44,553 nt of DNA. It comes from a virus. Of this stretch, positions 1 through 44,553 are shown one piece after another. The stretch is from the IMG/VR virus record IMGVR_UViG_3300028800_000156, positions 1-44,553 of that record. One strand, 5' to 3'. Below the pieces are notes generated by a model that did not search any database, had not been told where the DNA came from, and was given only the letters and a program-made list of their open reading frames with translations. The first letter of the stretch is position 1; every line of letters begins with the position of its first letter. The position numbers were made by a program, and so were the translations under genes.

Positions 1-731
1 AGGTCTGCGACCTGTTGGACCTGGTTCAGGACGCTCTGGAGTGTCGAACCGTTCGGCACTGACGCTCCCGTCGTATTTAGGAAGTTGCCCTGGTTGAGGA
101 TACGGAAGTCCGTGTAGGCAAACACGGTCTGGACCGACATCAGGGTGTCCTGATCGTTCCAGTTCATCTGCACCGACCTGACTTCCTTCGGGTACGCGTC
201 CCTCAGGAGGTAGGTGAGGACTGTCCTCATCGTCGTGTCGTAGACCTGGATAGTCAGGTCTGTGACGTACGTGGACTTATACGCCATCTCGTAGGGGCCG
301 GTGCCGGCGTCGTCGGACATCGTATCGTAGTCGTCGAACCGCACGGCCTTGTTGACCCACCCCTGGAGATAGGACAGGACTTTACCCTGCCCGTCGACGA
401 TGAAGGACAGGGACGAGTCGCCGAAGACGGGACGGAAAGCCATACGCTCCACAGGACCGTATCCATACCTGCGCACGTCCTGGGTAGAGAGGGCGACGTC
501 TGGCAACTGGGCAGCATGGCAGTACATGGTCATGTCCCGTCCGGAAGCCGGCAGTCCTGCCGGTCCTTGGAAAGACGCCGTGAAGAGACTGGTCTTCAGG
601 AATGACTGGTAGTTCATCCTGGAGACGAACTCGGACAGGCGGAATCCTCCTCCGGATGCCAGGTTCTGTACGTCAGAAACCGCGTTCTGGGCGTCTCCGA
701 TGAGACCTTCTATAGTTCCTAGGATGTCCAT
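1..731 (-). CDS. T4 gp19/gp54-like tail tube or tube-initiator protein (partial)
   Basis: This reading frame is open from an ATG at 731 to the left edge of the window, so only the first 243 residues are seen. The end of the visible part contains a V-Q-M-N-W-N-D-Q-D-T motif followed by V-F-A-Y-T-D-F. That resembles the conserved C-terminal strand pair of T4 gp19 (L-D-W-D-S-N-N-E-I-Q, then L-A-L-D-Y-W). The protein is already longer than gp19 (about 163 residues), and it continues past the motif into a Gln/Asn/Ser-rich tail. This favours the gp54 tube-initiator role, since gp54 is the longer member of the same fold; the gp48 partner lies at 4951. A late promoter core ends four bases before the ATG and no Shine-Dalgarno is visible. 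Which of the two roles it has is not decided. Confidence 0.72.
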   Translation of the reverse strand, partial: MDILGTIEGLIGDAQNAVSDVQNLASGGGFRLSEFVSRMNYQSFLKTSLFTASFQGPAGLPASGRDMTMYCHAAQLPDVALSTQDVRRYGYGPVERMAFRPVFGDSSLSFIVDGQGKVLSYLQGWVNKAVRFDDYDTMSDDAGTGPYEMAYKSTYVTDLTIQVYDTTMRTVLTYLLRDAYPKEVRSVQMNWNDQDTLMSVQTVFAYTDFRILNQGNFLNTTGASVPNGSTLQSVLNQVQQVAD

Positions 732-735
732 GGGC

Positions 736-741
736 TATTTA
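736..741 (-). promoter_or_regulatory. T4-type late promoter core TAAATA in front of the tube gene
   Basis: Read on the minus strand the sequence is TTGTAAATAGCCCATGG. The core ends four bases before the start codon at 731. T4 late transcription normally starts about six bases past the core, so the transcript would begin at or beside the ATG. No Shine-Dalgarno lies in the gap. Confidence 0.7.
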
Positions 742-766
742 CAACCCCGTCGGACATATATAGGAT
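738..766 (+). promoter_or_regulatory. possible sigma70-type promoter for tRNA-Gly
   Basis: TTTACA (738-743) and TAGGAT (761-766) are separated by 17 bases and sit 11 bases before the tRNA. They match the host -35 and -10 consensus at five and four of six positions. The -35 overlaps the late promoter core of the opposite strand, so the two promoters would be mutually exclusive. This is a visual match only. Confidence 0.25.
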
Positions 767-777
767 GTGCCTCTTTC

Positions 778-851
778 GCGGGTGTAGCTCAGGGGTAGAG
801 CTTCGGATTTCCAATCCGCAGACACGAGTTCGATTCTCGTCACCCGCTCCA
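778..851 (+). tRNA. tRNA-Gly (anticodon UCC), CCA encoded
   Basis: The sequence folds as a full cloverleaf. The acceptor stem GCGGGTG (778-784) pairs with CACCCGC (841-847). The D arm GCTC/GAGC has a seven-base loop. The anticodon stem TCGGA/TCCGC encloses the loop TTTCCAA, giving anticodon TCC. The T arm ACGAG/CTCGT encloses TTCGATT. The discriminator base T848 is followed by an encoded CCA (849-851). The outermost anticodon-stem pair is a T-C mismatch. It reads GGA (and GGG) glycine codons, which are frequent in the two glycine-rich fibre genes of this window. Confidence 0.95.
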
Positions 852-863
852 TGAGGTTGGCAC

Positions 864-1601
864 ATGCTCATAGAAATTTCCGACATATATGACGATGACG
901 ACAGGTGGATCAAGGTCCTGGGAGTCAAGCTCCCGTGGCCGTTCCCCATAACCCATTCCCTCAGCAGTTCGTCGGCCAAGGTGTTCGGGAGAAGTATCTA
1001 CGGAGGGAATGGCAAAAGCCGTCCCATCACGGACGCCTTCTTCAAGATATTTCGTGCCGCCAGCGACGCAAAGTACTGGTTCAAGTACAGGTTCGTGAAG
1101 GACCATAAGTACAACGTCGTCTACACCGACCTGAAGCCGGGATACTACGACATCGACACGCTCATGCTCCATGGGGTCATGGCCCTGGTGTGCAGGTACG
1201 TCGATGGCGAGAGGGGTGGAAGGCAGGATTTCCTGGACAGGATAGCCTGGTTGGAAGATGACTCCCAGCATAGGGAGGTCGACGCGGAGATGATCAAGGA
1301 TGGGGAATTTGCCAAGTTCGAGAAGCAGGTCCTGGAGATCTACGACTGGTGGAAGACCGGACGTCACGTAGACCGAGAGCGGCGCAGGTTCCTCGTGAAC
1401 AAATTGTTCGGATACAGAAAAGCCGAAGACAGGTTCGAGATCGTAGAAGGCACGAAGTTCTATCGCTTCAAGCCAAAGAAGTTCTCCGAGGAGGAAGAGA
1501 AGGAATACGTCGAGATGAAAGCTCTCGACGAGAAGATCGATTCCGATGAAACCAAGTACCTGAAGCTGGCAGTGGAACTTCGGGGAGGGATGTGGACTTG
1601 A
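864..1601 (+). CDS. conserved hypothetical phage protein with K-P-G-Y-Y-D-x-D motif
   Basis: A 245-residue soluble protein starting 12 bases after the tRNA CCA, with a weak AGG Shine-Dalgarno. The middle reads W-F-K-Y-R-F-V-K-D-H-K-Y, then L-K-P-G-Y-Y-D-I-D-T-L-M-L-H, then C-R-Y-V-D-G-E-R. From memory this pattern belongs to a widespread family of unknown function in large phages of proteobacteria and cyanobacteria. The C-terminal third is charged and rich in E and K (K-K-F-S-E-E-E-E-K-E-Y), likely helical. No catalytic motif is visible. It is probably co-transcribed with the tRNA and with the gene 16 bases downstream. Function unknown. Confidence 0.75.
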   Translation: MLIEISDIYDDDDRWIKVLGVKLPWPFPITHSLSSSSAKVFGRSIYGGNGKSRPITDAFFKIFRAASDAKYWFKYRFVKDHKYNVVYTDLKPGYYDIDTLMLHGVMALVCRYVDGERGGRQDFLDRIAWLEDDSQHREVDAEMIKDGEFAKFEKQVLEIYDWWKTGRHVDRERRRFLVNKLFGYRKAEDRFEIVEGTKFYRFKPKKFSEEEEKEYVEMKALDEKIDSDETKYLKLAVELRGGMWT

Positions 1602-1617
1602 AACTCTGGAGACACAG

Positions 1618-2046
1618 ATGAACATCGGAAACATCGGGGACAGCGTCATCTGTCTTGGCATGGCGTGTGCGAAGGACCTGCCAGACATCGAGTATGAGTC
1701 CGTCGACTGGTCCGATGAGGAGTCCAGGAAGAAACCCCTGATCGATAGGCCGAAAGTCAAGAAAAAGAGGAGACCTGACCCGTATGAGTGCGACGTCTAC
1801 TCGTTCCCTCAGCAGTGGGCTTCTACGGCCCTCGGTTTCGGGGGTATGGGAGGACAGGCCATGACGACGGCCCAGACCAGCATCATCTATACGCATGACA
1901 TCGCCGCCGTGTACTTCGGGGTACGTCTAGCCTATATCGTCGTGAAGCCATCCACGAAGTTCTGGGATGACGTGAACGGTACCAGTATGGCGAGCGTGAA
2001 GGAAGCCCTCACGCGGTACGAGGGACTCCTCCGACCATCCGAGTGA
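1618..2046 (+). CDS. hypothetical protein
   Basis: A 142-residue protein with a good Shine-Dalgarno (GGAGACACAG before the ATG), 16 bases behind the previous gene. The N-terminal third is acidic, then there is a basic patch (K-V-K-K-K-R-R, about residues 46-52). The central part is G-F-G-G-M-G-G-Q-A-M, followed by a hydrophobic stretch around Y-F-G-V-R-L-A-Y-I-V-V. I do not recognise a family. Its last 38 bases overlap the last codons of the convergent gene 2009-2416, so transcription from the two sides must collide or read through here. Confidence 0.65.
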   Translation: MNIGNIGDSVICLGMACAKDLPDIEYESVDWSDEESRKKPLIDRPKVKKKRRPDPYECDVYSFPQQWASTALGFGGMGGQAMTTAQTSIIYTHDIAAVYFGVRLAYIVVKPSTKFWDDVNGTSMASVKEALTRYEGLLRPSE

Positions 2047-2416
2047 TGTGTTCTGAGATGACGTTGACCTTCTCCAGCCGTTCCTCGTGGACTGAGGCAA
2101 CCGGCTTCCCGTCTGTCGTCTTCAGGTTGTAGTAGGGGATGCCTGAGGAGAATTTCCCGACGTAGGTCACCTTGGCTTGTTTGCCGCCGTGTACCCGTCC
2201 AGTCAGGATCTTGACGGTGTCGCCCTTGCGGATTAGACCTGGAGTCACGTCCTTCGCCGTGATGTTGGTGATTCCAAACTGGTCAGTCACGGCAGGGTCG
2301 TCGTAGACAGGGAACCCGCTCTCGCTGAGGAGTTTGGTTACCATTCGCACGGCCAAGGCCTCGTCCGTGGCCGACCCCATGGTCAAGTTGAATGATACTT
2401 TGAACTTCTTCGGCAT
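2009..2416 (-). CDS. hypothetical protein with KOW-like segment
   Basis: The start is set at the ATG at 2416 because GGAGAGA lies five bases before it and its A is shared with the TGA stop of the upstream gene. The 135-residue product begins M-P-K-K-F-K-V-S-F-N-L. It contains I-R-K-G-D-T-V-K-I-L-T-G-R-V-H-G-G-K-Q-A-K-V-T-Y-V-G, a pattern resembling the KOW beta-hairpin (basic, with G-D-x-V near the front and a glycine after the strand). This suggests RNA or ribosome binding, but the match is short. It is the last gene of the minus-strand block that starts at gp4. Confidence 0.65.
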   Translation of the reverse strand: MPKKFKVSFNLTMGSATDEALAVRMVTKLLSESGFPVYDDPAVTDQFGITNITAKDVTPGLIRKGDTVKILTGRVHGGKQAKVTYVGKFSSGIPYYNLKTTDGKPVASVHEERLEKVNVISEHITRMVGGVPRTA

Positions 2417-2637
2417 CACTTCTCTCCGTTGATGATGGACCAGACTTTTCTGGTCGTTACGACTTCGCACTTCTCCATCACGTCCACGACACGCCTCTTG
2501 GGTATGTCGTAGTGTGGGTTCTTCCCGGTATGGAACCAATGCCTGCCGATGCCGAGGACCTCGGCCATGGCGTGCAGGTTCACCACCGAGTACGGCAAGC
2601 AGACCAGGTGTCTCTTCCTGTCGCAGACGTACTTCAC
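2416..2637 (-). CDS. DUF4031-like small protein
   Basis: A 73-residue protein starting with GTG inside the GTGA overlap with the upstream stop codon. It contains V-N-L-H-A-M-A-E-V-L-G-I-G-R-H-W-F-H followed by N-P-H-Y-D-I-P-K-R-R. This is the Leu-His ... Trp-Phe ... Pro-His-Tyr-Asp signature of DUF4031, a small family found in bacteria and phages with no known activity. The conserved His, Trp and Pro-His-Tyr-Asp residues are all present. A longer reading upstream exists but would overlap the whole preceding gene, so the GTG start is preferred. Confidence 0.65.
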   Translation of the reverse strand: MKYVCDRKRHLVCLPYSVVNLHAMAEVLGIGRHWFHTGKNPHYDIPKRRVVDVMEKCEVVTTRKVWSIINGEK

Positions 2638-2825
2638 CAGCCTTTTTCTTTCCGGTACTCGGCGATGAACGGAACCAGGTCTTCCGGCTCCTCGTCCTCT
2701 AGGTCGGAGCTGTACGTGACCAGGTCTACGGCGAGTTCCAGGTCTCCCATTGCCCGAAAGTCGTCGTCGTATCCGTTCTCGACGGCGTTGTCGAGGGCTT
2801 CGAAGATGCGTTCCTTGAGGCTCAT
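2634..2825 (-). CDS. small acidic hypothetical protein
   Basis: A 63-residue acidic protein with a strong Shine-Dalgarno (TAGGAGAACGC before the ATG), eight bases behind the flavoprotein gene. It starts with an amphipathic helix (M-S-L-K-E-R-I-F-E-A-L). It then has an acidic middle with D-L-E-D-E-E-P-E-D and ends E-Y-R-K-E-K-G-W. No family is recognised. Its stop codon overlaps the GTG start of the DUF4031-like gene. Confidence 0.65.
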   Translation of the reverse strand: MSLKERIFEALDNAVENGYDDDFRAMGDLELAVDLVTYSSDLEDEEPEDLVPFIAEYRKEKGW

Positions 2826-2833
2826 GCGTTCTC

Positions 2834-3781
2834 CTATCGATCGAGGAACTGGTGTATGAACGGGACAGCCTGCGCGCCTTCACCGATCGCCGAGGCGATC
2901 CGCTTGACGGAACCAGACCGAATGTCTCCAGCCGCGAAGCAGCCTTTCAGGCTGGTCTCGTAGGGATTGGTGTATGCGTCTTTACCGGTTCGAACGAAGT
3001 GATGTTCGTCCAGGTCTATGCCGCACTCGTTCAACCAATATGTTCTCGGGATGGCGCCGATGAAGACGTACATCTGATCAACGCCGACGAGGTCCGTATG
3101 GCCGTCTTTGTAAGTCAGGACGGCCTGTTCAAGACAGTCGCCCCCCATGACCTTCGTGACGTCGCAGCCCTCACAGACCGTGACGTTCGGACGAGAACGG
3201 ATGCGGTCGATAAGGTAGGTGCTCATCTTGTCGGTGATGGATGAACGAACCACTACCCTGACCTTCGTGTGGGGGTTCTCGGAGAGCTTCACGGCGGCTT
3301 GTCCGGCCGAATTAGCTCCGCCCACGATCGTAACCTCACGTTTCTTCAGGGGATGGTAGGTACCTGCGGGACGCCCGTAGAAGATGCCTCGACCCATCAG
3401 AGGAGCGATGCCTTCCGCGTCCAACCGACGATAGGAAACTCCGAGCGAGAGCAGGACGGACTTCGCCTCGAATTTCTGATAGTCATCCGTCGTTACCGTA
3501 AAGATGTCCTTGTCGTGCTCGAGCTTTACGGCCGAGACCGGTGCGACCATGTCGGTACCGAACTTCTTGGCCTGGGTGACGAAGCGAGTCATCAGATCGT
3601 CTCCCGTCACGCTCTCGGGAAACCCGGGATAGTTCTCGATGGCGGCGCTCTCACGTGCCTGGCCACCCATGGGGGTACCGGCGTCGAGGAGACGGACCTT
3701 CAGTCCTTCCGAGGCGGCGTTGATCGCGGCAGATAGACCGGCAGGTCCAGAGCCGACGATGAGCAGGTCAGATGTATCCAT
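2834..3781 (-). CDS. thioredoxin-reductase-like FAD oxidoreductase lacking the CxxC site
   Basis: A 315-residue class II pyridine-nucleotide-disulfide oxidoreductase fold. The FAD Rossmann motif G-S-G-P-A-G is at residues 10-15, G-G-Q-A-R at 39-43, a second nucleotide motif V-G-G-A-N-S-A-G at 153-160, and the C-terminal flavin motif A-A-G-D at 283-286. In true thioredoxin reductases the segment before the NADPH domain carries C-x-x-C. Here the same place reads G-R-G-I-F-Y-G-R-P-A-G-T-Y (130-142) and has no cysteine. The wording G-A-N-S-A-G-Q-A-A-V and M-S-T-Y-L-I-D-R-I is shared, from memory, with bacterial TrxR-like proteins that also lack the pair. It should bind FAD and NAD(P)H; the electron acceptor is unknown. 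The ribosome binding site GGGAGA lies inside a hairpin. Confidence 0.85.
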   Translation of the reverse strand: MDTSDLLIVGSGPAGLSAAINAASEGLKVRLLDAGTPMGGQARESAAIENYPGFPESVTGDDLMTRFVTQAKKFGTDMVAPVSAVKLEHDKDIFTVTTDDYQKFEAKSVLLSLGVSYRRLDAEGIAPLMGRGIFYGRPAGTYHPLKKREVTIVGGANSAGQAAVKLSENPHTKVRVVVRSSITDKMSTYLIDRIRSRPNVTVCEGCDVTKVMGGDCLEQAVLTYKDGHTDLVGVDQMYVFIGAIPRTYWLNECGIDLDEHHFVRTGKDAYTNPYETSLKGCFAAGDIRSGSVKRIASAIGEGAQAVPFIHQFLDR

Positions 3782-3787
3782 AGTGAT

Positions 3788-3831
3788 TCTCCCTTCCAGT
3801 TGGGAGACCTTAATCTCTTCCGAGAATTAAG
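3788..3831 (-). promoter_or_regulatory. tandem RNA hairpins covering the flavoprotein ribosome binding site
   Basis: Two inverted repeats fill the gap between the stop at 3836 and the ATG at 3781. The upstream one (3809-3831) pairs CTTAAT/ATTAAG and CTC/GAG around TTCC, with one bulged A. The downstream one (3788-3807) pairs TCTCCC with GGGAGA around an eight-base loop. On the minus-strand RNA the GGGAGA arm is the Shine-Dalgarno of the flavoprotein, so the second hairpin could lower or regulate its translation. Neither is followed by a U run, so neither is a standard terminator. Confidence 0.45.
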
Positions 3832-3835
3832 TACA

Positions 3836-4456
3836 CTACCTGGGAGAGTTTATGATCTTCGTCGAGTTCGCCCACACGGCAGTTTTATTAAGTTTTTGAA
3901 ATCTTTCCGTTGGCAAAAATGCGCACAATTCCCACTCCATCGGCGAGACGAAGATGAACCGGCTCCGGTAGTGGTTGGACAGGTACCGCTTCACGGTGGG
4001 GCCCATGTACTTGTCTGTGGATGCCTGGGACAGGACGGACCACGACAGCCTCAACCTGGTCTTCTCGTCTATGTTCTTGTTGGAAGCGAACTCATAGAGG
4101 AGATCCATGAGCCTGGCTCGGTGAACGGGGTGGAGATAGTGGAGGTTGACTCCGAGGAATCCGTCCTTCGTCTTCGAGAAAGGGAACACCACCGGGAACA
4201 TGTCGTAGAAGGGTAGGGTCAGTTTGTGTTTCGGGTCGTACGAGAACATGTACATCGATCCCACGGATACCCTGTTCGTCATCTTGGAACCCTTGAAGAG
4301 TTCTGTCTCCTGGATCTGGGAGAAACCCATGGCGGTGTCTCGGAACCACTTTCGTGCCTCCTCTGTCTTTCCTGGGACGACTCCGCGTTCCTTCGCTGCC
4401 TTCAGCAGTCCAGTGAAATATCCGACTGTGCCTTGGCGTCTCTTAAAAAGGGCCAC
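3836..4456 (-). CDS. possible T4 gp2-like DNA end protector
   Basis: A 206-residue basic protein directly behind gp4, its start sharing a base with the gp4 stop. The core reads G-S-M-Y-M-F-S-Y-D-P-K, then L-P-F-Y-D-M-F-P-V-V-F-P, then G-V-N-L-H-Y-L. Later come V-K-R-Y-L and E-W-E-L-C-A-F-L-P-T-E-R-F. I remember this arrangement from a conserved family in T4-like phages that is usually annotated as the DNA end protector. Genes 2 and 4 are also neighbours in T4. T4 gp2 is longer (about 274 residues), and I could not align it, so the name rests on context and memory. The sequence directly supports only a conserved T4-like late protein. Confidence 0.5.
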   Translation of the reverse strand: MALFKRRQGTVGYFTGLLKAAKERGVVPGKTEEARKWFRDTAMGFSQIQETELFKGSKMTNRVSVGSMYMFSYDPKHKLTLPFYDMFPVVFPFSKTKDGFLGVNLHYLHPVHRARLMDLLYEFASNKNIDEKTRLRLSWSVLSQASTDKYMGPTVKRYLSNHYRSRFIFVSPMEWELCAFLPTERFQKLNKTAVWANSTKIINSPR

Positions 4457-4908
4457 TATTTCCTCAACTTCCAGGAGCCTTCACCGGTTTTCGATAGGAT
4501 CTGGAACTTCCATCCCCTATCTTCACAGTACTCCTTAGCGGCACGCCACTTCGCGTCGTTGACGGCATAGGTCACCGCTTCCCTTATGTACCTGTTACCC
4601 TTGCCTGGTTTCGGGGGTTGGGTTTGATTTTCTGGCTTGATCTCTATGATGACGGTCTCTACCTGTTTCTCCTCGTTCAACCTCCTGACCCACAGGTCTG
4701 GAAAATACCGATGGATCCTGCCATCAGTCGGACTCCTGTAGGGGATCGCGATCTCCTCGGAATTCCATTTCAGGACTTCCGGATGGGAATCCAGCATCAT
4801 CATGACGTTGAGCTCCCATCCTGACCTGTAGACGATGTTGGAGGGGTTCCCAACGTATTTGTCCGGATTCTTGGGGCGAAAAAAGCCAGAAAGGTATTTC
4901 TTGGGCAA
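4456..4908 (-). CDS. head completion protein, T4 gp4-like
   Basis: A 150-residue protein, the same length as T4 gp4. It begins with K-Y-L-S-G-F-F-R-P-K-N-P-D-K-Y, then Y-R-S-G-W-E-L, and contains F-P-D-L-W-V followed by I-I-E-I-K-P. This is the start and the D-(x)n-E-x-K nuclease-like core of the gp4 family, whose fold resembles the TnsA N-terminal domain. In T4 the protein acts when the filled head is completed before tail joining. The start is a TTG with GGTGG four bases upstream. That site is half of the divergent palindrome shared with gp48, so gp4 and gp48 are driven from the same element. Confidence 0.85.
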   Translation of the reverse strand: MPKKYLSGFFRPKNPDKYVGNPSNIVYRSGWELNVMMMLDSHPEVLKWNSEEIAIPYRSPTDGRIHRYFPDLWVRRLNEEKQVETVIIEIKPENQTQPPKPGKGNRYIREAVTYAVNDAKWRAAKEYCEDRGWKFQILSKTGEGSWKLRK

Positions 4909-4912
4909 GGAA

Positions 4913-4948
4913 CCACCGATAAATAGCTAGACTTCTATTTATCGGTGG
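4913..4948. promoter_or_regulatory. perfect divergent palindrome: paired late promoters plus ribosome binding sites
   Basis: The arms CCACCGATAAATAG (4913-4926) and CTATTTATCGGTGG (4935-4948) are perfect 14-base inverted copies around the eight-base spacer CTAGACTT. Each strand therefore carries GATAAATAG, a T4-type late core, and further downstream GGTGG as the ribosome binding site. The plus direction serves gp48 at 4951, and the minus direction serves gp4 at 4908. Each RNA would start inside the spacer or the far arm, so leaders of about 20 bases are expected. Confidence 0.75.
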
Positions 4949-4950
4949 AC

Positions 4951-6072
4951 ATGGACCCGTCTCGTTTCCTCTCTAGCCAAAGTCTCACGGCCCTCGGGGG
5001 ATCCGTACTCGGGACTGCCTCCAATCTGAAAACTGGTGTCGACTCGGTGATCTCCGATACTTCGTCATTGTTTTCCGGTGCGACGAAACTATTCCAGGAT
5101 GGATCTCCGGCGGCTCAGCTCATGAGCTATCCAGAAACGAAGACGGCGGCTTCTCAGGATAAGACGAACGGAGGAAGTTCCCTCCAGTATCCCCCTGACA
5201 TGGGAAGGTACTTCATCCAGTTCGACTTCTTTAAGTACAAGAGACCTGCCCCCATGGACAAGGCCACGTCGGAAGCCAGGGGTACCATCACCCTCCCGAT
5301 TCCCGATAACCTCGCCGAAGATTTCGCCATATCGTACGAAGACAAGCCTCTCGGGATTATCGGGAATATCGCCGATAACATGCAGAGGGCACTCCCCTAC
5401 AACGGGGCAGGTTCTACGTCTCGACAGGTCGAAGCTGCTGCCTATGAAGCAGGAATCAGGGGTGTTGACGCCATTGCTGGCATCGCAGGAAATTTGACTG
5501 GCCTGTCTGGAAAAACGGAAGGTATCACCCTCGATACGTCTTCACTGTCGGGCGTCGTTGAGCAATCCCTAGGTGCTACCCCAAATCCATCCCTGGCTGT
5601 TCTGTTCGGTGGTGTTGGTTTTCGTCGACATCGCTTCGAATGGTTCTTTGCCCCGAAGACTTCATCCGAATCCCAGACCATCAGGGACATCATCAAGAAC
5701 TTGAAGATGCACTCTCTCCCAGCTTTCTCCCAGGGAGTCACCAACATCCTAGATTATCCTGACATGGTGGTTCCGAGCCTGTTTCCATGGGCTTCTACGG
5801 ATGGGACAGATACGTATGCCTATACGTTCAAGAAATGTGTCATCGACTCCATAAATTTTGACTACAACCCCATGAGATCTCCTACGTTCTTTACCGACAC
5901 GAAGGCTCCCACGTTCATCAAACTGACGATGAACCTGAGGGAGATCGAGTACTTCACCTCCGATGACTTCGGTGGTTCCGGTTCCGCCCTCTCCGTCGGT
6001 GATGCCTTCCACCAGATGACGGGCGGGGTTAGATCAGCCCTTGCTAACGCCAAACTCCCAGGTGGTTTCTGA
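4951..6072 (+). CDS. baseplate tube cap protein, T4 gp48-like
   Basis: About 373 residues from the ATG at 4951; a GTG two codons earlier (4945) is an alternative start. After a Ser/Thr-rich N-terminus comes Y-P-P-D-M-G-R-Y-F-I-Q-F-D-F, then I-T-L-P-I-P-D-N-L. Near residue 230 is F-E-W-F-F-A-P-K with S-E-S-Q-T-I-R-D-I-I-K. These are the hallmarks of the gp48/tube-cap family of T4-like phages, which sits on the baseplate hub and starts tail tube polymerisation. T4 gp48 has a similar length (364 residues). It is the first gene of the gp48-gp53-hub operon and shares its stop with the next ATG (TGATG). Confidence 0.85.
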   Translation: MDPSRFLSSQSLTALGGSVLGTASNLKTGVDSVISDTSSLFSGATKLFQDGSPAAQLMSYPETKTAASQDKTNGGSSLQYPPDMGRYFIQFDFFKYKRPAPMDKATSEARGTITLPIPDNLAEDFAISYEDKPLGIIGNIADNMQRALPYNGAGSTSRQVEAAAYEAGIRGVDAIAGIAGNLTGLSGKTEGITLDTSSLSGVVEQSLGATPNPSLAVLFGGVGFRRHRFEWFFAPKTSSESQTIRDIIKNLKMHSLPAFSQGVTNILDYPDMVVPSLFPWASTDGTDTYAYTFKKCVIDSINFDYNPMRSPTFFTDTKAPTFIKLTMNLREIEYFTSDDFGGSGSALSVGDAFHQMTGGVRSALANAKLPGGF

Positions 6073-6917
6073 TGGCTGGTAACTACTTCTCCAAGTTTCC
6101 AATCATCACTTATTCTGGAAAGAGATGTGTCGACATCTCAGCCAGACCGGCCATAACCGACCTCGTCTCGGAGAATTTGGCGGTCTTCTATCCCTTCACG
6201 CTGAGGGATGGGCAGCGTCCTGACAACGTCTCATACGATTACTATGACGATCCAGACATGGTCTGGCTCATCGCTCTGGCGAACGGGATGACGGATCTCT
6301 ACTACGACTTCCCTCTATCCGAAGACGACCTGAATGGGTTCATCTCTAAGACCTATGGCTCGCAGCAAGCTGCCGACGACACCGTCCTCTACTTCAGAAA
6401 CAACTGGGCTGCAGACGAATCGGAGATCTCCCCGGAGAGCTATGATTCCATGCCTCCCCAAGAAAAACGTTACTGGAACCCCGTTGCGACTGCAACCGGA
6501 GCAGTCATAGCATACACTAGAAAACAAGAGGACTGGATCCTATCGACTAACAAGGTAGTTTCCATGGTCTACGACTCCGTCTCTGGTACGTTCCAACCCG
6601 GCGAAGACCTCCTCTCGAACGGGATCAAGGTTGGATACGTTGTCGCCGTAGGAGACGGAACCATCACGGTTCAGCACATAGTGGGGGCTATCACCGAAGG
6701 GATGGCTTTGAGCGGAGGCGTGTCAGGAGCTACTGGTTCCCTGGTCTCGTTCACGATCTTGGCACAACCGATCCCAGACGGTGAAGCTTCCTACTGGTCT
6801 CCTGTCTCCGCGTTGGACTTCGAGCAGGAGAACAACCAGAAAAATCGATCCATCCGTCTCCTGGACAACAGGTTCCAGCAACAGGTGAAACAGCAGCTCA
6901 AGAAGGTAATGGGCTGA
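6072..6917 (+). CDS. baseplate wedge protein gp53-like with an inserted beta module
   Basis: A 281-residue protein. Residues 4-100 match T4 gp53: Y-F-S-K-F-P-I-I-T-Y, F-Y-P-F-T-L-R-D-G-Q-R-P-D, Y-D-Y-Y-D-D-P-D-M-V-W-L and Y-Y-D-F-P-L. The C-terminus also fits (Y-W-S-P-V-S-A-L-D-F-E, R-S-I-R-L-L). T4 gp53 has about 196 residues. The extra length is a segment near 169-232 (F-Q-P-G-E ... G-V-S-G-A-T-G-S-L-V), which looks like a small repeated beta module also found in the gp7-position and gp8 proteins. gp53 closes the inner wedge ring in the baseplate. Translation is coupled to gp48. Confidence 0.88.
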   Translation: MAGNYFSKFPIITYSGKRCVDISARPAITDLVSENLAVFYPFTLRDGQRPDNVSYDYYDDPDMVWLIALANGMTDLYYDFPLSEDDLNGFISKTYGSQQAADDTVLYFRNNWAADESEISPESYDSMPPQEKRYWNPVATATGAVIAYTRKQEDWILSTNKVVSMVYDSVSGTFQPGEDLLSNGIKVGYVVAVGDGTITVQHIVGAITEGMALSGGVSGATGSLVSFTILAQPIPDGEASYWSPVSALDFEQENNQKNRSIRLLDNRFQQQVKQQLKKVMG

Positions 6918-6918
6918 T

Positions 6919-8181
6919 ATGGCGGTCCAGAATCTAGCTCAGGCTGGAGACGTCCAGATCAAGGCCATTACCCTCTCCCAGCTTTCTGGAGGGAAGTCCG
7001 TATCTATAGCCCCTCAGGTCGTCGGCTTCTCCATCTATGAATCTATCATCAATCCGGTGATCACCGCAGAACTCATGGTCTACGATGCCGTAGATCTGCT
7101 CTACTCGTTTCCGATCATCGGTGAGGAAAAGGTATCCATTGAGTTCGCTACTGCTGGGTACGACGATACGGTCACCTATGACTTCATCGTGAATTCGGTT
7201 GAACACATCACCACGCTCTCCTACAATCGAGGAAAGTCCTACGTCATTCGGCTGGCATCAGAGGAGGTCCTGAAGAATGCCGGAACCCAGGTCAACAAGA
7301 AGTACAGCATGGAGGCGTCAGCCATCGTCCAACAGATCCTCCAGTCAAACCTCAATAGTCAAAAGAGCCTGGTGATCGATACTACCAAGGGCATCCAGGA
7401 CGTCCTCGTCTCGACTCTCCGTCCCTTCCAAGCCATCGACATGATCAGGAGGAGGGCCATCTCGTCGAAATATGAATCGGCCTCATACTGCTTCTTCGAA
7501 AACCAAGACGGGTTCTCGTTCTGCACCATCGAGAAGATGATGGATGACGGCAAGGGTAGGATAGGCGACAAGCAGTTCGTCTTCGACGCCTCAGGTCGTG
7601 TCGACTTCACGGCGTCGACGTTCCGAAACGTCCTGGGGTTTCGGAACGTCTCCGCGTTCAACAACGGTATGAAGATCGGCCACGGCTCTCTCAGGAACGT
7701 CGTTAGGAAGTTTGATTTGCTCACGGGGGCTGTGACGAAGGTGACCTATGATAACCTCCAAGACCAGGGCAAGTTCAAGTTCGCCACGGACGACGCCATC
7801 GGTCTGAACACATCCGATTTCGAAGGGAAGTACGGCGACGACACGTCCACTAACCTGATGATCCCGGCATCAGCCGACCTGCCGGAGAACTACATGGGAG
7901 ACTATGCGGGAAAGAGGCAGGCCTTTGCTGGGAAGATCTCACAGAACCTTTATCATGCCCATGTCTACGGAGACTCGAAGATGAAGGCCGGAGACGTCAT
8001 CACCATCGCAGTACCTACGACACTCGGAACAACCGATAAGCAGGATCAGGCCAGGCTGACGTCAGGTAACTACCTGGTGGCGAAGCTTCGCCACATCGTG
8101 GGTAGTTCCGCGTCGGCGGGGAGGAGGGTCTACACGCAGTCCCTCGAACTGGTCAAGGGTACCTATGAAGACAACTCCTAG
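6919..8181 (+). CDS. baseplate hub protein, T4 gp27-like
   Basis: A 420-residue protein, one base behind the gp53 stop. The N-terminus has the typical hub pattern G-D-V-Q-I-K-A-I-T-L ... V-V-G-F-S-I-Y-E-S-I ... L-M-V-Y-D-A-V-D-L-L, then F-P-I-I-G-E-E-K-V. Next is Y-V-I-R-L-A-S-E-E, and a central segment with R-P-F-Q-A-I-D-M-I-R-R-R-A. These fit gp27-like hub proteins of marine T4-like phages, which form the trimeric ring holding the gp5 spike and joining the tube. T4 gp27 has 391 residues. The last four bases overlap the end of the convergent gene 8178-8381. Confidence 0.78.
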   Translation: MAVQNLAQAGDVQIKAITLSQLSGGKSVSIAPQVVGFSIYESIINPVITAELMVYDAVDLLYSFPIIGEEKVSIEFATAGYDDTVTYDFIVNSVEHITTLSYNRGKSYVIRLASEEVLKNAGTQVNKKYSMEASAIVQQILQSNLNSQKSLVIDTTKGIQDVLVSTLRPFQAIDMIRRRAISSKYESASYCFFENQDGFSFCTIEKMMDDGKGRIGDKQFVFDASGRVDFTASTFRNVLGFRNVSAFNNGMKIGHGSLRNVVRKFDLLTGAVTKVTYDNLQDQGKFKFATDDAIGLNTSDFEGKYGDDTSTNLMIPASADLPENYMGDYAGKRQAFAGKISQNLYHAHVYGDSKMKAGDVITIAVPTTLGTTDKQDQARLTSGNYLVAKLRHIVGSSASAGRRVYTQSLELVKGTYEDNS

Positions 8182-8381
8182 CCGCATCCGCATGCCGTAT
8201 TCCAGATACCGGGATCTTCTTCTGAGGGGTTCGGGTTATCTTGTTTCCACAGGGCCATCCTATCGGAGACTGTAGCCAGGTTCTCCAGGGTCCTCTTCGT
8301 CGTGAAGAAGTCTTCTTCAGGCAAAAGGAACGCCTGTTCCCTGAGGGCCCTGGCCAACGCCTTGTACTCCTCCGGAGTCAT
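8178..8381 (-). CDS. small hypothetical protein
   Basis: A 67-residue protein with an excellent Shine-Dalgarno (AGGAGGAACAG before the ATG). The start overlaps the upstream stop as ATGA. It begins M-T-P-E-E-Y-K-A-L-A-R-A-L-R-E-Q, a likely helix, and ends T-A-C-G-C-G with two cysteines. No family is recognised. It is the last gene of the accessory minus-strand block 8178-13883. Confidence 0.6.
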   Translation of the reverse strand: MTPEEYKALARALREQAFLLPEEDFFTTKRTLENLATVSDRMALWKQDNPNPSEEDPGIWNTACGCG

Positions 8382-9661
8382 CTGTTCCTCCTCGAGAAGA
8401 CCATTCTCGACACCTTCCTCAGGATCTCGGCCTCTTCAGGATGAGATCGGCCATATTTGCTGACGAAGAGATCGATGGCGTTTGCTATCTGGTTGGCTGA
8501 GTGGGGAATATCGAGATAGATCTCACCCTCGTCCAACGGCTTGAAGGCAACGATGTCACCGTCGTTGCCGTCATGGGACCAGCGCAAAGCATCTCGATCC
8601 CCTTCGTTGGCAGAAAATAACTTATGGCTACCTCTCAACATGATCATCATCCGAGAGAACCTCGGAGGAGTCACACTTCCTCTCCATTCCGTCCATCCTG
8701 CGGGAATTCCTTTCTTGATGACACGGTACCCCACGACGTCACCGCCGGTCTCTTCGTGTTCCCACACGATTTCTTCTACTTGGCCTTCCCTTTTATCACC
8801 ATCTCTGTCGATGACTTCGACTTCGTCGTTAAGGGACAGCTCGGAAGGATAGATGTTGTCGTTATCGTCTTTGGATGAGTTCGTCGTGCTAGGAACCCAC
8901 TCCGTGAAGTCGTCTGGTATCTCGACTTCCGATTCTTCCGTTTTTCCCTCCTTTTCGACGACGAAGAAGGCGATGACGTCGTCGACATCATCCGTCCAAT
9001 GCCATACGATTTCGCCAGCCCTCTCGGCATCCCTAGTTGACCCATCTCGATAGAGGACGTTTACTCCCGTATCCCTATCGACGCCTCGGGGCATGTCGCC
9101 CTTCATATCAGACGAATCACCTCTCCACGCCCTCCACCCAGGAGGGGGTAGGACTTCGTCAGGAGCTGAACGATAGTAGACGACGTCGTACGTGCTCGCG
9201 ACTGAGCCAGGAGGGTCCAAGTTCCATGAGACATCTTCTGGATCGTCGTGAGTTTCTGAAGTATTGTTACGAAATACGACTTGGATTCTGCCCCCTTTCG
9301 GCAAGTCCCGAGGCGGCGTATCTGCGTTTCCGGGGTTTCCACCCCAAGCAATCCATAACCTGTCTATGACTGGCTTGGATTTTGCAGGAGAAGCCACTGC
9401 GGGTCGCTGGCTTGCCCCCGCAGTCTCGTCGTTGTGGAGGCGCCAGGAAACGATGTCCGAATCCATCGGATTACTACGATGCCGCCACGTCCAACTTCCG
9501 ATCCTCCCGGCTTCGTTTACGACTCCGTTACGAAACATGATGTCGACACGCACGGAAGCGTCGACGCCCGGGGGACGGTCCTGCTTGCCGTCCCAAGGCT
9601 GCCACGCCGATTCGGCTGTTTCGACATCTTCCTGGTCTTCATCGAGAACGTAGAATGACAT
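8378..9661 (-). CDS. protein of five tandem W-x-x-W/G ... R-x-G ... W-x-H modules
   Basis: A 427-residue acidic protein built from about five degenerate repeats of 60-75 residues. Each starts with a tryptophan pair such as A-W-Q-P-W-D-G, L-W-I-A-W-G-G, G-W-R-A-W-R-G or G-W-T-E-W-R-G. Each continues with a V-x-V-x-x-R-(D/N)-G strand, W-x-H or W-x-W near the end, and a D-(I/V)-V-(S/A/G)-(W/F/Y) closing strand. Similar single or repeated modules occur in many phage proteins of unknown role. The last 50 residues are helical and lack the repeat. The pattern suggests a beta-rich binding protein with several equivalent sites. Translation is coupled on both sides. Confidence 0.7.
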   Translation of the reverse strand: MSFYVLDEDQEDVETAESAWQPWDGKQDRPPGVDASVRVDIMFRNGVVNEAGRIGSWTWRHRSNPMDSDIVSWRLHNDETAGASQRPAVASPAKSKPVIDRLWIAWGGNPGNADTPPRDLPKGGRIQVVFRNNTSETHDDPEDVSWNLDPPGSVASTYDVVYYRSAPDEVLPPPGWRAWRGDSSDMKGDMPRGVDRDTGVNVLYRDGSTRDAERAGEIVWHWTDDVDDVIAFFVVEKEGKTEESEVEIPDDFTEWVPSTTNSSKDDNDNIYPSELSLNDEVEVIDRDGDKREGQVEEIVWEHEETGGDVVGYRVIKKGIPAGWTEWRGSVTPPRFSRMMIMLRGSHKLFSANEGDRDALRWSHDGNDGDIVAFKPLDEGEIYLDIPHSANQIANAIDLFVSKYGRSHPEEAEILRKVSRMVFSRRNR

Positions 9662-10002
9662 CAGTGCACCACGGGTTTCTGGCCAGGGGGCACGCTCATG
9701 CGGTGGTCCAGAACGGCGGTCGTCGTGTCGACGTATTCCGCCAGGACTGGTTTCTGCAGGTCATGCATGGGGGACATCTGCTCCAGCATCTTTCGATACG
9801 TCGGGGCCATGGGGTCGTTCGGGAACGCCTCGAGCGCTGCCTCGAGGGAATGGGTGAGCATACAGAGACCCTCGGCGACCTTGGACGCCAGAGTCACCGA
9901 CATCACCCCCTCGATCGTCTCCTTCACCCCCTCTGGGGCTCCGTCGAGGTCCTCGCGGATGGAATTGACCGAAGATCCGAAACCCTTTAAGTCAATGGCC
10001 AT
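9661..10002 (-). CDS. hypothetical protein
   Basis: A 113-residue protein, mostly predicted helix, with a stop/start overlap on both sides (TAATG upstream, TGATG downstream) and a GAGGAAGG ribosome binding site. It begins M-A-I-D-L-K-G-F-G-S-S-V and contains two likely amphipathic helices (E-G-V-K-E-T-I-E-G-V-M and A-E-G-L-C-M-L-T-H-S-L-E-A-A-L). No family is recognised. Confidence 0.6.
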   Translation of the reverse strand: MAIDLKGFGSSVNSIREDLDGAPEGVKETIEGVMSVTLASKVAEGLCMLTHSLEAALEAFPNDPMAPTYRKMLEQMSPMHDLQKPVLAEYVDTTTAVLDHRMSVPPGQKPVVH

Positions 10003-10427
10003 TATCCGACCTTCCTCTGCTGGATCTTCTGTGCGACCTGGGCCATGTGGTTTGCGATACGCGACTGGAGGCTGATGTACTCAGCTTCGAGCTTCGGCCA
10101 TATCTTCCTGGCCTTTCGCACTGCCTCATAGGCGAGTTCCGACTCGTCGAAGGACATCGAGAACGGCGAGTCCTGGGTGTCCGTGGAGATCTTCTTCTCG
10201 GCGATCAGACCCATGAGAGCGTACTTGATCGTCTTCTTGGTCAGACCGACACGGCGCATCTCAGAGAGGGTTCCCGACGGGTTCTTGTACCCGATCGCGG
10301 TCATCGCCTCGCTGTCGCTGATGTTCTTGTGCTTGAGGAGGTTGAACAGGTACTCGACGTCGTTGACGTCCACCATGTCGAACGTCCTCGTGGACTTCAC
10401 TGAGTTTTCGTTTGTCGTTTCCATCAT
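10002..10427 (-). CDS. hypothetical protein with helix-turn-helix-like middle
   Basis: A 141-residue basic protein with a strong Shine-Dalgarno (AAGGAGCACCCCC before the ATG). The middle reads D-S-E-A-M-T-A-I-G-Y-K-N-P-S-G-T-L-S-E-M-R and T-K-K-T-I-K-Y-A-L. This has the spacing of a small helix-turn-helix (helix, G-Y turn, second helix), so DNA binding is possible. The C-terminal third is a long helix rich in Q and K. No family is identified. It could be a regulator of the accessory block, but nothing in the sequence proves that. Confidence 0.6.
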   Translation of the reverse strand: MMETTNENSVKSTRTFDMVDVNDVEYLFNLLKHKNISDSEAMTAIGYKNPSGTLSEMRRVGLTKKTIKYALMGLIAEKKISTDTQDSPFSMSFDESELAYEAVRKARKIWPKLEAEYISLQSRIANHMAQVAQKIQQRKVG

Positions 10428-10452
10428 GGGGGTGCTCCTTCCTTGGAAACTT

Positions 10453-10764
10453 CTATCCTAAGACTTTCTTGATGGGTTGTACACCGCATCCTCCTGAGTT
10501 CTCCATGCCGAGAGCCATGATGACCTGGACGTCCCTACTGGACAGACCAAGGTGTTCATTGATCATCCTGGACAGGTCGTCCACCATTTCCGTGGAGAAT
10601 CCGTCGGTAAGGAACGACAGGTCGAACACGCCTCTGTTCCAGATAACTACGCTGAAACTCCCGTTGTTGATGTTGACGAAGGCCTTCGAGGCCTCGCCGA
10701 ACGAGTTCTCGACCATGGCGACGATGTCAGATGCCTGTAGCGTTCTCTTCTTGACCGGTATCAT
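10453..10764 (-). CDS. hypothetical protein
   Basis: A 103-residue protein. The start is put at the ATG at 10764 because AGGAGGACACC precedes it; the frame is open further upstream without a ribosome site. It begins M-I-P-V-K-K-R-T-L-Q-A-S-D-I-V. It has a beta-strand-like F-S-V-V-I-W-N-R-G-V-F-D-L and ends M-E-N-S-G-G-C-G-V-Q-P-I-K-K. No family is recognised. It lies downstream of the AAA+ ATPase and of the C(UUCG)G hairpin. Confidence 0.6.
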   Translation of the reverse strand: MIPVKKRTLQASDIVAMVENSFGEASKAFVNINNGSFSVVIWNRGVFDLSFLTDGFSTEMVDDLSRMINEHLGLSSRDVQVIMALGMENSGGCGVQPIKKVLG

Positions 10765-10784
10765 GGTGTCCTCCTGACGGGTCT

Positions 10785-10810
10785 GGGGCAGGAGCCGAAG
10801 CTCCCACCCC
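10785..10810 (-). promoter_or_regulatory. very stable intercistronic C(UUCG)G hairpin
   Basis: On the minus-strand RNA, 11-base arms enclose UUCG closed by a C-G pair, the exceptionally stable tetraloop first described in T4 messages. The pairs at 10789/10806 and 10790/10805 are G-U wobbles on this strand but mismatches on the other. This argues that the hairpin works in the minus-strand transcript. It lies between the AAA+ stop (10854) and the next ribosome binding site, without a U run. A role in RNA stability or expression ratio is more likely than classical termination. Confidence 0.7.
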
Positions 10811-10853
10811 ATCCCGTGGCCGACCGGAGCACCCGAGGCGCCGGCCAGTCTTG

Positions 10854-12527
10854 TTACGCTGCGACTTTTTTCCGGGTCGCAGCGGTATCTTTCTTCACTT
10901 CATCCACCTTCTTGGTGACCTCGCCGATGGTCTCGCGGATCGTACGGGACGCCGAAGCCGCGGCTTCGGCGTTCTTCGAGGCCGCCATCAGGTTGCCGAT
11001 CACGTTGATCTTCAGGTCGTGGCTCAGCTCCTTGATGCCGTTTATGGCAGTGATGGTGTCGTCGTCGAGACCGACGTTTTCCTGGATGACGGTACCCAGG
11101 GCGCGGCCGAGCTTCTCGTAGGAGTTCATCTCCGGCTTGGCGCCATTGAGGAGCTCCAGGTGACGCTTCATGCCGTTCGCTGCTGTGACCAAGTCCTCGG
11201 GGGTGATGTGATCGTCACCACGACCGATCATGCCGAGTTTCGAGCGCTCCACGACCTCGCGGATCGTCGAGGGCTTCTGACCCTTGAGGGCATCGGCCAC
11301 GCTGGTCATATCGGAGTCCTTCGCCAGGAGTCCGCGCGAGTAGTTGAAGACCAGCTGGATGACGGCCTTCTCCTGTGGCGCCCTGATCGAGATCACCGAG
11401 TCGAGACGTCCCGGACGCAGCATGGCTTTGTCCAGCTTCTCGACGAAATTGGTGGTCAGAACCGTGATCACCTTGGAGTTCTTCGAGAGGACACCGTCGA
11501 TCGTGTTGATGATGTCGTTGGCGCGATTGTCACGGATTTCCGTGACGCGATCCACGTCTTCGGCGAACACGACGGCCGGCTCGTAGCGCTGTGCGAACAA
11601 GAGGGCGTCCTTCAGGCCGCGGACGTCGTCCAGGACGATGAAGGTCCAGCCGTTCTGGACTGCGATCAGGCTGGTCGTGTTGGCCAGCATGGTCTTGCCG
11701 ATGCCGTACTCGCCTTCGAGCAGGTTCGTGCGCTTCAGCGGTATGCCGTTCTTCAGGGCTTCGGCCGTCTTCTGGATCGGAGTCCAGATGGATGCCTGGA
11801 CCTGACTGCGTTCGTCGTCGTTCAGGACGAGCTCGTCCGGGTTGATGTAGGCAGTCGGAAGGAACGCCGGCGGCGTGTCGAAGTCGACGGTGCCGTCGGT
11901 CTTCGCGACGAGTCGGATGGCCTTGCCCTTGTAGATGGAGTCGGACTTCAGGATCTCCTTCGTCAGCTCGACGAGCTCACGAACGATGTGCATCTCCTTC
12001 TTCTTGACCATACCGGAGACGACGAACTGCGGTCCGTACTTGCCCTTCTTGGCGCCGATGGTGAGGTTGTTCTCGATGCCGGGGATCTTGAACTCGCCCC
12101 AAGGAACCTGCACGAAGTCCTTGTCGGAATCCGGACCGGTCTGGATGGTGAGCAGCGACGGCGGGATGGGGCCGAAGAAGCTCGGAGTCGGACGTGCGGA
12201 TGCCCAGCCGTAGAGGTTGCGCATGGCAGAGAAGAAGGCGACGGCCGCGTCGTGGGGATAGGCGTCGACGACCTGGGTCGCGTCCATCTCGACGTTGTCG
12301 TCCTCGAGCTTGCGCTGGAGAGTTTCGATCGCCGCTTCGGTGTCCATCGGACCGGGTTCTGCCGGCAGGATGATCTTGCGCCCCTTGTGCTCGATCTCGG
12401 GATCCTCGTGTTCCCAGTTGACGGCCTTTCCGGTCATCATGGCGTTCATGAGGTCTTCGAACTTGGCGTGACCGGCTCGCAGGTTTACAGTCTCCTGCCG
12501 CCGGCCTTTCGTGGTAGTCTCAGTCAT
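10854..12527 (-). CDS. AAA+ ATPase (Cdc48/FtsH-type module)
   Basis: 557 residues from the ATG at 12527, chosen because AAGGAG lies seven bases upstream. The N-terminal 230 residues are of unknown fold. The AAA+ core follows: Walker A G-E-Y-G-I-G-K-T at about 272-279, Walker B V-V-F-A-E-D-V-D at 319-326, sensor-1 T-T-N at 358-360 and the second-region-of-homology motif L-R-P-G-R-L-D near 370-376 with both arginines. The C-terminus is helical and Lys/Ala-rich (V-D-E-V-K-K-D-T-A-A-T). Walker B has E-D rather than the usual D-E, which still leaves acidic residues at both sites. It should form a ring-shaped, ATP-driven remodeller; the substrate is unknown. It is the largest gene of the accessory block. 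Confidence 0.85.
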   Translation of the reverse strand: MTETTTKGRRQETVNLRAGHAKFEDLMNAMMTGKAVNWEHEDPEIEHKGRKIILPAEPGPMDTEAAIETLQRKLEDDNVEMDATQVVDAYPHDAAVAFFSAMRNLYGWASARPTPSFFGPIPPSLLTIQTGPDSDKDFVQVPWGEFKIPGIENNLTIGAKKGKYGPQFVVSGMVKKKEMHIVRELVELTKEILKSDSIYKGKAIRLVAKTDGTVDFDTPPAFLPTAYINPDELVLNDDERSQVQASIWTPIQKTAEALKNGIPLKRTNLLEGEYGIGKTMLANTTSLIAVQNGWTFIVLDDVRGLKDALLFAQRYEPAVVFAEDVDRVTEIRDNRANDIINTIDGVLSKNSKVITVLTTNFVEKLDKAMLRPGRLDSVISIRAPQEKAVIQLVFNYSRGLLAKDSDMTSVADALKGQKPSTIREVVERSKLGMIGRGDDHITPEDLVTAANGMKRHLELLNGAKPEMNSYEKLGRALGTVIQENVGLDDDTITAINGIKELSHDLKINVIGNLMAASKNAEAAASASRTIRETIGEVTKKVDEVKKDTAATRKKVAA

Positions 12528-12595
12528 TGGTGCTCCTTGTCCGATGGCGAGGGGCTGCTCGCTGGACATGAGTTGGTTATTCCCAGCCCGGAATG

Positions 12596-13153
12596 CTAGT
12601 TGATGGATGGTTTTTCCATGCTGTCGAATATGGATAGGAAACCATCGTAGATACGAACGACGTCCGGCGGCTGCTCGATGAGTTCTCCGGCCGAGATGGT
12701 TTTTTGTCCATCCTTCTCGACTGGGCCGACGAAGAGTTGCTTCTTGCCCATTCGGGTCGCTCCTGCGACCATGTAGGCATCCTTCTTGTTGGGGGCATGT
12801 CTCGGCTGGACCAAGGCATCACCCTTTTCGAATACCGCCGCCCAGATCTCACTCATCACGCAGTAGGCTATCGCATTGCGGTCCGTGAAGATTTGGATGA
12901 GTAGTTCCTTGAGCAGGTTCGGTGGTACGTTAGGAGAAACGACCACGGACATCTCACCTTCTTCATCCAAGAAGAAGAACGTCGGTCCTGAGATATTTTC
13001 CCCGGATTCGAGTTTGTTCTTGGCGAGGATCTTGACTCCATCGAGGAGTTCTTCGTAGTTCATCACCTTCTTCTTGAAGGCCTTCTCGACGTCCTCGGCT
13101 ATTTCCTTCACCTCTTTCGGGGAATTGGAATCGACTTCTTGATAGTCAGACAT
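12596..13153 (-). CDS. hypothetical protein
   Basis: A 185-residue acidic protein, upstream of the AAA+ ATPase and overlapping the AlkB gene by eight bases. It has a good ribosome site (AAGGAG, ten bases before the ATG). The N-terminal 40 residues are a charged helix (E-V-K-E-I-A-E-D-V-E-K-A-F-K-K-K). The rest alternates strands and helices, with G-P-T-F-F-F-L-D-E-E-G-E-M-S-V-V-V and Q-L-F-V-G-P-V-E-K-D-G-Q-K. No family is recognised. Its position suggests co-expression with, and perhaps service as adaptor or substrate of, the ATPase, but that is only inferred. Confidence 0.62.
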   Translation of the reverse strand: MSDYQEVDSNSPKEVKEIAEDVEKAFKKKVMNYEELLDGVKILAKNKLESGENISGPTFFFLDEEGEMSVVVSPNVPPNLLKELLIQIFTDRNAIAYCVMSEIWAAVFEKGDALVQPRHAPNKKDAYMVAGATRMGKKQLFVGPVEKDGQKTISAGELIEQPPDVVRIYDGFLSIFDSMEKPSIN

Positions 13154-13883
13154 CTGCGGGTTGCTCCTTGTGAAGTCCTCGGTACGTGAGACTGATCCGA
13201 GGGTTGACGTGGCCTGGCGCCTTCGGGATCCTGTGCAGCCACTTCTGCTGCATCCCGGCGTGCATCAAGAGAAGCGATCCGCTCTCCAGCCACTGGGTTT
13301 GTATCTGTGCGGCTAGCATCCTAGCCCTGAACGGGCACTCCTTGCCGTGTCCATTGATGCTGCCGTTGATCTGGGGTTCCGACACCCCGCAACCCACACA
13401 CCTGCTGTAGGGGTTGCCTCCACCGATCTTCTCGGTCTCGTAGTCGGTGTGGTACGCTCCGTCGAAGTCTGGATCGATCGGTCTAAACTGGATGGCTCTG
13501 GGTCCACCGAGCGTGACGACCGCTATCGGTCTGGTGTGGTCGATGTTTTGGTCATCGTCTGAGTGCCAGCCGAGGGCGTCGTTGCCGTCGTTGTACATGT
13601 TCAGGAAGCAACCCTCCAGGGTCGGAGATATGTGGTTGTTCCTGCACACGAGGTCGTCTATAAAATCGATGAGAGGATGCCCTGCCTTGGAATCATAGGT
13701 CCTGGCCCCTCGACCTTTTCCGTAGGTGTAGGGCCTTCCGAAGACGTTCGTCCAGTATTCATGCCGGGGGGCGTCTTCACGCCTCTCCCAGTTTAGGTCA
13801 TCGTTGAGGTCCATGAAGTACATGGTGGCCTCCTTCCGGGGAATGAAACCCCCAATGTACTCGACAGGCGCGTCAACCTTCAT
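13146..13883 (-). CDS. AlkB-type 2-oxoglutarate/Fe(II) dioxygenase with Cys/His insertion
   Basis: 245 residues from the ATG at 13883; the frame is open further but would run into the divergent gp5 promoter. The jelly-roll core is clear: L-N-M-Y-N-D-G-N-D at 94-102, iron ligands H107-S-D109, G-P-R-A-I-Q-F-R at 127-134, distal histidine H217, and N-P-R-I-S-L-T-Y-R at 227-235 with the 2-oxoglutarate-binding arginine. Such enzymes repair alkylated bases or modify nucleic acids. Between the H-x-D and the distal His lies an insertion with C162-x-x-C165 ... H179-x-x-x-C183, a possible zinc knuckle that I do not know from AlkB itself. It is the first gene of the accessory minus-strand block. Confidence 0.88.
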   Translation of the reverse strand: MKVDAPVEYIGGFIPRKEATMYFMDLNDDLNWERREDAPRHEYWTNVFGRPYTYGKGRGARTYDSKAGHPLIDFIDDLVCRNNHISPTLEGCFLNMYNDGNDALGWHSDDDQNIDHTRPIAVVTLGGPRAIQFRPIDPDFDGAYHTDYETEKIGGGNPYSRCVGCGVSEPQINGSINGHGKECPFRARMLAAQIQTQWLESGSLLLMHAGMQQKWLHRIPKAPGHVNPRISLTYRGLHKEQPADV

Positions 13884-13975
13884 GACCAAGTTCTCTGGGG
13901 AAAAGCGCGTCTTCCCGATCTCAGGAATGGAAGGTATACACTTCCCAGGAAAAGTAAACAGCCTCGGGGGAGCAA

Positions 13976-13981
13976 TAAATA
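13976..13981 (+). promoter_or_regulatory. late promoter core TAAATA in front of the gp5-like gene
   Basis: AATAAATATGCCATGG: the core ends four bases before the ATG at 13986. GGGGGAG lies 13 bases upstream of the ATG, but it precedes the core, so it would not be in an RNA started from this promoter. Confidence 0.7.
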
Positions 13982-13985
13982 TGCC

Positions 13986-14753
13986 ATGGCCAGCAACAGA
14001 ATAGGCGAGCAGGGTGTCCGCTGGTTCGTGGGCACGGTTGAGGACGTGGATGACCCTAGGATGCTGGGGCGAGTTCGTGTGCGCTTCCACAACGACCATG
14101 CCGATAATTCCATCGCCACCGAGGACCTCCCGTGGGCTACTCCCATCAACGGTATCGGTTCCGCATCATTGGCCGAGGTGGGTGATAGCCCAACGGGTAT
14201 CCAAAAAGGAACTGGGGTGTTCGGGTTCTGTCTCGACGGCCACGAACGCCAACTGCCTCTCATCTGGGGCACGTACGCCAAGATCCCAGACAACGACGAC
14301 TCGAAGCATGATGTGTCGAGACTCGCTCGTGGAATCAATTCTATCCAAAACACTCAGGAAGGTCCTGAGCCAGAACCTGCGTATGCAGCAAAGTATCCGT
14401 ACAACAAGGTCACTCAGACGAGATCCGGGCACGTCATCGAGATGGATGATACTCCTGGGCATGAACGCATTCGCATCTACCACAAGTCTGGTTCGTATGA
14501 AGAGACGAACGAAGACGGCAGGTTCGTTAGGAAAATCGTAGACGATGGTTTTGAGATCGTCGTCAAGGACAAGACCGTGTACGTAAAAGGCGACTACAAG
14601 GTCGAGGTCAAGGGTGATCTCACCTACGACGTCTCGGGTGACATGAAGGTCACGGTAAAAGGCGACTACTCTCTGTCAGTGGAAGGGGATTCTTCTCTCG
14701 ACAGTCGAGGAGAAACACAGATCACCGGTTCCGACGTGAGGATCAACGAGTGA
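13986..14753 (+). CDS. baseplate central spike, T4 gp5-like without lysozyme domain
   Basis: A 255-residue protein. Residues 12-100 form the OB-fold of gp5/VgrG-type hubs: [20 protein letters not shown], then L-P-W-A-T-P. From about 195 the chain becomes an eight-residue repeat of the type V-K-G-D-Y-K-V-E, the beta-helix needle of gp5. T4 gp5 has 575 residues with a lysozyme domain between these parts; here about 90 linker residues replace it and no E-8-D-5-T lysozyme motif is present. The protein should trimerise below the hub. Its last codons overlap the GTG start of the PAAR-like fibre gene, which would cap or extend the spike. Confidence 0.85.
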
Positions 14754-16069
14754 CTGGAAGTCCTAACACATTTGTAAACGGCAAGAGGGTTCTTCGCGAA
14801 GGTGATGTGACTGGAGAAGGTGGGCCTCCTGGTCCGTCAGGCCCGATTGGACCTATAGGCCCAACGGGTTCTCCCGGCCCGACTGGACCGACAGGTCCTG
14901 CTGGAGATCCGGGTCCAAATGGGCCGGCTGGATCTCCAGGTCCTACGGGACCTGCTGGTACTGATGGATCTCCAGGTTCTCCGGGACCGACTGGACCTAT
15001 AGGCCCAACGGGTTCTCCCGGCCCGACTGGTCCCACGGGACCAACAGGTTTGACGGGAGGTCCTGGCCCAACTGGTCCTACTGGACCTGCTGGTACTGAT
15101 GGATCTCCAGGTTCTCCGGGACCGACTGGACCTACTGGTTTGACCGGCGATCCTGGTTCTACTGGTTCTCCCGGCCCTACAGGTCCAACAGGTTTAACGG
15201 GGGGTCCTGGCCCGACTGGTCCTACTGGTCTTACTGGCCCAACTGGTTCTCCGGGACCGACTGGACCTACAGGTTTAACGGGGGGTCCTGGCCCGACTGG
15301 TCCGACTGGTCCTACTGGTCTTACTGGCCCAACTGGTTCTCCCGGCCCTACAGGTCCAACGGGCCCAACAGGCCCGAGTGGTGTGAACTCTCTCACCTCG
15401 GGGCACATCTATGTCGGAAATTCTTCGGGGATCGCTGCAGACGTCGCCCTTTCTGGTGACGTTGCCCTTGCGTCCAATGGGCACTCGAACGTCGTCTCGA
15501 TCTCTGGAACTACAGTCTCCGGAACGACCGGTTCTGGAAATGTCGTGTTCGACACCCTGGCATCCCTGCATGGAAACACCTCGATCGTCGGGGGAACCCT
15601 GGATCTTTCGGATTCTGCATCAGGAAAAATCAAGTTCCCCTCTACGGCATCAACATCTTCGGACGCCCACACCCTCGATGCCTATGAAGAAGGTACGTGG
15701 ACTCCGTCACTAAACCGTGTTTCTTCATACTCCCTCCAGCTTGGTTACTATACCAGGAATGGAAATATCGTCACCACCACATTCAGCATGATAAGTTCCG
15801 GTGCAGCTACTTCCGGCAACGTGACGTTCGGTGGGTGGCCGTTCGCGGCTCAGAATAATGGAACGAATGGAAGCCTCCATGCGTTCTTCTCGGCATGGAC
15901 AGGAATCACGTTGACCGCAGGCTATACGCAGCTGTCCATGGCGGCAGTAACCATATCAAACTTCCTGAGACAGAGCGGAAGTGGGGTGGCTTATTCCACG
16001 GTCAACGGTTCAGCGGTGGCGAACCCCATGGAGATACATGGCTTCGCTACCTATACGATCCCGACATAA
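14750..16069 (+). CDS. PAAR-like tip fused to a collagen-like stalk and fibre C-terminus
   Basis: 439 residues with a GTG start inside the GTGA overlap with the gp5-like gene. Residues 2-21 ([17 protein letters not shown]) look like one strand pair of a PAAR spike-tip protein. Residues 24-210 are uninterrupted Gly-X-Y triplets, mostly G-P-T and G-S-P, which should form a collagen triple helix about 60 triplets long. The remaining 230 residues are beta-rich and contain [13 protein letters not shown] and Y-Y-T-R-N-G-N-I-V, a C-terminal pattern common in phage tail fibres. The product may attach at the spike or baseplate and carry a receptor-binding or trimerisation head. Glycine codons are mainly GGA and GGT. 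Confidence 0.8.
14820..15381 (+). repeat. collagen-coding DNA repeats
   Basis: Nine-base Gly-X-Y units are repeated throughout and larger blocks recur. For example TCTCCAGGTTCTCCGGGACC appears twice, about 136 bases apart, and other blocks about 140 and 80 bases apart recur nearly unchanged. Repeats of this kind slip easily, so stalk length probably varies between relatives. Confidence 0.85.
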
Positions 16070-16086
16070 GTACTTGGAAAGGACAC

Positions 16087-16401
16087 ATGATGGTAGAGAC
16101 CACGGCTTCTTACATCGAAAACATCTCTTCGAGCCAGTTCGTCGTAGAGGTGCTGGTCAAAAAGATCAAGTTTGATGATGCCGGGAACTTGTTGTTCTAC
16201 GGAAACCACAGGACTTCCTTAGATCCGGAAACTCCTGTCGACCTACAGCTAGCCTTCGTGAACAACAGCCTTCAGTTTCTGGGATTCGATGGCATACCAT
16301 CTGAAGACTGGCAAAAAGTAAGGGATGAGGTGGCCAGGGTATTCACCCCAGAGGTCGTCGCTGAGTACCTTCAGTCAGTCACCACAGGCGGGGCTTCTTG
16401 A
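16087..16401 (+). CDS. small protein downstream of the collagen fibre (possible fibre chaperone)
   Basis: 104 residues from the ATG at 16087, preceded by GGAAAGGACAC. It starts 17 bases after the fibre stop. The sequence has strands (F-V-V-E-V-L-V-K-K-I-K-F-D), then D-D-A-G-N-L-L-F-Y-G-N-H, and a C-terminal helix (W-Q-K-V-R-D-E-V-A-R-V-F). Tail-fibre genes are often followed by an assembly chaperone, so that role is possible, but I recognise no chaperone family. The final 31 bases overlap the convergent gene 16371-16622. Confidence 0.6.
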   Translation: MMVETTASYIENISSSQFVVEVLVKKIKFDDAGNLLFYGNHRTSLDPETPVDLQLAFVNNSLQFLGFDGIPSEDWQKVRDEVARVFTPEVVAEYLQSVTTGGAS

Positions 16402-16622
16402 ACTGAGGGTTCCTCAAACCTACGCCAATTGAGCACCATGACGGTTTCGAACGGCGGGTCATACGCCTTGAACGCCGACTCGTTGTGGTGTTTCAATATA
16501 GCTTCCTCCAGATCTTCGATCCGATCTATATCAGTTATGGGATGCTCCGCCTTGACGACGGTGCGTCCATGGCCCCCGGAAGAGGCCGTCGTGAACGTGT
16601 ATGAGACGAAGTACTTGATCAC
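16371..16622 (-). CDS. small hypothetical protein
   Basis: An 83-residue protein with a GTG start in a GTGA overlap with the upstream stop. It begins with a strand (M-I-K-Y-F-V-S-Y-T-F-T-T), then G-G-H-G-R-T-V-V-K-A-E-H-P-I, and has an acidic helix I-E-D-L-E-E-A-I. The alpha/beta pattern is like many short phage early proteins. The family is unknown. Confidence 0.6.
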   Translation of the reverse strand: MIKYFVSYTFTTASSGGHGRTVVKAEHPITDIDRIEDLEEAILKHHNESAFKAYDPPFETVMVLNWRRFEEPSVQEAPPVVTD

Positions 16623-17176
16623 TCGGTAACCTCCGTCTTCAGGACGTCCAGGTAGAACTGAGCCCTGTCCTTGATCCCCTTATCGATCGTCGGTTCACTG
16701 ATGATGGCGTTCATGAACGATGCTGCCGTATCCAGGAACTTCAGCATGACGTAGAGGGTGGAGTTCATCTTGCCGACGTTCGGTACCTCCTGATACCCTT
16801 CCTCGCCGTTGATGAAGCGATCGTTGTCGAATATCCTGGCACGGACCACGTCGATCCATGGACCTGAACGCTCCTTCACCTCAAAGGTTATCGGAGCCCC
16901 AGGGTCCATGATGACGAGTTCAACGATCTCTAGGTCTGAGAGGTCGGTTCCAGGAGTGACCGTCGGCGCCTCGAACGAGGCTTCCCACCATGGGACACCT
17001 GCCAGGACCAACTCCGCGTATGCCTTCCGACGGATCATCCACGGAGACGTGTCCGATGTGCTCGTCTGAGGATACAGGCACGGGAACGTCTCTTCCGTGT
17101 TTGTTTCTTCAGGTCTGATGCGGCCGAGGCGAAGGTAGACTCCGTCGCTCTTCCGGCGGATGGCGAAGAACTTCAC
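16619..17176 (-). CDS. hypothetical protein
   Basis: 185 residues from the GTG at 17176, placed in the GTGA overlap with the upstream stop; the open frame upstream covers the whole preceding gene and is rejected. The N-terminus F-F-A-I-R-R-K-S-D-G-V-Y-L resembles short domains that start many small phage proteins. It is followed by L-R-L-G-R-I-R-P-E-E. The middle has G-A-P-I-T-F-E-V-K-E-R-S-G, and the C-terminus is helical and ends V-L-K-T-E-V-T-E. The family is not known. Confidence 0.6.
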   Translation of the reverse strand: MKFFAIRRKSDGVYLRLGRIRPEETNTEETFPCLYPQTSTSDTSPWMIRRKAYAELVLAGVPWWEASFEAPTVTPGTDLSDLEIVELVIMDPGAPITFEVKERSGPWIDVVRARIFDNDRFINGEEGYQEVPNVGKMNSTLYVMLKFLDTAASFMNAIISEPTIDKGIKDRAQFYLDVLKTEVTE

Positions 17177-17373
17177 TGGACTATCTCCGGTTCCACCCCT
17201 GCCAAGCACACCACATCGAACGCATGGGGTTGAACCAGCACGGTGCCTTTCGGACACCGATAGTGGGTTTCCTTGGTCGATACCTTGACGAGGTTTGACA
17301 GGGACAGGCACGTGGCGGTGGCGATCACCACGAGCGTGCCGACTACGATATACAGAACTTTTCTCGGGGTCAT
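17173..17373 (-). CDS. small membrane or exported protein
   Basis: 66 residues with TGATG coupling to the gene upstream. Residues 6-24 (V-L-Y-I-V-V-G-T-L-V-V-I-A-T-A-T) form one hydrophobic segment after a short basic start, as in a signal anchor. The rest is polar and has two cysteines (R-C-P-K and V-V-C-L) that could pair in the periplasm. No lipobox is convincing. The role is unknown; exclusion or lysis accessory functions are possibilities without direct support. Confidence 0.6.
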   Translation of the reverse strand: MTPRKVLYIVVGTLVVIATATCLSLSNLVKVSTKETHYRCPKGTVLVQPHAFDVVCLAGVEPEIVQ

Positions 17374-17873
17374 CAGTTCTTCTCCGGGTGGTAGTTGCCG
17401 TCCCCGTAGGCGTAGCTTTTCGGGAAACGGAAGATGAGGTCGATGGCTTTACCGAACTCCAGGTGGAAACGCACGAACGGCATCTCCTTGGAGTGCGTGA
17501 GGTGGTGCTTCATCCAGCGGTGGTTACCGTCGAGGATGTTTGGTTCGACAGAGATCAGGCACGGCTTCAGCAGGAGAGAGTCCGGCATGGCGTGAACCTT
17601 GTCCATGGCGATCCGTTGGTGGGGCTTCACCCATTCCGGATCGATCTTACCTTCCGTGACCCTCACGCCTTCGGCTCTGGCGAAGGAGATGAGTTCAGGC
17701 GTATCCTCCTCGTCGACTTGAGGCATGATCTCTCTGGGGACGTAGAAGGGCAGGAACTCCCCACCCTTCCGGTATATCCCATCGAGGCCTATCTCTCCTC
17801 CTGTCGGAGCGTGACGGTCCAGAGGCCTGAGCCACCAACCGTTCTCGTTCTTCAAAGGGAAGTTGGGGAGCAT
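17373..17873 (-). CDS. ParB/sulfiredoxin-fold protein
   Basis: 166 residues from the ATG at 17873, which overlaps the upstream TGA. Near residue 120 it reads I-L-D-G-N-H-R-W-M-K-H-H-L. This is the D-G-x-H-R signature of ParB-like nuclease/sulfiredoxin domains, which bind and hydrolyse a nucleotide and in phages often act on DNA or as kinase-like enzymes. It is preceded by V-K-P-H-Q-R-I-A-M-D-K, which could be the second conserved block. The protein is single-domain, without a visible DNA-binding helix-turn-helix. Activity cannot be told from the sequence. Confidence 0.65.
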   Translation of the reverse strand: MLPNFPLKNENGWWLRPLDRHAPTGGEIGLDGIYRKGGEFLPFYVPREIMPQVDEEDTPELISFARAEGVRVTEGKIDPEWVKPHQRIAMDKVHAMPDSLLLKPCLISVEPNILDGNHRWMKHHLTHSKEMPFVRFHLEFGKAIDLIFRFPKSYAYGDGNYHPEKN

Positions 17874-18076
17874 CAGCTGACACCCCCCATTTCCTTGCAC
17901 TCGTCGACGAACGCCTGGACGAGCATGACGACCAGGATACCGCCGCCGAGGTAGAAACCCATGAGGATCTCATGGGTCCACAGGACCGGCGATACCAAGA
18001 TGTACACGTCGTGGGCGTGCTCATGCAGGCGATGGATGAACCGCTTGCAGGTCGGGGTGATGTACGTCATGTCCAT
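17873..18076 (-). CDS. small single-span membrane protein
   Basis: 67 residues from the ATG at 18076 (AAAGGGGAACGCC precedes it; a second in-frame ATG six codons upstream has no ribosome site). The N-terminus is His-rich (H-R-L-H-E-H-A-H-D-V-Y). One membrane segment follows, around I-L-M-G-F-Y-L-G-G-G-I-L-V-V-M-L-V. It ends with E-C-K-E-M. It is the first gene of the 16371-18076 block and faces the gp25 late promoter across a 163-base divergent gap. Confidence 0.62.
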   Translation of the reverse strand: MDMTYITPTCKRFIHRLHEHAHDVYILVSPVLWTHEILMGFYLGGGILVVMLVQAFVDECKEMGGVS

Positions 18077-18205
18077 GGCGTTCCCCTTTCTCATAACAAT
18101 AGGGAAACCACAGCGGCACCCCTTCCTCTGGACAACAGGCTTCCAACCTCGTTATCTCATGAGAAACCATATTCGTTCTGACAAATAAGTACACCCCTGT
18201 TCTCA

Positions 18206-18213
18206 AATAAATA
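18206..18213 (+). promoter_or_regulatory. late promoter core AATAAATA for gp25
   Basis: AATAAATAGCAGG lies 26 bases before the gp25 ATG, which leaves a normal leader with AAGGAAT as a weak ribosome site. The rest of the divergent gap 18077-18239 shows no other clear element. Confidence 0.65.
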
Positions 18214-18239
18214 GCAGGTTTCCAAGGAATCAGCGGCTG

Positions 18240-18668
18240 ATGGCGGATACGTTCAGGGTCGACAGGTACACGGCCACGGCCAAGAAGTCCGAGATCTACT
18301 CGGACTTCACCACGGACTTCACCCCCCACCCAGATACCGGGGACCTGGTGCGGTCAGTAAATGAGGATTCCGTCAAGAGATCCATGAGGAATCTCATCAG
18401 GACCAACCGGTACGAGCGCTTCTTTTCTCCGGCCAAGGGTTCGGACGTAGAGGCGACGCTCTTCGAGAACATCACCCCCCAGAGTCAAGCCAAGCTCCAG
18501 ACGGGGATCCGTAACCTCATCGAGAACTATGAACCCCGGGCCAAACTGGTGTCGGTCACGGTCGATGCATTTCCTGAGAAGAACGCATACGTCATCACCC
18601 TGGTCTTCTACACGGTCAACAAGTCCGAGCCCCAGACCCTCCAGCTTCCCCTCTACAGGTTGCGGTAA
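18240..18668 (+). CDS. baseplate wedge protein, T4 gp25-like
   Basis: 142 residues, close to T4 gp25 (132). The gp25 fold is recognisable: a short N-terminal strand pair, S-D-F-T-T-D-F-T-P-H-P-D-T-G-D-L, then V-N-E-D-S-V-K-R-S-M-R-N-L-I-R-T-N-R-Y-E-R. A region with F-E-N-I-T follows, and the final strands end L-Q-L-P-L-Y-R-L-R. gp25 initiates sheath assembly and belongs to the inner core wedge with gp6 and gp53. The TAA stop is itself the first three bases of the TAAATA late core of gp6. Confidence 0.88.
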   Translation: MADTFRVDRYTATAKKSEIYSDFTTDFTPHPDTGDLVRSVNEDSVKRSMRNLIRTNRYERFFSPAKGSDVEATLFENITPQSQAKLQTGIRNLIENYEPRAKLVSVTVDAFPEKNAYVITLVFYTVNKSEPQTLQLPLYRLR

Positions 18669-18671
18669 ATA
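18666..18671 (+). promoter_or_regulatory. late promoter core TAAATA overlapping the gp25 stop, in front of gp6
   Basis: GGTAAATAGGCCATGG: the gp25 stop codon TAA is part of the core, and the core ends four bases before the gp6 ATG. No separate Shine-Dalgarno fits in the gap. Confidence 0.7.
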
Positions 18672-18675
18672 GGCC

Positions 18676-20472
18676 ATGGCAGCGAACTCCTCACTCGACC
18701 TCACTTCCCTAGATTTCCAGGACCTCAAGGAACGTTTCAAGACGTTCATGAAGTCCCAGGATAGGTTCAAGGACTATGACTTCGAAGGCCCGAACATCTC
18801 GGTGCTCCTCGATGTCCTCACATACAACACCTACATCAACGCCTTCAATTCAAACATGCAGATCTCCGAGGCCTTCCTGGACTCTGCACAGCTTCGCGAC
18901 TCCATCGTCTCCTTGGCGAAAGAACTCAACTACATGCCCAGGTCGTTCCGATCGGCGGTTGCGTTCGTTGACGTGACTGTTGCAACCGGAGATTCGAACG
19001 TCGCTCTCCTCACGATGCAGAAAGGTACGACGTTCACCGGTAAATCTGGTTCGAACAACTACACTTTCCAGACCGACCAGAACCTCGTGGCTTCTGGAAA
19101 CAACGGCACTTTTCTCTTCTCCAACGTAGCCCTCTATGAGGGCATCTCGGCTAACGATTCCTTCGTCATCTCATACGCCTCCGAACCGCAGAAGTTCGTG
19201 CTCTCCAACCCAAACATCGACACGCAGAGCCTGGAGGTCGTGACCATTGAGAACCAGGGCTCTGACCTCTTCAACTACCAGTTCAGTCAGACCCTCCTGG
19301 ATCTGACCAGTAACTCGACTGCTTATTTTCTCCAGGCCGTCGAGGACGGTAAGTACCAGGTGTTCTTCGGGGATAACATAGTCGGGAGGAAGCCTGCGGA
19401 CGGGTCCGTCGTCGTAGCGTCCTATCGGATCAGCTCCGGAGAACTGCCGAACGGGATCTCTAAGTTCACCCCCGACTCCACGATACAGGGATATTCAAAC
19501 GTCTTCGTGGGGACTGTGGCTTCAGCGGTAGGAGGAGCCATCTCGGAGAGCAACGAGTCCGTTCGTTTCAATGCCCCGCGGGCTTACTCCACCCAGGAGA
19601 GGGCCATCACGGACTCGGACTACGAGACCCTCCTTCGAACCACCTTCCCAGAGATAGTGGCTGTCGTCGCCTATGGTGGAGAGGAAGTCGTGCCTCCACA
19701 GTACGGGAAGGTGTTCATCTCGATCCAACTGGCTGGATTCGACGGGACGCCGGCATCCAAGGTCGCCCAGTACAAGGCTTTCCTCTCCGGTCGAAGGGCT
19801 CTCGCCATCCAACCCCAGTTCGTCGATCCTGACCATACCTACATCTCCGTCTCGACGGCCGTCACCTACAACATCAACGAGACCGACATCACGGCGGATG
19901 ACGTGACGGCATACGTCATATCTGCAATCCAGACATACAACCTCCAGGAGCTCGTGGACTTCAAGTCCACCTTGCTCTATTCCCGCTTCGTGGGAGCGAT
20001 CGACGATTCACACCCTTCCGTGGTATCGAATGAAACCGACGTTCTCGTCATGAAGAAACTGACGCCACGTTTCGGCGTGGCTCAGAACTTCAACGTCTCC
20101 TTCGGCATGTCCCTAGTTGACGACCTGGTTCCGGAAACCCGTCTCGTCCATCCGGCGAGTGCCGAGCACGCCATCTCGAGCTCCAGGTTCGTCTACAGGG
20201 GCCAGTCAGTGGTCCTGGAAGACGACGGACTCGGGGCGATCTGGCTTGCTTCGACCCGTTCGGATGGATACCACAGGATGTTCCAGGCTGGTAAGGTTGA
20301 CTATGCATCCGGTGCAGTCACCCTTTCGTCCCTCCTGGCTGATTCATATCAGGGGGACTCCATTCGTCTCTATGGCCGCCCGTCCCAAAAGGACGTGACC
20401 GTGTCTGGAAACGTCATCCTAGAGATCCCCTCCGACGAGATACAGGTTACGGTAACGGCGGCCCGCATCTGA
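18676..20472 (+). CDS. baseplate wedge protein, T4 gp6-like
   Basis: 598 residues (T4 gp6 has 660). The N-terminus has D-F-E-G-P-N-I-S-V-L-L-D-V-L-T-Y-N-T-Y, then N-M-Q-I-S-E-A-F-L-D-S-A-Q-L-R-D-S-I, L-A-K-E-L-N-Y and P-R-S. This is the conserved gp6/J-like baseplate block. Further on come A-P-R-A-Y-S-T-Q-E-R-A-I-T-D-S-D-Y and I-S-I-Q-L-A-G, also typical. gp6 forms the inner ring that holds the wedges together. Codon use is strongly C/G-ending. The stop overlaps the next start (TGATG). Confidence 0.88.
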   Translation: MAANSSLDLTSLDFQDLKERFKTFMKSQDRFKDYDFEGPNISVLLDVLTYNTYINAFNSNMQISEAFLDSAQLRDSIVSLAKELNYMPRSFRSAVAFVDVTVATGDSNVALLTMQKGTTFTGKSGSNNYTFQTDQNLVASGNNGTFLFSNVALYEGISANDSFVISYASEPQKFVLSNPNIDTQSLEVVTIENQGSDLFNYQFSQTLLDLTSNSTAYFLQAVEDGKYQVFFGDNIVGRKPADGSVVVASYRISSGELPNGISKFTPDSTIQGYSNVFVGTVASAVGGAISESNESVRFNAPRAYSTQERAITDSDYETLLRTTFPEIVAVVAYGGEEVVPPQYGKVFISIQLAGFDGTPASKVAQYKAFLSGRRALAIQPQFVDPDHTYISVSTAVTYNINETDITADDVTAYVISAIQTYNLQELVDFKSTLLYSRFVGAIDDSHPSVVSNETDVLVMKKLTPRFGVAQNFNVSFGMSLVDDLVPETRLVHPASAEHAISSSRFVYRGQSVVLEDDGLGAIWLASTRSDGYHRMFQAGKVDYASGAVTLSSLLADSYQGDSIRLYGRPSQKDVTVSGNVILEIPSDEIQVTVTAARI

Positions 20473-22916
20473 TGCGTTCAATCCCAAAGACCATCAGCAA
20501 CCTCGTCAGAAGCCAATTCCCTGATTTTTACAGGGAAAATGGCGACAACTTCATTGCTTTCGTGGAAGCATATTATCAATGGCTTGAGACCGAAGGTCCG
20601 CTCTACAACTCCCGACGTTTCATGGAGCTTGTCGACATCGATCAGACCATAGATGACTTCGTTATCCATTTCAAGAAGGCATACCTCGACGGAATCCAGT
20701 TCGATACCCTCACCGACAAGAGGCTGTTGGTCAAGAGGGTCATCGATCTCTATCGATCCAAGGGCACAGAGAGGGCAGTACAGCTCCTCTTTCGTCTCGT
20801 GTTCGCCGAGGACATCGAGCTCTACTACCCGTCCAAGGACATCTTTGCCCTGTCAGATGGTACTTGGAACGTACCGACATACCTCGAGGTGACTCGTCAG
20901 GACCGTAATTCGTCGTTCGTCGGGAAGCTCATCACCGGGGTCACGTCAGGGGCAACGGCTTTCGTCGACAGGATAGTTCGGAGGGTCGTCAAAGGCAGGT
21001 ACGTCGACGTCTTCTATATCTCTGGAGATACCCTGGACTTCCAGACCGGGGAACTCCTGAAGGTCGACGACGACCTCACCGACGTTCCTACCGTCATAGG
21101 GTCCCTCTCGGACTTCTTGGTGGTCGATGGTTCGGTTGGTTTCAAGGTCGGAGACATCGTCGACGTGCTCTCCAGATACGGTACCGGTGGAAAAGGCAGG
21201 GTCAGCCAGGTCCAGGACGTGACCGGGATCGTCTCCTTCACCCTACGCGATGGGGGATGGGGGTTCACGAACACGTCGGTAGTCCTCGTGTCCAACGCCG
21301 TGGTATCCATCTCCAACACGAGCAGCCCAGGTTTCCAGAGGTTCGAGGAGATCTCGTTCACGTGTCCTGCGAACTCCGACGTCGTCACCGCAAACCTCAT
21401 GGCCGTCTCTTCGAACTCGGTCGTGCGCATGAGCGGAGTGACGGGAAGGTTCTCTCCTGGGGAGACCATCGTGTTGGGTGATTCCGTTGAAGCCACCGCC
21501 CTCCTGGTGTCGGACTCCGTCAACTCAACCCTGTCCAACGTCACGGTGACTAACGTGGTCGGAGACCTGTCGGTCGGTCTCAGGGCCGTCGGTCAGACGT
21601 CAGGAGCTGTCGGAAACGTCGCCTCATACGACACGACCGCCGGTATCCTCAACGTCAACGGTTCGCTCACGACGGACTACACCGAAGTCCTAGGACTTCG
21701 TTCCAACACAACGGCTACGCTGACCAACATCTTCACTGGTACAGGAGCTACGTTCCGAATCGGTCGTCTAGCCAACACCGAGACCGTATTCCTCAACACG
21801 GACTCCATCGACGCCTACAGAGGGGTCGCTCTCGACGCCTCTGCCTATGGTTTCCCAGGAGACCCGTCTGCCAACGCGTCGAGCCCCCTGCTTCCAGCCC
21901 TTACCTACGAGAGCTTTGAACTCGGCACAGTCCAGACGCTGGTCGGTATCAACCCCGGCCACAACTACAACGTCTCCCCGTTCGTGTTCATCTACGAACC
22001 TTTCATCGCAGGCCTGGAGAAGAAGGACTACATCATCCAGGTCGCCAACGTTTCGGGCCACTACGTCCTGGGAGAAACCGTTACGCAGGCTCCCCCGGTG
22101 CCAGACGACTGGGCTCAGCTATCGGTGGCGGACGCCGAGGACTTTCTCTTCCAGGAAGCGGTGTACCAAGAAACCGCCGGATCGAACACTGCCGTTGGAA
22201 CTGTCCAGGGGATCACGTCAGGGATCCTGCTCGTCGAGACCGTGTCTGGGTCGTGGCAGGCCAACGACGACGTCCTCGGACTCGTCTCGTCTGCCTCAGG
22301 CAACGTCACCTCCGTGGCGACCTCCGGAGTCTTCGGTTTCGCCCAGGGTTCCATAACGGCCAAGGCCAACGGCGTCATCCACGTCAGGCGTCTCTCCATC
22401 TCCGCCGACTTCGTTGCCGGCGCCAACGTCGTCGGTAGCCTCTCCGGGGTCTCGGCGAACGCCATATCTGTCGCTGAGGATCCTGATTCTCTTCCGGCAG
22501 GCCTGAACGCAGTCGTCGTCGCCAACGTCTTTTCAGGAAACGGTTCCGTGGTCTCCCTGGACGTCGCGGCGTCGGGTCTCGGCCACGCCAACAACGAGCT
22601 CATCACGTTCACATCCCAGGATGGCCTTCGTTCCGGAACTGCTCGAACTGTTCTCGGCAGACAGGGACACGCTGAGGGGTTCTATACGTCCTCCAAAGGG
22701 TTCCTGTCCTCCGATAAATACCTCGCAGACGGGGAGTACTACCAGGACTTCTCGTATGAGATCAAGTCGAGCCTGGACGTCGACAGGTACGCCGACATGG
22801 TGAAGAGAGTCACCCACGTCGCCGGCACGAAGATGTTCGGCAGGGTCGTCAAGGTCTCTGAAGTGCAGGGGCAGGGCAACGTCGTCTCGGCGAACGTAAC
22901 GCAGACAGGAACGTGA
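20472..22916 (+). CDS. large baseplate wedge-region structural protein (gp7 position)
   Basis: 814 residues between gp6 and gp8, where T4 has gp7. The first 130 residues carry a conserved pattern of marine T4-like baseplate proteins: P-D-F-Y-R-E-N-G-D-N-F-I-A-F-V-E-A-Y-Y-Q-W-L, then F-K-K-A-Y, then D-L-Y-R-S-K-G-T-E-R-A. The remainder is beta-rich, with several modules of the form F-x-x-G-E ... T-S-G-A-x-G-x-V. Near the C-terminus is F-Q-Y-D-like D-F-S-Y-E-I-K-S, then D-R-Y-A-D-M-V-K-R-V. I could not align it to T4 gp7, so it is named by position. Translation is coupled to gp6. Confidence 0.65.
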   Translation: MRSIPKTISNLVRSQFPDFYRENGDNFIAFVEAYYQWLETEGPLYNSRRFMELVDIDQTIDDFVIHFKKAYLDGIQFDTLTDKRLLVKRVIDLYRSKGTERAVQLLFRLVFAEDIELYYPSKDIFALSDGTWNVPTYLEVTRQDRNSSFVGKLITGVTSGATAFVDRIVRRVVKGRYVDVFYISGDTLDFQTGELLKVDDDLTDVPTVIGSLSDFLVVDGSVGFKVGDIVDVLSRYGTGGKGRVSQVQDVTGIVSFTLRDGGWGFTNTSVVLVSNAVVSISNTSSPGFQRFEEISFTCPANSDVVTANLMAVSSNSVVRMSGVTGRFSPGETIVLGDSVEATALLVSDSVNSTLSNVTVTNVVGDLSVGLRAVGQTSGAVGNVASYDTTAGILNVNGSLTTDYTEVLGLRSNTTATLTNIFTGTGATFRIGRLANTETVFLNTDSIDAYRGVALDASAYGFPGDPSANASSPLLPALTYESFELGTVQTLVGINPGHNYNVSPFVFIYEPFIAGLEKKDYIIQVANVSGHYVLGETVTQAPPVPDDWAQLSVADAEDFLFQEAVYQETAGSNTAVGTVQGITSGILLVETVSGSWQANDDVLGLVSSASGNVTSVATSGVFGFAQGSITAKANGVIHVRRLSISADFVAGANVVGSLSGVSANAISVAEDPDSLPAGLNAVVVANVFSGNGSVVSLDVAASGLGHANNELITFTSQDGLRSGTARTVLGRQGHAEGFYTSSKGFLSSDKYLADGEYYQDFSYEIKSSLDVDRYADMVKRVTHVAGTKMFGRVVKVSEVQGQGNVVSANVTQTGT

Positions 22917-24709
22917 TGGACAGCACGAAGCAGCTCATCCTCAACCCCTACAGGTTGAACAACGCCGAGAGGTTCGTGGATTCCTTTACGGCGACTCCGA
23001 ATACCGTCTACTTCGTCTTTGCCGGGAAGACGACGTCCTATGCGAACACGGACACCGTAGTTCCTGCCGTCGACGATACCCTGGTGAACGGCCTCTTCGA
23101 TGCCTACCAGCAGATGGTGTTCGGCAAGCACGTCCGTCCCCAGGACGTGGCGTTCGTCGTCACCCGCCGGGACTGGGTTTCCGGTACCGTCTACGACATG
23201 TACGACGACCAGGTCGAATCACTCGAGGACAAGGCGTTCTTCGTCTGCGTCCAGGAGGATGATACCAGGTACGTCTACAAGTGCCTGGACAACGCCGGAG
23301 GGACTCCCTCCACGTCCCAACCAACCTTCTCGGATACGTCTGCAGCCGATTCCTACTACAGGACCGGAGACGGGTACCTGTGGAAGTACATGTACCAGAT
23401 CGACTCCGGGGACTTCGCGACTTTCTCCACTCCTGACTTCATCCCTGTCGTCGAGGATCCGGACGTCACGGCCAACGCCGTGTCCGGTGCCATCGACGTC
23501 ATCAGGGTCGACAAGGGGGGCTCTGGATACAACAACTACGTCTCCGGCCAGTTCAACGTCGACGACATCCAGTCCGGAGCCAACGACGTCGTCTACGGCA
23601 TCTCGTCCAGCGCCCTCTCGGCCAACCACGTCTACGACGGCTGTTGGCTTGTGGTCACATCCGGTCTCGGCGCCGGTGAATATAGGACCGTTACCGACTA
23701 CTTCGTCAATACCTCCGGTAAGTTCGTCGTCGTCGACACGGCCTTCGACGAGACCCCGGCCGCCACCTCGACCTACGAGGTCAGCCCGAAGGTCTTCATC
23801 CAGGGTGATGGCCACCAGACTTCCCAGGCCGCAGCCAGGGCTCTCGTCAACGCAGCCTCTGGAAACGCAGTCTGGGGGATCGAGATGCTTGACAGGGGGG
23901 CTGGATACCACAGGGCCAGTGCCCAGGTCCTCGTCTCAGGAACCGTCGGAGTCACGAACGCCGCCGCGCTCACCGTCATCTGTGGACCCAAGGGAGGACA
24001 CGGGGCTTCATCGACCCGTGAGCTCTACTGCTCCGCCGTGGAGGTGTCCGTCACGTTCGCCAACACCGAGTCGAACACCATCTCTACGGACAACGACTTC
24101 AGGGTCGTGGGTCTCGTCAGGGATCCCCTCTGGTCCAACGTCACGGTGACCACCGCAAACCAATCCGGCAACTTCGAGATCGGAGAGGCCGTCACACAGG
24201 CCAATACCGGGGCATCCGGTATCGTGTCCGGGACTTCCGGAGGAATCGTCCTAACGGACGTCGAGGGCTTCTTCGCTCCTGGAAACTCGACCTTCGGGAC
24301 GATCTCGGGCAACACGTCCGGAGCCACCGCACAGGCGAACCTGGTCTTCAACAACGGGTTCCAGAAGGGTTTCGAGACGTTCTCTGGTCTCTACAGATAC
24401 ACGGGCCAGCTCGAGTCCGGGTCGTTCTCCAACGACGAGGTCGTCACGCTTGGGAACACTGCCACGACCAACGCCGTCTTCCACTCCTTCCAGAACAGCA
24501 CTGTGATGTGCCTGACCCAGCAGCTTGGGGACTTCACGGTACCCAACACGATCCTGGGGACGCTGCACGGCGGCCATTTCTCCGTCACGTCCCGTCTCGA
24601 TCCCGACGTCGTCGTGGGTTCAGGCGACGTCATGTACCTGGAGAACTTGTCACCGGTATCCCGTTCCAACACCAAGTCCGAGACGATCCGCCTCGTCCTG
24701 GAGTTTTAG
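22916..24709 (+). CDS. baseplate wedge protein, T4 gp8-like, enlarged
   Basis: 597 residues against 334 in T4. N-terminal features match: N-N-A-E-R-F, T-V-Y-F-V-F-A-G-K, F-G-K ... D-V-A-F-V-V-T-R-R-D-W, then V-Y-K-C-L-D-N and D-G-Y-L-W-K-Y-M-Y-Q-I. The C-terminus S-G-D-V-M-Y-L-E-N ... E-T-I-R-L-V-L-E-F mirrors the T4 ending (S-G-E-M-I-Y-M-E-N). About 260 extra residues in between contain repeated F-x-x-G-E/S-G-A-T modules. The start is taken at the ATG overlapping the previous TGA; a GTG one codon earlier is possible. gp8 is a peripheral wedge dimer that links gp6/gp7 to the outer baseplate. Confidence 0.82.
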   Translation: MDSTKQLILNPYRLNNAERFVDSFTATPNTVYFVFAGKTTSYANTDTVVPAVDDTLVNGLFDAYQQMVFGKHVRPQDVAFVVTRRDWVSGTVYDMYDDQVESLEDKAFFVCVQEDDTRYVYKCLDNAGGTPSTSQPTFSDTSAADSYYRTGDGYLWKYMYQIDSGDFATFSTPDFIPVVEDPDVTANAVSGAIDVIRVDKGGSGYNNYVSGQFNVDDIQSGANDVVYGISSSALSANHVYDGCWLVVTSGLGAGEYRTVTDYFVNTSGKFVVVDTAFDETPAATSTYEVSPKVFIQGDGHQTSQAAARALVNAASGNAVWGIEMLDRGAGYHRASAQVLVSGTVGVTNAAALTVICGPKGGHGASSTRELYCSAVEVSVTFANTESNTISTDNDFRVVGLVRDPLWSNVTVTTANQSGNFEIGEAVTQANTGASGIVSGTSGGIVLTDVEGFFAPGNSTFGTISGNTSGATAQANLVFNNGFQKGFETFSGLYRYTGQLESGSFSNDEVVTLGNTATTNAVFHSFQNSTVMCLTQQLGDFTVPNTILGTLHGGHFSVTSRLDPDVVVGSGDVMYLENLSPVSRSNTKSETIRLVLEF

Positions 24710-24716
24710 TTTGCAC

Positions 24717-24722
24717 TAAATA
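24717..24722 (+). promoter_or_regulatory. late promoter core TAAATA in front of the homing endonuclease and tagged cassette
   Basis: CACTAAATACCTGATGAA: the core ends four bases before the ATG at 24727. There is no Shine-Dalgarno. Because the following six genes overlap or nearly touch each other, this promoter probably serves the endonuclease and all five tagged proteins. Confidence 0.65.
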
Positions 24723-24726
24723 CCTG

Positions 24727-25578
24727 ATGAAAAACACCGGCTTCGTGTACCTCTGGTTCGATCGCAAGCACCGTCGATTTTACGTGGGATCCCACTGGGG
24801 TTCCACGTCGGACGGCTACATCTGCTCTTCGAACTGGATGAAGAAGGCCCACGCCATCCGTCCCAATGATTTCAAGAGACGTATTCTTAGAAACGGCATC
24901 CCTACCAAGAAGGAGATGCTTGAGGAAGAACAGCGATGGCTTGACATGATCAAGTCTGATGAGATCAGTCCTAATTCTTCCATGCCTCGTTACTACAACC
25001 TGAGAGTCAAGGCTGCCCATTGGAGTTCTGACCCTAAAGTCTCAAAGACCATAGGCCAGAAGATCAGGGCCACCAGGATCGCCAATGGTTCGTACGTCAT
25101 CTCCGAAGAGAATAAGAGAAAGCTCATAGAGCGTAATACTGGTAGACCAGGTGGAATGAAGGGGAAACGTCAATCTGAAGAGGCTAAGGCTAAGATAGCG
25201 ACGGCCCACACCGGAATGAAACGATCTGACGAGGCCAGGAAGAACATAGCTGCAAGTCTGAGGGGTAAACCACTCTCCAAAGCACATCGAGAAGCCATCA
25301 TGGCTGGAAAGGCTGGGAAGACGTACGGAGGTTGGCACCAGACAGAAGAAGTTAAGGAACTCATCCGCCAGGCCAGGAAAGGGAATACTGACTGGAGAGG
25401 TCGAAAACATACCGAAGAGACCAAGAAAAAGATGTCAGAATCCAGGAAAGCTATGCTGCGTGACAATCCAGAAGTAATTGAACGGTTCCGTAATTCTCAA
25501 CTCGGTAGAGTATTCTCGGAAGAAACCCGTCGAAAGATGTCTGAGGCGGCAAGGAACAGAAAGAGGACAGCGGCATGA
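24727..25578 (+). CDS. GIY-YIG homing endonuclease with NUMOD3 repeats
   Basis: 283 residues from the ATG at 24727. The N-terminal nuclease domain has the GIY-YIG variant F-V-Y-L-W-F-D ... F-Y-V-G-S-H, a catalytic-type R in F-K-R-R-I-L, and a glutamate in E-E-E-Q-R-W-L. Residues 140-283 contain about six basic DNA-binding repeats of the NUMOD3 kind (K-G-K-R-Q-S-E-E-A-K-A-K-I, G-R-K-H-T-E-E-T-K-K-K-M-S, S-E-E-T-R-R-K-M-S-E-A). This is a free-standing SegA-type mobile endonuclease. Its codon use has more A/T-ending codons than the tail genes, a sign of transfer. The stop overlaps the first tagged gene as ATGA. A paralogue lies at 41117. Confidence 0.87.
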   Translation: MKNTGFVYLWFDRKHRRFYVGSHWGSTSDGYICSSNWMKKAHAIRPNDFKRRILRNGIPTKKEMLEEEQRWLDMIKSDEISPNSSMPRYYNLRVKAAHWSSDPKVSKTIGQKIRATRIANGSYVISEENKRKLIERNTGRPGGMKGKRQSEEAKAKIATAHTGMKRSDEARKNIAASLRGKPLSKAHREAIMAGKAGKTYGGWHQTEEVKELIRQARKGNTDWRGRKHTEETKKKMSESRKAMLRDNPEVIERFRNSQLGRVFSEETRRKMSEAARNRKRTAA

Positions 25579-25790
25579 AGAGCTACAATGAGTTCGTCAC
25601 CGAAGGAGTCAGGTACGCGGATGGATACGACGCTGCCCAGACCCACTACAAGGACCTGAAGAAGCACAAGAGGCTCGGCCTCAAGCACCCAGTCCTCGGG
25701 AGGATCCCAACCGGCGCCGACCTCGCTGGAGCAGAGACCGAGGTGAACAAGAGAACGTTCATTGACGTCAAGGACCTTGGAAAATCCTGA
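25575..25790 (+). CDS. tagged internal-protein candidate 1
   Basis: 71 residues beginning M-K-S-Y-N-E-F-V-T-E. This matches the capsid-targeting sequence of T4 internal proteins (M-K-T-Y-Q-E-F-I-A-E), with a (V)-x-E site at residues 8-10 where a gp21-type protease would cut. The remaining 61 residues are basic and polar, with K-D-L-K-K-H-K-R-L-G-L-K-H-P, and end D-V-K-D-L-G-K-S. No known fold. It starts in an ATGA overlap with the endonuclease, and its final A is shared with the next ATG. Inferred role: packaged in the head and injected. Confidence 0.72.
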   Translation: MKSYNEFVTEGVRYADGYDAAQTHYKDLKKHKRLGLKHPVLGRIPTGADLAGAETEVNKRTFIDVKDLGKS

Positions 25791-26422
25791 TGAAGAGCTA
25801 CATGGAGTTCATCACGGAGGCAGAGGGGCATGGCCAGGGATGGTGGCACAACACCAAGACCGGGAAGACACACGCCATCGAGAGCGAGGACCTCGGTCCG
25901 AACGGTGACCACGACGGCTGGATCGGCATACACAAGCACGCCCAGGAGCTCGGCGTCCACGCACCCCATGCCAGGGCCTTCACGCACGCCCAGTACGGAG
26001 CCATGGTGTCAGACCTCCCGAAGGAGCACCACGCCGAGGCCATGAAGATCGCCCAGAAGTTCGGTGAGGGACCGGAGAACCACTACGTTGACTTCCCGTT
26101 CAACAGGGACGACCACGCCCATGAGGAGCTCTTCCACCGAGTCCACGGGATGGAGTCCCACGAAGCCCTGAACTTCCCACACGAGGAGGCATCCCACCTC
26201 CTCAGGGTCAGGAAGTGGCCGGACGGCAATTTCTCAGTCCAGAGCCACTCACCGCAGTTCGGTTCCCACCACATCAGGCACGTCCAGAAGGTGATGGACA
26301 GGGTGAACCCAGGCGGGCGAGACGCAGAGATCCACATAGACGCCCCGTTCTCCAAGCACGGTGGTTTCAACACCACCCACCACTTCCTTATGGCTGCGAA
26401 GAAACCGGAGGACCTCTACTGA
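25790..26422 (+). CDS. tagged internal-protein candidate 2, histidine-rich
   Basis: 210 residues beginning M-K-S-Y-M-E-F-I-T-E, a good (I)-x-E processing site. The body has about 27 histidines (13 percent), including H-H pairs (K-E-H-H, G-S-H-H, T-T-H-H) and W-W-H-N-T-K-T-G-K. An N-terminal segment G-W-W-H-N-T-K-T-G-K ... H-D-G-W-I-G-I-H-K-H resembles a short module seen in other phage proteins. The histidine density suggests metal binding or pH-dependent change on release from the head. No catalytic fold is recognised. It is the largest member of the cassette. Confidence 0.72.
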   Translation: MKSYMEFITEAEGHGQGWWHNTKTGKTHAIESEDLGPNGDHDGWIGIHKHAQELGVHAPHARAFTHAQYGAMVSDLPKEHHAEAMKIAQKFGEGPENHYVDFPFNRDDHAHEELFHRVHGMESHEALNFPHEEASHLLRVRKWPDGNFSVQSHSPQFGSHHIRHVQKVMDRVNPGGRDAEIHIDAPFSKHGGFNTTHHFLMAAKKPEDLY

Positions 26423-26423
26423 C

Positions 26424-26759
26424 ATGAAGAGCTACCAGGAATTCCTAACCGAGTTTACCGACACGAACGGGGAGTTCGGCGGCGGTGGCGACGGTCCTCA
26501 CCCGGCGTCGCACGCCTTGCCCCTGTCCAAGGGATGGAAGCATACCGGAGAGTGGCTTGCCAAGGGCAACCACAGGTACATGAAGACGTTTCCTGGAAGC
26601 AGTCTCAGGGCTGGACACAAGATCTACGTCACTGCCAAGAGCGGAGGGTGGTTGCACAGAACGAGAACCGGTTCCGCCGGCGAAGGCCTCGACACCAAGG
26701 ATCTCGGGGAACACCTGGACAGGATAGAGCAGGTCGAGAAGGAACACGGCGCGCGATGA
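26424..26759 (+). CDS. tagged internal-protein candidate 3
   Basis: 111 residues beginning M-K-S-Y-Q-E-F-L-T-E, nearly the T4 targeting sequence and with a consensus (L)-x-E site. It starts one base after the stop of candidate 2. The body has a glycine run (F-G-G-G-G-D-G) and then a basic central domain (W-L-A-K-G-N-H-R-Y-M-K-T-F). Next comes a strand pair K-I-Y-V-T-A-K-S-G-G-W-L-H-R-T-R-T-G, and then a C-terminal helix (L-D-R-I-E-Q-V-E-K-E-H). The family is unknown. Confidence 0.72.
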   Translation: MKSYQEFLTEFTDTNGEFGGGGDGPHPASHALPLSKGWKHTGEWLAKGNHRYMKTFPGSSLRAGHKIYVTAKSGGWLHRTRTGSAGEGLDTKDLGEHLDRIEQVEKEHGAR

Positions 26760-27007
26760 AGTCCTACGGCCGATTCCTGGATGGATACACCGAGCAGGAA
26801 GGCGGGGTCGGTGACCACGAGATCGAGGTGAACCTCCACAACCCAGAGGGGCTGAGGTTCACCCACGCCTCCACCGTGAAGGGCAAGATGCGCCACGAGC
26901 CTGAGGCGAAGGAGCACGTCCTCCGAGTCGAGGCGTGGATGGACTCGCATCCAGAGCACGGCCGTCACGGGCCGTGGAAGGCTACCGACTACAGGTGGCA
27001 GTCGTGA
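26756..27007 (+). CDS. tagged internal-protein candidate 4, degenerate site
   Basis: 83 residues beginning M-K-S-Y-G-R-F-L-D-G. The first half of the tag is conserved, but the expected glutamate at position 10 is glycine, so it may be packaged without trimming or use another site. The body is His/Glu-rich (V-N-L-H-N-P-E-G, M-R-H-E-P-E-A-K-E-H, S-H-P-E-H-G-R-H-G-P-W) and ends Y-R-W-Q-S. It overlaps candidate 3 (ATGA) and candidate 5 (GTGA). Confidence 0.66.
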   Translation: MKSYGRFLDGYTEQEGGVGDHEIEVNLHNPEGLRFTHASTVKGKMRHEPEAKEHVLRVEAWMDSHPEHGRHGPWKATDYRWQS

Positions 27008-27411
27008 AGTCCTACGGACAGTTCCTGGCTGAGTCCGTTCCTGACAAAGATCACTGTTCGATCTCAGCCATCTCCCACGTCACGGGAAGAAGCGAAGATG
27101 ATGTGTGGGAACACGCCAAGAAACACTGGAAACCTGGATATGGGATGAACAGCGGAGGTATCCACCATACCCTCAAGGCCCTAGGTCACAGGTATGGTAA
27201 GTTTCGTCACGACCTGACGTATCGAACTGATTCCTCCAACCATACCATCTCATCCCTGAGACCTCTGCTAGACGCTGAGCCCCCTCACAAGAAGTTCATC
27301 ATAGGTACGAAGGGACACGCCATGTCCTATGTCGGGAAAGAACTTAAGGATATAGCCTCGGTCGGAGGTGGGACGAAGATTGGTTCTGTGTACGAGGTCG
27401 ACCCCTCTTGA
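27004..27411 (+). CDS. tagged internal-protein candidate 5, cysteine-protease-like
   Basis: 135 residues with a GTG start, beginning M-K-S-Y-G-Q-F-L-A-E (site L-A-E). The body reads H-C-S-I-S-A-I-S-H-V-T-G-R-S, then W-K-P-G-Y-G-M-N-S-G-G-I, L-K-A-L-G-H-R-Y-G-K, and later I-I-G-T-K-G-H-A-M-S-Y-V. This follows the layout of small phage papain/C39-like proteins: a Cys at a helix start, G-x-x-x-x-x-x-L-x-x-L-G, then G-H with hydrophobic strands. The candidate nucleophile is C18 and the candidate histidine is in G-H-A. Enzyme activity is unproven. An injected protease would be a plausible early host-takeover factor. Confidence 0.68.
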   Translation: MKSYGQFLAESVPDKDHCSISAISHVTGRSEDDVWEHAKKHWKPGYGMNSGGIHHTLKALGHRYGKFRHDLTYRTDSSNHTISSLRPLLDAEPPHKKFIIGTKGHAMSYVGKELKDIASVGGGTKIGSVYEVDPS

Positions 27412-27428
27412 GCCTCCCGGCCGGACTG

Positions 27429-27434
27429 TAAATA
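27429..27434 (+). promoter_or_regulatory. late promoter core TAAATA in front of the DUF4815 tail gene
   Basis: TGTAAATAGGCCCATGC: the core ends five bases before the ATG at 27440. The 12-base string TAAATAGGCCCA is repeated exactly at 41078. No ribosome site lies between core and ATG. Confidence 0.7.
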
Positions 27435-27439
27435 GGCCC

Positions 27440-30400
27440 ATGCAGGACACAGATCTCTCCGTACCGCCCTACAACGACTCGTTCGATCCCGACAAGAACT
27501 ACGTGAGGGTGCTCTTCAAGCCCAGCGTATCGACACAGGTGCAGGAGCTCAACGGACTCCAGTCCATGCTCCAGAACCAGGTCGAAAAGTTCGGGGACGT
27601 CGTCCTGCAGCGTGGGACCGTCGTCGAGGGCTGCTCCTTCGTCTACTACCCCAGGTACTCCTACGCCAAGATCCTGGACCTACAGGACGACGGCGAACCA
27701 GTCGTCATGGCCAACTACACCGGCCTCTTCACCCGCAACTCCCAGAACCTGGTCGCCACGGTCCTGTCGACGTCGACCGGCTTCGAGAGCCAGGACCCAG
27801 ACCTCAACACCCTCCACCTCAGGTACCTGAACTCAGGTCTCGACGGCAACACCTCCGCGTACTCCTCGGCAGACGTCCTCACCGTCTACGACTCCGACCA
27901 GTCGGTCTGGGCCGTCGACGTGCCGGTCGGAGGCGTCGGTTCAGGCTTCTCCAACACGGATCCCCTGACCTTCCTCCCGGCCATCGCCGTCTCGGTCACG
28001 TCGTCCAACACCTTCTCGAACGGAGAGCTGGTCACTCAGGAGACCACCCTCGCCAGGGCCCAGGTCGTCCAGGTCAACTCCACGGCCGTGGCGAACACCC
28101 TCGTCCTCAAGCTCCGCCCCCTGGCCGTGGACCTCCAGAACACCTCCCTCACCTCCGCGGCGTGGACGTTCTCGGCCAACCTGAGCATCACGTCCAACAC
28201 CACGGGTTCCGTGGCCGTCGTTACCGAAGTCTACGGGTCAGGTGGTGCGGGTCAGGTCGTCACCGACGGCACGGGCAGGATCCAGGAGACGGTCGTCACC
28301 GACAGGGGAACCGGCTTCATCGTCCCTCCCACCGCCGTGGTCAAGTCGGCGTCGGCCACGGCCGACGTCTCCACCGAGAACCTGCTCGCCGCTCGCAACT
28401 ACCTCTGCCAGCTGACTGTCGCCTCCGTCGCCAACTCAACCGGGGACGGCTACGCCTTCGGCGTCTCTTCCGGTACGGCGTACCTCAAGGGCTTCTTCCT
28501 GCACGTCGACGCCCAGGTCGTCGTCGTCTCAAAGTACTCCACGGATCCCGACGGTCTCGTCGTCGGCTTCGACTCCACCGAGACCATCGTCACGGCCTCA
28601 GTCGACCCGACCCTCCTCGACAACGTCACGGGGACGACGAACTCCCAGGCTCCGGGTGCCGACCGCCTCCAGGTGACCCCGACACTGAAGGTCCTGTCGG
28701 CGTCCGACGCCGCGGCCAACTCGGACTTCCTCCCCCTCACCGCCTTCTCCAACGGACAGCCTTACCTCCAGAACCAGGAGACCCTGTTCTCGACCGTAGG
28801 GGAAGAGATGGCGAGGCGGACCGACGATACCTCCGGGGACTTCGTCCTCGACCCATTCCTGGTGGCGACGCAGACGACGCCCGGCAACAACGAGAGCCAG
28901 ACGTTCCTGGTGACCGTCGACCCGGGGTACGCCTACATCTCAGGCCAGAGGGTCAGGACCTACGACAACTTCCAGGTGGAAGTACCGCAGGCGACCACGA
29001 CCCTCTCCGTTCCTGCGACCAGGATCGGCGTCCAGTTCGGCAACTACGTCGACGTCCGTGAGTACGGCGGTGCTTTCCTCCACACCACCGGCGACGCCGT
29101 GTCCGTCCGTGACGCCGCGGCGTCGTTCCTCTCCAACACCTCCAACGCCGGACTTGCTCCGACCGGAGCCGGCTCCGAGATCGGAAAGGCCCGAGTCAGG
29201 TCCGTCAAGCACCTCTCCGGAACGCCTGGAACCCCTGATGCGGTCATGCGCGTCTACCTCTTCGACGTCCAGATGGATCCCGGGAAGAACTTCAGGGACG
29301 CCCGAAGCCTCTTCTACTCCGGAGCCGCGGCGACCGGAGTCGCCGACCTCGTCCAGACCTACGACGCCACCACCAACACCTCGATCTCCAGGATCTCGAA
29401 CACGGCCGGGTCCAGGATGGTCTTCCCGGTCGGACCGTCGGCCACGGCCGACGCCTCGAACGTCACCTTCCAGTACCGGAACCTCAGGACCGACCTGACC
29501 TGCAACACCTCCGGATCCGTCTCCGTCCAGCTCACCGGAGCCGAGACGCACCCCTACGCCTTCGGCTCCGCCCTGACGTCGGAGCAGGAGAGGGACCTCG
29601 TCCTCGTCCCGCTCGCCAACGGCCAGGCGTCGTCAAACCTCTCCGGATCCCTCGGCATCTCCTCCACGGGGAACACGGTCACCGGTACGTCCGGCGACTT
29701 CCTCACCACCCGACGCGCCGGCGACTACCTCATGGTCTGGTCGAATACGACGGTCCAGGACGTTCGAAGGGTCGTGGGCGTCGGTTCCGGCTCGTCCCTC
29801 ACCGTCGACAGGCCCTTCACCGTCTCGAACACCTCCGCCAACGGGGTCCAGTTCTTCCCGGCCTACGTCCCCGTCTCCATCTGGGACGACCCCGACAGGT
29901 CGGCGAACGTCGACGTCACTGGCCAGCTCCTCACCGTGGACATCGGCACGTCGCTCTCCGCGAACGTCGCCTGTGCCCTCACCCACTCCGTCCTGGTCTC
30001 GTCCCAGTCCCCGGTCACGAAGACCAGCAACCGCTCCGCCCTCGTCAGGATCCAGACCTCGAACAACGCCGGGGGAACGACCGGTCCTTGGTGCGTCGGT
30101 CTCCCCGACGCCTTCCGCATGGTCTCGGTCCACATGTCGAGCAACGCCGCAACGGTGAACCTCGCAAGCCAGGACGTGACGAACTCCTTCTACGTCGACC
30201 ACAACCAGAACCCGGACTACCTGGACCTGGGGTACCTGTACCTGAAGCCCAGGACGGGGGTCACAGTCGACGCCAACACGGCTCTGCTCGTCGAGCTCGA
30301 CGTCTTCACCGTCTCCGCCAACGGCGCCGCCACCGTCACGTCCTACCCAATCGACGACTCCCAGGACTACGACGCCCTCCGCTCCGGAACGTCCGTGGCT

Positions 30401-31888
30401 ACCCTGGAGCTGCCTGAGACCTGGGACAGGCTAGGTACCTACCGGGACCTCTCCGAACAGCTGGACTTCCGCCCCCACGTCCAGGCCACGGCGAACGTCA
30501 CGGCCAACGTCGCCCTCTCGACCCTGAACCCTCCGGCTACCTCCTACGCCACCCGCTTCGGCAACACGGCGAACCCCGCGAACAAGGCCTACTTCCCGGA
30601 CCCCGACACCCTGGCGCAGGCCGACGTGTCCTACTACCTCCCCAGGATCGACAGGGTCGTCGTCGACTCCACCTCGGCCATCAGGGCCGTCCCAGGACTG
30701 CCTGCACAGGTACCGTCGGCTCCTCCCCAGCCTTCCGACTCCATGACCATCGCCCTCCTCAACGCCCCGGCCTTCCCCACGGTAGGGCAGAGGAAGGACC
30801 AGGAGTTCTCGGACCTCCTCGACAGGAAGGTAGCGTCCCAGGGCCGGATGACGACCCGTCGGGCCACGGACCACGCCGTCACGCTCTTCGCCGATCCGAC
30901 CTCAGGCCCTGGGGGATCCCAGCCGTCGGGATACACGATGGCGCAGATCGGCACGCTGGAGCGCCGGATCGCCGCCCTCGAGTACTATCAGTCCCTGTCA
31001 GGCCTCGAGAGCCAGGTCCAGGCACAGCAGATCCCGTCGTCGGTCTACCCGGCGTCCCTCCGGTTCAAGTACGGCTTCCTCGCCGATTCCTTCCAGGACA
31101 ACTCCCTCACCGACACCCAGAGCCCGGAGTACACCGCCGGGTTCCAGGACGGGTGGGTCGTGCCTCGCCTGGACCTGGAGAACTACGGCGGTGAGTTCAA
31201 CGTCGCCAACGCCTCGACGCAGGCCCTCGTCACCGGCCGCCTCGTCACCCTCCCGTACGTCGAGAAGGTGCTGGTCTCGCAGGGCGCGGCCACCGCCGGG
31301 AAGGCCGCCAACACCCAGGCCAACACGACCCAGGCCAACACCGTCTCGCACCCCGTCGCCGTCGACTACTCCGGCGTCATGATGCCGACCAACAGGGTCC
31401 TGGTCGTCTCAAGGATCGTGGGGGATCCCAACACGTATACGAAAGGGAACCCCAGCTCAGCTCCGGCCAAGAACAAGGTCTCGGTCACCGGCGACGAGAT
31501 GTCGGTGGCCGACCAAGCCATCACCATCTCCTGTAGGGGACTGAAGCCAAACACGAAGCACGTCTTCAGCTTCGGCGGCCAGGACAGGTCGTCCTCGGTC
31601 GTCGTCCCTGGAGGAGCCATGGGAGGTTCGATAATTACTGACGGCTCAGGGAAGTGCACGTTCACGTACTACTATGGATCAGGCATCGTCGACAGGTCAA
31701 CCGACTTCCAACAGTCCCAGTCAACTCTGAACAACGTCGTCGGCAACATGAAGGCCAGCCTCGTCTCTGCGGATGGCACCAGCCATGCGTCCTGCTCCCT
31801 CGGGGTCGTCTCTGGGTCGGTGTCGCTCCCGAACGTCGGCCTGAACGTCGTCAACCTTCATATCGTCAATCAATCCAGGACACTCTGA
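27440..31888 (+). CDS. very large DUF4815-type tail/baseplate protein
   Basis: 1482 residues from the ATG at 27440; the open frame begins upstream, but the late promoter and the conserved N-terminus set this start. It opens D-L-S-V-P-P-Y-N-D-S-F-D-P-D-K-N-Y-V-R-V-L-F-K-P, then Q-V-Q-E-L-N-G-L-Q-S-M-L-Q-N-Q-V-E-K-F-G-D. That is the diagnostic start of DUF4815, found in long tail proteins of marine T4-like phages. The rest is beta-rich and Ser/Thr/Asn-rich, with a helical linker near 1180 (M-A-Q-I-G-T-L-E-R-R-I-A-A-L-E-Y-Y) and a final immunoglobulin-like domain. It likely takes the place of T4 gp9/gp10 at the baseplate rim as fibre-attachment protein. Confidence 0.78.
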   Translation: MQDTDLSVPPYNDSFDPDKNYVRVLFKPSVSTQVQELNGLQSMLQNQVEKFGDVVLQRGTVVEGCSFVYYPRYSYAKILDLQDDGEPVVMANYTGLFTRNSQNLVATVLSTSTGFESQDPDLNTLHLRYLNSGLDGNTSAYSSADVLTVYDSDQSVWAVDVPVGGVGSGFSNTDPLTFLPAIAVSVTSSNTFSNGELVTQETTLARAQVVQVNSTAVANTLVLKLRPLAVDLQNTSLTSAAWTFSANLSITSNTTGSVAVVTEVYGSGGAGQVVTDGTGRIQETVVTDRGTGFIVPPTAVVKSASATADVSTENLLAARNYLCQLTVASVANSTGDGYAFGVSSGTAYLKGFFLHVDAQVVVVSKYSTDPDGLVVGFDSTETIVTASVDPTLLDNVTGTTNSQAPGADRLQVTPTLKVLSASDAAANSDFLPLTAFSNGQPYLQNQETLFSTVGEEMARRTDDTSGDFVLDPFLVATQTTPGNNESQTFLVTVDPGYAYISGQRVRTYDNFQVEVPQATTTLSVPATRIGVQFGNYVDVREYGGAFLHTTGDAVSVRDAAASFLSNTSNAGLAPTGAGSEIGKARVRSVKHLSGTPGTPDAVMRVYLFDVQMDPGKNFRDARSLFYSGAAATGVADLVQTYDATTNTSISRISNTAGSRMVFPVGPSATADASNVTFQYRNLRTDLTCNTSGSVSVQLTGAETHPYAFGSALTSEQERDLVLVPLANGQASSNLSGSLGISSTGNTVTGTSGDFLTTRRAGDYLMVWSNTTVQDVRRVVGVGSGSSLTVDRPFTVSNTSANGVQFFPAYVPVSIWDDPDRSANVDVTGQLLTVDIGTSLSANVACALTHSVLVSSQSPVTKTSNRSALVRIQTSNNAGGTTGPWCVGLPDAFRMVSVHMSSNAATVNLASQDVTNSFYVDHNQNPDYLDLGYLYLKPRTGVTVDANTALLVELDVFTVSANGAATVTSYPIDDSQDYDALRSGTSVATLELPETWDRLGTYRDLSEQLDFRPHVQATANVTANVALSTLNPPATSYATRFGNTANPANKAYFPDPDTLAQADVSYYLPRIDRVVVDSTSAIRAVPGLPAQVPSAPPQPSDSMTIALLNAPAFPTVGQRKDQEFSDLLDRKVASQGRMTTRRATDHAVTLFADPTSGPGGSQPSGYTMAQIGTLERRIAALEYYQSLSGLESQVQAQQIPSSVYPASLRFKYGFLADSFQDNSLTDTQSPEYTAGFQDGWVVPRLDLENYGGEFNVANASTQALVTGRLVTLPYVEKVLVSQGAATAGKAANTQANTTQANTVSHPVAVDYSGVMMPTNRVLVVSRIVGDPNTYTKGNPSSAPAKNKVSVTGDEMSVADQAITISCRGLKPNTKHVFSFGGQDRSSSVVVPGGAMGGSIITDGSGKCTFTYYYGSGIVDRSTDFQQSQSTLNNVVGNMKASLVSADGTSHASCSLGVVSGSVSLPNVGLNVVNLHIVNQSRTL

Positions 31889-31891
31889 CCG

Positions 31892-33946
31892 ATGAGCTTC
31901 AAGACAGCACAGACGTTCTACGTCGATCCGGCCGCTGTGGCCAACACGCCGCAGTGCTTCCTGACGTCGGTGTCCCTGTCCTTCCAGGCCGTCCCGAAGG
32001 CGAAGGGGAACGCCTCGGGGATCAGGAACCCGGGAGTGACCGTCGCCATCTGCCCCACGGTCGGAGGGGTCCCGGACCCGACCCAGGCCATCGCCCTGTC
32101 CCAGACTTCACTGGACCTGCCAGACATCCCAGCGGACGCGAACCTGGCGAGCCAGTCCACGAAGTTCACCTTTCCACAGCCCGTGCCGGTCAGGTCCGGT
32201 ACCTCCTACGCCATCCTGGTGGCTCCGGAGGATCCCGGGTTCGTCCTCTGGACAGCCAAGGCCGGGGAGAACTACGTCGGCAGCACCGCCGCGTTCTCCG
32301 GTCCTTCGGGGTTCCAGGGCAGCCTCTTCGACGCCTCTTCCGACGGGACCTGGAAGCCCGTCTCGGGGTCGTCACTCAAGTTCTCCGTCGGGATCGCGTC
32401 GTTCACCGCCAACACCTTCTCCTTCGAGATGACTCCCCGCGCCCATGAGTTCCTCACCGTCCAGTCCCAGACAGGTCCCTTCACGGGGGGTGAGTTCGTC
32501 TTCGCCCAGTCGGCCAACGTCCCAGGGACGGTCTCCCTGACTAAGGACTCCACGTCCGTGATCGGAACGGGTACGGACTTCACAGCCAGGTACCAGGCTG
32601 GCGCCGGAGCCGCCTTCGCCGTGAACTCCACGGTCTACCACGTGACCACGGTCGCCTCGGTGTCGAACGACACCGTCATGGTGCTGGAAGACCCTTCCCC
32701 TGCCACCAACACCGCCTCCCTCGCCTACCGCACCCCAGTCGCCCACGTCTTCTCCCAGGACGTACCGAAGGGGAAGCTCCGTCTCGTCGACTCCACGGCG
32801 AACTCCACTGTCCGCTTCCAGGCAGGTCAGACCCTGCAGGGATCCATCTCGGCGCAGACCTGCGTGGTCACGTCCGTCGACGCCGTGCCGGTCACGTCCC
32901 TCGACCCGAACCTCCTGACCTACGTCCCGTCCACCGGCGTCATGGACCTGACCTACGCCTTCGCCGAGGTTTCTGGGAACACCTACGCCATGGCGTCGGA
33001 GCTCCCCCTCCAGAACGACACGGAGGTCGTTCCGACCTACGACGCCCTCATCCTCTCCAGGTCCCTGGAGGCGATCAACGCCAACGGGATGCACGGAGGT
33101 GTGAAGAGCGCCTACCTGAAGGCCGTCGCCTCCGTCAACCGCCAGAACGGTCAGGTGTACGACAGCCCCTATGTCTGGGACGAGAAGATCGACCTCTTCG
33201 CCGGTTCCTGGTCGGTGAACGACGACGACACCGGTGAGACCGGACCCCAGGGTTCAGCCCTGGCCAGGCACGTCACCGTCCCCCTCACCTTCGCCGCCGG
33301 AGCCCAGGCCGAGGACCTGATCGTCTACTCCACGGCCTACAGGCCGGCGACCACCTCTGTCGAGGCCTACGCCCGCATCCACAACTCCCGTGACCCCTTC
33401 TCGCTCGACGACAAGGCCTGGACCAAGCTCGTTGCGGTCGACGACACCGACCAGCAGTACAGCCAGTCCTCGGATTCCACCGTGGAGTTCCAGTGGGAGA
33501 TCCCATCCGCCACCGACCTGGTGGCCGCCACGACGGCGAACGGCGTGGTCACCGTGTCCTCCGGGAACTCCGTCCTGGTCGGTTTCGGCAGCTCCTTCAC
33601 CTCGGACCTGTCCGTCGGATCCCTAGTCAGGGTGAGGAACCCCATATTCCCTGCGGACTGCTTCGTCTGCTCCGTCCTCTCCGTGGCAAACGACGACCAC
33701 TGCACGGTCGACTTCGCCACGTCGAACTCCTCAGTCCTGGGCTCCGGCTTCCTGGTCGACGTCCTGGCTGAACCGCTCGGCGCCTTCCTGAACCCCCAGA
33801 ACAACGGCGTGGTCAGGTACTACGACGAGGACGGGACTCCGTACGACGCCTACGACTCCACGCAGGTCAAGGTCCTGCTCCTCTCCGAGTCGGTCAGGGT
33901 GGTTCCGAAACTCAAGGACCTAAGGGCAGTAGGATGTTCAGCCTAG
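31892..33946 (+). CDS. tail structural protein
   Basis: 684 residues, starting three bases after the DUF4815 stop. The N-terminal 170 residues (A-Q-T-F-Y-V-D ... F-L-T-S-V-S-L-S-F-Q-A-V-P ... N-P-G-V-T-V-A-I-C-P) form a jelly-roll-like domain. It resembles ones that follow DUF4815 proteins in marine T4-like phages and is also found in long tail fibres. The rest is beta-rich, with I-G-T-G-T-D-F-T-A-R-Y-Q-A-G-like segments (also G-F-G-S-S-F-T-S-D-L-S-V-G). It probably forms part of the baseplate rim or proximal fibre. Exact function not known. Confidence 0.7.
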   Translation: MSFKTAQTFYVDPAAVANTPQCFLTSVSLSFQAVPKAKGNASGIRNPGVTVAICPTVGGVPDPTQAIALSQTSLDLPDIPADANLASQSTKFTFPQPVPVRSGTSYAILVAPEDPGFVLWTAKAGENYVGSTAAFSGPSGFQGSLFDASSDGTWKPVSGSSLKFSVGIASFTANTFSFEMTPRAHEFLTVQSQTGPFTGGEFVFAQSANVPGTVSLTKDSTSVIGTGTDFTARYQAGAGAAFAVNSTVYHVTTVASVSNDTVMVLEDPSPATNTASLAYRTPVAHVFSQDVPKGKLRLVDSTANSTVRFQAGQTLQGSISAQTCVVTSVDAVPVTSLDPNLLTYVPSTGVMDLTYAFAEVSGNTYAMASELPLQNDTEVVPTYDALILSRSLEAINANGMHGGVKSAYLKAVASVNRQNGQVYDSPYVWDEKIDLFAGSWSVNDDDTGETGPQGSALARHVTVPLTFAAGAQAEDLIVYSTAYRPATTSVEAYARIHNSRDPFSLDDKAWTKLVAVDDTDQQYSQSSDSTVEFQWEIPSATDLVAATTANGVVTVSSGNSVLVGFGSSFTSDLSVGSLVRVRNPIFPADCFVCSVLSVANDDHCTVDFATSNSSVLGSGFLVDVLAEPLGAFLNPQNNGVVRYYDEDGTPYDAYDSTQVKVLLLSESVRVVPKLKDLRAVGCSA

Positions 33947-33980
33947 AATTCGGAAGAAAACTGTCGGTAGGGGTGAGCGC

Positions 33981-34172
33981 GTGATCCACCAGGGAAAGAA
34001 GGTCCTGAAGAACTACGGGAAAGGGACCGTCGTGGCAGACCCGAACGACGCGGCGACGTTCACCCTCGAGAGGGACAAGCTCGTTCGCATGAAGAGGCTT
34101 GAGGAGAGGCTGGAGAAGGTGGAAGGCCTCGTCTCAGACCTCCTCCTCAGAGTGAAAGGTGGTGCTTCGTGA
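33981..34172 (+). CDS. small coiled-coil protein
   Basis: 63 residues with a GTG start after GGGGTGAGCGC. It is basic at the N-terminus. Residues 28-58 are a clear heptad helix (L-E-R-D-K-L-V-R-M-K-R-L-E-E-R-L-E-K-V-E). Its end overlaps the next gene as GTGA. Given its place within the tail operon, it is likely a small trimeric connector or a capping helix, which is an inference. Confidence 0.62.
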   Translation: MIHQGKKVLKNYGKGTVVADPNDAATFTLERDKLVRMKRLEERLEKVEGLVSDLLLRVKGGAS

Positions 34173-34738
34173 TACCTGTATCCAACATAGTCCTGGGGAC
34201 CTACACGTTCGAGGGCGTCTTCGACAAGATCGACGAGCTGGCTGACATCGTCAGCCTCTACGCCCTCACCGCCAACGACAGCCTCGGGCTCAACGAGGGC
34301 AACGCCTACCTGGACGGGAACTTCTCGAGCGAGGGGCTCTACGCCAACGTGGTCGTGAGGGGAGGCAACAACTCCGTCTCCAAGGCCCTGCCCATCGGGT
34401 CGGACGGGTTCACGACCGGGTACTCCGGCGTCCTCTCTGCCCAGACATCCACCACGGCCAACACCGCAGGCCAGACGATAGACTCGTTCCCGATGGCGTC
34501 GTACAGGGGAGCTGAGTACCTCGTCCAGGCCGTGTCGTCCGTCGGCGTCCAGCTCTCCAAGATCCTCGTGACCCACGACGGGAACAACGCCTTCTCGACC
34601 GAGTTCGGAACTCTCACCTCGAACGGGTCTCTCGGCACCTTCGGGGTGTCGACCAACTCCACCGCCGTCGCCCTCGTCTTCAATCCGGTGAACCCGACCA
34701 ACGTGGTCAGGTTCCACAGGACAGGGATCCAGCCCTGA
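34169..34738 (+). CDS. tail structural protein
   Basis: 189 residues, GTG start in GTGA coupling. The second half reads Y-L-V-Q-A-V-S-S-V-G-V-Q-L-S-K-I-L-V-T-H-D-G, then N-A-F-S-T-E-F-G-T-L-T-S-N-G-S-L-G-T-F and V-V-R-F-H-R-T-G-I. This pattern recurs, from memory, in fibre or baseplate proteins of several large phages as a C-terminal beta-sandwich. The first half has a hydrophobic start (I-V-L-G-T-Y-T-F) and D-S-L-G-L-N-E-G-N-A-Y-L-D. Function within the virion unknown. Confidence 0.65.
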   Translation: MIPVSNIVLGTYTFEGVFDKIDELADIVSLYALTANDSLGLNEGNAYLDGNFSSEGLYANVVVRGGNNSVSKALPIGSDGFTTGYSGVLSAQTSTTANTAGQTIDSFPMASYRGAEYLVQAVSSVGVQLSKILVTHDGNNAFSTEFGTLTSNGSLGTFGVSTNSTAVALVFNPVNPTNVVRFHRTGIQP

Positions 34739-35118
34739 TGGCCGCCAGAGCTGACCTCGTCGTGGAGCAGGGAGCCGACTTCGCCTTCCAGATCCAGGTC
34801 CTGGAGGCGAACGGCGCCGTCGCCGACGTCTCAGGATGTACCCTGACGGCGCACGTCACCGCCTATCCCGGAGCCAACGCCTTCACGGAGATGGACGTCT
34901 CGTCCGGAGCGAACGGCGTCTACTCGCTCTCGATGGACGCCGCGACGACCCTGGCGCTCGGGATCGACAGGGGGGTCTGGGACGCCGTGCAGGTGGACGG
35001 CAGCAACAACACGGTCAGGATCGCCGAGGGCAGGGTCACGGTCATGCCGGCGGCATCCCTCCCGTATCAGCAGAACGAACCCGACGCCAACACCAGCTCA
35101 GGCGGCGTCGCGTCGTAG
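34738..35118 (+). CDS. beta-sandwich tail accessory protein
   Basis: 126 residues coupled to the previous stop (TGATG). It opens A-A-R-A-D-L-V-V-E-Q-G-A-D-F-A-F-Q-I-Q-V and D-V-S-G-C-T-L-T-A-H-V. This is the widespread short phage domain (Q-G-A-x-F ... D-L-T-G-x-T) seen in front of fibres or in BppU-like baseplate proteins. It ends with a disordered, Asn/Ser-rich tail. It is the last gene before the hairpin that closes the tail operon. Confidence 0.68.
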   Translation: MAARADLVVEQGADFAFQIQVLEANGAVADVSGCTLTAHVTAYPGANAFTEMDVSSGANGVYSLSMDAATTLALGIDRGVWDAVQVDGSNNTVRIAEGRVTVMPAASLPYQQNEPDANTSSGGVAS

Positions 35119-35151
35119 CCTATGTACTCTTTTCGGAAGAAGGTATAGGCT
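35117..35151 (+). terminator. terminator-like hairpin at the end of the tail operon
   Basis: AGCCTAT (35117-35123) pairs with ATAGGCT (35145-35151), and the interior (ACTCTTTTC against GAAGAAGGT) can extend the stem partly. The stem begins inside the stop codon of the last tail gene. There is no U run after it, so it may stop RNA processing or pausing rather than be a standard intrinsic terminator. Confidence 0.4.
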
Positions 35152-35182
35152 GGGTCCATCGATGATTCGCGGAGACAGACCC

Positions 35183-35344
35183 ATGACGAAGGCTGACCTA
35201 CTGAAGGCTCTGGCACGCTGCCCTGACGACGCCGTCATCATGATCGGCGTCCGTAACGAATACCACGAGGCCGAGGGGTTCGTCGTCGGCGACGGAGACT
35301 TTATGATCGCCGACACCGAGAGCTTGAGGGAGACGGGCTCGTAA
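35183..35344 (+). CDS. small hypothetical protein
   Basis: 53 residues from the ATG at 35183, preceded by GGAGACAGACCC; an in-frame ATG at 35162 has no ribosome site. It starts with a helix (T-K-A-D-L-L-K-A-L-A-R-C-P-D-D-A-V-I-M-I) of a type common in short phage proteins, followed by strands with E-G-F-V-V-G-D-G-D. Its stop lies two bases from the stop of the convergent gene 35347-35559. Unknown function. Confidence 0.55.
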   Translation: MTKADLLKALARCPDDAVIMIGVRNEYHEAEGFVVGDGDFMIADTESLRETGS

Positions 35345-35346
35345 CC

Positions 35347-35559
35347 CTACGTCAGGTCGTCCAGTTCCACCAGTACCGCGTACATCTCCCGGACTTCTCG
35401 GATCCTCCTGTTGAAGAGCCTCCGTCTCCGCTTCCGCCTGTTCATGCGGTAGGAGAACCCGTTGTCGACGTCAGCGATCATCCCGGTCATCACGTCCTTT
35501 GTCAGGGTCAGGAGTACCGCAGCCGAGAGGTTCTGCTCAGCGGTGAACGGATGTCTCAC
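35347..35559 (-). CDS. small basic hypothetical protein
   Basis: 70 residues, GTG start with GGAG nearby, overlapping the end of the upstream gene by 23 bases. The middle is strongly basic (M-N-R-R-K-R-R-R-R-L-F-N-R-R-I-R), which suggests nucleic acid binding. The ends are ordinary helix (Q-N-L-S-A-A-V-L-L-T-L-T-K-D-V-M). It is the last gene of the 35347-40854 block. No family recognised. Confidence 0.5.
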   Translation of the reverse strand: MRHPFTAEQNLSAAVLLTLTKDVMTGMIADVDNGFSYRMNRRKRRRRLFNRRIREVREMYAVLVELDDLT

Positions 35560-35761
35560 GACGTCTCCACTTCCAGTCAGCCCAGGTGATGAGGACGGCC
35601 AGGGGGACGTAGGACATGATGAGGCCTGTGTTGGCGTTCACCCAGGCCCTGTCTTCAGGCGTGCCGAACGCCGCGACGACGGTGTCGGCCACGAGGGCTA
35701 TCACCAGCGTCCACAGCGCCGTCTCCTTCAGGAACCGGATGAACTTCGACGTGGAGTTCAT
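35537..35761 (-). CDS. small membrane protein
   Basis: 74 residues from the ATG at 35761 (GGGGGTACCT precedes it). Two hydrophobic segments are visible, A-L-W-T-L-V-I-A-L-V-A-D-T-V-V-A-A-F and L-I-M-S-Y-V-P-L-A-V-L-I-T-W, ending in a basic tail W-K-W-R-R-R-E. It should be a two-span inner-membrane protein. This shape is typical of holins and of superinfection-exclusion proteins, but gene context gives no support for either. Confidence 0.55.
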   Translation of the reverse strand: MNSTSKFIRFLKETALWTLVIALVADTVVAAFGTPEDRAWVNANTGLIMSYVPLAVLITWADWKWRRRETSVHR

Positions 35762-35777
35762 AGGTACCCCCACGACG

Positions 35778-36131
35778 TTATCTTTCTGTTGCATCTTCCA
35801 CCTTCACGCTCCTCAGCACCTGCTGGAGTACGTCGAGCTTCTTCCCGACGAAGTACCCCGAACCATCGAGGTCCCCCGTCTCCACGTACCTGACCGCAGC
35901 TCCTATGGTCAGGGAGTGGTACGCCATCATCGTGTCCCCAGGAAGTACACCGTGGGCATAGGCCTCGTACATGCCCCTGATGCATCGGTAGGCCTTGGCC
36001 AGCTCCTGCCTCAGGGCGTCGTCGTCCGCCAGGAGGGATTCGACGTCCGCCCTGGCCTGCTCGTACGCATATCCGTCAGGACTACCGAGGGCTTCCTCGA
36101 TGGCCACCACGTCTCCAAGCTTCATCAGCAT
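35778..36131 (-). CDS. hypothetical protein
   Basis: 117 residues from the ATG at 36131 (CAGGG lies upstream); an ATG two codons later coincides with the upstream TGA and is equally possible. The protein is acidic and helical: V-V-A-I-E-E-A-L-G, A-D-V-E-S-L-L-A-D-D-D-A-L-R-Q-E-L-A-K-A-Y. Then come G-D-T-M-M-A-Y-H-S-L-T-I-G-A-A-V and a C-terminal helix. No family recognised. Confidence 0.58.
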   Translation of the reverse strand: MLMKLGDVVAIEEALGSPDGYAYEQARADVESLLADDDALRQELAKAYRCIRGMYEAYAHGVLPGDTMMAYHSLTIGAAVRYVETGDLDGSGYFVGKKLDVLQQVLRSVKVEDATER

Positions 36132-36607
36132 CTCGTCATCCCTGGCGTCTTCGCCTCTATCCTACGCGCCAGCTCCAGGAGCTCCTGTTCCGTCATGGTC
36201 GGCGAGCCGAAGGCGACGACGTGGTTGAGCTCGTGGACGAGACCCCTGTCGGATAGGAGTTCGTCCGGAACCGTGAAGCCGGAAGAGAGGGCGAAGTCGG
36301 CGAGCCAGCACCCGGCGTGCGCAGCCTCGACCCAGGCTCTCTTGGCTATGAGCAGCTCGTTCTGGTAGTCGTCGAAGCTGGTGTTCACCCTCTTCGAGCT
36401 CTCCCCCAGGGTGATGGCCTCGGCGATCCTCTCGGAGCAGAGCACGGCGCGCGCCGTGTTCCTGAGGTCGACGATCTTCTCCTTCTTCCCTCGCTTCTCG
36501 GCGAAGACTTCGGCTTCGCCAAGGTCCTTGGCGAAGATCGAGGAGCCGTACACGTGGTCTTGCTGTGCTTCGTCCGTGATCGTGTACAAGGTATGGAACT
36601 CAGGCAC
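36125..36607 (-). CDS. hypothetical protein with H-E-x-x-H motif
   Basis: 160 residues from the GTG at 36607, which follows AGGAGGGTGTA. Near the C-terminus it reads L-L-S-D-R-G-L-V-H-E-L-N-H-V-V-A-F-G, an H-E-x-x-H zinc-binding motif at 125-129 on a predicted helix. The stretch before it (E-A-A-H-A-G-C-W-L-A-D-F-A-L-S-S-G-F-T-V-P-D-E-L-L) I remember from a conserved phage family in which the H-E-L-x-H is kept. A zincin-like peptidase is possible, but the third ligand is not evident and the motif may be structural. Confidence 0.6.
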   Translation of the reverse strand: MPEFHTLYTITDEAQQDHVYGSSIFAKDLGEAEVFAEKRGKKEKIVDLRNTARAVLCSERIAEAITLGESSKRVNTSFDDYQNELLIAKRAWVEAAHAGCWLADFALSSGFTVPDELLSDRGLVHELNHVVAFGSPTMTEQELLELARRIEAKTPGMTRC

Positions 36608-36912
36608 TACACCCTCCTCTCGAAGAACCTGTTGGGATCCGCCTCTATGGCCTTTCCGATCTCCCGAAACGACGCCTTTCTCTGGTCGTTCATGTTCCAC
36701 ACGGCGGTCATACCGGAGAAGGAGAACCCGAGTTTTTTGCGCAGGGCGTTGTAGCTGACCCATTCGTCTGGTTTCTTCTCCACCATGAGGTATCCGAGGG
36801 AGAGGGCGCAGCATCCGTACTCCTTGGAGATCATGCCTCCTTTGGTCTGTTTCCGCCGTGCCGTCTTCAGTCGCCGTACGTACTCGGCCTGCTTCTTCCC
36901 GAGAGACTTCAT
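36607..36912 (-). CDS. hypothetical protein, paralogue of 40450-40854
   Basis: 101 residues from the ATG at 36912 in an ATGA overlap. The N-terminus is basic. The core has G-C-C-A-L-S-L-G-Y-L, and the end has V-W-N-M-N-D-Q-R-K-A-S-F-R-E-I-G-K-A-I-E-A-D-P. The same pattern (R-C-A-L-A-L-L ... I-W-H-M-N-D ... S-F-R-E-I-A-A-A-I-R-A-N-P) closes the gene at 40450, so the two are paralogues. The M-N-D ... F-x-x-I-A motif is seen in other short phage and plasmid proteins of unknown function. Confidence 0.6.
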   Translation of the reverse strand: MKSLGKKQAEYVRRLKTARRKQTKGGMISKEYGCCALSLGYLMVEKKPDEWVSYNALRKKLGFSFSGMTAVWNMNDQRKASFREIGKAIEADPNRFFERRV

Positions 36913-37139
36913 GTCTTCGGCTCCGCCGTGAAGAAGTTCATGGACTTCCCGTCGATAGGCCTGACGGTGTCCCACTGGAACCCCATCTGCTCGCCGAGTA
37001 GTTTCCACTCCCGGTTGGCTCGTTCCTGTGGGGAATCGGGGGCGACGCCACCGATCACCATGTACGGTACCGGCTGAGACGCCGACAGTAGGATGTCGAC
37101 TTGCTCCTGCGTCATCTCGTATTCCCTGCGTTCAGACAT
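36909..37139 (-). CDS. conserved hypothetical protein (S-P-Q-E ... F-F-T-A-E-P family)
   Basis: 76 residues from the ATG at 37139, eight bases inside the upstream gene, with GTGGAGA as ribosome site. It reads Y-E-M-T-Q-E-Q-V-D-I-L-L-S-A-S-Q-P-V-P-Y-M, then P-D-S-P-Q-E-R-A-N-R-E-W-K-L-L-G, and ends G-K-S-M-N-F-F-T-A-E-P. From memory this is a common small protein of phages and prophages of proteobacteria, annotated only as hypothetical. Confidence 0.65.
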   Translation of the reverse strand: MSERREYEMTQEQVDILLSASQPVPYMVIGGVAPDSPQERANREWKLLGEQMGFQWDTVRPIDGKSMNFFTAEPKT

Positions 37140-37560
37140 TCTCCACTTCCTTTCCGTGTGCATCGAACTTGTCCCAGTCAGCCTTGCGAGGGGACGTTCC
37201 GTCCCTCACCTGTCTCGTCAGGTCCTCGAGGACGGCGATCGCCCTCGGTGCCGGGTACCGCTCCGGCTTCGTGGCGTAGTCGACGGGCGTATAGAGCTGT
37301 GACAGCACGGCGATGCCGAGGCCGGAGATGGAGAAGTCCTTTCCCATCTCCTTCCTGAGGTCGAAGACGAAGCCCGCCACGCACATCGTCTCTGCGGTCA
37401 CCGGTACCTTCTTTCCCTTGATCGGCGGCAGTCGATAGTCTGGAGAGTCGGTGTCGTATCCCGAGCGCATGTTGAACCCCTCCTCCGTCTCGCCGGCGGC
37501 GACGTCCCTCAGCTTCTGCGTCAGGATCTCCAGCGACGGTACCAGTTTCTCACTCGTCAT
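37132..37560 (-). CDS. hypothetical protein
   Basis: 142 residues from the ATG at 37560; GGAG eight bases upstream supports this over a TTG two codons earlier. It starts T-S-E-K-L-V-P-S-L-E-I-L-T-Q-K-L-R and has D-S-P-D-Y-R-L-P-P-I-K-G-K-K. A long alpha-helical middle contains C-V-A-G-F-V-F-D-L-R-K-E-M-G, and it ends with charged residues. No family recognised. Confidence 0.58.
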   Translation of the reverse strand: MTSEKLVPSLEILTQKLRDVAAGETEEGFNMRSGYDTDSPDYRLPPIKGKKVPVTAETMCVAGFVFDLRKEMGKDFSISGLGIAVLSQLYTPVDYATKPERYPAPRAIAVLEDLTRQVRDGTSPRKADWDKFDAHGKEVENV

Positions 37561-37825
37561 ATCCAAGTCTCCAGTTGAGTCCCGCCGCGGCTTCCTCCGC
37601 GAACATCACGGCTTCCTTCAGGTCGAGGAAGGCGTCAGACGCCACCCTCATGACGACCTGGCTGTCGACCCCAGGACGCGGGTCGATCCGCACGACTGGG
37701 ACGTAGAACCTGCCGTCGTCACGACGGACGGCTTCGCCGACCCTGTATCCCTGCTTGAGGGGCATCGGCTTCCGTGGCTTCACCACGGATTGCCTGAACC
37801 TCGTACCATTCCTGCCTCGCCTCAT
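37550..37825 (-). CDS. small basic hypothetical protein
   Basis: 91 residues from the ATG at 37825 with a GAGGAGCC ribosome site in an ATGA overlap. The first 30 residues are basic (R-R-G-R-N-G-T-R-F-R-Q, P-R-K-P-M-P-L-K-Q). Then come strands and a helix (F-L-D-L-K-E-A-V-M-F-A-E-E-A-A-A). The second half resembles a short RNA-binding-like alpha/beta unit, but no family is named. Confidence 0.57.
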   Translation of the reverse strand: MRRGRNGTRFRQSVVKPRKPMPLKQGYRVGEAVRRDDGRFYVPVVRIDPRPGVDSQVVMRVASDAFLDLKEAVMFAEEAAAGLNWRLGYDE

Positions 37826-38106
37826 GGCTCCTCGATCCTCCTGACCTTGCGCCAGATGACGGAGTTGGTCTCCGTCTCTGTCAGAGGCCTCACGCTGCTC
37901 CAGTACTGGTTGCACCCCGGGTCGTACCCGTCGGAGACGCGGAAACCGACGGAGACCTTTATGCCTGGGTCCATATCGTACGGCATTCCGATGAAGATGT
38001 CGCCCTTCTTCATCTTGAAGGACTCGTCGTCCTCGAGCATCACGTAGAACGCATATTCGTCGAGGGTCTCGGAGACCCGACCCCTTCTAGCCATCACTCT
38101 AGCCAT
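37822..38106 (-). CDS. hypothetical protein
   Basis: 94 residues from the ATG at 38106, which shares its A with the TGA of the small gene upstream. The first codons are a tandem repeat: GTGATGGCTAGA occurs twice in a row, which offers two ATGs five codons apart. The body has strands (A-F-Y-V-M-L-E-D-D-E, G-D-I-F-I-G-M-P-Y-D-M, I-K-V-S-V-G-F-R-V). It looks like a small beta-barrel. Unknown function. Confidence 0.57.
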   Translation of the reverse strand: MARVMARRGRVSETLDEYAFYVMLEDDESFKMKKGDIFIGMPYDMDPGIKVSVGFRVSDGYDPGCNQYWSSVRPLTETETNSVIWRKVRRIEEP

Positions 38107-38258
38107 CACTGCCTCTTCTCCAGTCGGTAGTCGTTTCCCCAGAACCCCTGGGAGACCATGAGCTTCAGGTTCAGCTCCTTCAGGAGGAGGGACATGATCT
38201 CAGGCATCTCGTGCGGAGGCACGTTCTCGACGTCGACTTCCTCGAACTCAGCTGGCAT
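38106..38258 (-). CDS. very small hypothetical protein
   Basis: 50 residues, too short for most gene finders, but well supported. GAGAAGG lies upstream of the ATG, it fills the gap between two coupled genes, and its TGA shares a base with the next ATG (TGATG). It starts M-P-A-E-F-E-E-V-D-V-E-N-V-P-P-H-E-M-P and continues as an amphipathic helix I-M-S-L-L-L-K-E-L-N-L-K-L. It overlaps the end of the upstream gene by 11 bases. Confidence 0.6.
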   Translation of the reverse strand: MPAEFEEVDVENVPPHEMPEIMSLLLKELNLKLMVSQGFWGNDYRLEKRQ

Positions 38259-38514
38259 TGCCTTCTCCCTTCTCCAGTGTCACGTACCAATCTCCGGTTG
38301 GGTCACGAACGGCTGTCATCCCAGCCGCCTCCGCGGTCTTCTCGAAGTCGACCGGACAGAGGCATGAATGTTCCTGGGTAACTCCCGAGGCCGGCATCCC
38401 AGTCCTAGGGTCGTTCCAGAGAGGATTGATTGCTATCTTGTTGGGGTAGATGGCTTTCCTCAACTCTCCCATGTCGGTACATGGCTTTCCTCCTACGATC
38501 GCCGTCCAGCACAT
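38248..38514 (-). CDS. small cysteine-containing hypothetical protein
   Basis: 88 residues from the ATG at 38514 (GGGGAAGTAGC upstream); the longer open frame lies inside the preceding gene. It has cysteines at M-C-W-T, K-P-C-T and S-C-L-C-P, a possible metal site. It also contains Y-P-N-K-I-A-I-N-P-L-W-N-D-P-R-T-G and V-D-F-E-K-T-A-E-A-A-G-M. No family recognised. Confidence 0.55.
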   Translation of the reverse strand: MCWTAIVGGKPCTDMGELRKAIYPNKIAINPLWNDPRTGMPASGVTQEHSCLCPVDFEKTAEAAGMTAVRDPTGDWYVTLEKGEGNAS

Positions 38515-38515
38515 G

Positions 38516-39595
38516 CTACTTCCCCAGTGCTGCGTTGTAAACCCCGGCGATCCACTCGGCGACCCTTCGGGATTCCTGGTCGTCGGCCCTGTGCTGGTGG
38601 ACGGTGACGACGGCGTCGTGGACTGTATCCAGGTTGCCTCGCATGCCGACCCTCCAGAGCCCGTCGATCTTGTCGGCTTCCCATCCCGTCTGGTGCGAGG
38701 ACGGATCAGGAACATCCTTGAACTGAGCTCCGTCCTGCTGCGGGGGTGATGGGGAGAGGGCGTCGACAGCTTTTGCCGCTATCTCAGCGAGTTCGCGGCG
38801 CTGAGTTCTGACCAGAATTGACGGCGTATGCTCGCCTGACCTCTGCCCGATACGCCTGTTGAAAGCCGCGTCGATTGCTTCCACCAACTCTCCCTCCCCA
38901 TGAGCCGGGGGTGCGGGCCTCTTGGCATAGTTGGTAAGCGCACCGCAGTTGCAGGGAAGCGGTTCTTTGAAGCCTTCCTTTGTACCCCCAAACCCATCAT
39001 CGCCCCAGATCGTGCAAGCCGTGTTATGATCGCAGCCGTCCACTTGCCGACAGGTAAAAACTCTTGCGCGGAAATTACGCAATTCAGTTTCCGCATCCGT
39101 CACTGAGGCGGAGCGGGCGCGGGGAGCAGCTTCGACTATCTTCTCGAAGCGGCCATCGAAAAATTCGCCAGAAGGCCTTACCCACAACGCGCCGTCGGCT
39201 TCGGACTGATACACTTCAACTTGAGCATCGTCTGGCAGGTTGATTTGCGTTTGCAGATGTGCACGACCAATCCGTTTGTATGTAGTGCCACGTTTCTTGT
39301 GTCTCCATATTTCCACCGCCTCCTTGTCGGTGGGGATGGAAGCGTTGGTGTAATGATCCAGCGCCATCTTGACACTTTCCGGCGAGGACAACGCGGTGTG
39401 CCAAACGCAAACTCCGCCCCCAATTTCATCGGACCAGTATTCCGGTCCTTGTTCTCCCTCTTTCACGAAGATCGTATAGCCACGAGAGGTTTTCCCGATC
39501 TCGCTCAATTCCTCCACGTCGGAAGGAAGGGTGGGTGTGGGGGTGTTGGAGGTCACGTGATGCCAAGCCTTTCCATGATCCAGTTCCAAATCCAT
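38516..39595 (-). CDS. hypothetical protein of foreign-looking codon use
   Basis: 359 residues from the ATG at 39595; earlier codons would enter the preceding gene and no ribosome site is clear. It contains Y-T-I-F-V-K-E-G-E-Q-G-P-E-Y-W-S-D-E. Later come F-T-C-R-Q-V-D-G-C-D-H-N-T-A-C, L-P-C-N-C-G-A-L, and a C-terminal G-L-W-R-V-G-M-R-G ... A-D-D-Q-E-S-R-R-V-A-E-W-I-A. Codon use mixes A/T and G/C third positions, unlike the C/G-rich neighbours, so I infer later acquisition. It looks mosaic, with three segments of different style. Function unknown. Confidence 0.55.
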   Translation of the reverse strand: MDLELDHGKAWHHVTSNTPTPTLPSDVEELSEIGKTSRGYTIFVKEGEQGPEYWSDEIGGGVCVWHTALSSPESVKMALDHYTNASIPTDKEAVEIWRHKKRGTTYKRIGRAHLQTQINLPDDAQVEVYQSEADGALWVRPSGEFFDGRFEKIVEAAPRARSASVTDAETELRNFRARVFTCRQVDGCDHNTACTIWGDDGFGGTKEGFKEPLPCNCGALTNYAKRPAPPAHGEGELVEAIDAAFNRRIGQRSGEHTPSILVRTQRRELAEIAAKAVDALSPSPPQQDGAQFKDVPDPSSHQTGWEADKIDGLWRVGMRGNLDTVHDAVVTVHQHRADDQESRRVAEWIAGVYNAALGK

Positions 39596-39623
39596 CGTGG
39601 GAGTGGTGGTCGGTTCTTCATAC

Positions 39624-40115
39624 CTAGGTCTCTGATCCGTACGCCTTCGTGAAGATGGGTCGTGTCCTGTCACGCTCCTCGTTCACGTCGAGGAGACCGT
39701 GCGTCATCAGGACTCCCTGGATGAAGCCGACCCACCTCCCGAGCTTGTCGATCTCGAGCTCCTCGGAACGCTCCAGGGCGTGGTCGATGAACCAGGAGAC
39801 GTAGGGAAGGGAATTCCATGGCGCCCGTTCGTCAGGTTCCACTCCGGTCAGAACCTGTTTCCAGTAGAGGAGGACGTCGACGTTGGCCTGACGGATGGCC
39901 TTGTCGGATTCGGAGATCCGATTGACGAGGTCCTCCTTGGTCATCTCCAGGGTCCTGAAGACCGTGTATGTCGACGTCACGTCGACCAGGTCCATGTCGT
40001 GCTTCGACATGGGAGCTTCGATGAGATGTGGTGCGGCGGCGTCGGCCACGTCGGATGCGTGCTTCGCCCTCTCGATGAGGGGGTCGAAGTACGCGTCGAT
40101 CTCCCTGCGGTTCAT
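39624..40115 (-). CDS. conserved hypothetical protein
   Basis: 163 residues, start in an ATGA overlap. Mostly helical: E-I-D-A-Y-F-D-P-L-I-E-R-A-K-H-A, then a segment ending W-K-Q-V-L. The C-terminal part is L-G-R-W-V-G-F-I-Q-G-V-L-M-T-H-G-L-L-D-V. That last motif (R-W-x-G-F-x-Q-G-V-L) I remember from short proteins of several T4-like phages, where its role is unknown. Confidence 0.62.
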   Translation of the reverse strand: MNRREIDAYFDPLIERAKHASDVADAAAPHLIEAPMSKHDMDLVDVTSTYTVFRTLEMTKEDLVNRISESDKAIRQANVDVLLYWKQVLTGVEPDERAPWNSLPYVSWFIDHALERSEELEIDKLGRWVGFIQGVLMTHGLLDVNEERDRTRPIFTKAYGSET

Positions 40116-40450
40116 ATCACCGTGTCCTCCATGAGGGTCGTGCCGTTGACAGTCTGGAGCCAGAACCTACCGTGTTCGTCGACGTATCCATCGAACTTCA
40201 CCTCGGAGGCGGTGTAGAGGAACGCATCTCTCTGGGCATTGGACAGACCGAGATTTCTAGCCAGGTCGTGGTTCGCTTCGGTTTCCCTGTGGACGAAGAT
40301 GGTGCACGGCTTCTTCATGGAGAGGTAGACCTTGCCGAGCCCCTTGCACCTGGGACACGTGATTTTCCCGAGATCGAGACCGTCGATCTTGGATACGAAC
40401 TCGACCGTGAGGTTCCCGTCGCACTCTGGGCAGGTGACCTGTTCTGACAT
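40112..40450 (-). CDS. small protein with DnaJ-type zinc finger
   Basis: 112 residues from the ATG at 40450, coupled as TGATG (a GTG one codon earlier is possible). Two C-P-x-C pairs, C-P-E-C-D-G near residue 7 and C-P-R-C-K-G-L-G-K near 32, form a DnaJ-like C-x-x-C-x-G-x-G zinc ribbon. The C-terminal 70 residues are alpha/beta, with A-R-N-L-G-L-S-N-A-Q-R-D-A-F and F-D-G-Y-V-D-E-H-G-R-F-W. Likely a zinc-binding accessory protein acting on RNA or protein, but nothing more specific can be said. Confidence 0.68.
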   Translation of the reverse strand: MSEQVTCPECDGNLTVEFVSKIDGLDLGKITCPRCKGLGKVYLSMKKPCTIFVHRETEANHDLARNLGLSNAQRDAFLYTASEVKFDGYVDEHGRFWLQTVNGTTLMEDTVI

Positions 40451-40854
40451 CACCGGGGCTCCGAGAAGTATTCCTGGGGGTTTGCCCTGATGGCTGCTGC
40501 GATCTCTCGGAACGACATGTTCAGGGTGTCGTTCATGTGCCAGATCTTGGGGGTCGCTGCTCCTCTTCCATGGGTGTAATAGGTGTAATCAGCGAGTTGG
40601 CCGTCTGGCGTCGATCCCTTCTTCATGGCGAGGAGATCGCCGATTCCGACATAGCAGGTGATCCCACTATATGGGATGCTGCTGATGTCGTGCAGCAACG
40701 CCAGGGCGCACCTCGCCGGATCTCCTTGAACGATAGCCCCTCCGTTCTTCTTGGGAGTGTCTGTGGTCTCCATGTGGTGGAGCCACGCCTCCTGCTCAGG
40801 ACCTATGACGAACGGTTGGACGACGCCTTCAGTCGATTCGTACGGTTTGAACAT
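40450..40854 (-). CDS. hypothetical protein, paralogue of 36607-36912
   Basis: 134 residues, start at the ATG at 40854 after AAAGGGTTCGCC. It begins M-F-K-P-Y-E-S-T-E-G-V-V and contains a C-A-L-A-L-L core. It ends I-W-H-M-N-D-T-L-N-M-S-F-R-E-I-A-A-A-I, the same C-terminal block as the gene at 36607. It is the first gene of the minus-strand accessory block. The 262-base divergent gap to 41117 holds an inverted repeat and a late promoter but no clear early promoter that I can see. Confidence 0.6.
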   Translation of the reverse strand: MFKPYESTEGVVQPFVIGPEQEAWLHHMETTDTPKKNGGAIVQGDPARCALALLHDISSIPYSGITCYVGIGDLLAMKKGSTPDGQLADYTYYTHGRGAATPKIWHMNDTLNMSFREIAAAIRANPQEYFSEPR

Positions 40855-41030
40855 GGCGAACCCTTTCTGAAACTGTTACCTACCCACGACGCCGGTTCGC
40901 TGTTGTCTCAGGACGTCGAGTCCTGGTTGGTCCAGCATCTTCCACCATCCTCAGACCCAAGGGCTTACGATCGATCGCCCAGAGGCCTGTGACCAGTCTT
41001 CCCTACCAAAGGGTCGGAAAGGTCGCAGGT

Positions 41031-41058
41031 AGGAACCCATCCATACACCTGGGTTCCT
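41031..41058. repeat. perfect inverted repeat in the divergent gap
   Basis: AGGAACCCA (41031-41039) and TGGGTTCCT (41050-41058) are perfect nine-base arms around a ten-base spacer. The position is about 175 bases upstream of the leftward gene and 20 bases before the rightward late promoter core. It fits a protein-binding operator or an RNA hairpin; no U run follows. The remainder of 40855-41116 contains no gene I can support. Confidence 0.5.
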
Positions 41059-41075
41059 GGGAAGTACACCCTTCC

Positions 41076-41083
41076 GATAAATA
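41076..41083 (+). promoter_or_regulatory. late promoter core GATAAATA before the second homing endonuclease
   Basis: GATAAATAGGCCCAGC is identical to the 27429 promoter over TAAATAGGCCCA, but here the ATG that would follow is replaced by AGC. The GTG of the endonuclease lies 33 bases downstream behind GGGAAAGGGAACGGG. Confidence 0.68.
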
Positions 41084-41116
41084 GGCCCAGCAACCCCGGG
41101 AAAGGGAACGGGATCT

Positions 41117-41623
41117 GTGTTTGGATTCATATATCTTTGGTTTGACCGCTCAAAAAATATGTTCTATCTTGGTTCCCATAAAGGGACTCCAGATGATGGG
41201 TATGTTGGATCATCCAAATGGCTTAAGTCTGCTAGGTTGGCTAGAAAACTCGACTTCAAACGTAGAATCATAGAAGTGCTGCCAGACGACAGCACTTTGG
41301 ATGAACTAAGGTCAGCTGAACAACGCTGGTTAAATATGATGAAAGATAGCGAACTAGGGGTTCGATATTTCAATCTCAAGAAACGAGCCACTGGATGGAA
41401 GCCTGGAATCTGGACAGGTAAGAAACAGAAGCCAGAAACGGTAGCCCGTAGGGTAGCAGTTACTACTGGCCAGAAACGTCCTAAGCAGACAGAAGCTATG
41501 CTAGGTTCCAAGAATCCTTTCTACGGGAAGAAGCATTCTGAAGGCATGAAGAAAAAACTGAGGGAAATGGCCCTTTTCCGCGAAGAAAAAAAACGTAATA
41601 CTTTGGTGGAGATGTCTCTCTAA
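41117..41623 (+). CDS. GIY-YIG homing endonuclease, AT-rich paralogue
   Basis: 168 residues with a GTG start. It shares the layout and wording of the 24727 enzyme: F-I-Y-L-W-F-D-R ... F-Y-L-G-S-H-K-G, D-G-Y-V-G-S-S-K-W-L, D-F-K-R-R-I-I, and S-A-E-Q-R-W-L-N-M-M. Only one or two NUMOD3 repeats follow (N-P-F-Y-G-K-K-H-S-E-G-M-K-K-K-L), so it is shorter. The gene is much richer in A and T than any neighbour, an obvious sign of recent arrival. Its TAA stop shares a base with the ATG of the fibre-like gene, so it sits between the late promoter and that gene. Confidence 0.87.
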   Translation: MFGFIYLWFDRSKNMFYLGSHKGTPDDGYVGSSKWLKSARLARKLDFKRRIIEVLPDDSTLDELRSAEQRWLNMMKDSELGVRYFNLKKRATGWKPGIWTGKKQKPETVARRVAVTTGQKRPKQTEAMLGSKNPFYGKKHSEGMKKKLREMALFREEKKRNTLVEMSL

Positions 41624-42816
41624 TGCCTGCTGCAAATTCTAATTTTTCCGTAAAGAACGGGCTCGTCGTCAACGGCGACCTCATCGTGGCCCAGTCCGGA
41701 CAGGTCTCCGTCAACGGCGATCTCTCCGTCTCAGGTTCCGCCAACCTCCAGGGAAACGTAGCCATCGCCGGAGTCCTGGTCCTCGGGGAGGACGTCGAGG
41801 TCACCGGCAACGGTTCTTTCTCATCCGTCCAGGCCGCCGTCGTCTCCGTCGGTAACTCCACCGTCAATACGGTGGTCAACTCGACTTCTGTCAACACGGC
41901 ATCCATACACGCCACGTCGAACCTCTCCGTCGGCGCTAACGTCCTGGCGAACACGACGGCCTTTAAGGTCGGCAACACGGTCCTCGGGGACGGTGTATCC
42001 AACGTCTCCGGTAACGTCGGGGTCTCCGGTGACGCCAACGTCGTCGGTCGGATCACCGCCTCAGGCAACGCCTCGTTCGCCAACGGCTTCCTCACGGTCA
42101 CGGCCAACTCCACAGTGAAGTCAGCTACTTTCGGTGTGGGCAACGTCGCGTTCGATACCAACGTCCTCTACATCGACTCCGTGAACGGAAGGATCGGCAT
42201 CGGCAACACTACTCCCGATGCAGCACTCACCGTCTCCGGAACTGCGAACGTACAGGGCAACATGCGTGTCGTCGGTGACCTCACCGTCACAGGCAACACG
42301 GTTTCGGTAGGTACCCAGGTCGCCAACGGAGACATCATCCCACAGGCCAACGGGTTCCACCTCGGCAACACGTCGAACAGGTGGGACGTCGTCGCCAATT
42401 CCGCCGTCTTCGGGAACGTCTCTATATCCGCGAACAACACGACCTTCGGAAACACCGAGGTCGCGTACCTCCGCTTCCGCTCGTACGGCGAGAAGGCAAC
42501 AACTAACACCGTGACTGGGTCGACTTATACCCTTGACCTATCCCTCACCAACAACTTCGACGTCACCCTGGGGAACAACGTCACGATCACCGCCAACAAC
42601 GCGCCTCCTTCAGGCACGTGGTTCCCTTTCACCCTCATCCTTCGTCAGGACGGGACGGGCGGTAGGACTGTGACGTGGGCTGCTCCGTTCAAGTTCCCGA
42701 ACGGATCTGCTCCGTCGCTCTCGGCGAACGCCGCTGCGGTGGACGTCTTCAGCTTCTTCACCACCGACCAGGCCAACAACGTCTACGGCGGCCTCGCGCT
42801 CGGCAACGTTAAATAG
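41623..42816 (+). CDS. repetitive beta fibre-like structural protein
   Basis: 397 residues starting at the TAATG junction. It is almost wholly made of short strands and turns: N-G-D-L-S-V-S-G-S-A-N-L-Q-G-N-V, then G-N-V-G-V-S-G-D-A-N-V and G-R-I-G-I-G-N-T-T-P-D. The turn-rich pattern (G-D-L-x-V-x-G-N) predicts a beta-helix or triple-beta-spiral fibre shaft. It ends with a compact C-terminal domain (T-Y-T-L-D-L-S-L-T-N-N-F-D-V ... G-R-T-V-T-W-A-A-P-F-K-F-P) common in phage fibres. Likely a tail or head fibre. The N-terminus V-K-N-G-L-V-V-N is probably the attachment end. Confidence 0.72.
   Translation: MPAANSNFSVKNGLVVNGDLIVAQSGQVSVNGDLSVSGSANLQGNVAIAGVLVLGEDVEVTGNGSFSSVQAAVVSVGNSTVNTVVNSTSVNTASIHATSNLSVGANVLANTTAFKVGNTVLGDGVSNVSGNVGVSGDANVVGRITASGNASFANGFLTVTANSTVKSATFGVGNVAFDTNVLYIDSVNGRIGIGNTTPDAALTVSGTANVQGNMRVVGDLTVTGNTVSVGTQVANGDIIPQANGFHLGNTSNRWDVVANSAVFGNVSISANNTTFGNTEVAYLRFRSYGEKATTNTVTGSTYTLDLSLTNNFDVTLGNNVTITANNAPPSGTWFPFTLILRQDGTGGRTVTWAAPFKFPNGSAPSLSANAAAVDVFSFFTTDQANNVYGGLALGNVK
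42810..42815 (+). promoter_or_regulatory. late promoter core TAAATA overlapping the fibre stop codon
   Basis: GTTAAATAGCC contains the fibre stop TAG. The core lies 24 bases before the ATG at 42840, and the leader carries a good AAGGAG, so this is a leadered late promoter. Confidence 0.62.
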
Positions 42817-42839
42817 CCTCGCATCCAAGGAGACAGAGA

Positions 42840-43151
42840 ATGCTTACAGGAATCGACGACATCCACCTGTACGGAGACGGCGGAGAAGATACCAAGAAAG
42901 CCCAGGAGTTCCTGTCGGAGCACGGCGTGGACCACGTCTACCTCCACTACGGGGATCCCGTCCAGCACGAGAGCGTGTTCTCCTCGATAAGGACCTGGTT
43001 CCCAGAGAGGGTAGGGGAGATCGAAGCTTTCCCGTTCGTCGTCTATACCGAGGTGCAGGACGGCGTGAAGCATCCGGCTTCGACCAGGAGGATCCTCCAC
43101 GGTCTCGACGAGATACTGGATTCGAACCTCCCGGATCTCGTGAAGCTCTGA
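42840..43151 (+). CDS. thioredoxin/glutaredoxin-fold-like protein without CxxC
   Basis: 103 residues with AAGGAG eight bases before the ATG. I-H-L-Y-G-D-G-G, a helix (T-K-K-A-Q-E-F-L-S-E-H-G-V), then D-H-V-Y-L-H-Y-G-D-P, and F-P-F-V-V-Y-T-E-V give the strand-helix-strand ... cis-Pro order of a glutaredoxin-like fold. The C-x-x-C of a redox enzyme is missing: the first loop reads G-D-G-G-E-D. It may therefore be a structural or binding version of the fold. Its place between two fibre genes suggests a virion-related role. Confidence 0.6.
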   Translation: MLTGIDDIHLYGDGGEDTKKAQEFLSEHGVDHVYLHYGDPVQHESVFSSIRTWFPERVGEIEAFPFVVYTEVQDGVKHPASTRRILHGLDEILDSNLPDLVKL

Positions 43152-43155
43152 TAAA

Positions 43156-44553
43156 GTGCGTCTCCTAACCACCCGCGCGTCGTCAGGTTCAGTGACGTTC
43201 AACTCACCCGGGAACTTCATCGTTCCTGCCGGAGTCACGAGCGTCGGTGTAGCCGGCAAGGGTGGTACTGGGTTCCCAGGAAATGCCGGCAACCCTGGTA
43301 ACCCTGGTAACCCTGGTAACCCGGGAACGAACGGAGTCGGAGGACCTGGCGGTGCTGCAGGAAATGCCGGCAACCCCGGTGGATCAGGCAACGCCGGAAA
43401 CCCAGGAACTAACGGACCTGGAGGAGCCGGCGGTAACGCAGGAGTCGCAGGTAACCCCGGTGGATCAGGCAACGCCGGAAACCCAGGAACTAACGGACCT
43501 GGAGGAGTCGGTGGTAACGCCGGTACTGCAGGAAACCCAGGCAATCCTGGTAACGCAGGAAATCCAGGAACTAACGGCACCGGGGGCGCGCGAGGCAACG
43601 CAGGAGTCGCAGGTAACGCAGGAAATCCAGGAAACGCAGGCACAGCTGCGGCGGGCGGTGGTGGCGGCGGCGGTGGTGACGGCCTATTTGGACCAGGAAA
43701 CAACGGTACTCCTGGCAGCGACATCGGTGGAAAAGTAGGCGGCCTTGGTGGATTTGGCTCGGCCAACTTTAGTAACCCCGGAAACGCAGGAAGTCCTGGG
43801 CAGACTGGAGATTCAGGAACGAACGGTAACGCCGGATCTGGAGCTACCCCTGGAGGAGCAGGTTCTCCGGGTAACTCCGGAGCTAATGGAAACCCAGGAA
43901 ATTCAGGATCGGCAGGAAGCGGAGCGACGCCAGGCGGTCCAGGTGGTTCTGGAAATGCCGGAAGCGCTGGCAACCAAGGAACGGTAGGAGATCCAGGAAC
44001 GGGAGCAGGGCCTGGAGGTTCAGGAAGTCCTGGATCAGATGGTTCTAACGGTACCGACGGTTCTTCTGGAAACCCAGGAACTGGAGCAGGTGCAGGTGGC
44101 TCTGCTCCGTCCACGTGGGTCGGATCGGCAGGCTCCGACGGTTCTAACGGAACCGGATCATCTCCAGGAAACCCTGGAAACCCTGGTTCTCCTGGGAACG
44201 CATCTACGTTCGGATCCCTAGCTTCGTTCCCAGGAAGCTCAGGTGGAGCCGGTGGCAACGGGGGTACAGCGAACGCCGGAGCCAAGGGGCTAGCCGGAAA
44301 TCCAGGAAGCCAAGGCAACGCCGGAAACCCTGGAAACGTAGGAGCGGGTGGAAATGCCGGAACTGCAGGTGCAGCCGGCAACCCCGGTGGATCAGGCAAC
44401 GCCGGAAACCCCGGGAGCTCGGGCAACGGTGGAGCGAGAGGTAACGCCGGTGCTGCGGGAAATCCAGGTGGGTCAGGCAACGCCGGAAACCCGGGAACTA
44501 ACGGCACTGCCGGCAACGGTGGAGCGAGAGGTACGGCTGGAAATCCAGGCGGC
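43156..44553 (+). CDS. glycine-rich fibre protein (partial, runs off the window)
   Basis: Open from the GTG at 43156 to the window end (466 codons), with an in-frame stop at 43141. It opens with S-G-S-V-T-F-N-S-P-G-N-F-I-V-P-A-G-V-T-S-V-G-V, a common start of phage glycine-rich fibre domains. It then continues for over 420 residues as Gly-X-Y with Asn, Pro, Ala, Ser and Thr (G-N-P-G-N-P, G-N-A-G-N-P-G-T-N). Such chains form either collagen triple helices or polyglycine-II bundles. Pro falls in the Y position and there are many G-N-A and G-x-G steps. The ribosome site is weak, so its start is the least certain point. The antisense frame here is an artefact of the repeat. Confidence 0.75.
   Translation, partial: MRLLTTRASSGSVTFNSPGNFIVPAGVTSVGVAGKGGTGFPGNAGNPGNPGNPGNPGTNGVGGPGGAAGNAGNPGGSGNAGNPGTNGPGGAGGNAGVAGNPGGSGNAGNPGTNGPGGVGGNAGTAGNPGNPGNAGNPGTNGTGGARGNAGVAGNAGNPGNAGTAAAGGGGGGGGDGLFGPGNNGTPGSDIGGKVGGLGGFGSANFSNPGNAGSPGQTGDSGTNGNAGSGATPGGAGSPGNSGANGNPGNSGSAGSGATPGGPGGSGNAGSAGNQGTVGDPGTGAGPGGSGSPGSDGSNGTDGSSGNPGTGAGAGGSAPSTWVGSAGSDGSNGTGSSPGNPGNPGSPGNASTFGSLASFPGSSGGAGGNGGTANAGAKGLAGNPGSQGNAGNPGNVGAGGNAGTAGAAGNPGGSGNAGNPGSSGNGGARGNAGAAGNPGGSGNAGNPGTNGTAGNGGARGTAGNPGG
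43260..44553 (+). repeat. Gly-Asn-Pro/Ala coding repeats
   Basis: Hundreds of nine-base Gly-X-Y units with larger recurring blocks, for instance GGTGGATCAGGCAACGCCGG, present at least four times between about 43378 and 44500. This low-complexity DNA can expand or contract by slippage or recombination and probably tunes fibre length. Confidence 0.82.

What the first reader, a model, noticed from the sequence alone, without database searches (positions are those of the whole stretch)
25575..27411. Cassette of five tagged proteins: likely head-packaged, injected effectors
Five consecutive, mostly overlapping genes start M-K-S-Y-x-x-F, then (V/I/L)-(T/A/D)-(E/G). The tag DNA is also similar (ATGAAG-(AG/TC)-C-TAC). 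T4 internal proteins IPI, IPII and IPIII start M-K-T-Y-Q-E-F-I-A-E, a capsid-targeting sequence cut by gp21 after (I/L)-x-E, and are injected with the DNA; IPI blocks the GmrSD restriction enzyme. Four of the five here keep a cleavable site, and candidate 4 has lost the glutamate. The bodies are unrelated: small basic, His-rich (about 13 percent), basic mixed, His/Glu-rich, and cysteine-protease-like. I infer an exchangeable arsenal of injected anti-host factors placed in a late baseplate operon.
Basis: partly seen in the sequence, partly recalled or inferred. Interest (0 to 1): 0.93.

Follow-up and report, generated by a model that had tools for sequence, protein, structure and literature searches.

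The report
Five head-targeted injected phage proteins
A T4-like virus known only from environmental DNA carries five consecutive genes whose unrelated proteins all begin with the ten-residue address label that T4 uses to load proteins into its head and inject them with its DNA, so they are probably ready-made weapons against host defences, although nobody has shown this for these five.

Summary
Five adjoining genes (25575-27411) start M/V-K-S-Y-x-x-F-(V/I/L)-x-(E/G). They are the only such starts in the window, and none appear by chance in 300 randomised windows. The bodies are unrelated. The tag matches the capsid-targeting sequence (CTS) of T4 internal proteins: the residues that T4 genetics assigns to targeting (4 and 7) are Y and F in all five. 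The processing residues (8 and 10) fit the gp21 site in three, but are V8 in tag 1 and G10 in tag 4.

The window is a fragment of a T4-like myovirus. In nearly all relatives gp8 is followed directly by a VrlC-like gene. Here the junction holds a homing endonuclease plus the five genes. Two relatives carry GIY-YIG endonucleases there without tags.

The same tag sits on about 110 unrelated body families in T4-like contigs, including SAM-lyase-family, acetyltransferase and zeta-toxin-kinase domains. Glu10 and Ala/Ser11 are enriched where the search left them free, as expected for a cleaved leader.

Most likely the five are head-packaged, injected internal proteins: a new member of a known kind. 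Anti-defence function is inferred. No gp21 gene can be checked in this fragment, and the 'cysteine protease' reading of gene 5 is unconfirmed.

The parts
18206..18213 (+). T4-type late-promoter-like site (AATAAATA) before gp25; likely start of the late transcript that runs through the cassette
   Evidence: 9 one-mismatch TATAAATA matches in the window versus 2.9 expected, 0 of 100 shuffles reach 9
18240..18668 (+). gp25 baseplate wedge gene
   Evidence: PF04965 2e-12
18676..20472 (+). gp6 baseplate wedge gene
   Evidence: phrog_219 1e-152
20472..22916 (+). gp7 baseplate wedge gene
   Evidence: phrog_17744 3e-171
22913..24709 (+). gp8 baseplate wedge gene, left border of the inserted block
   Evidence: phrog_438 1e-86
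24727..25578 (+). GIY-YIG/NUMOD3 homing-endonuclease-like gene, first gene of the inserted block; lower GC (0.50) than its neighbours
   Evidence: phrog_314 2e-22, NUMOD3 1e-18 (5 repeats); the GIY-YIG model itself is below cut-off; GC
25575..25790 (+). tagged gene 1 (MKSYNEFVTE|G), 71 aa, mature pI 9.6
25790..26422 (+). tagged gene 2 (MKSYMEFITE|A), 210 aa, 13% His
26424..26759 (+). tagged gene 3 (MKSYQEFLTE|F), 111 aa
26756..27007 (+). tagged gene 4 (MKSYGRFLDG), 83 aa; targeting residues kept, processing glutamate lost
27004..27411 (+). tagged gene 5 (GTG start, (V/M)KSYGQFLAE|S), 135 aa; body matches phrog_3754 (unknown function)
27427..27434 (+). late-promoter-like site (TGTAAATA) 5 bases before the VrlC-like start
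27440..31888 (+). VrlC-like large structural gene, right border of the inserted block
   Evidence: phrog_358 5e-158; homologous to annotated VrlC/VlrC genes

Best explanation
The five genes encode internal head proteins of a T4-like myovirus. Each carries a ten-residue capsid-targeting sequence that takes the protein into the scaffolding core of the prohead. The phage's prohead protease (gp21 type) then cuts after residue 10, except in protein 4, which should be loaded but stay uncut. The mature proteins are packed with the DNA and injected, and most likely act at once against host defences or on host machinery. The block sits next to a homing endonuclease at a junction that is almost empty in relatives, so it was probably gained or swapped by recombination, and it is read as the 3' end of a late baseplate transcript. 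Shown here: tag, operon layout, unrelated bodies, insertion site, widespread tag with cleavage signature. Inferred: packaging, cleavage, injection, anti-defence role, route of gain.
For: Tag match to T4 ipII and ipIII (MKTYQEFIAE), read from the T4 record. Published T4 genetics: residues 4 and 7 of the IPIII tag direct targeting, 8 and 10 direct processing, and Asp at 10 blocks processing but not targeting (PMC9026906). Here 4=Y and 7=F in 5/5; 10=E in 4/5. The same tag lies on 181 ORFs in about 110 body clusters, nearly all in T4-like contigs. With position 10 left free, 32 of 38 open tag hits in 29 other records have Glu there. With position 11 free, 73 of 110 are Ala/Ser against 13% background, and conservation ends there. 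Tagged cargo includes families named internal head/virion protein and SAM-lyase, GNAT, zeta-toxin and GH108 domains. Peptidase S77 occurs in all seven named T4-like phages tested plus S-PM2, P-SSM2 and RB49. T4 Ip1, Ip2 and Ip3 each block a different Type IV restriction enzyme (PMC12373910).
Against: No gp21, gp22 or gp23 gene was seen on this fragment (gp21 tested by S77 search), so the loading and cutting machinery of this virus is not in view. Tag 1 has Val at position 8, tag 4 lacks Glu10, and residue 11 is Phe in tag 3 and Tyr in tag 4. Two mature proteins are not basic. No body has a functional assignment. The tag also starts T4 gp61.1, which I could not place in the virion.
Confidence: 0.8

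Rival explanations
1. The proteins are head-packaged through the tag, but their job is structural or in assembly (core filling, DNA condensation, head shape) rather than attack on host defences.
For: T4 IPIII mutants show head-assembly defects (PMC9026906). Three of the five mature proteins are small and basic. None has an effector domain.
Against: T4 Ip1-3 are each specific anti-restriction proteins (PMC12373910). Bodies are unrelated and the block is absent at this site in relatives, as expected for accessory weapons rather than structural parts. Other tagged proteins carry enzyme domains.
Confidence: 0.17
2. The shared start is a relic of gene duplication or a translation-initiation feature; the proteins are not targeted to the head.
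For: Tags 1-3 share the rare serine codon AGC and tags 4-5 share TCC, so tag copies may be related by descent.
Against: Bodies are unrelated, so whole-gene duplication fails. The conserved positions are amino-acid positions matching a known targeting signal and its cut site, across contigs of very different base composition.
Confidence: 0.06
3. The block is passenger DNA brought by homing-endonuclease activity at the gp8/VrlC junction, with decaying genes of no use to the phage.
For: It lies directly after a GIY-YIG/NUMOD3 endonuclease, and the junction is invaded by endonucleases in two relatives. Tag 4 has lost its processing residue.
Against: All five frames are intact and tightly coupled, four tags keep Glu10, and GC3 of genes 1-4 (0.75-0.85) is close to the structural genes while the endonuclease is lower at 0.56. 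The endonuclease insertions in the two relatives bring no tagged genes.
Confidence: 0.06
4. The proteins are tail or baseplate components, as their place between gp8 and the VrlC-like gene would suggest.
For: Genomic position within the baseplate and tail gene block.
Against: No counterpart at this place in any of more than 40 relatives with the junction in view; the tag is a head signal.
Confidence: 0.04

Closest known systems
T4 internal proteins IPI (Ip1), IPII (Ip2), IPIII (Ip3) with their capsid-targeting sequence
   Same: Ten-residue N-terminal tag with the same key residues (K2, Y/F4, F7; I8 and E10 in IPII and IPIII); small unrelated bodies; several per genome; accessory genes of a T4-like phage.
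   Different: Ser instead of Thr at residue 3; five in one overlapping operon; placed between gp8 and the VrlC-like gene rather than near genes e or 57; bodies without detectable homology to any T4 internal protein; host unknown.
Internal-protein hotspot of T-even phages (Repoila et al. 1994, cited in PMC3012670 and PMC12373910)
   Same: Variable set of tag-sharing genes, thought to be swapped in an arms race.
   Different: Different genome position; adjoining gene is a homing endonuclease; virus far outside the T-even group (gp6 about 38% identical to the best-listed isolated phage).
Tandem tagged-gene arrays in other IMG/VR contigs (e.g. L161, L139, L181)
   Same: Three to five tagged genes with unrelated bodies within a few kilobases on one strand.
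   Different: Not at the gp8/VrlC junction; different bodies.
Phage P1 DarA/Hdf defence-against-restriction proteins
   Same: Head-associated proteins of a phage that protect incoming DNA (PMC12810830, abstract).
   Different: Not compared by sequence here; P1 had no match to the tag pattern and no S77 protease.

Membership tests
T4-type internal proteins with a capsid-targeting sequence | N-terminal tag with aromatic residue 4 and Phe 7 (targeting) | tested here: met
   Y4 and F7 in 5/5; residue roles from PMC9026906
T4-type internal proteins with a capsid-targeting sequence | Processing site: hydrophobic residue 8 (I/L in T4) and Glu 10 | tested here: inconclusive
   Tags 2, 3 and 5 meet it; tag 1 has Val8; tag 4 has Gly10 and fails
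T4-type internal proteins with a capsid-targeting sequence | Bodies unrelated to each other beyond the tag | tested here: met
   113-protein alignment A1 with mean column identity 5%
T4-type internal proteins with a capsid-targeting sequence | Encoded by a T4-like myovirus | tested here: met
   gp53, gp5, gp25, gp6, gp7, gp8
T4-type internal proteins with a capsid-targeting sequence | gp21-type (Peptidase S77) prohead protease in the same genome | not testable with these tools
   Absent from the 44.5-kb fragment but present in all ten named T4-like phages tested
T4-type internal proteins with a capsid-targeting sequence | Present in the mature head, cut after residue 10, and injected | not testable with these tools
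   Needs mass spectrometry of virions
T4-type internal proteins with a capsid-targeting sequence | Basic mature proteins | tested here: inconclusive
   Proteins 1, 3, 5 pI 9.0-9.6; 2 and 4 about 6
Inhibitors of Type IV restriction enzymes (GmrSD) | Inhibits a GmrSD-type enzyme, or homologous to Ip1-3 | not testable with these tools
   No homology to internal-protein families at E 0.001; activity needs an assay
Papain-like cysteine peptidase (gene 5) | Recognisable peptidase domain | tested here: inconclusive
   No Pfam, NCBIfam or PDB sequence hit; phrog_3754, unknown function, 2e-7; model pLDDT 38
GIY-YIG/NUMOD3 homing endonuclease (24727-25578) | NUMOD3 repeats and similarity to phage homing endonucleases | tested here: met
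   NUMOD3 1e-18 above cut-off, phrog_314 homing endonuclease 2e-22
GIY-YIG/NUMOD3 homing endonuclease (24727-25578) | GIY-YIG catalytic domain | tested here: inconclusive
   PF01541 E 0.11, 13.3 bits against a cut-off of 22.6

The most novel reading that the evidence does not exclude
The capsid-targeting tag is a general address label across T4-like viruses of sea and fresh water, where it loads a large interchangeable set of effectors, including enzymes such as SAM lyases, acetyltransferases, ADP-ribosyltransferase-like and zeta-toxin-like proteins, for injection at the moment of infection. In this virus the label has been assembled into a five-gene weapon operon beside a homing endonuclease.
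Probability: 0.55. Interest if true: 0.75.

Novelty: new member of a known kind. Interest (0 to 1): 0.5.

Why it matters
T4's three internal proteins were recently shown each to disarm a different Type IV restriction enzyme. If a readable ten-residue label marks such cargo throughout T4-like viruses, injected counter-defence proteins can be listed straight from metagenomes without knowing their folds. This cassette gives five new candidates in one operon. The wider tag set makes the old question of what T4-like phages inject directly testable.

Tried and rejected
Close relatives of gene 5 and gene 2 in IMG/VR and GenBank phages, and of gene 5 also in PLSDB plasmids and GTDB genomes: none. phrog_3754 in 48 other records: none. 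AlphaFold of genes 2 and 5 from single sequences: mean pLDDT 44 and 38, too poor for a fold search, so none was run. PDB sequence searches of genes 2 and 5: nothing meaningful. Relatives of the window's endonuclease by pattern scan: none, although L017 carries a visibly similar one at the same junction. The profile of tagged SAM-lyase-like proteins found no PDB match, so that label rests on Pfam PF23780 alone. Tag as a marker of all T4-like phages: rejected, since S-PM2 and RB49 have none by the E10 pattern. Absence of the tag in phages without S77 was seen in phiKZ, SPO1, P1 and N4, but four genomes are too few for a firm association.
Full report
What is there. The window is a 44,553-base viral record, almost certainly a fragment. 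It holds T4-like tail genes: gp53 at 6072, gp5 at 13986, gp25 at 18240, gp6 at 18676, gp7 at 20472 and gp8 at 22913. The gp6 protein is about 38% identical to the best-listed isolated phages (Stenotrophomonas DLP_6, Caulobacter Cr30, Sinorhizobium phiM12), so this is a distant T4-like lineage of unknown host. After gp8 come a GIY-YIG/NUMOD3 homing-endonuclease-like gene (24727-25578), then five genes that all start M/V-K-S-Y-x-x-F (25575, 25790, 26424, 26756, 27004), then a VrlC-like structural gene at 27440. Starts and stops overlap by 4, 1, 4 and 4 bases, with a 1-base gap between genes 2 and 3.

More than chance. A six-frame scan finds exactly these five tag starts in the window and no other. 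The tag's DNA pattern occurs five times in the window and never in 300 random sequences of the same dinucleotide make-up. The bodies after residue 10 do not align above shuffled controls, apart from two marginal pairs. Much of the DNA similarity of the tags follows from codon bias. The exception is the serine codon AGC, used in tags 1-3 although only 9% of serines in the structural genes use it; tags 4 and 5 use the common TCC. I read this as a sign that tags were copied or recombined as units; that is inference.

The tag is the T4 capsid-targeting sequence in kind. From the T4 record itself, ipII and ipIII start MKTYQEFIAE and ipI starts MKTFKEFTST. Published mutational work on IPIII places targeting mainly at residues 4 and 7 and processing at residues 8 and 10, and reports that Asp at 10 stops processing but not loading (PMC9026906). 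All five proteins here have Y4 and F7. Four have E10. Protein 4 has G10 and, by analogy, should be loaded uncut; tag 1 has V8, where the T4 site has I or L.

Independent support from other viruses. From those and the other fetched loci I collected 181 tagged ORFs in about 110 body clusters. That scan fixed position 10 for most of the set, so I tested free positions. In 29 other records searched with position 10 open, 69 matches were read; 38 had a frame open for at least 50 codons, and 32 of these had Glu at position 10. These hits include some related phages, so the binomial value printed there overstates independence. Position 11, free in every search, is Ala or Ser in 73 of 110 clusters against 13% downstream, and information falls to background from position 12. 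That is the profile of a leader cut between 10 and 11. Among 113 proteins scanned (108 reference bodies plus the five), PHROGs named 'internal head protein' or 'internal virion protein' appear repeatedly. Pfam finds the SAM-lyase family in six members (best 7e-21, well over cut-off), and GNAT acetyltransferase, zeta toxin, GH108, CHAP and DUF6267. The Cr30 tagged protein has a sub-threshold PARP match (0.0018). SAM-cleaving enzymes are known phage counter-restriction enzymes (PMC7877911). The SAM-lyase label rests on Pfam only; a PDB profile search found no match.

Machinery. Peptidase S77 (the gp21 family) is found in all seven named T4-like phages first tested, in three more (S-PM2, P-SSM2, RB49), and in eight of nine tag-bearing IMG/VR records above 100 kb, but in none of phiKZ, SPO1, P1 or N4, which also lack the tag. 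The window's own fragment has none; at 44.5 kb that says nothing. Two S77 phages (S-PM2, RB49) have no tag by the E10 pattern, so the tag is common but not universal.

Where the cassette came from. In the isolated relatives inspected, gp8 is followed directly by the VrlC-like gene. In the fetched contigs where gp8 could be followed to its end, the gap is 7-46 bases with two exceptions; in the rest gp8 aligned only in part, and the estimated gap is at or below zero. The exceptions are L017 (858 bases) and L050 (542 bases), and each gap is filled by a GIY-YIG-type gene; the L017 one closely resembles the window's endonuclease (read by eye). In the window the gap is 2,730 bases. So this junction is a repeated landing site for homing endonucleases, and the five tagged genes are an addition on top of one. 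The endonuclease has lower GC3 (0.56) than genes 1-4 (0.75-0.85); gene 5 is also lower at 0.60. The block may therefore be a composite.

Expression. Sites resembling the T4 late promoter (TATAAATA) occur more often than in any of 100 shuffles. Several sit just before late genes: 4918, 13974, 18206, 27427 and 41076. The cassette has no promoter-like site of its own in the scans. It most likely belongs to the transcript from 18206 through gp25-gp6-gp7-gp8, with a fresh start before the VrlC-like gene. Late expression is when head filling happens. This is inferred from sequence.

Likely mechanism. Tag binds the scaffold core; protein is enclosed; prohead protease removes the tag; mature protein is injected with the DNA. 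Function after injection is not visible in the sequences. The best guide is T4, where Ip1, Ip2 and Ip3 each block a different GmrSD-type Type IV restriction enzyme and share only the leader (PMC12373910), and where loss of ipIII costs T4 the ability to infect a particular host strain (PMC9391042). I put head targeting at about 0.8 and an anti-defence role, given targeting, at about 0.7.

Novelty. The principle of tag-sharing, diverse, injected internal proteins is established, including the suggestion that the CTS lets T4-like phages load various proteins (PMC9026906; PMC3012670). Arrays of three to five tagged genes exist in other contigs. This is a new, unusually compact and unusually placed member of a known kind. 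I found no paper in the held library that surveys the tag in environmental T4-like viruses or links it to SAM lyases; most subscription journals are not in that library.

Noticed in passing
L097:3911-4396 and related loci (L084, L100, L115-L117, L120, L122, L153, L182, L192): A capsid-targeting-like tag on SAM-lyase-family proteins (PF23780, best 7e-21) in many environmental T4-like contigs: a candidate injected counter-restriction enzyme.
   Followed up: partly
L017:17287-18096 and L050:19086-19598: GIY-YIG-type endonuclease genes, apparently of different kinds, sit at the same gp8/VrlC junction in two relatives, so the junction is a repeated homing target.
   Followed up: partly
L250:2019-2336 (Caulobacter phage Cr30, AGS80945.1): Tagged 106-aa protein with a sub-threshold match to the PARP catalytic domain (0.0018); T4's injected Alt is also an ADP-ribosyltransferase.
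   Followed up: no
L254:1467-1631 (T4 gene 61.1): T4 gp61.1 (54 aa, hypothetical) starts MKTFKEFIKE, a capsid-targeting-like tag, next to the anti-toxin genes 61.2, 61.4 and dmd.
   Followed up: no
L237:921-1523 and L252:2692-3312: Tagged proteins of about 200 aa with an N-terminal DxDxT motif typical of HAD phosphatases (by eye; no Pfam hit at 0.01).
   Followed up: partly
window 4918, 13974, 18206, 27427, 41076 (+) and 4936, 736 (-): T4-like late-promoter-like octamers lie just upstream of many gene starts, although the genome has 58% GC.
   Followed up: partly
window 41117-41623: A second GIY-YIG-like/NUMOD3 gene near the tail-fibre end of the window.
   Followed up: no
window 14750-16069: Long collagen-like GPTGP repeat protein between gp5 and gp25, probably fibre-like.
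   Followed up: no
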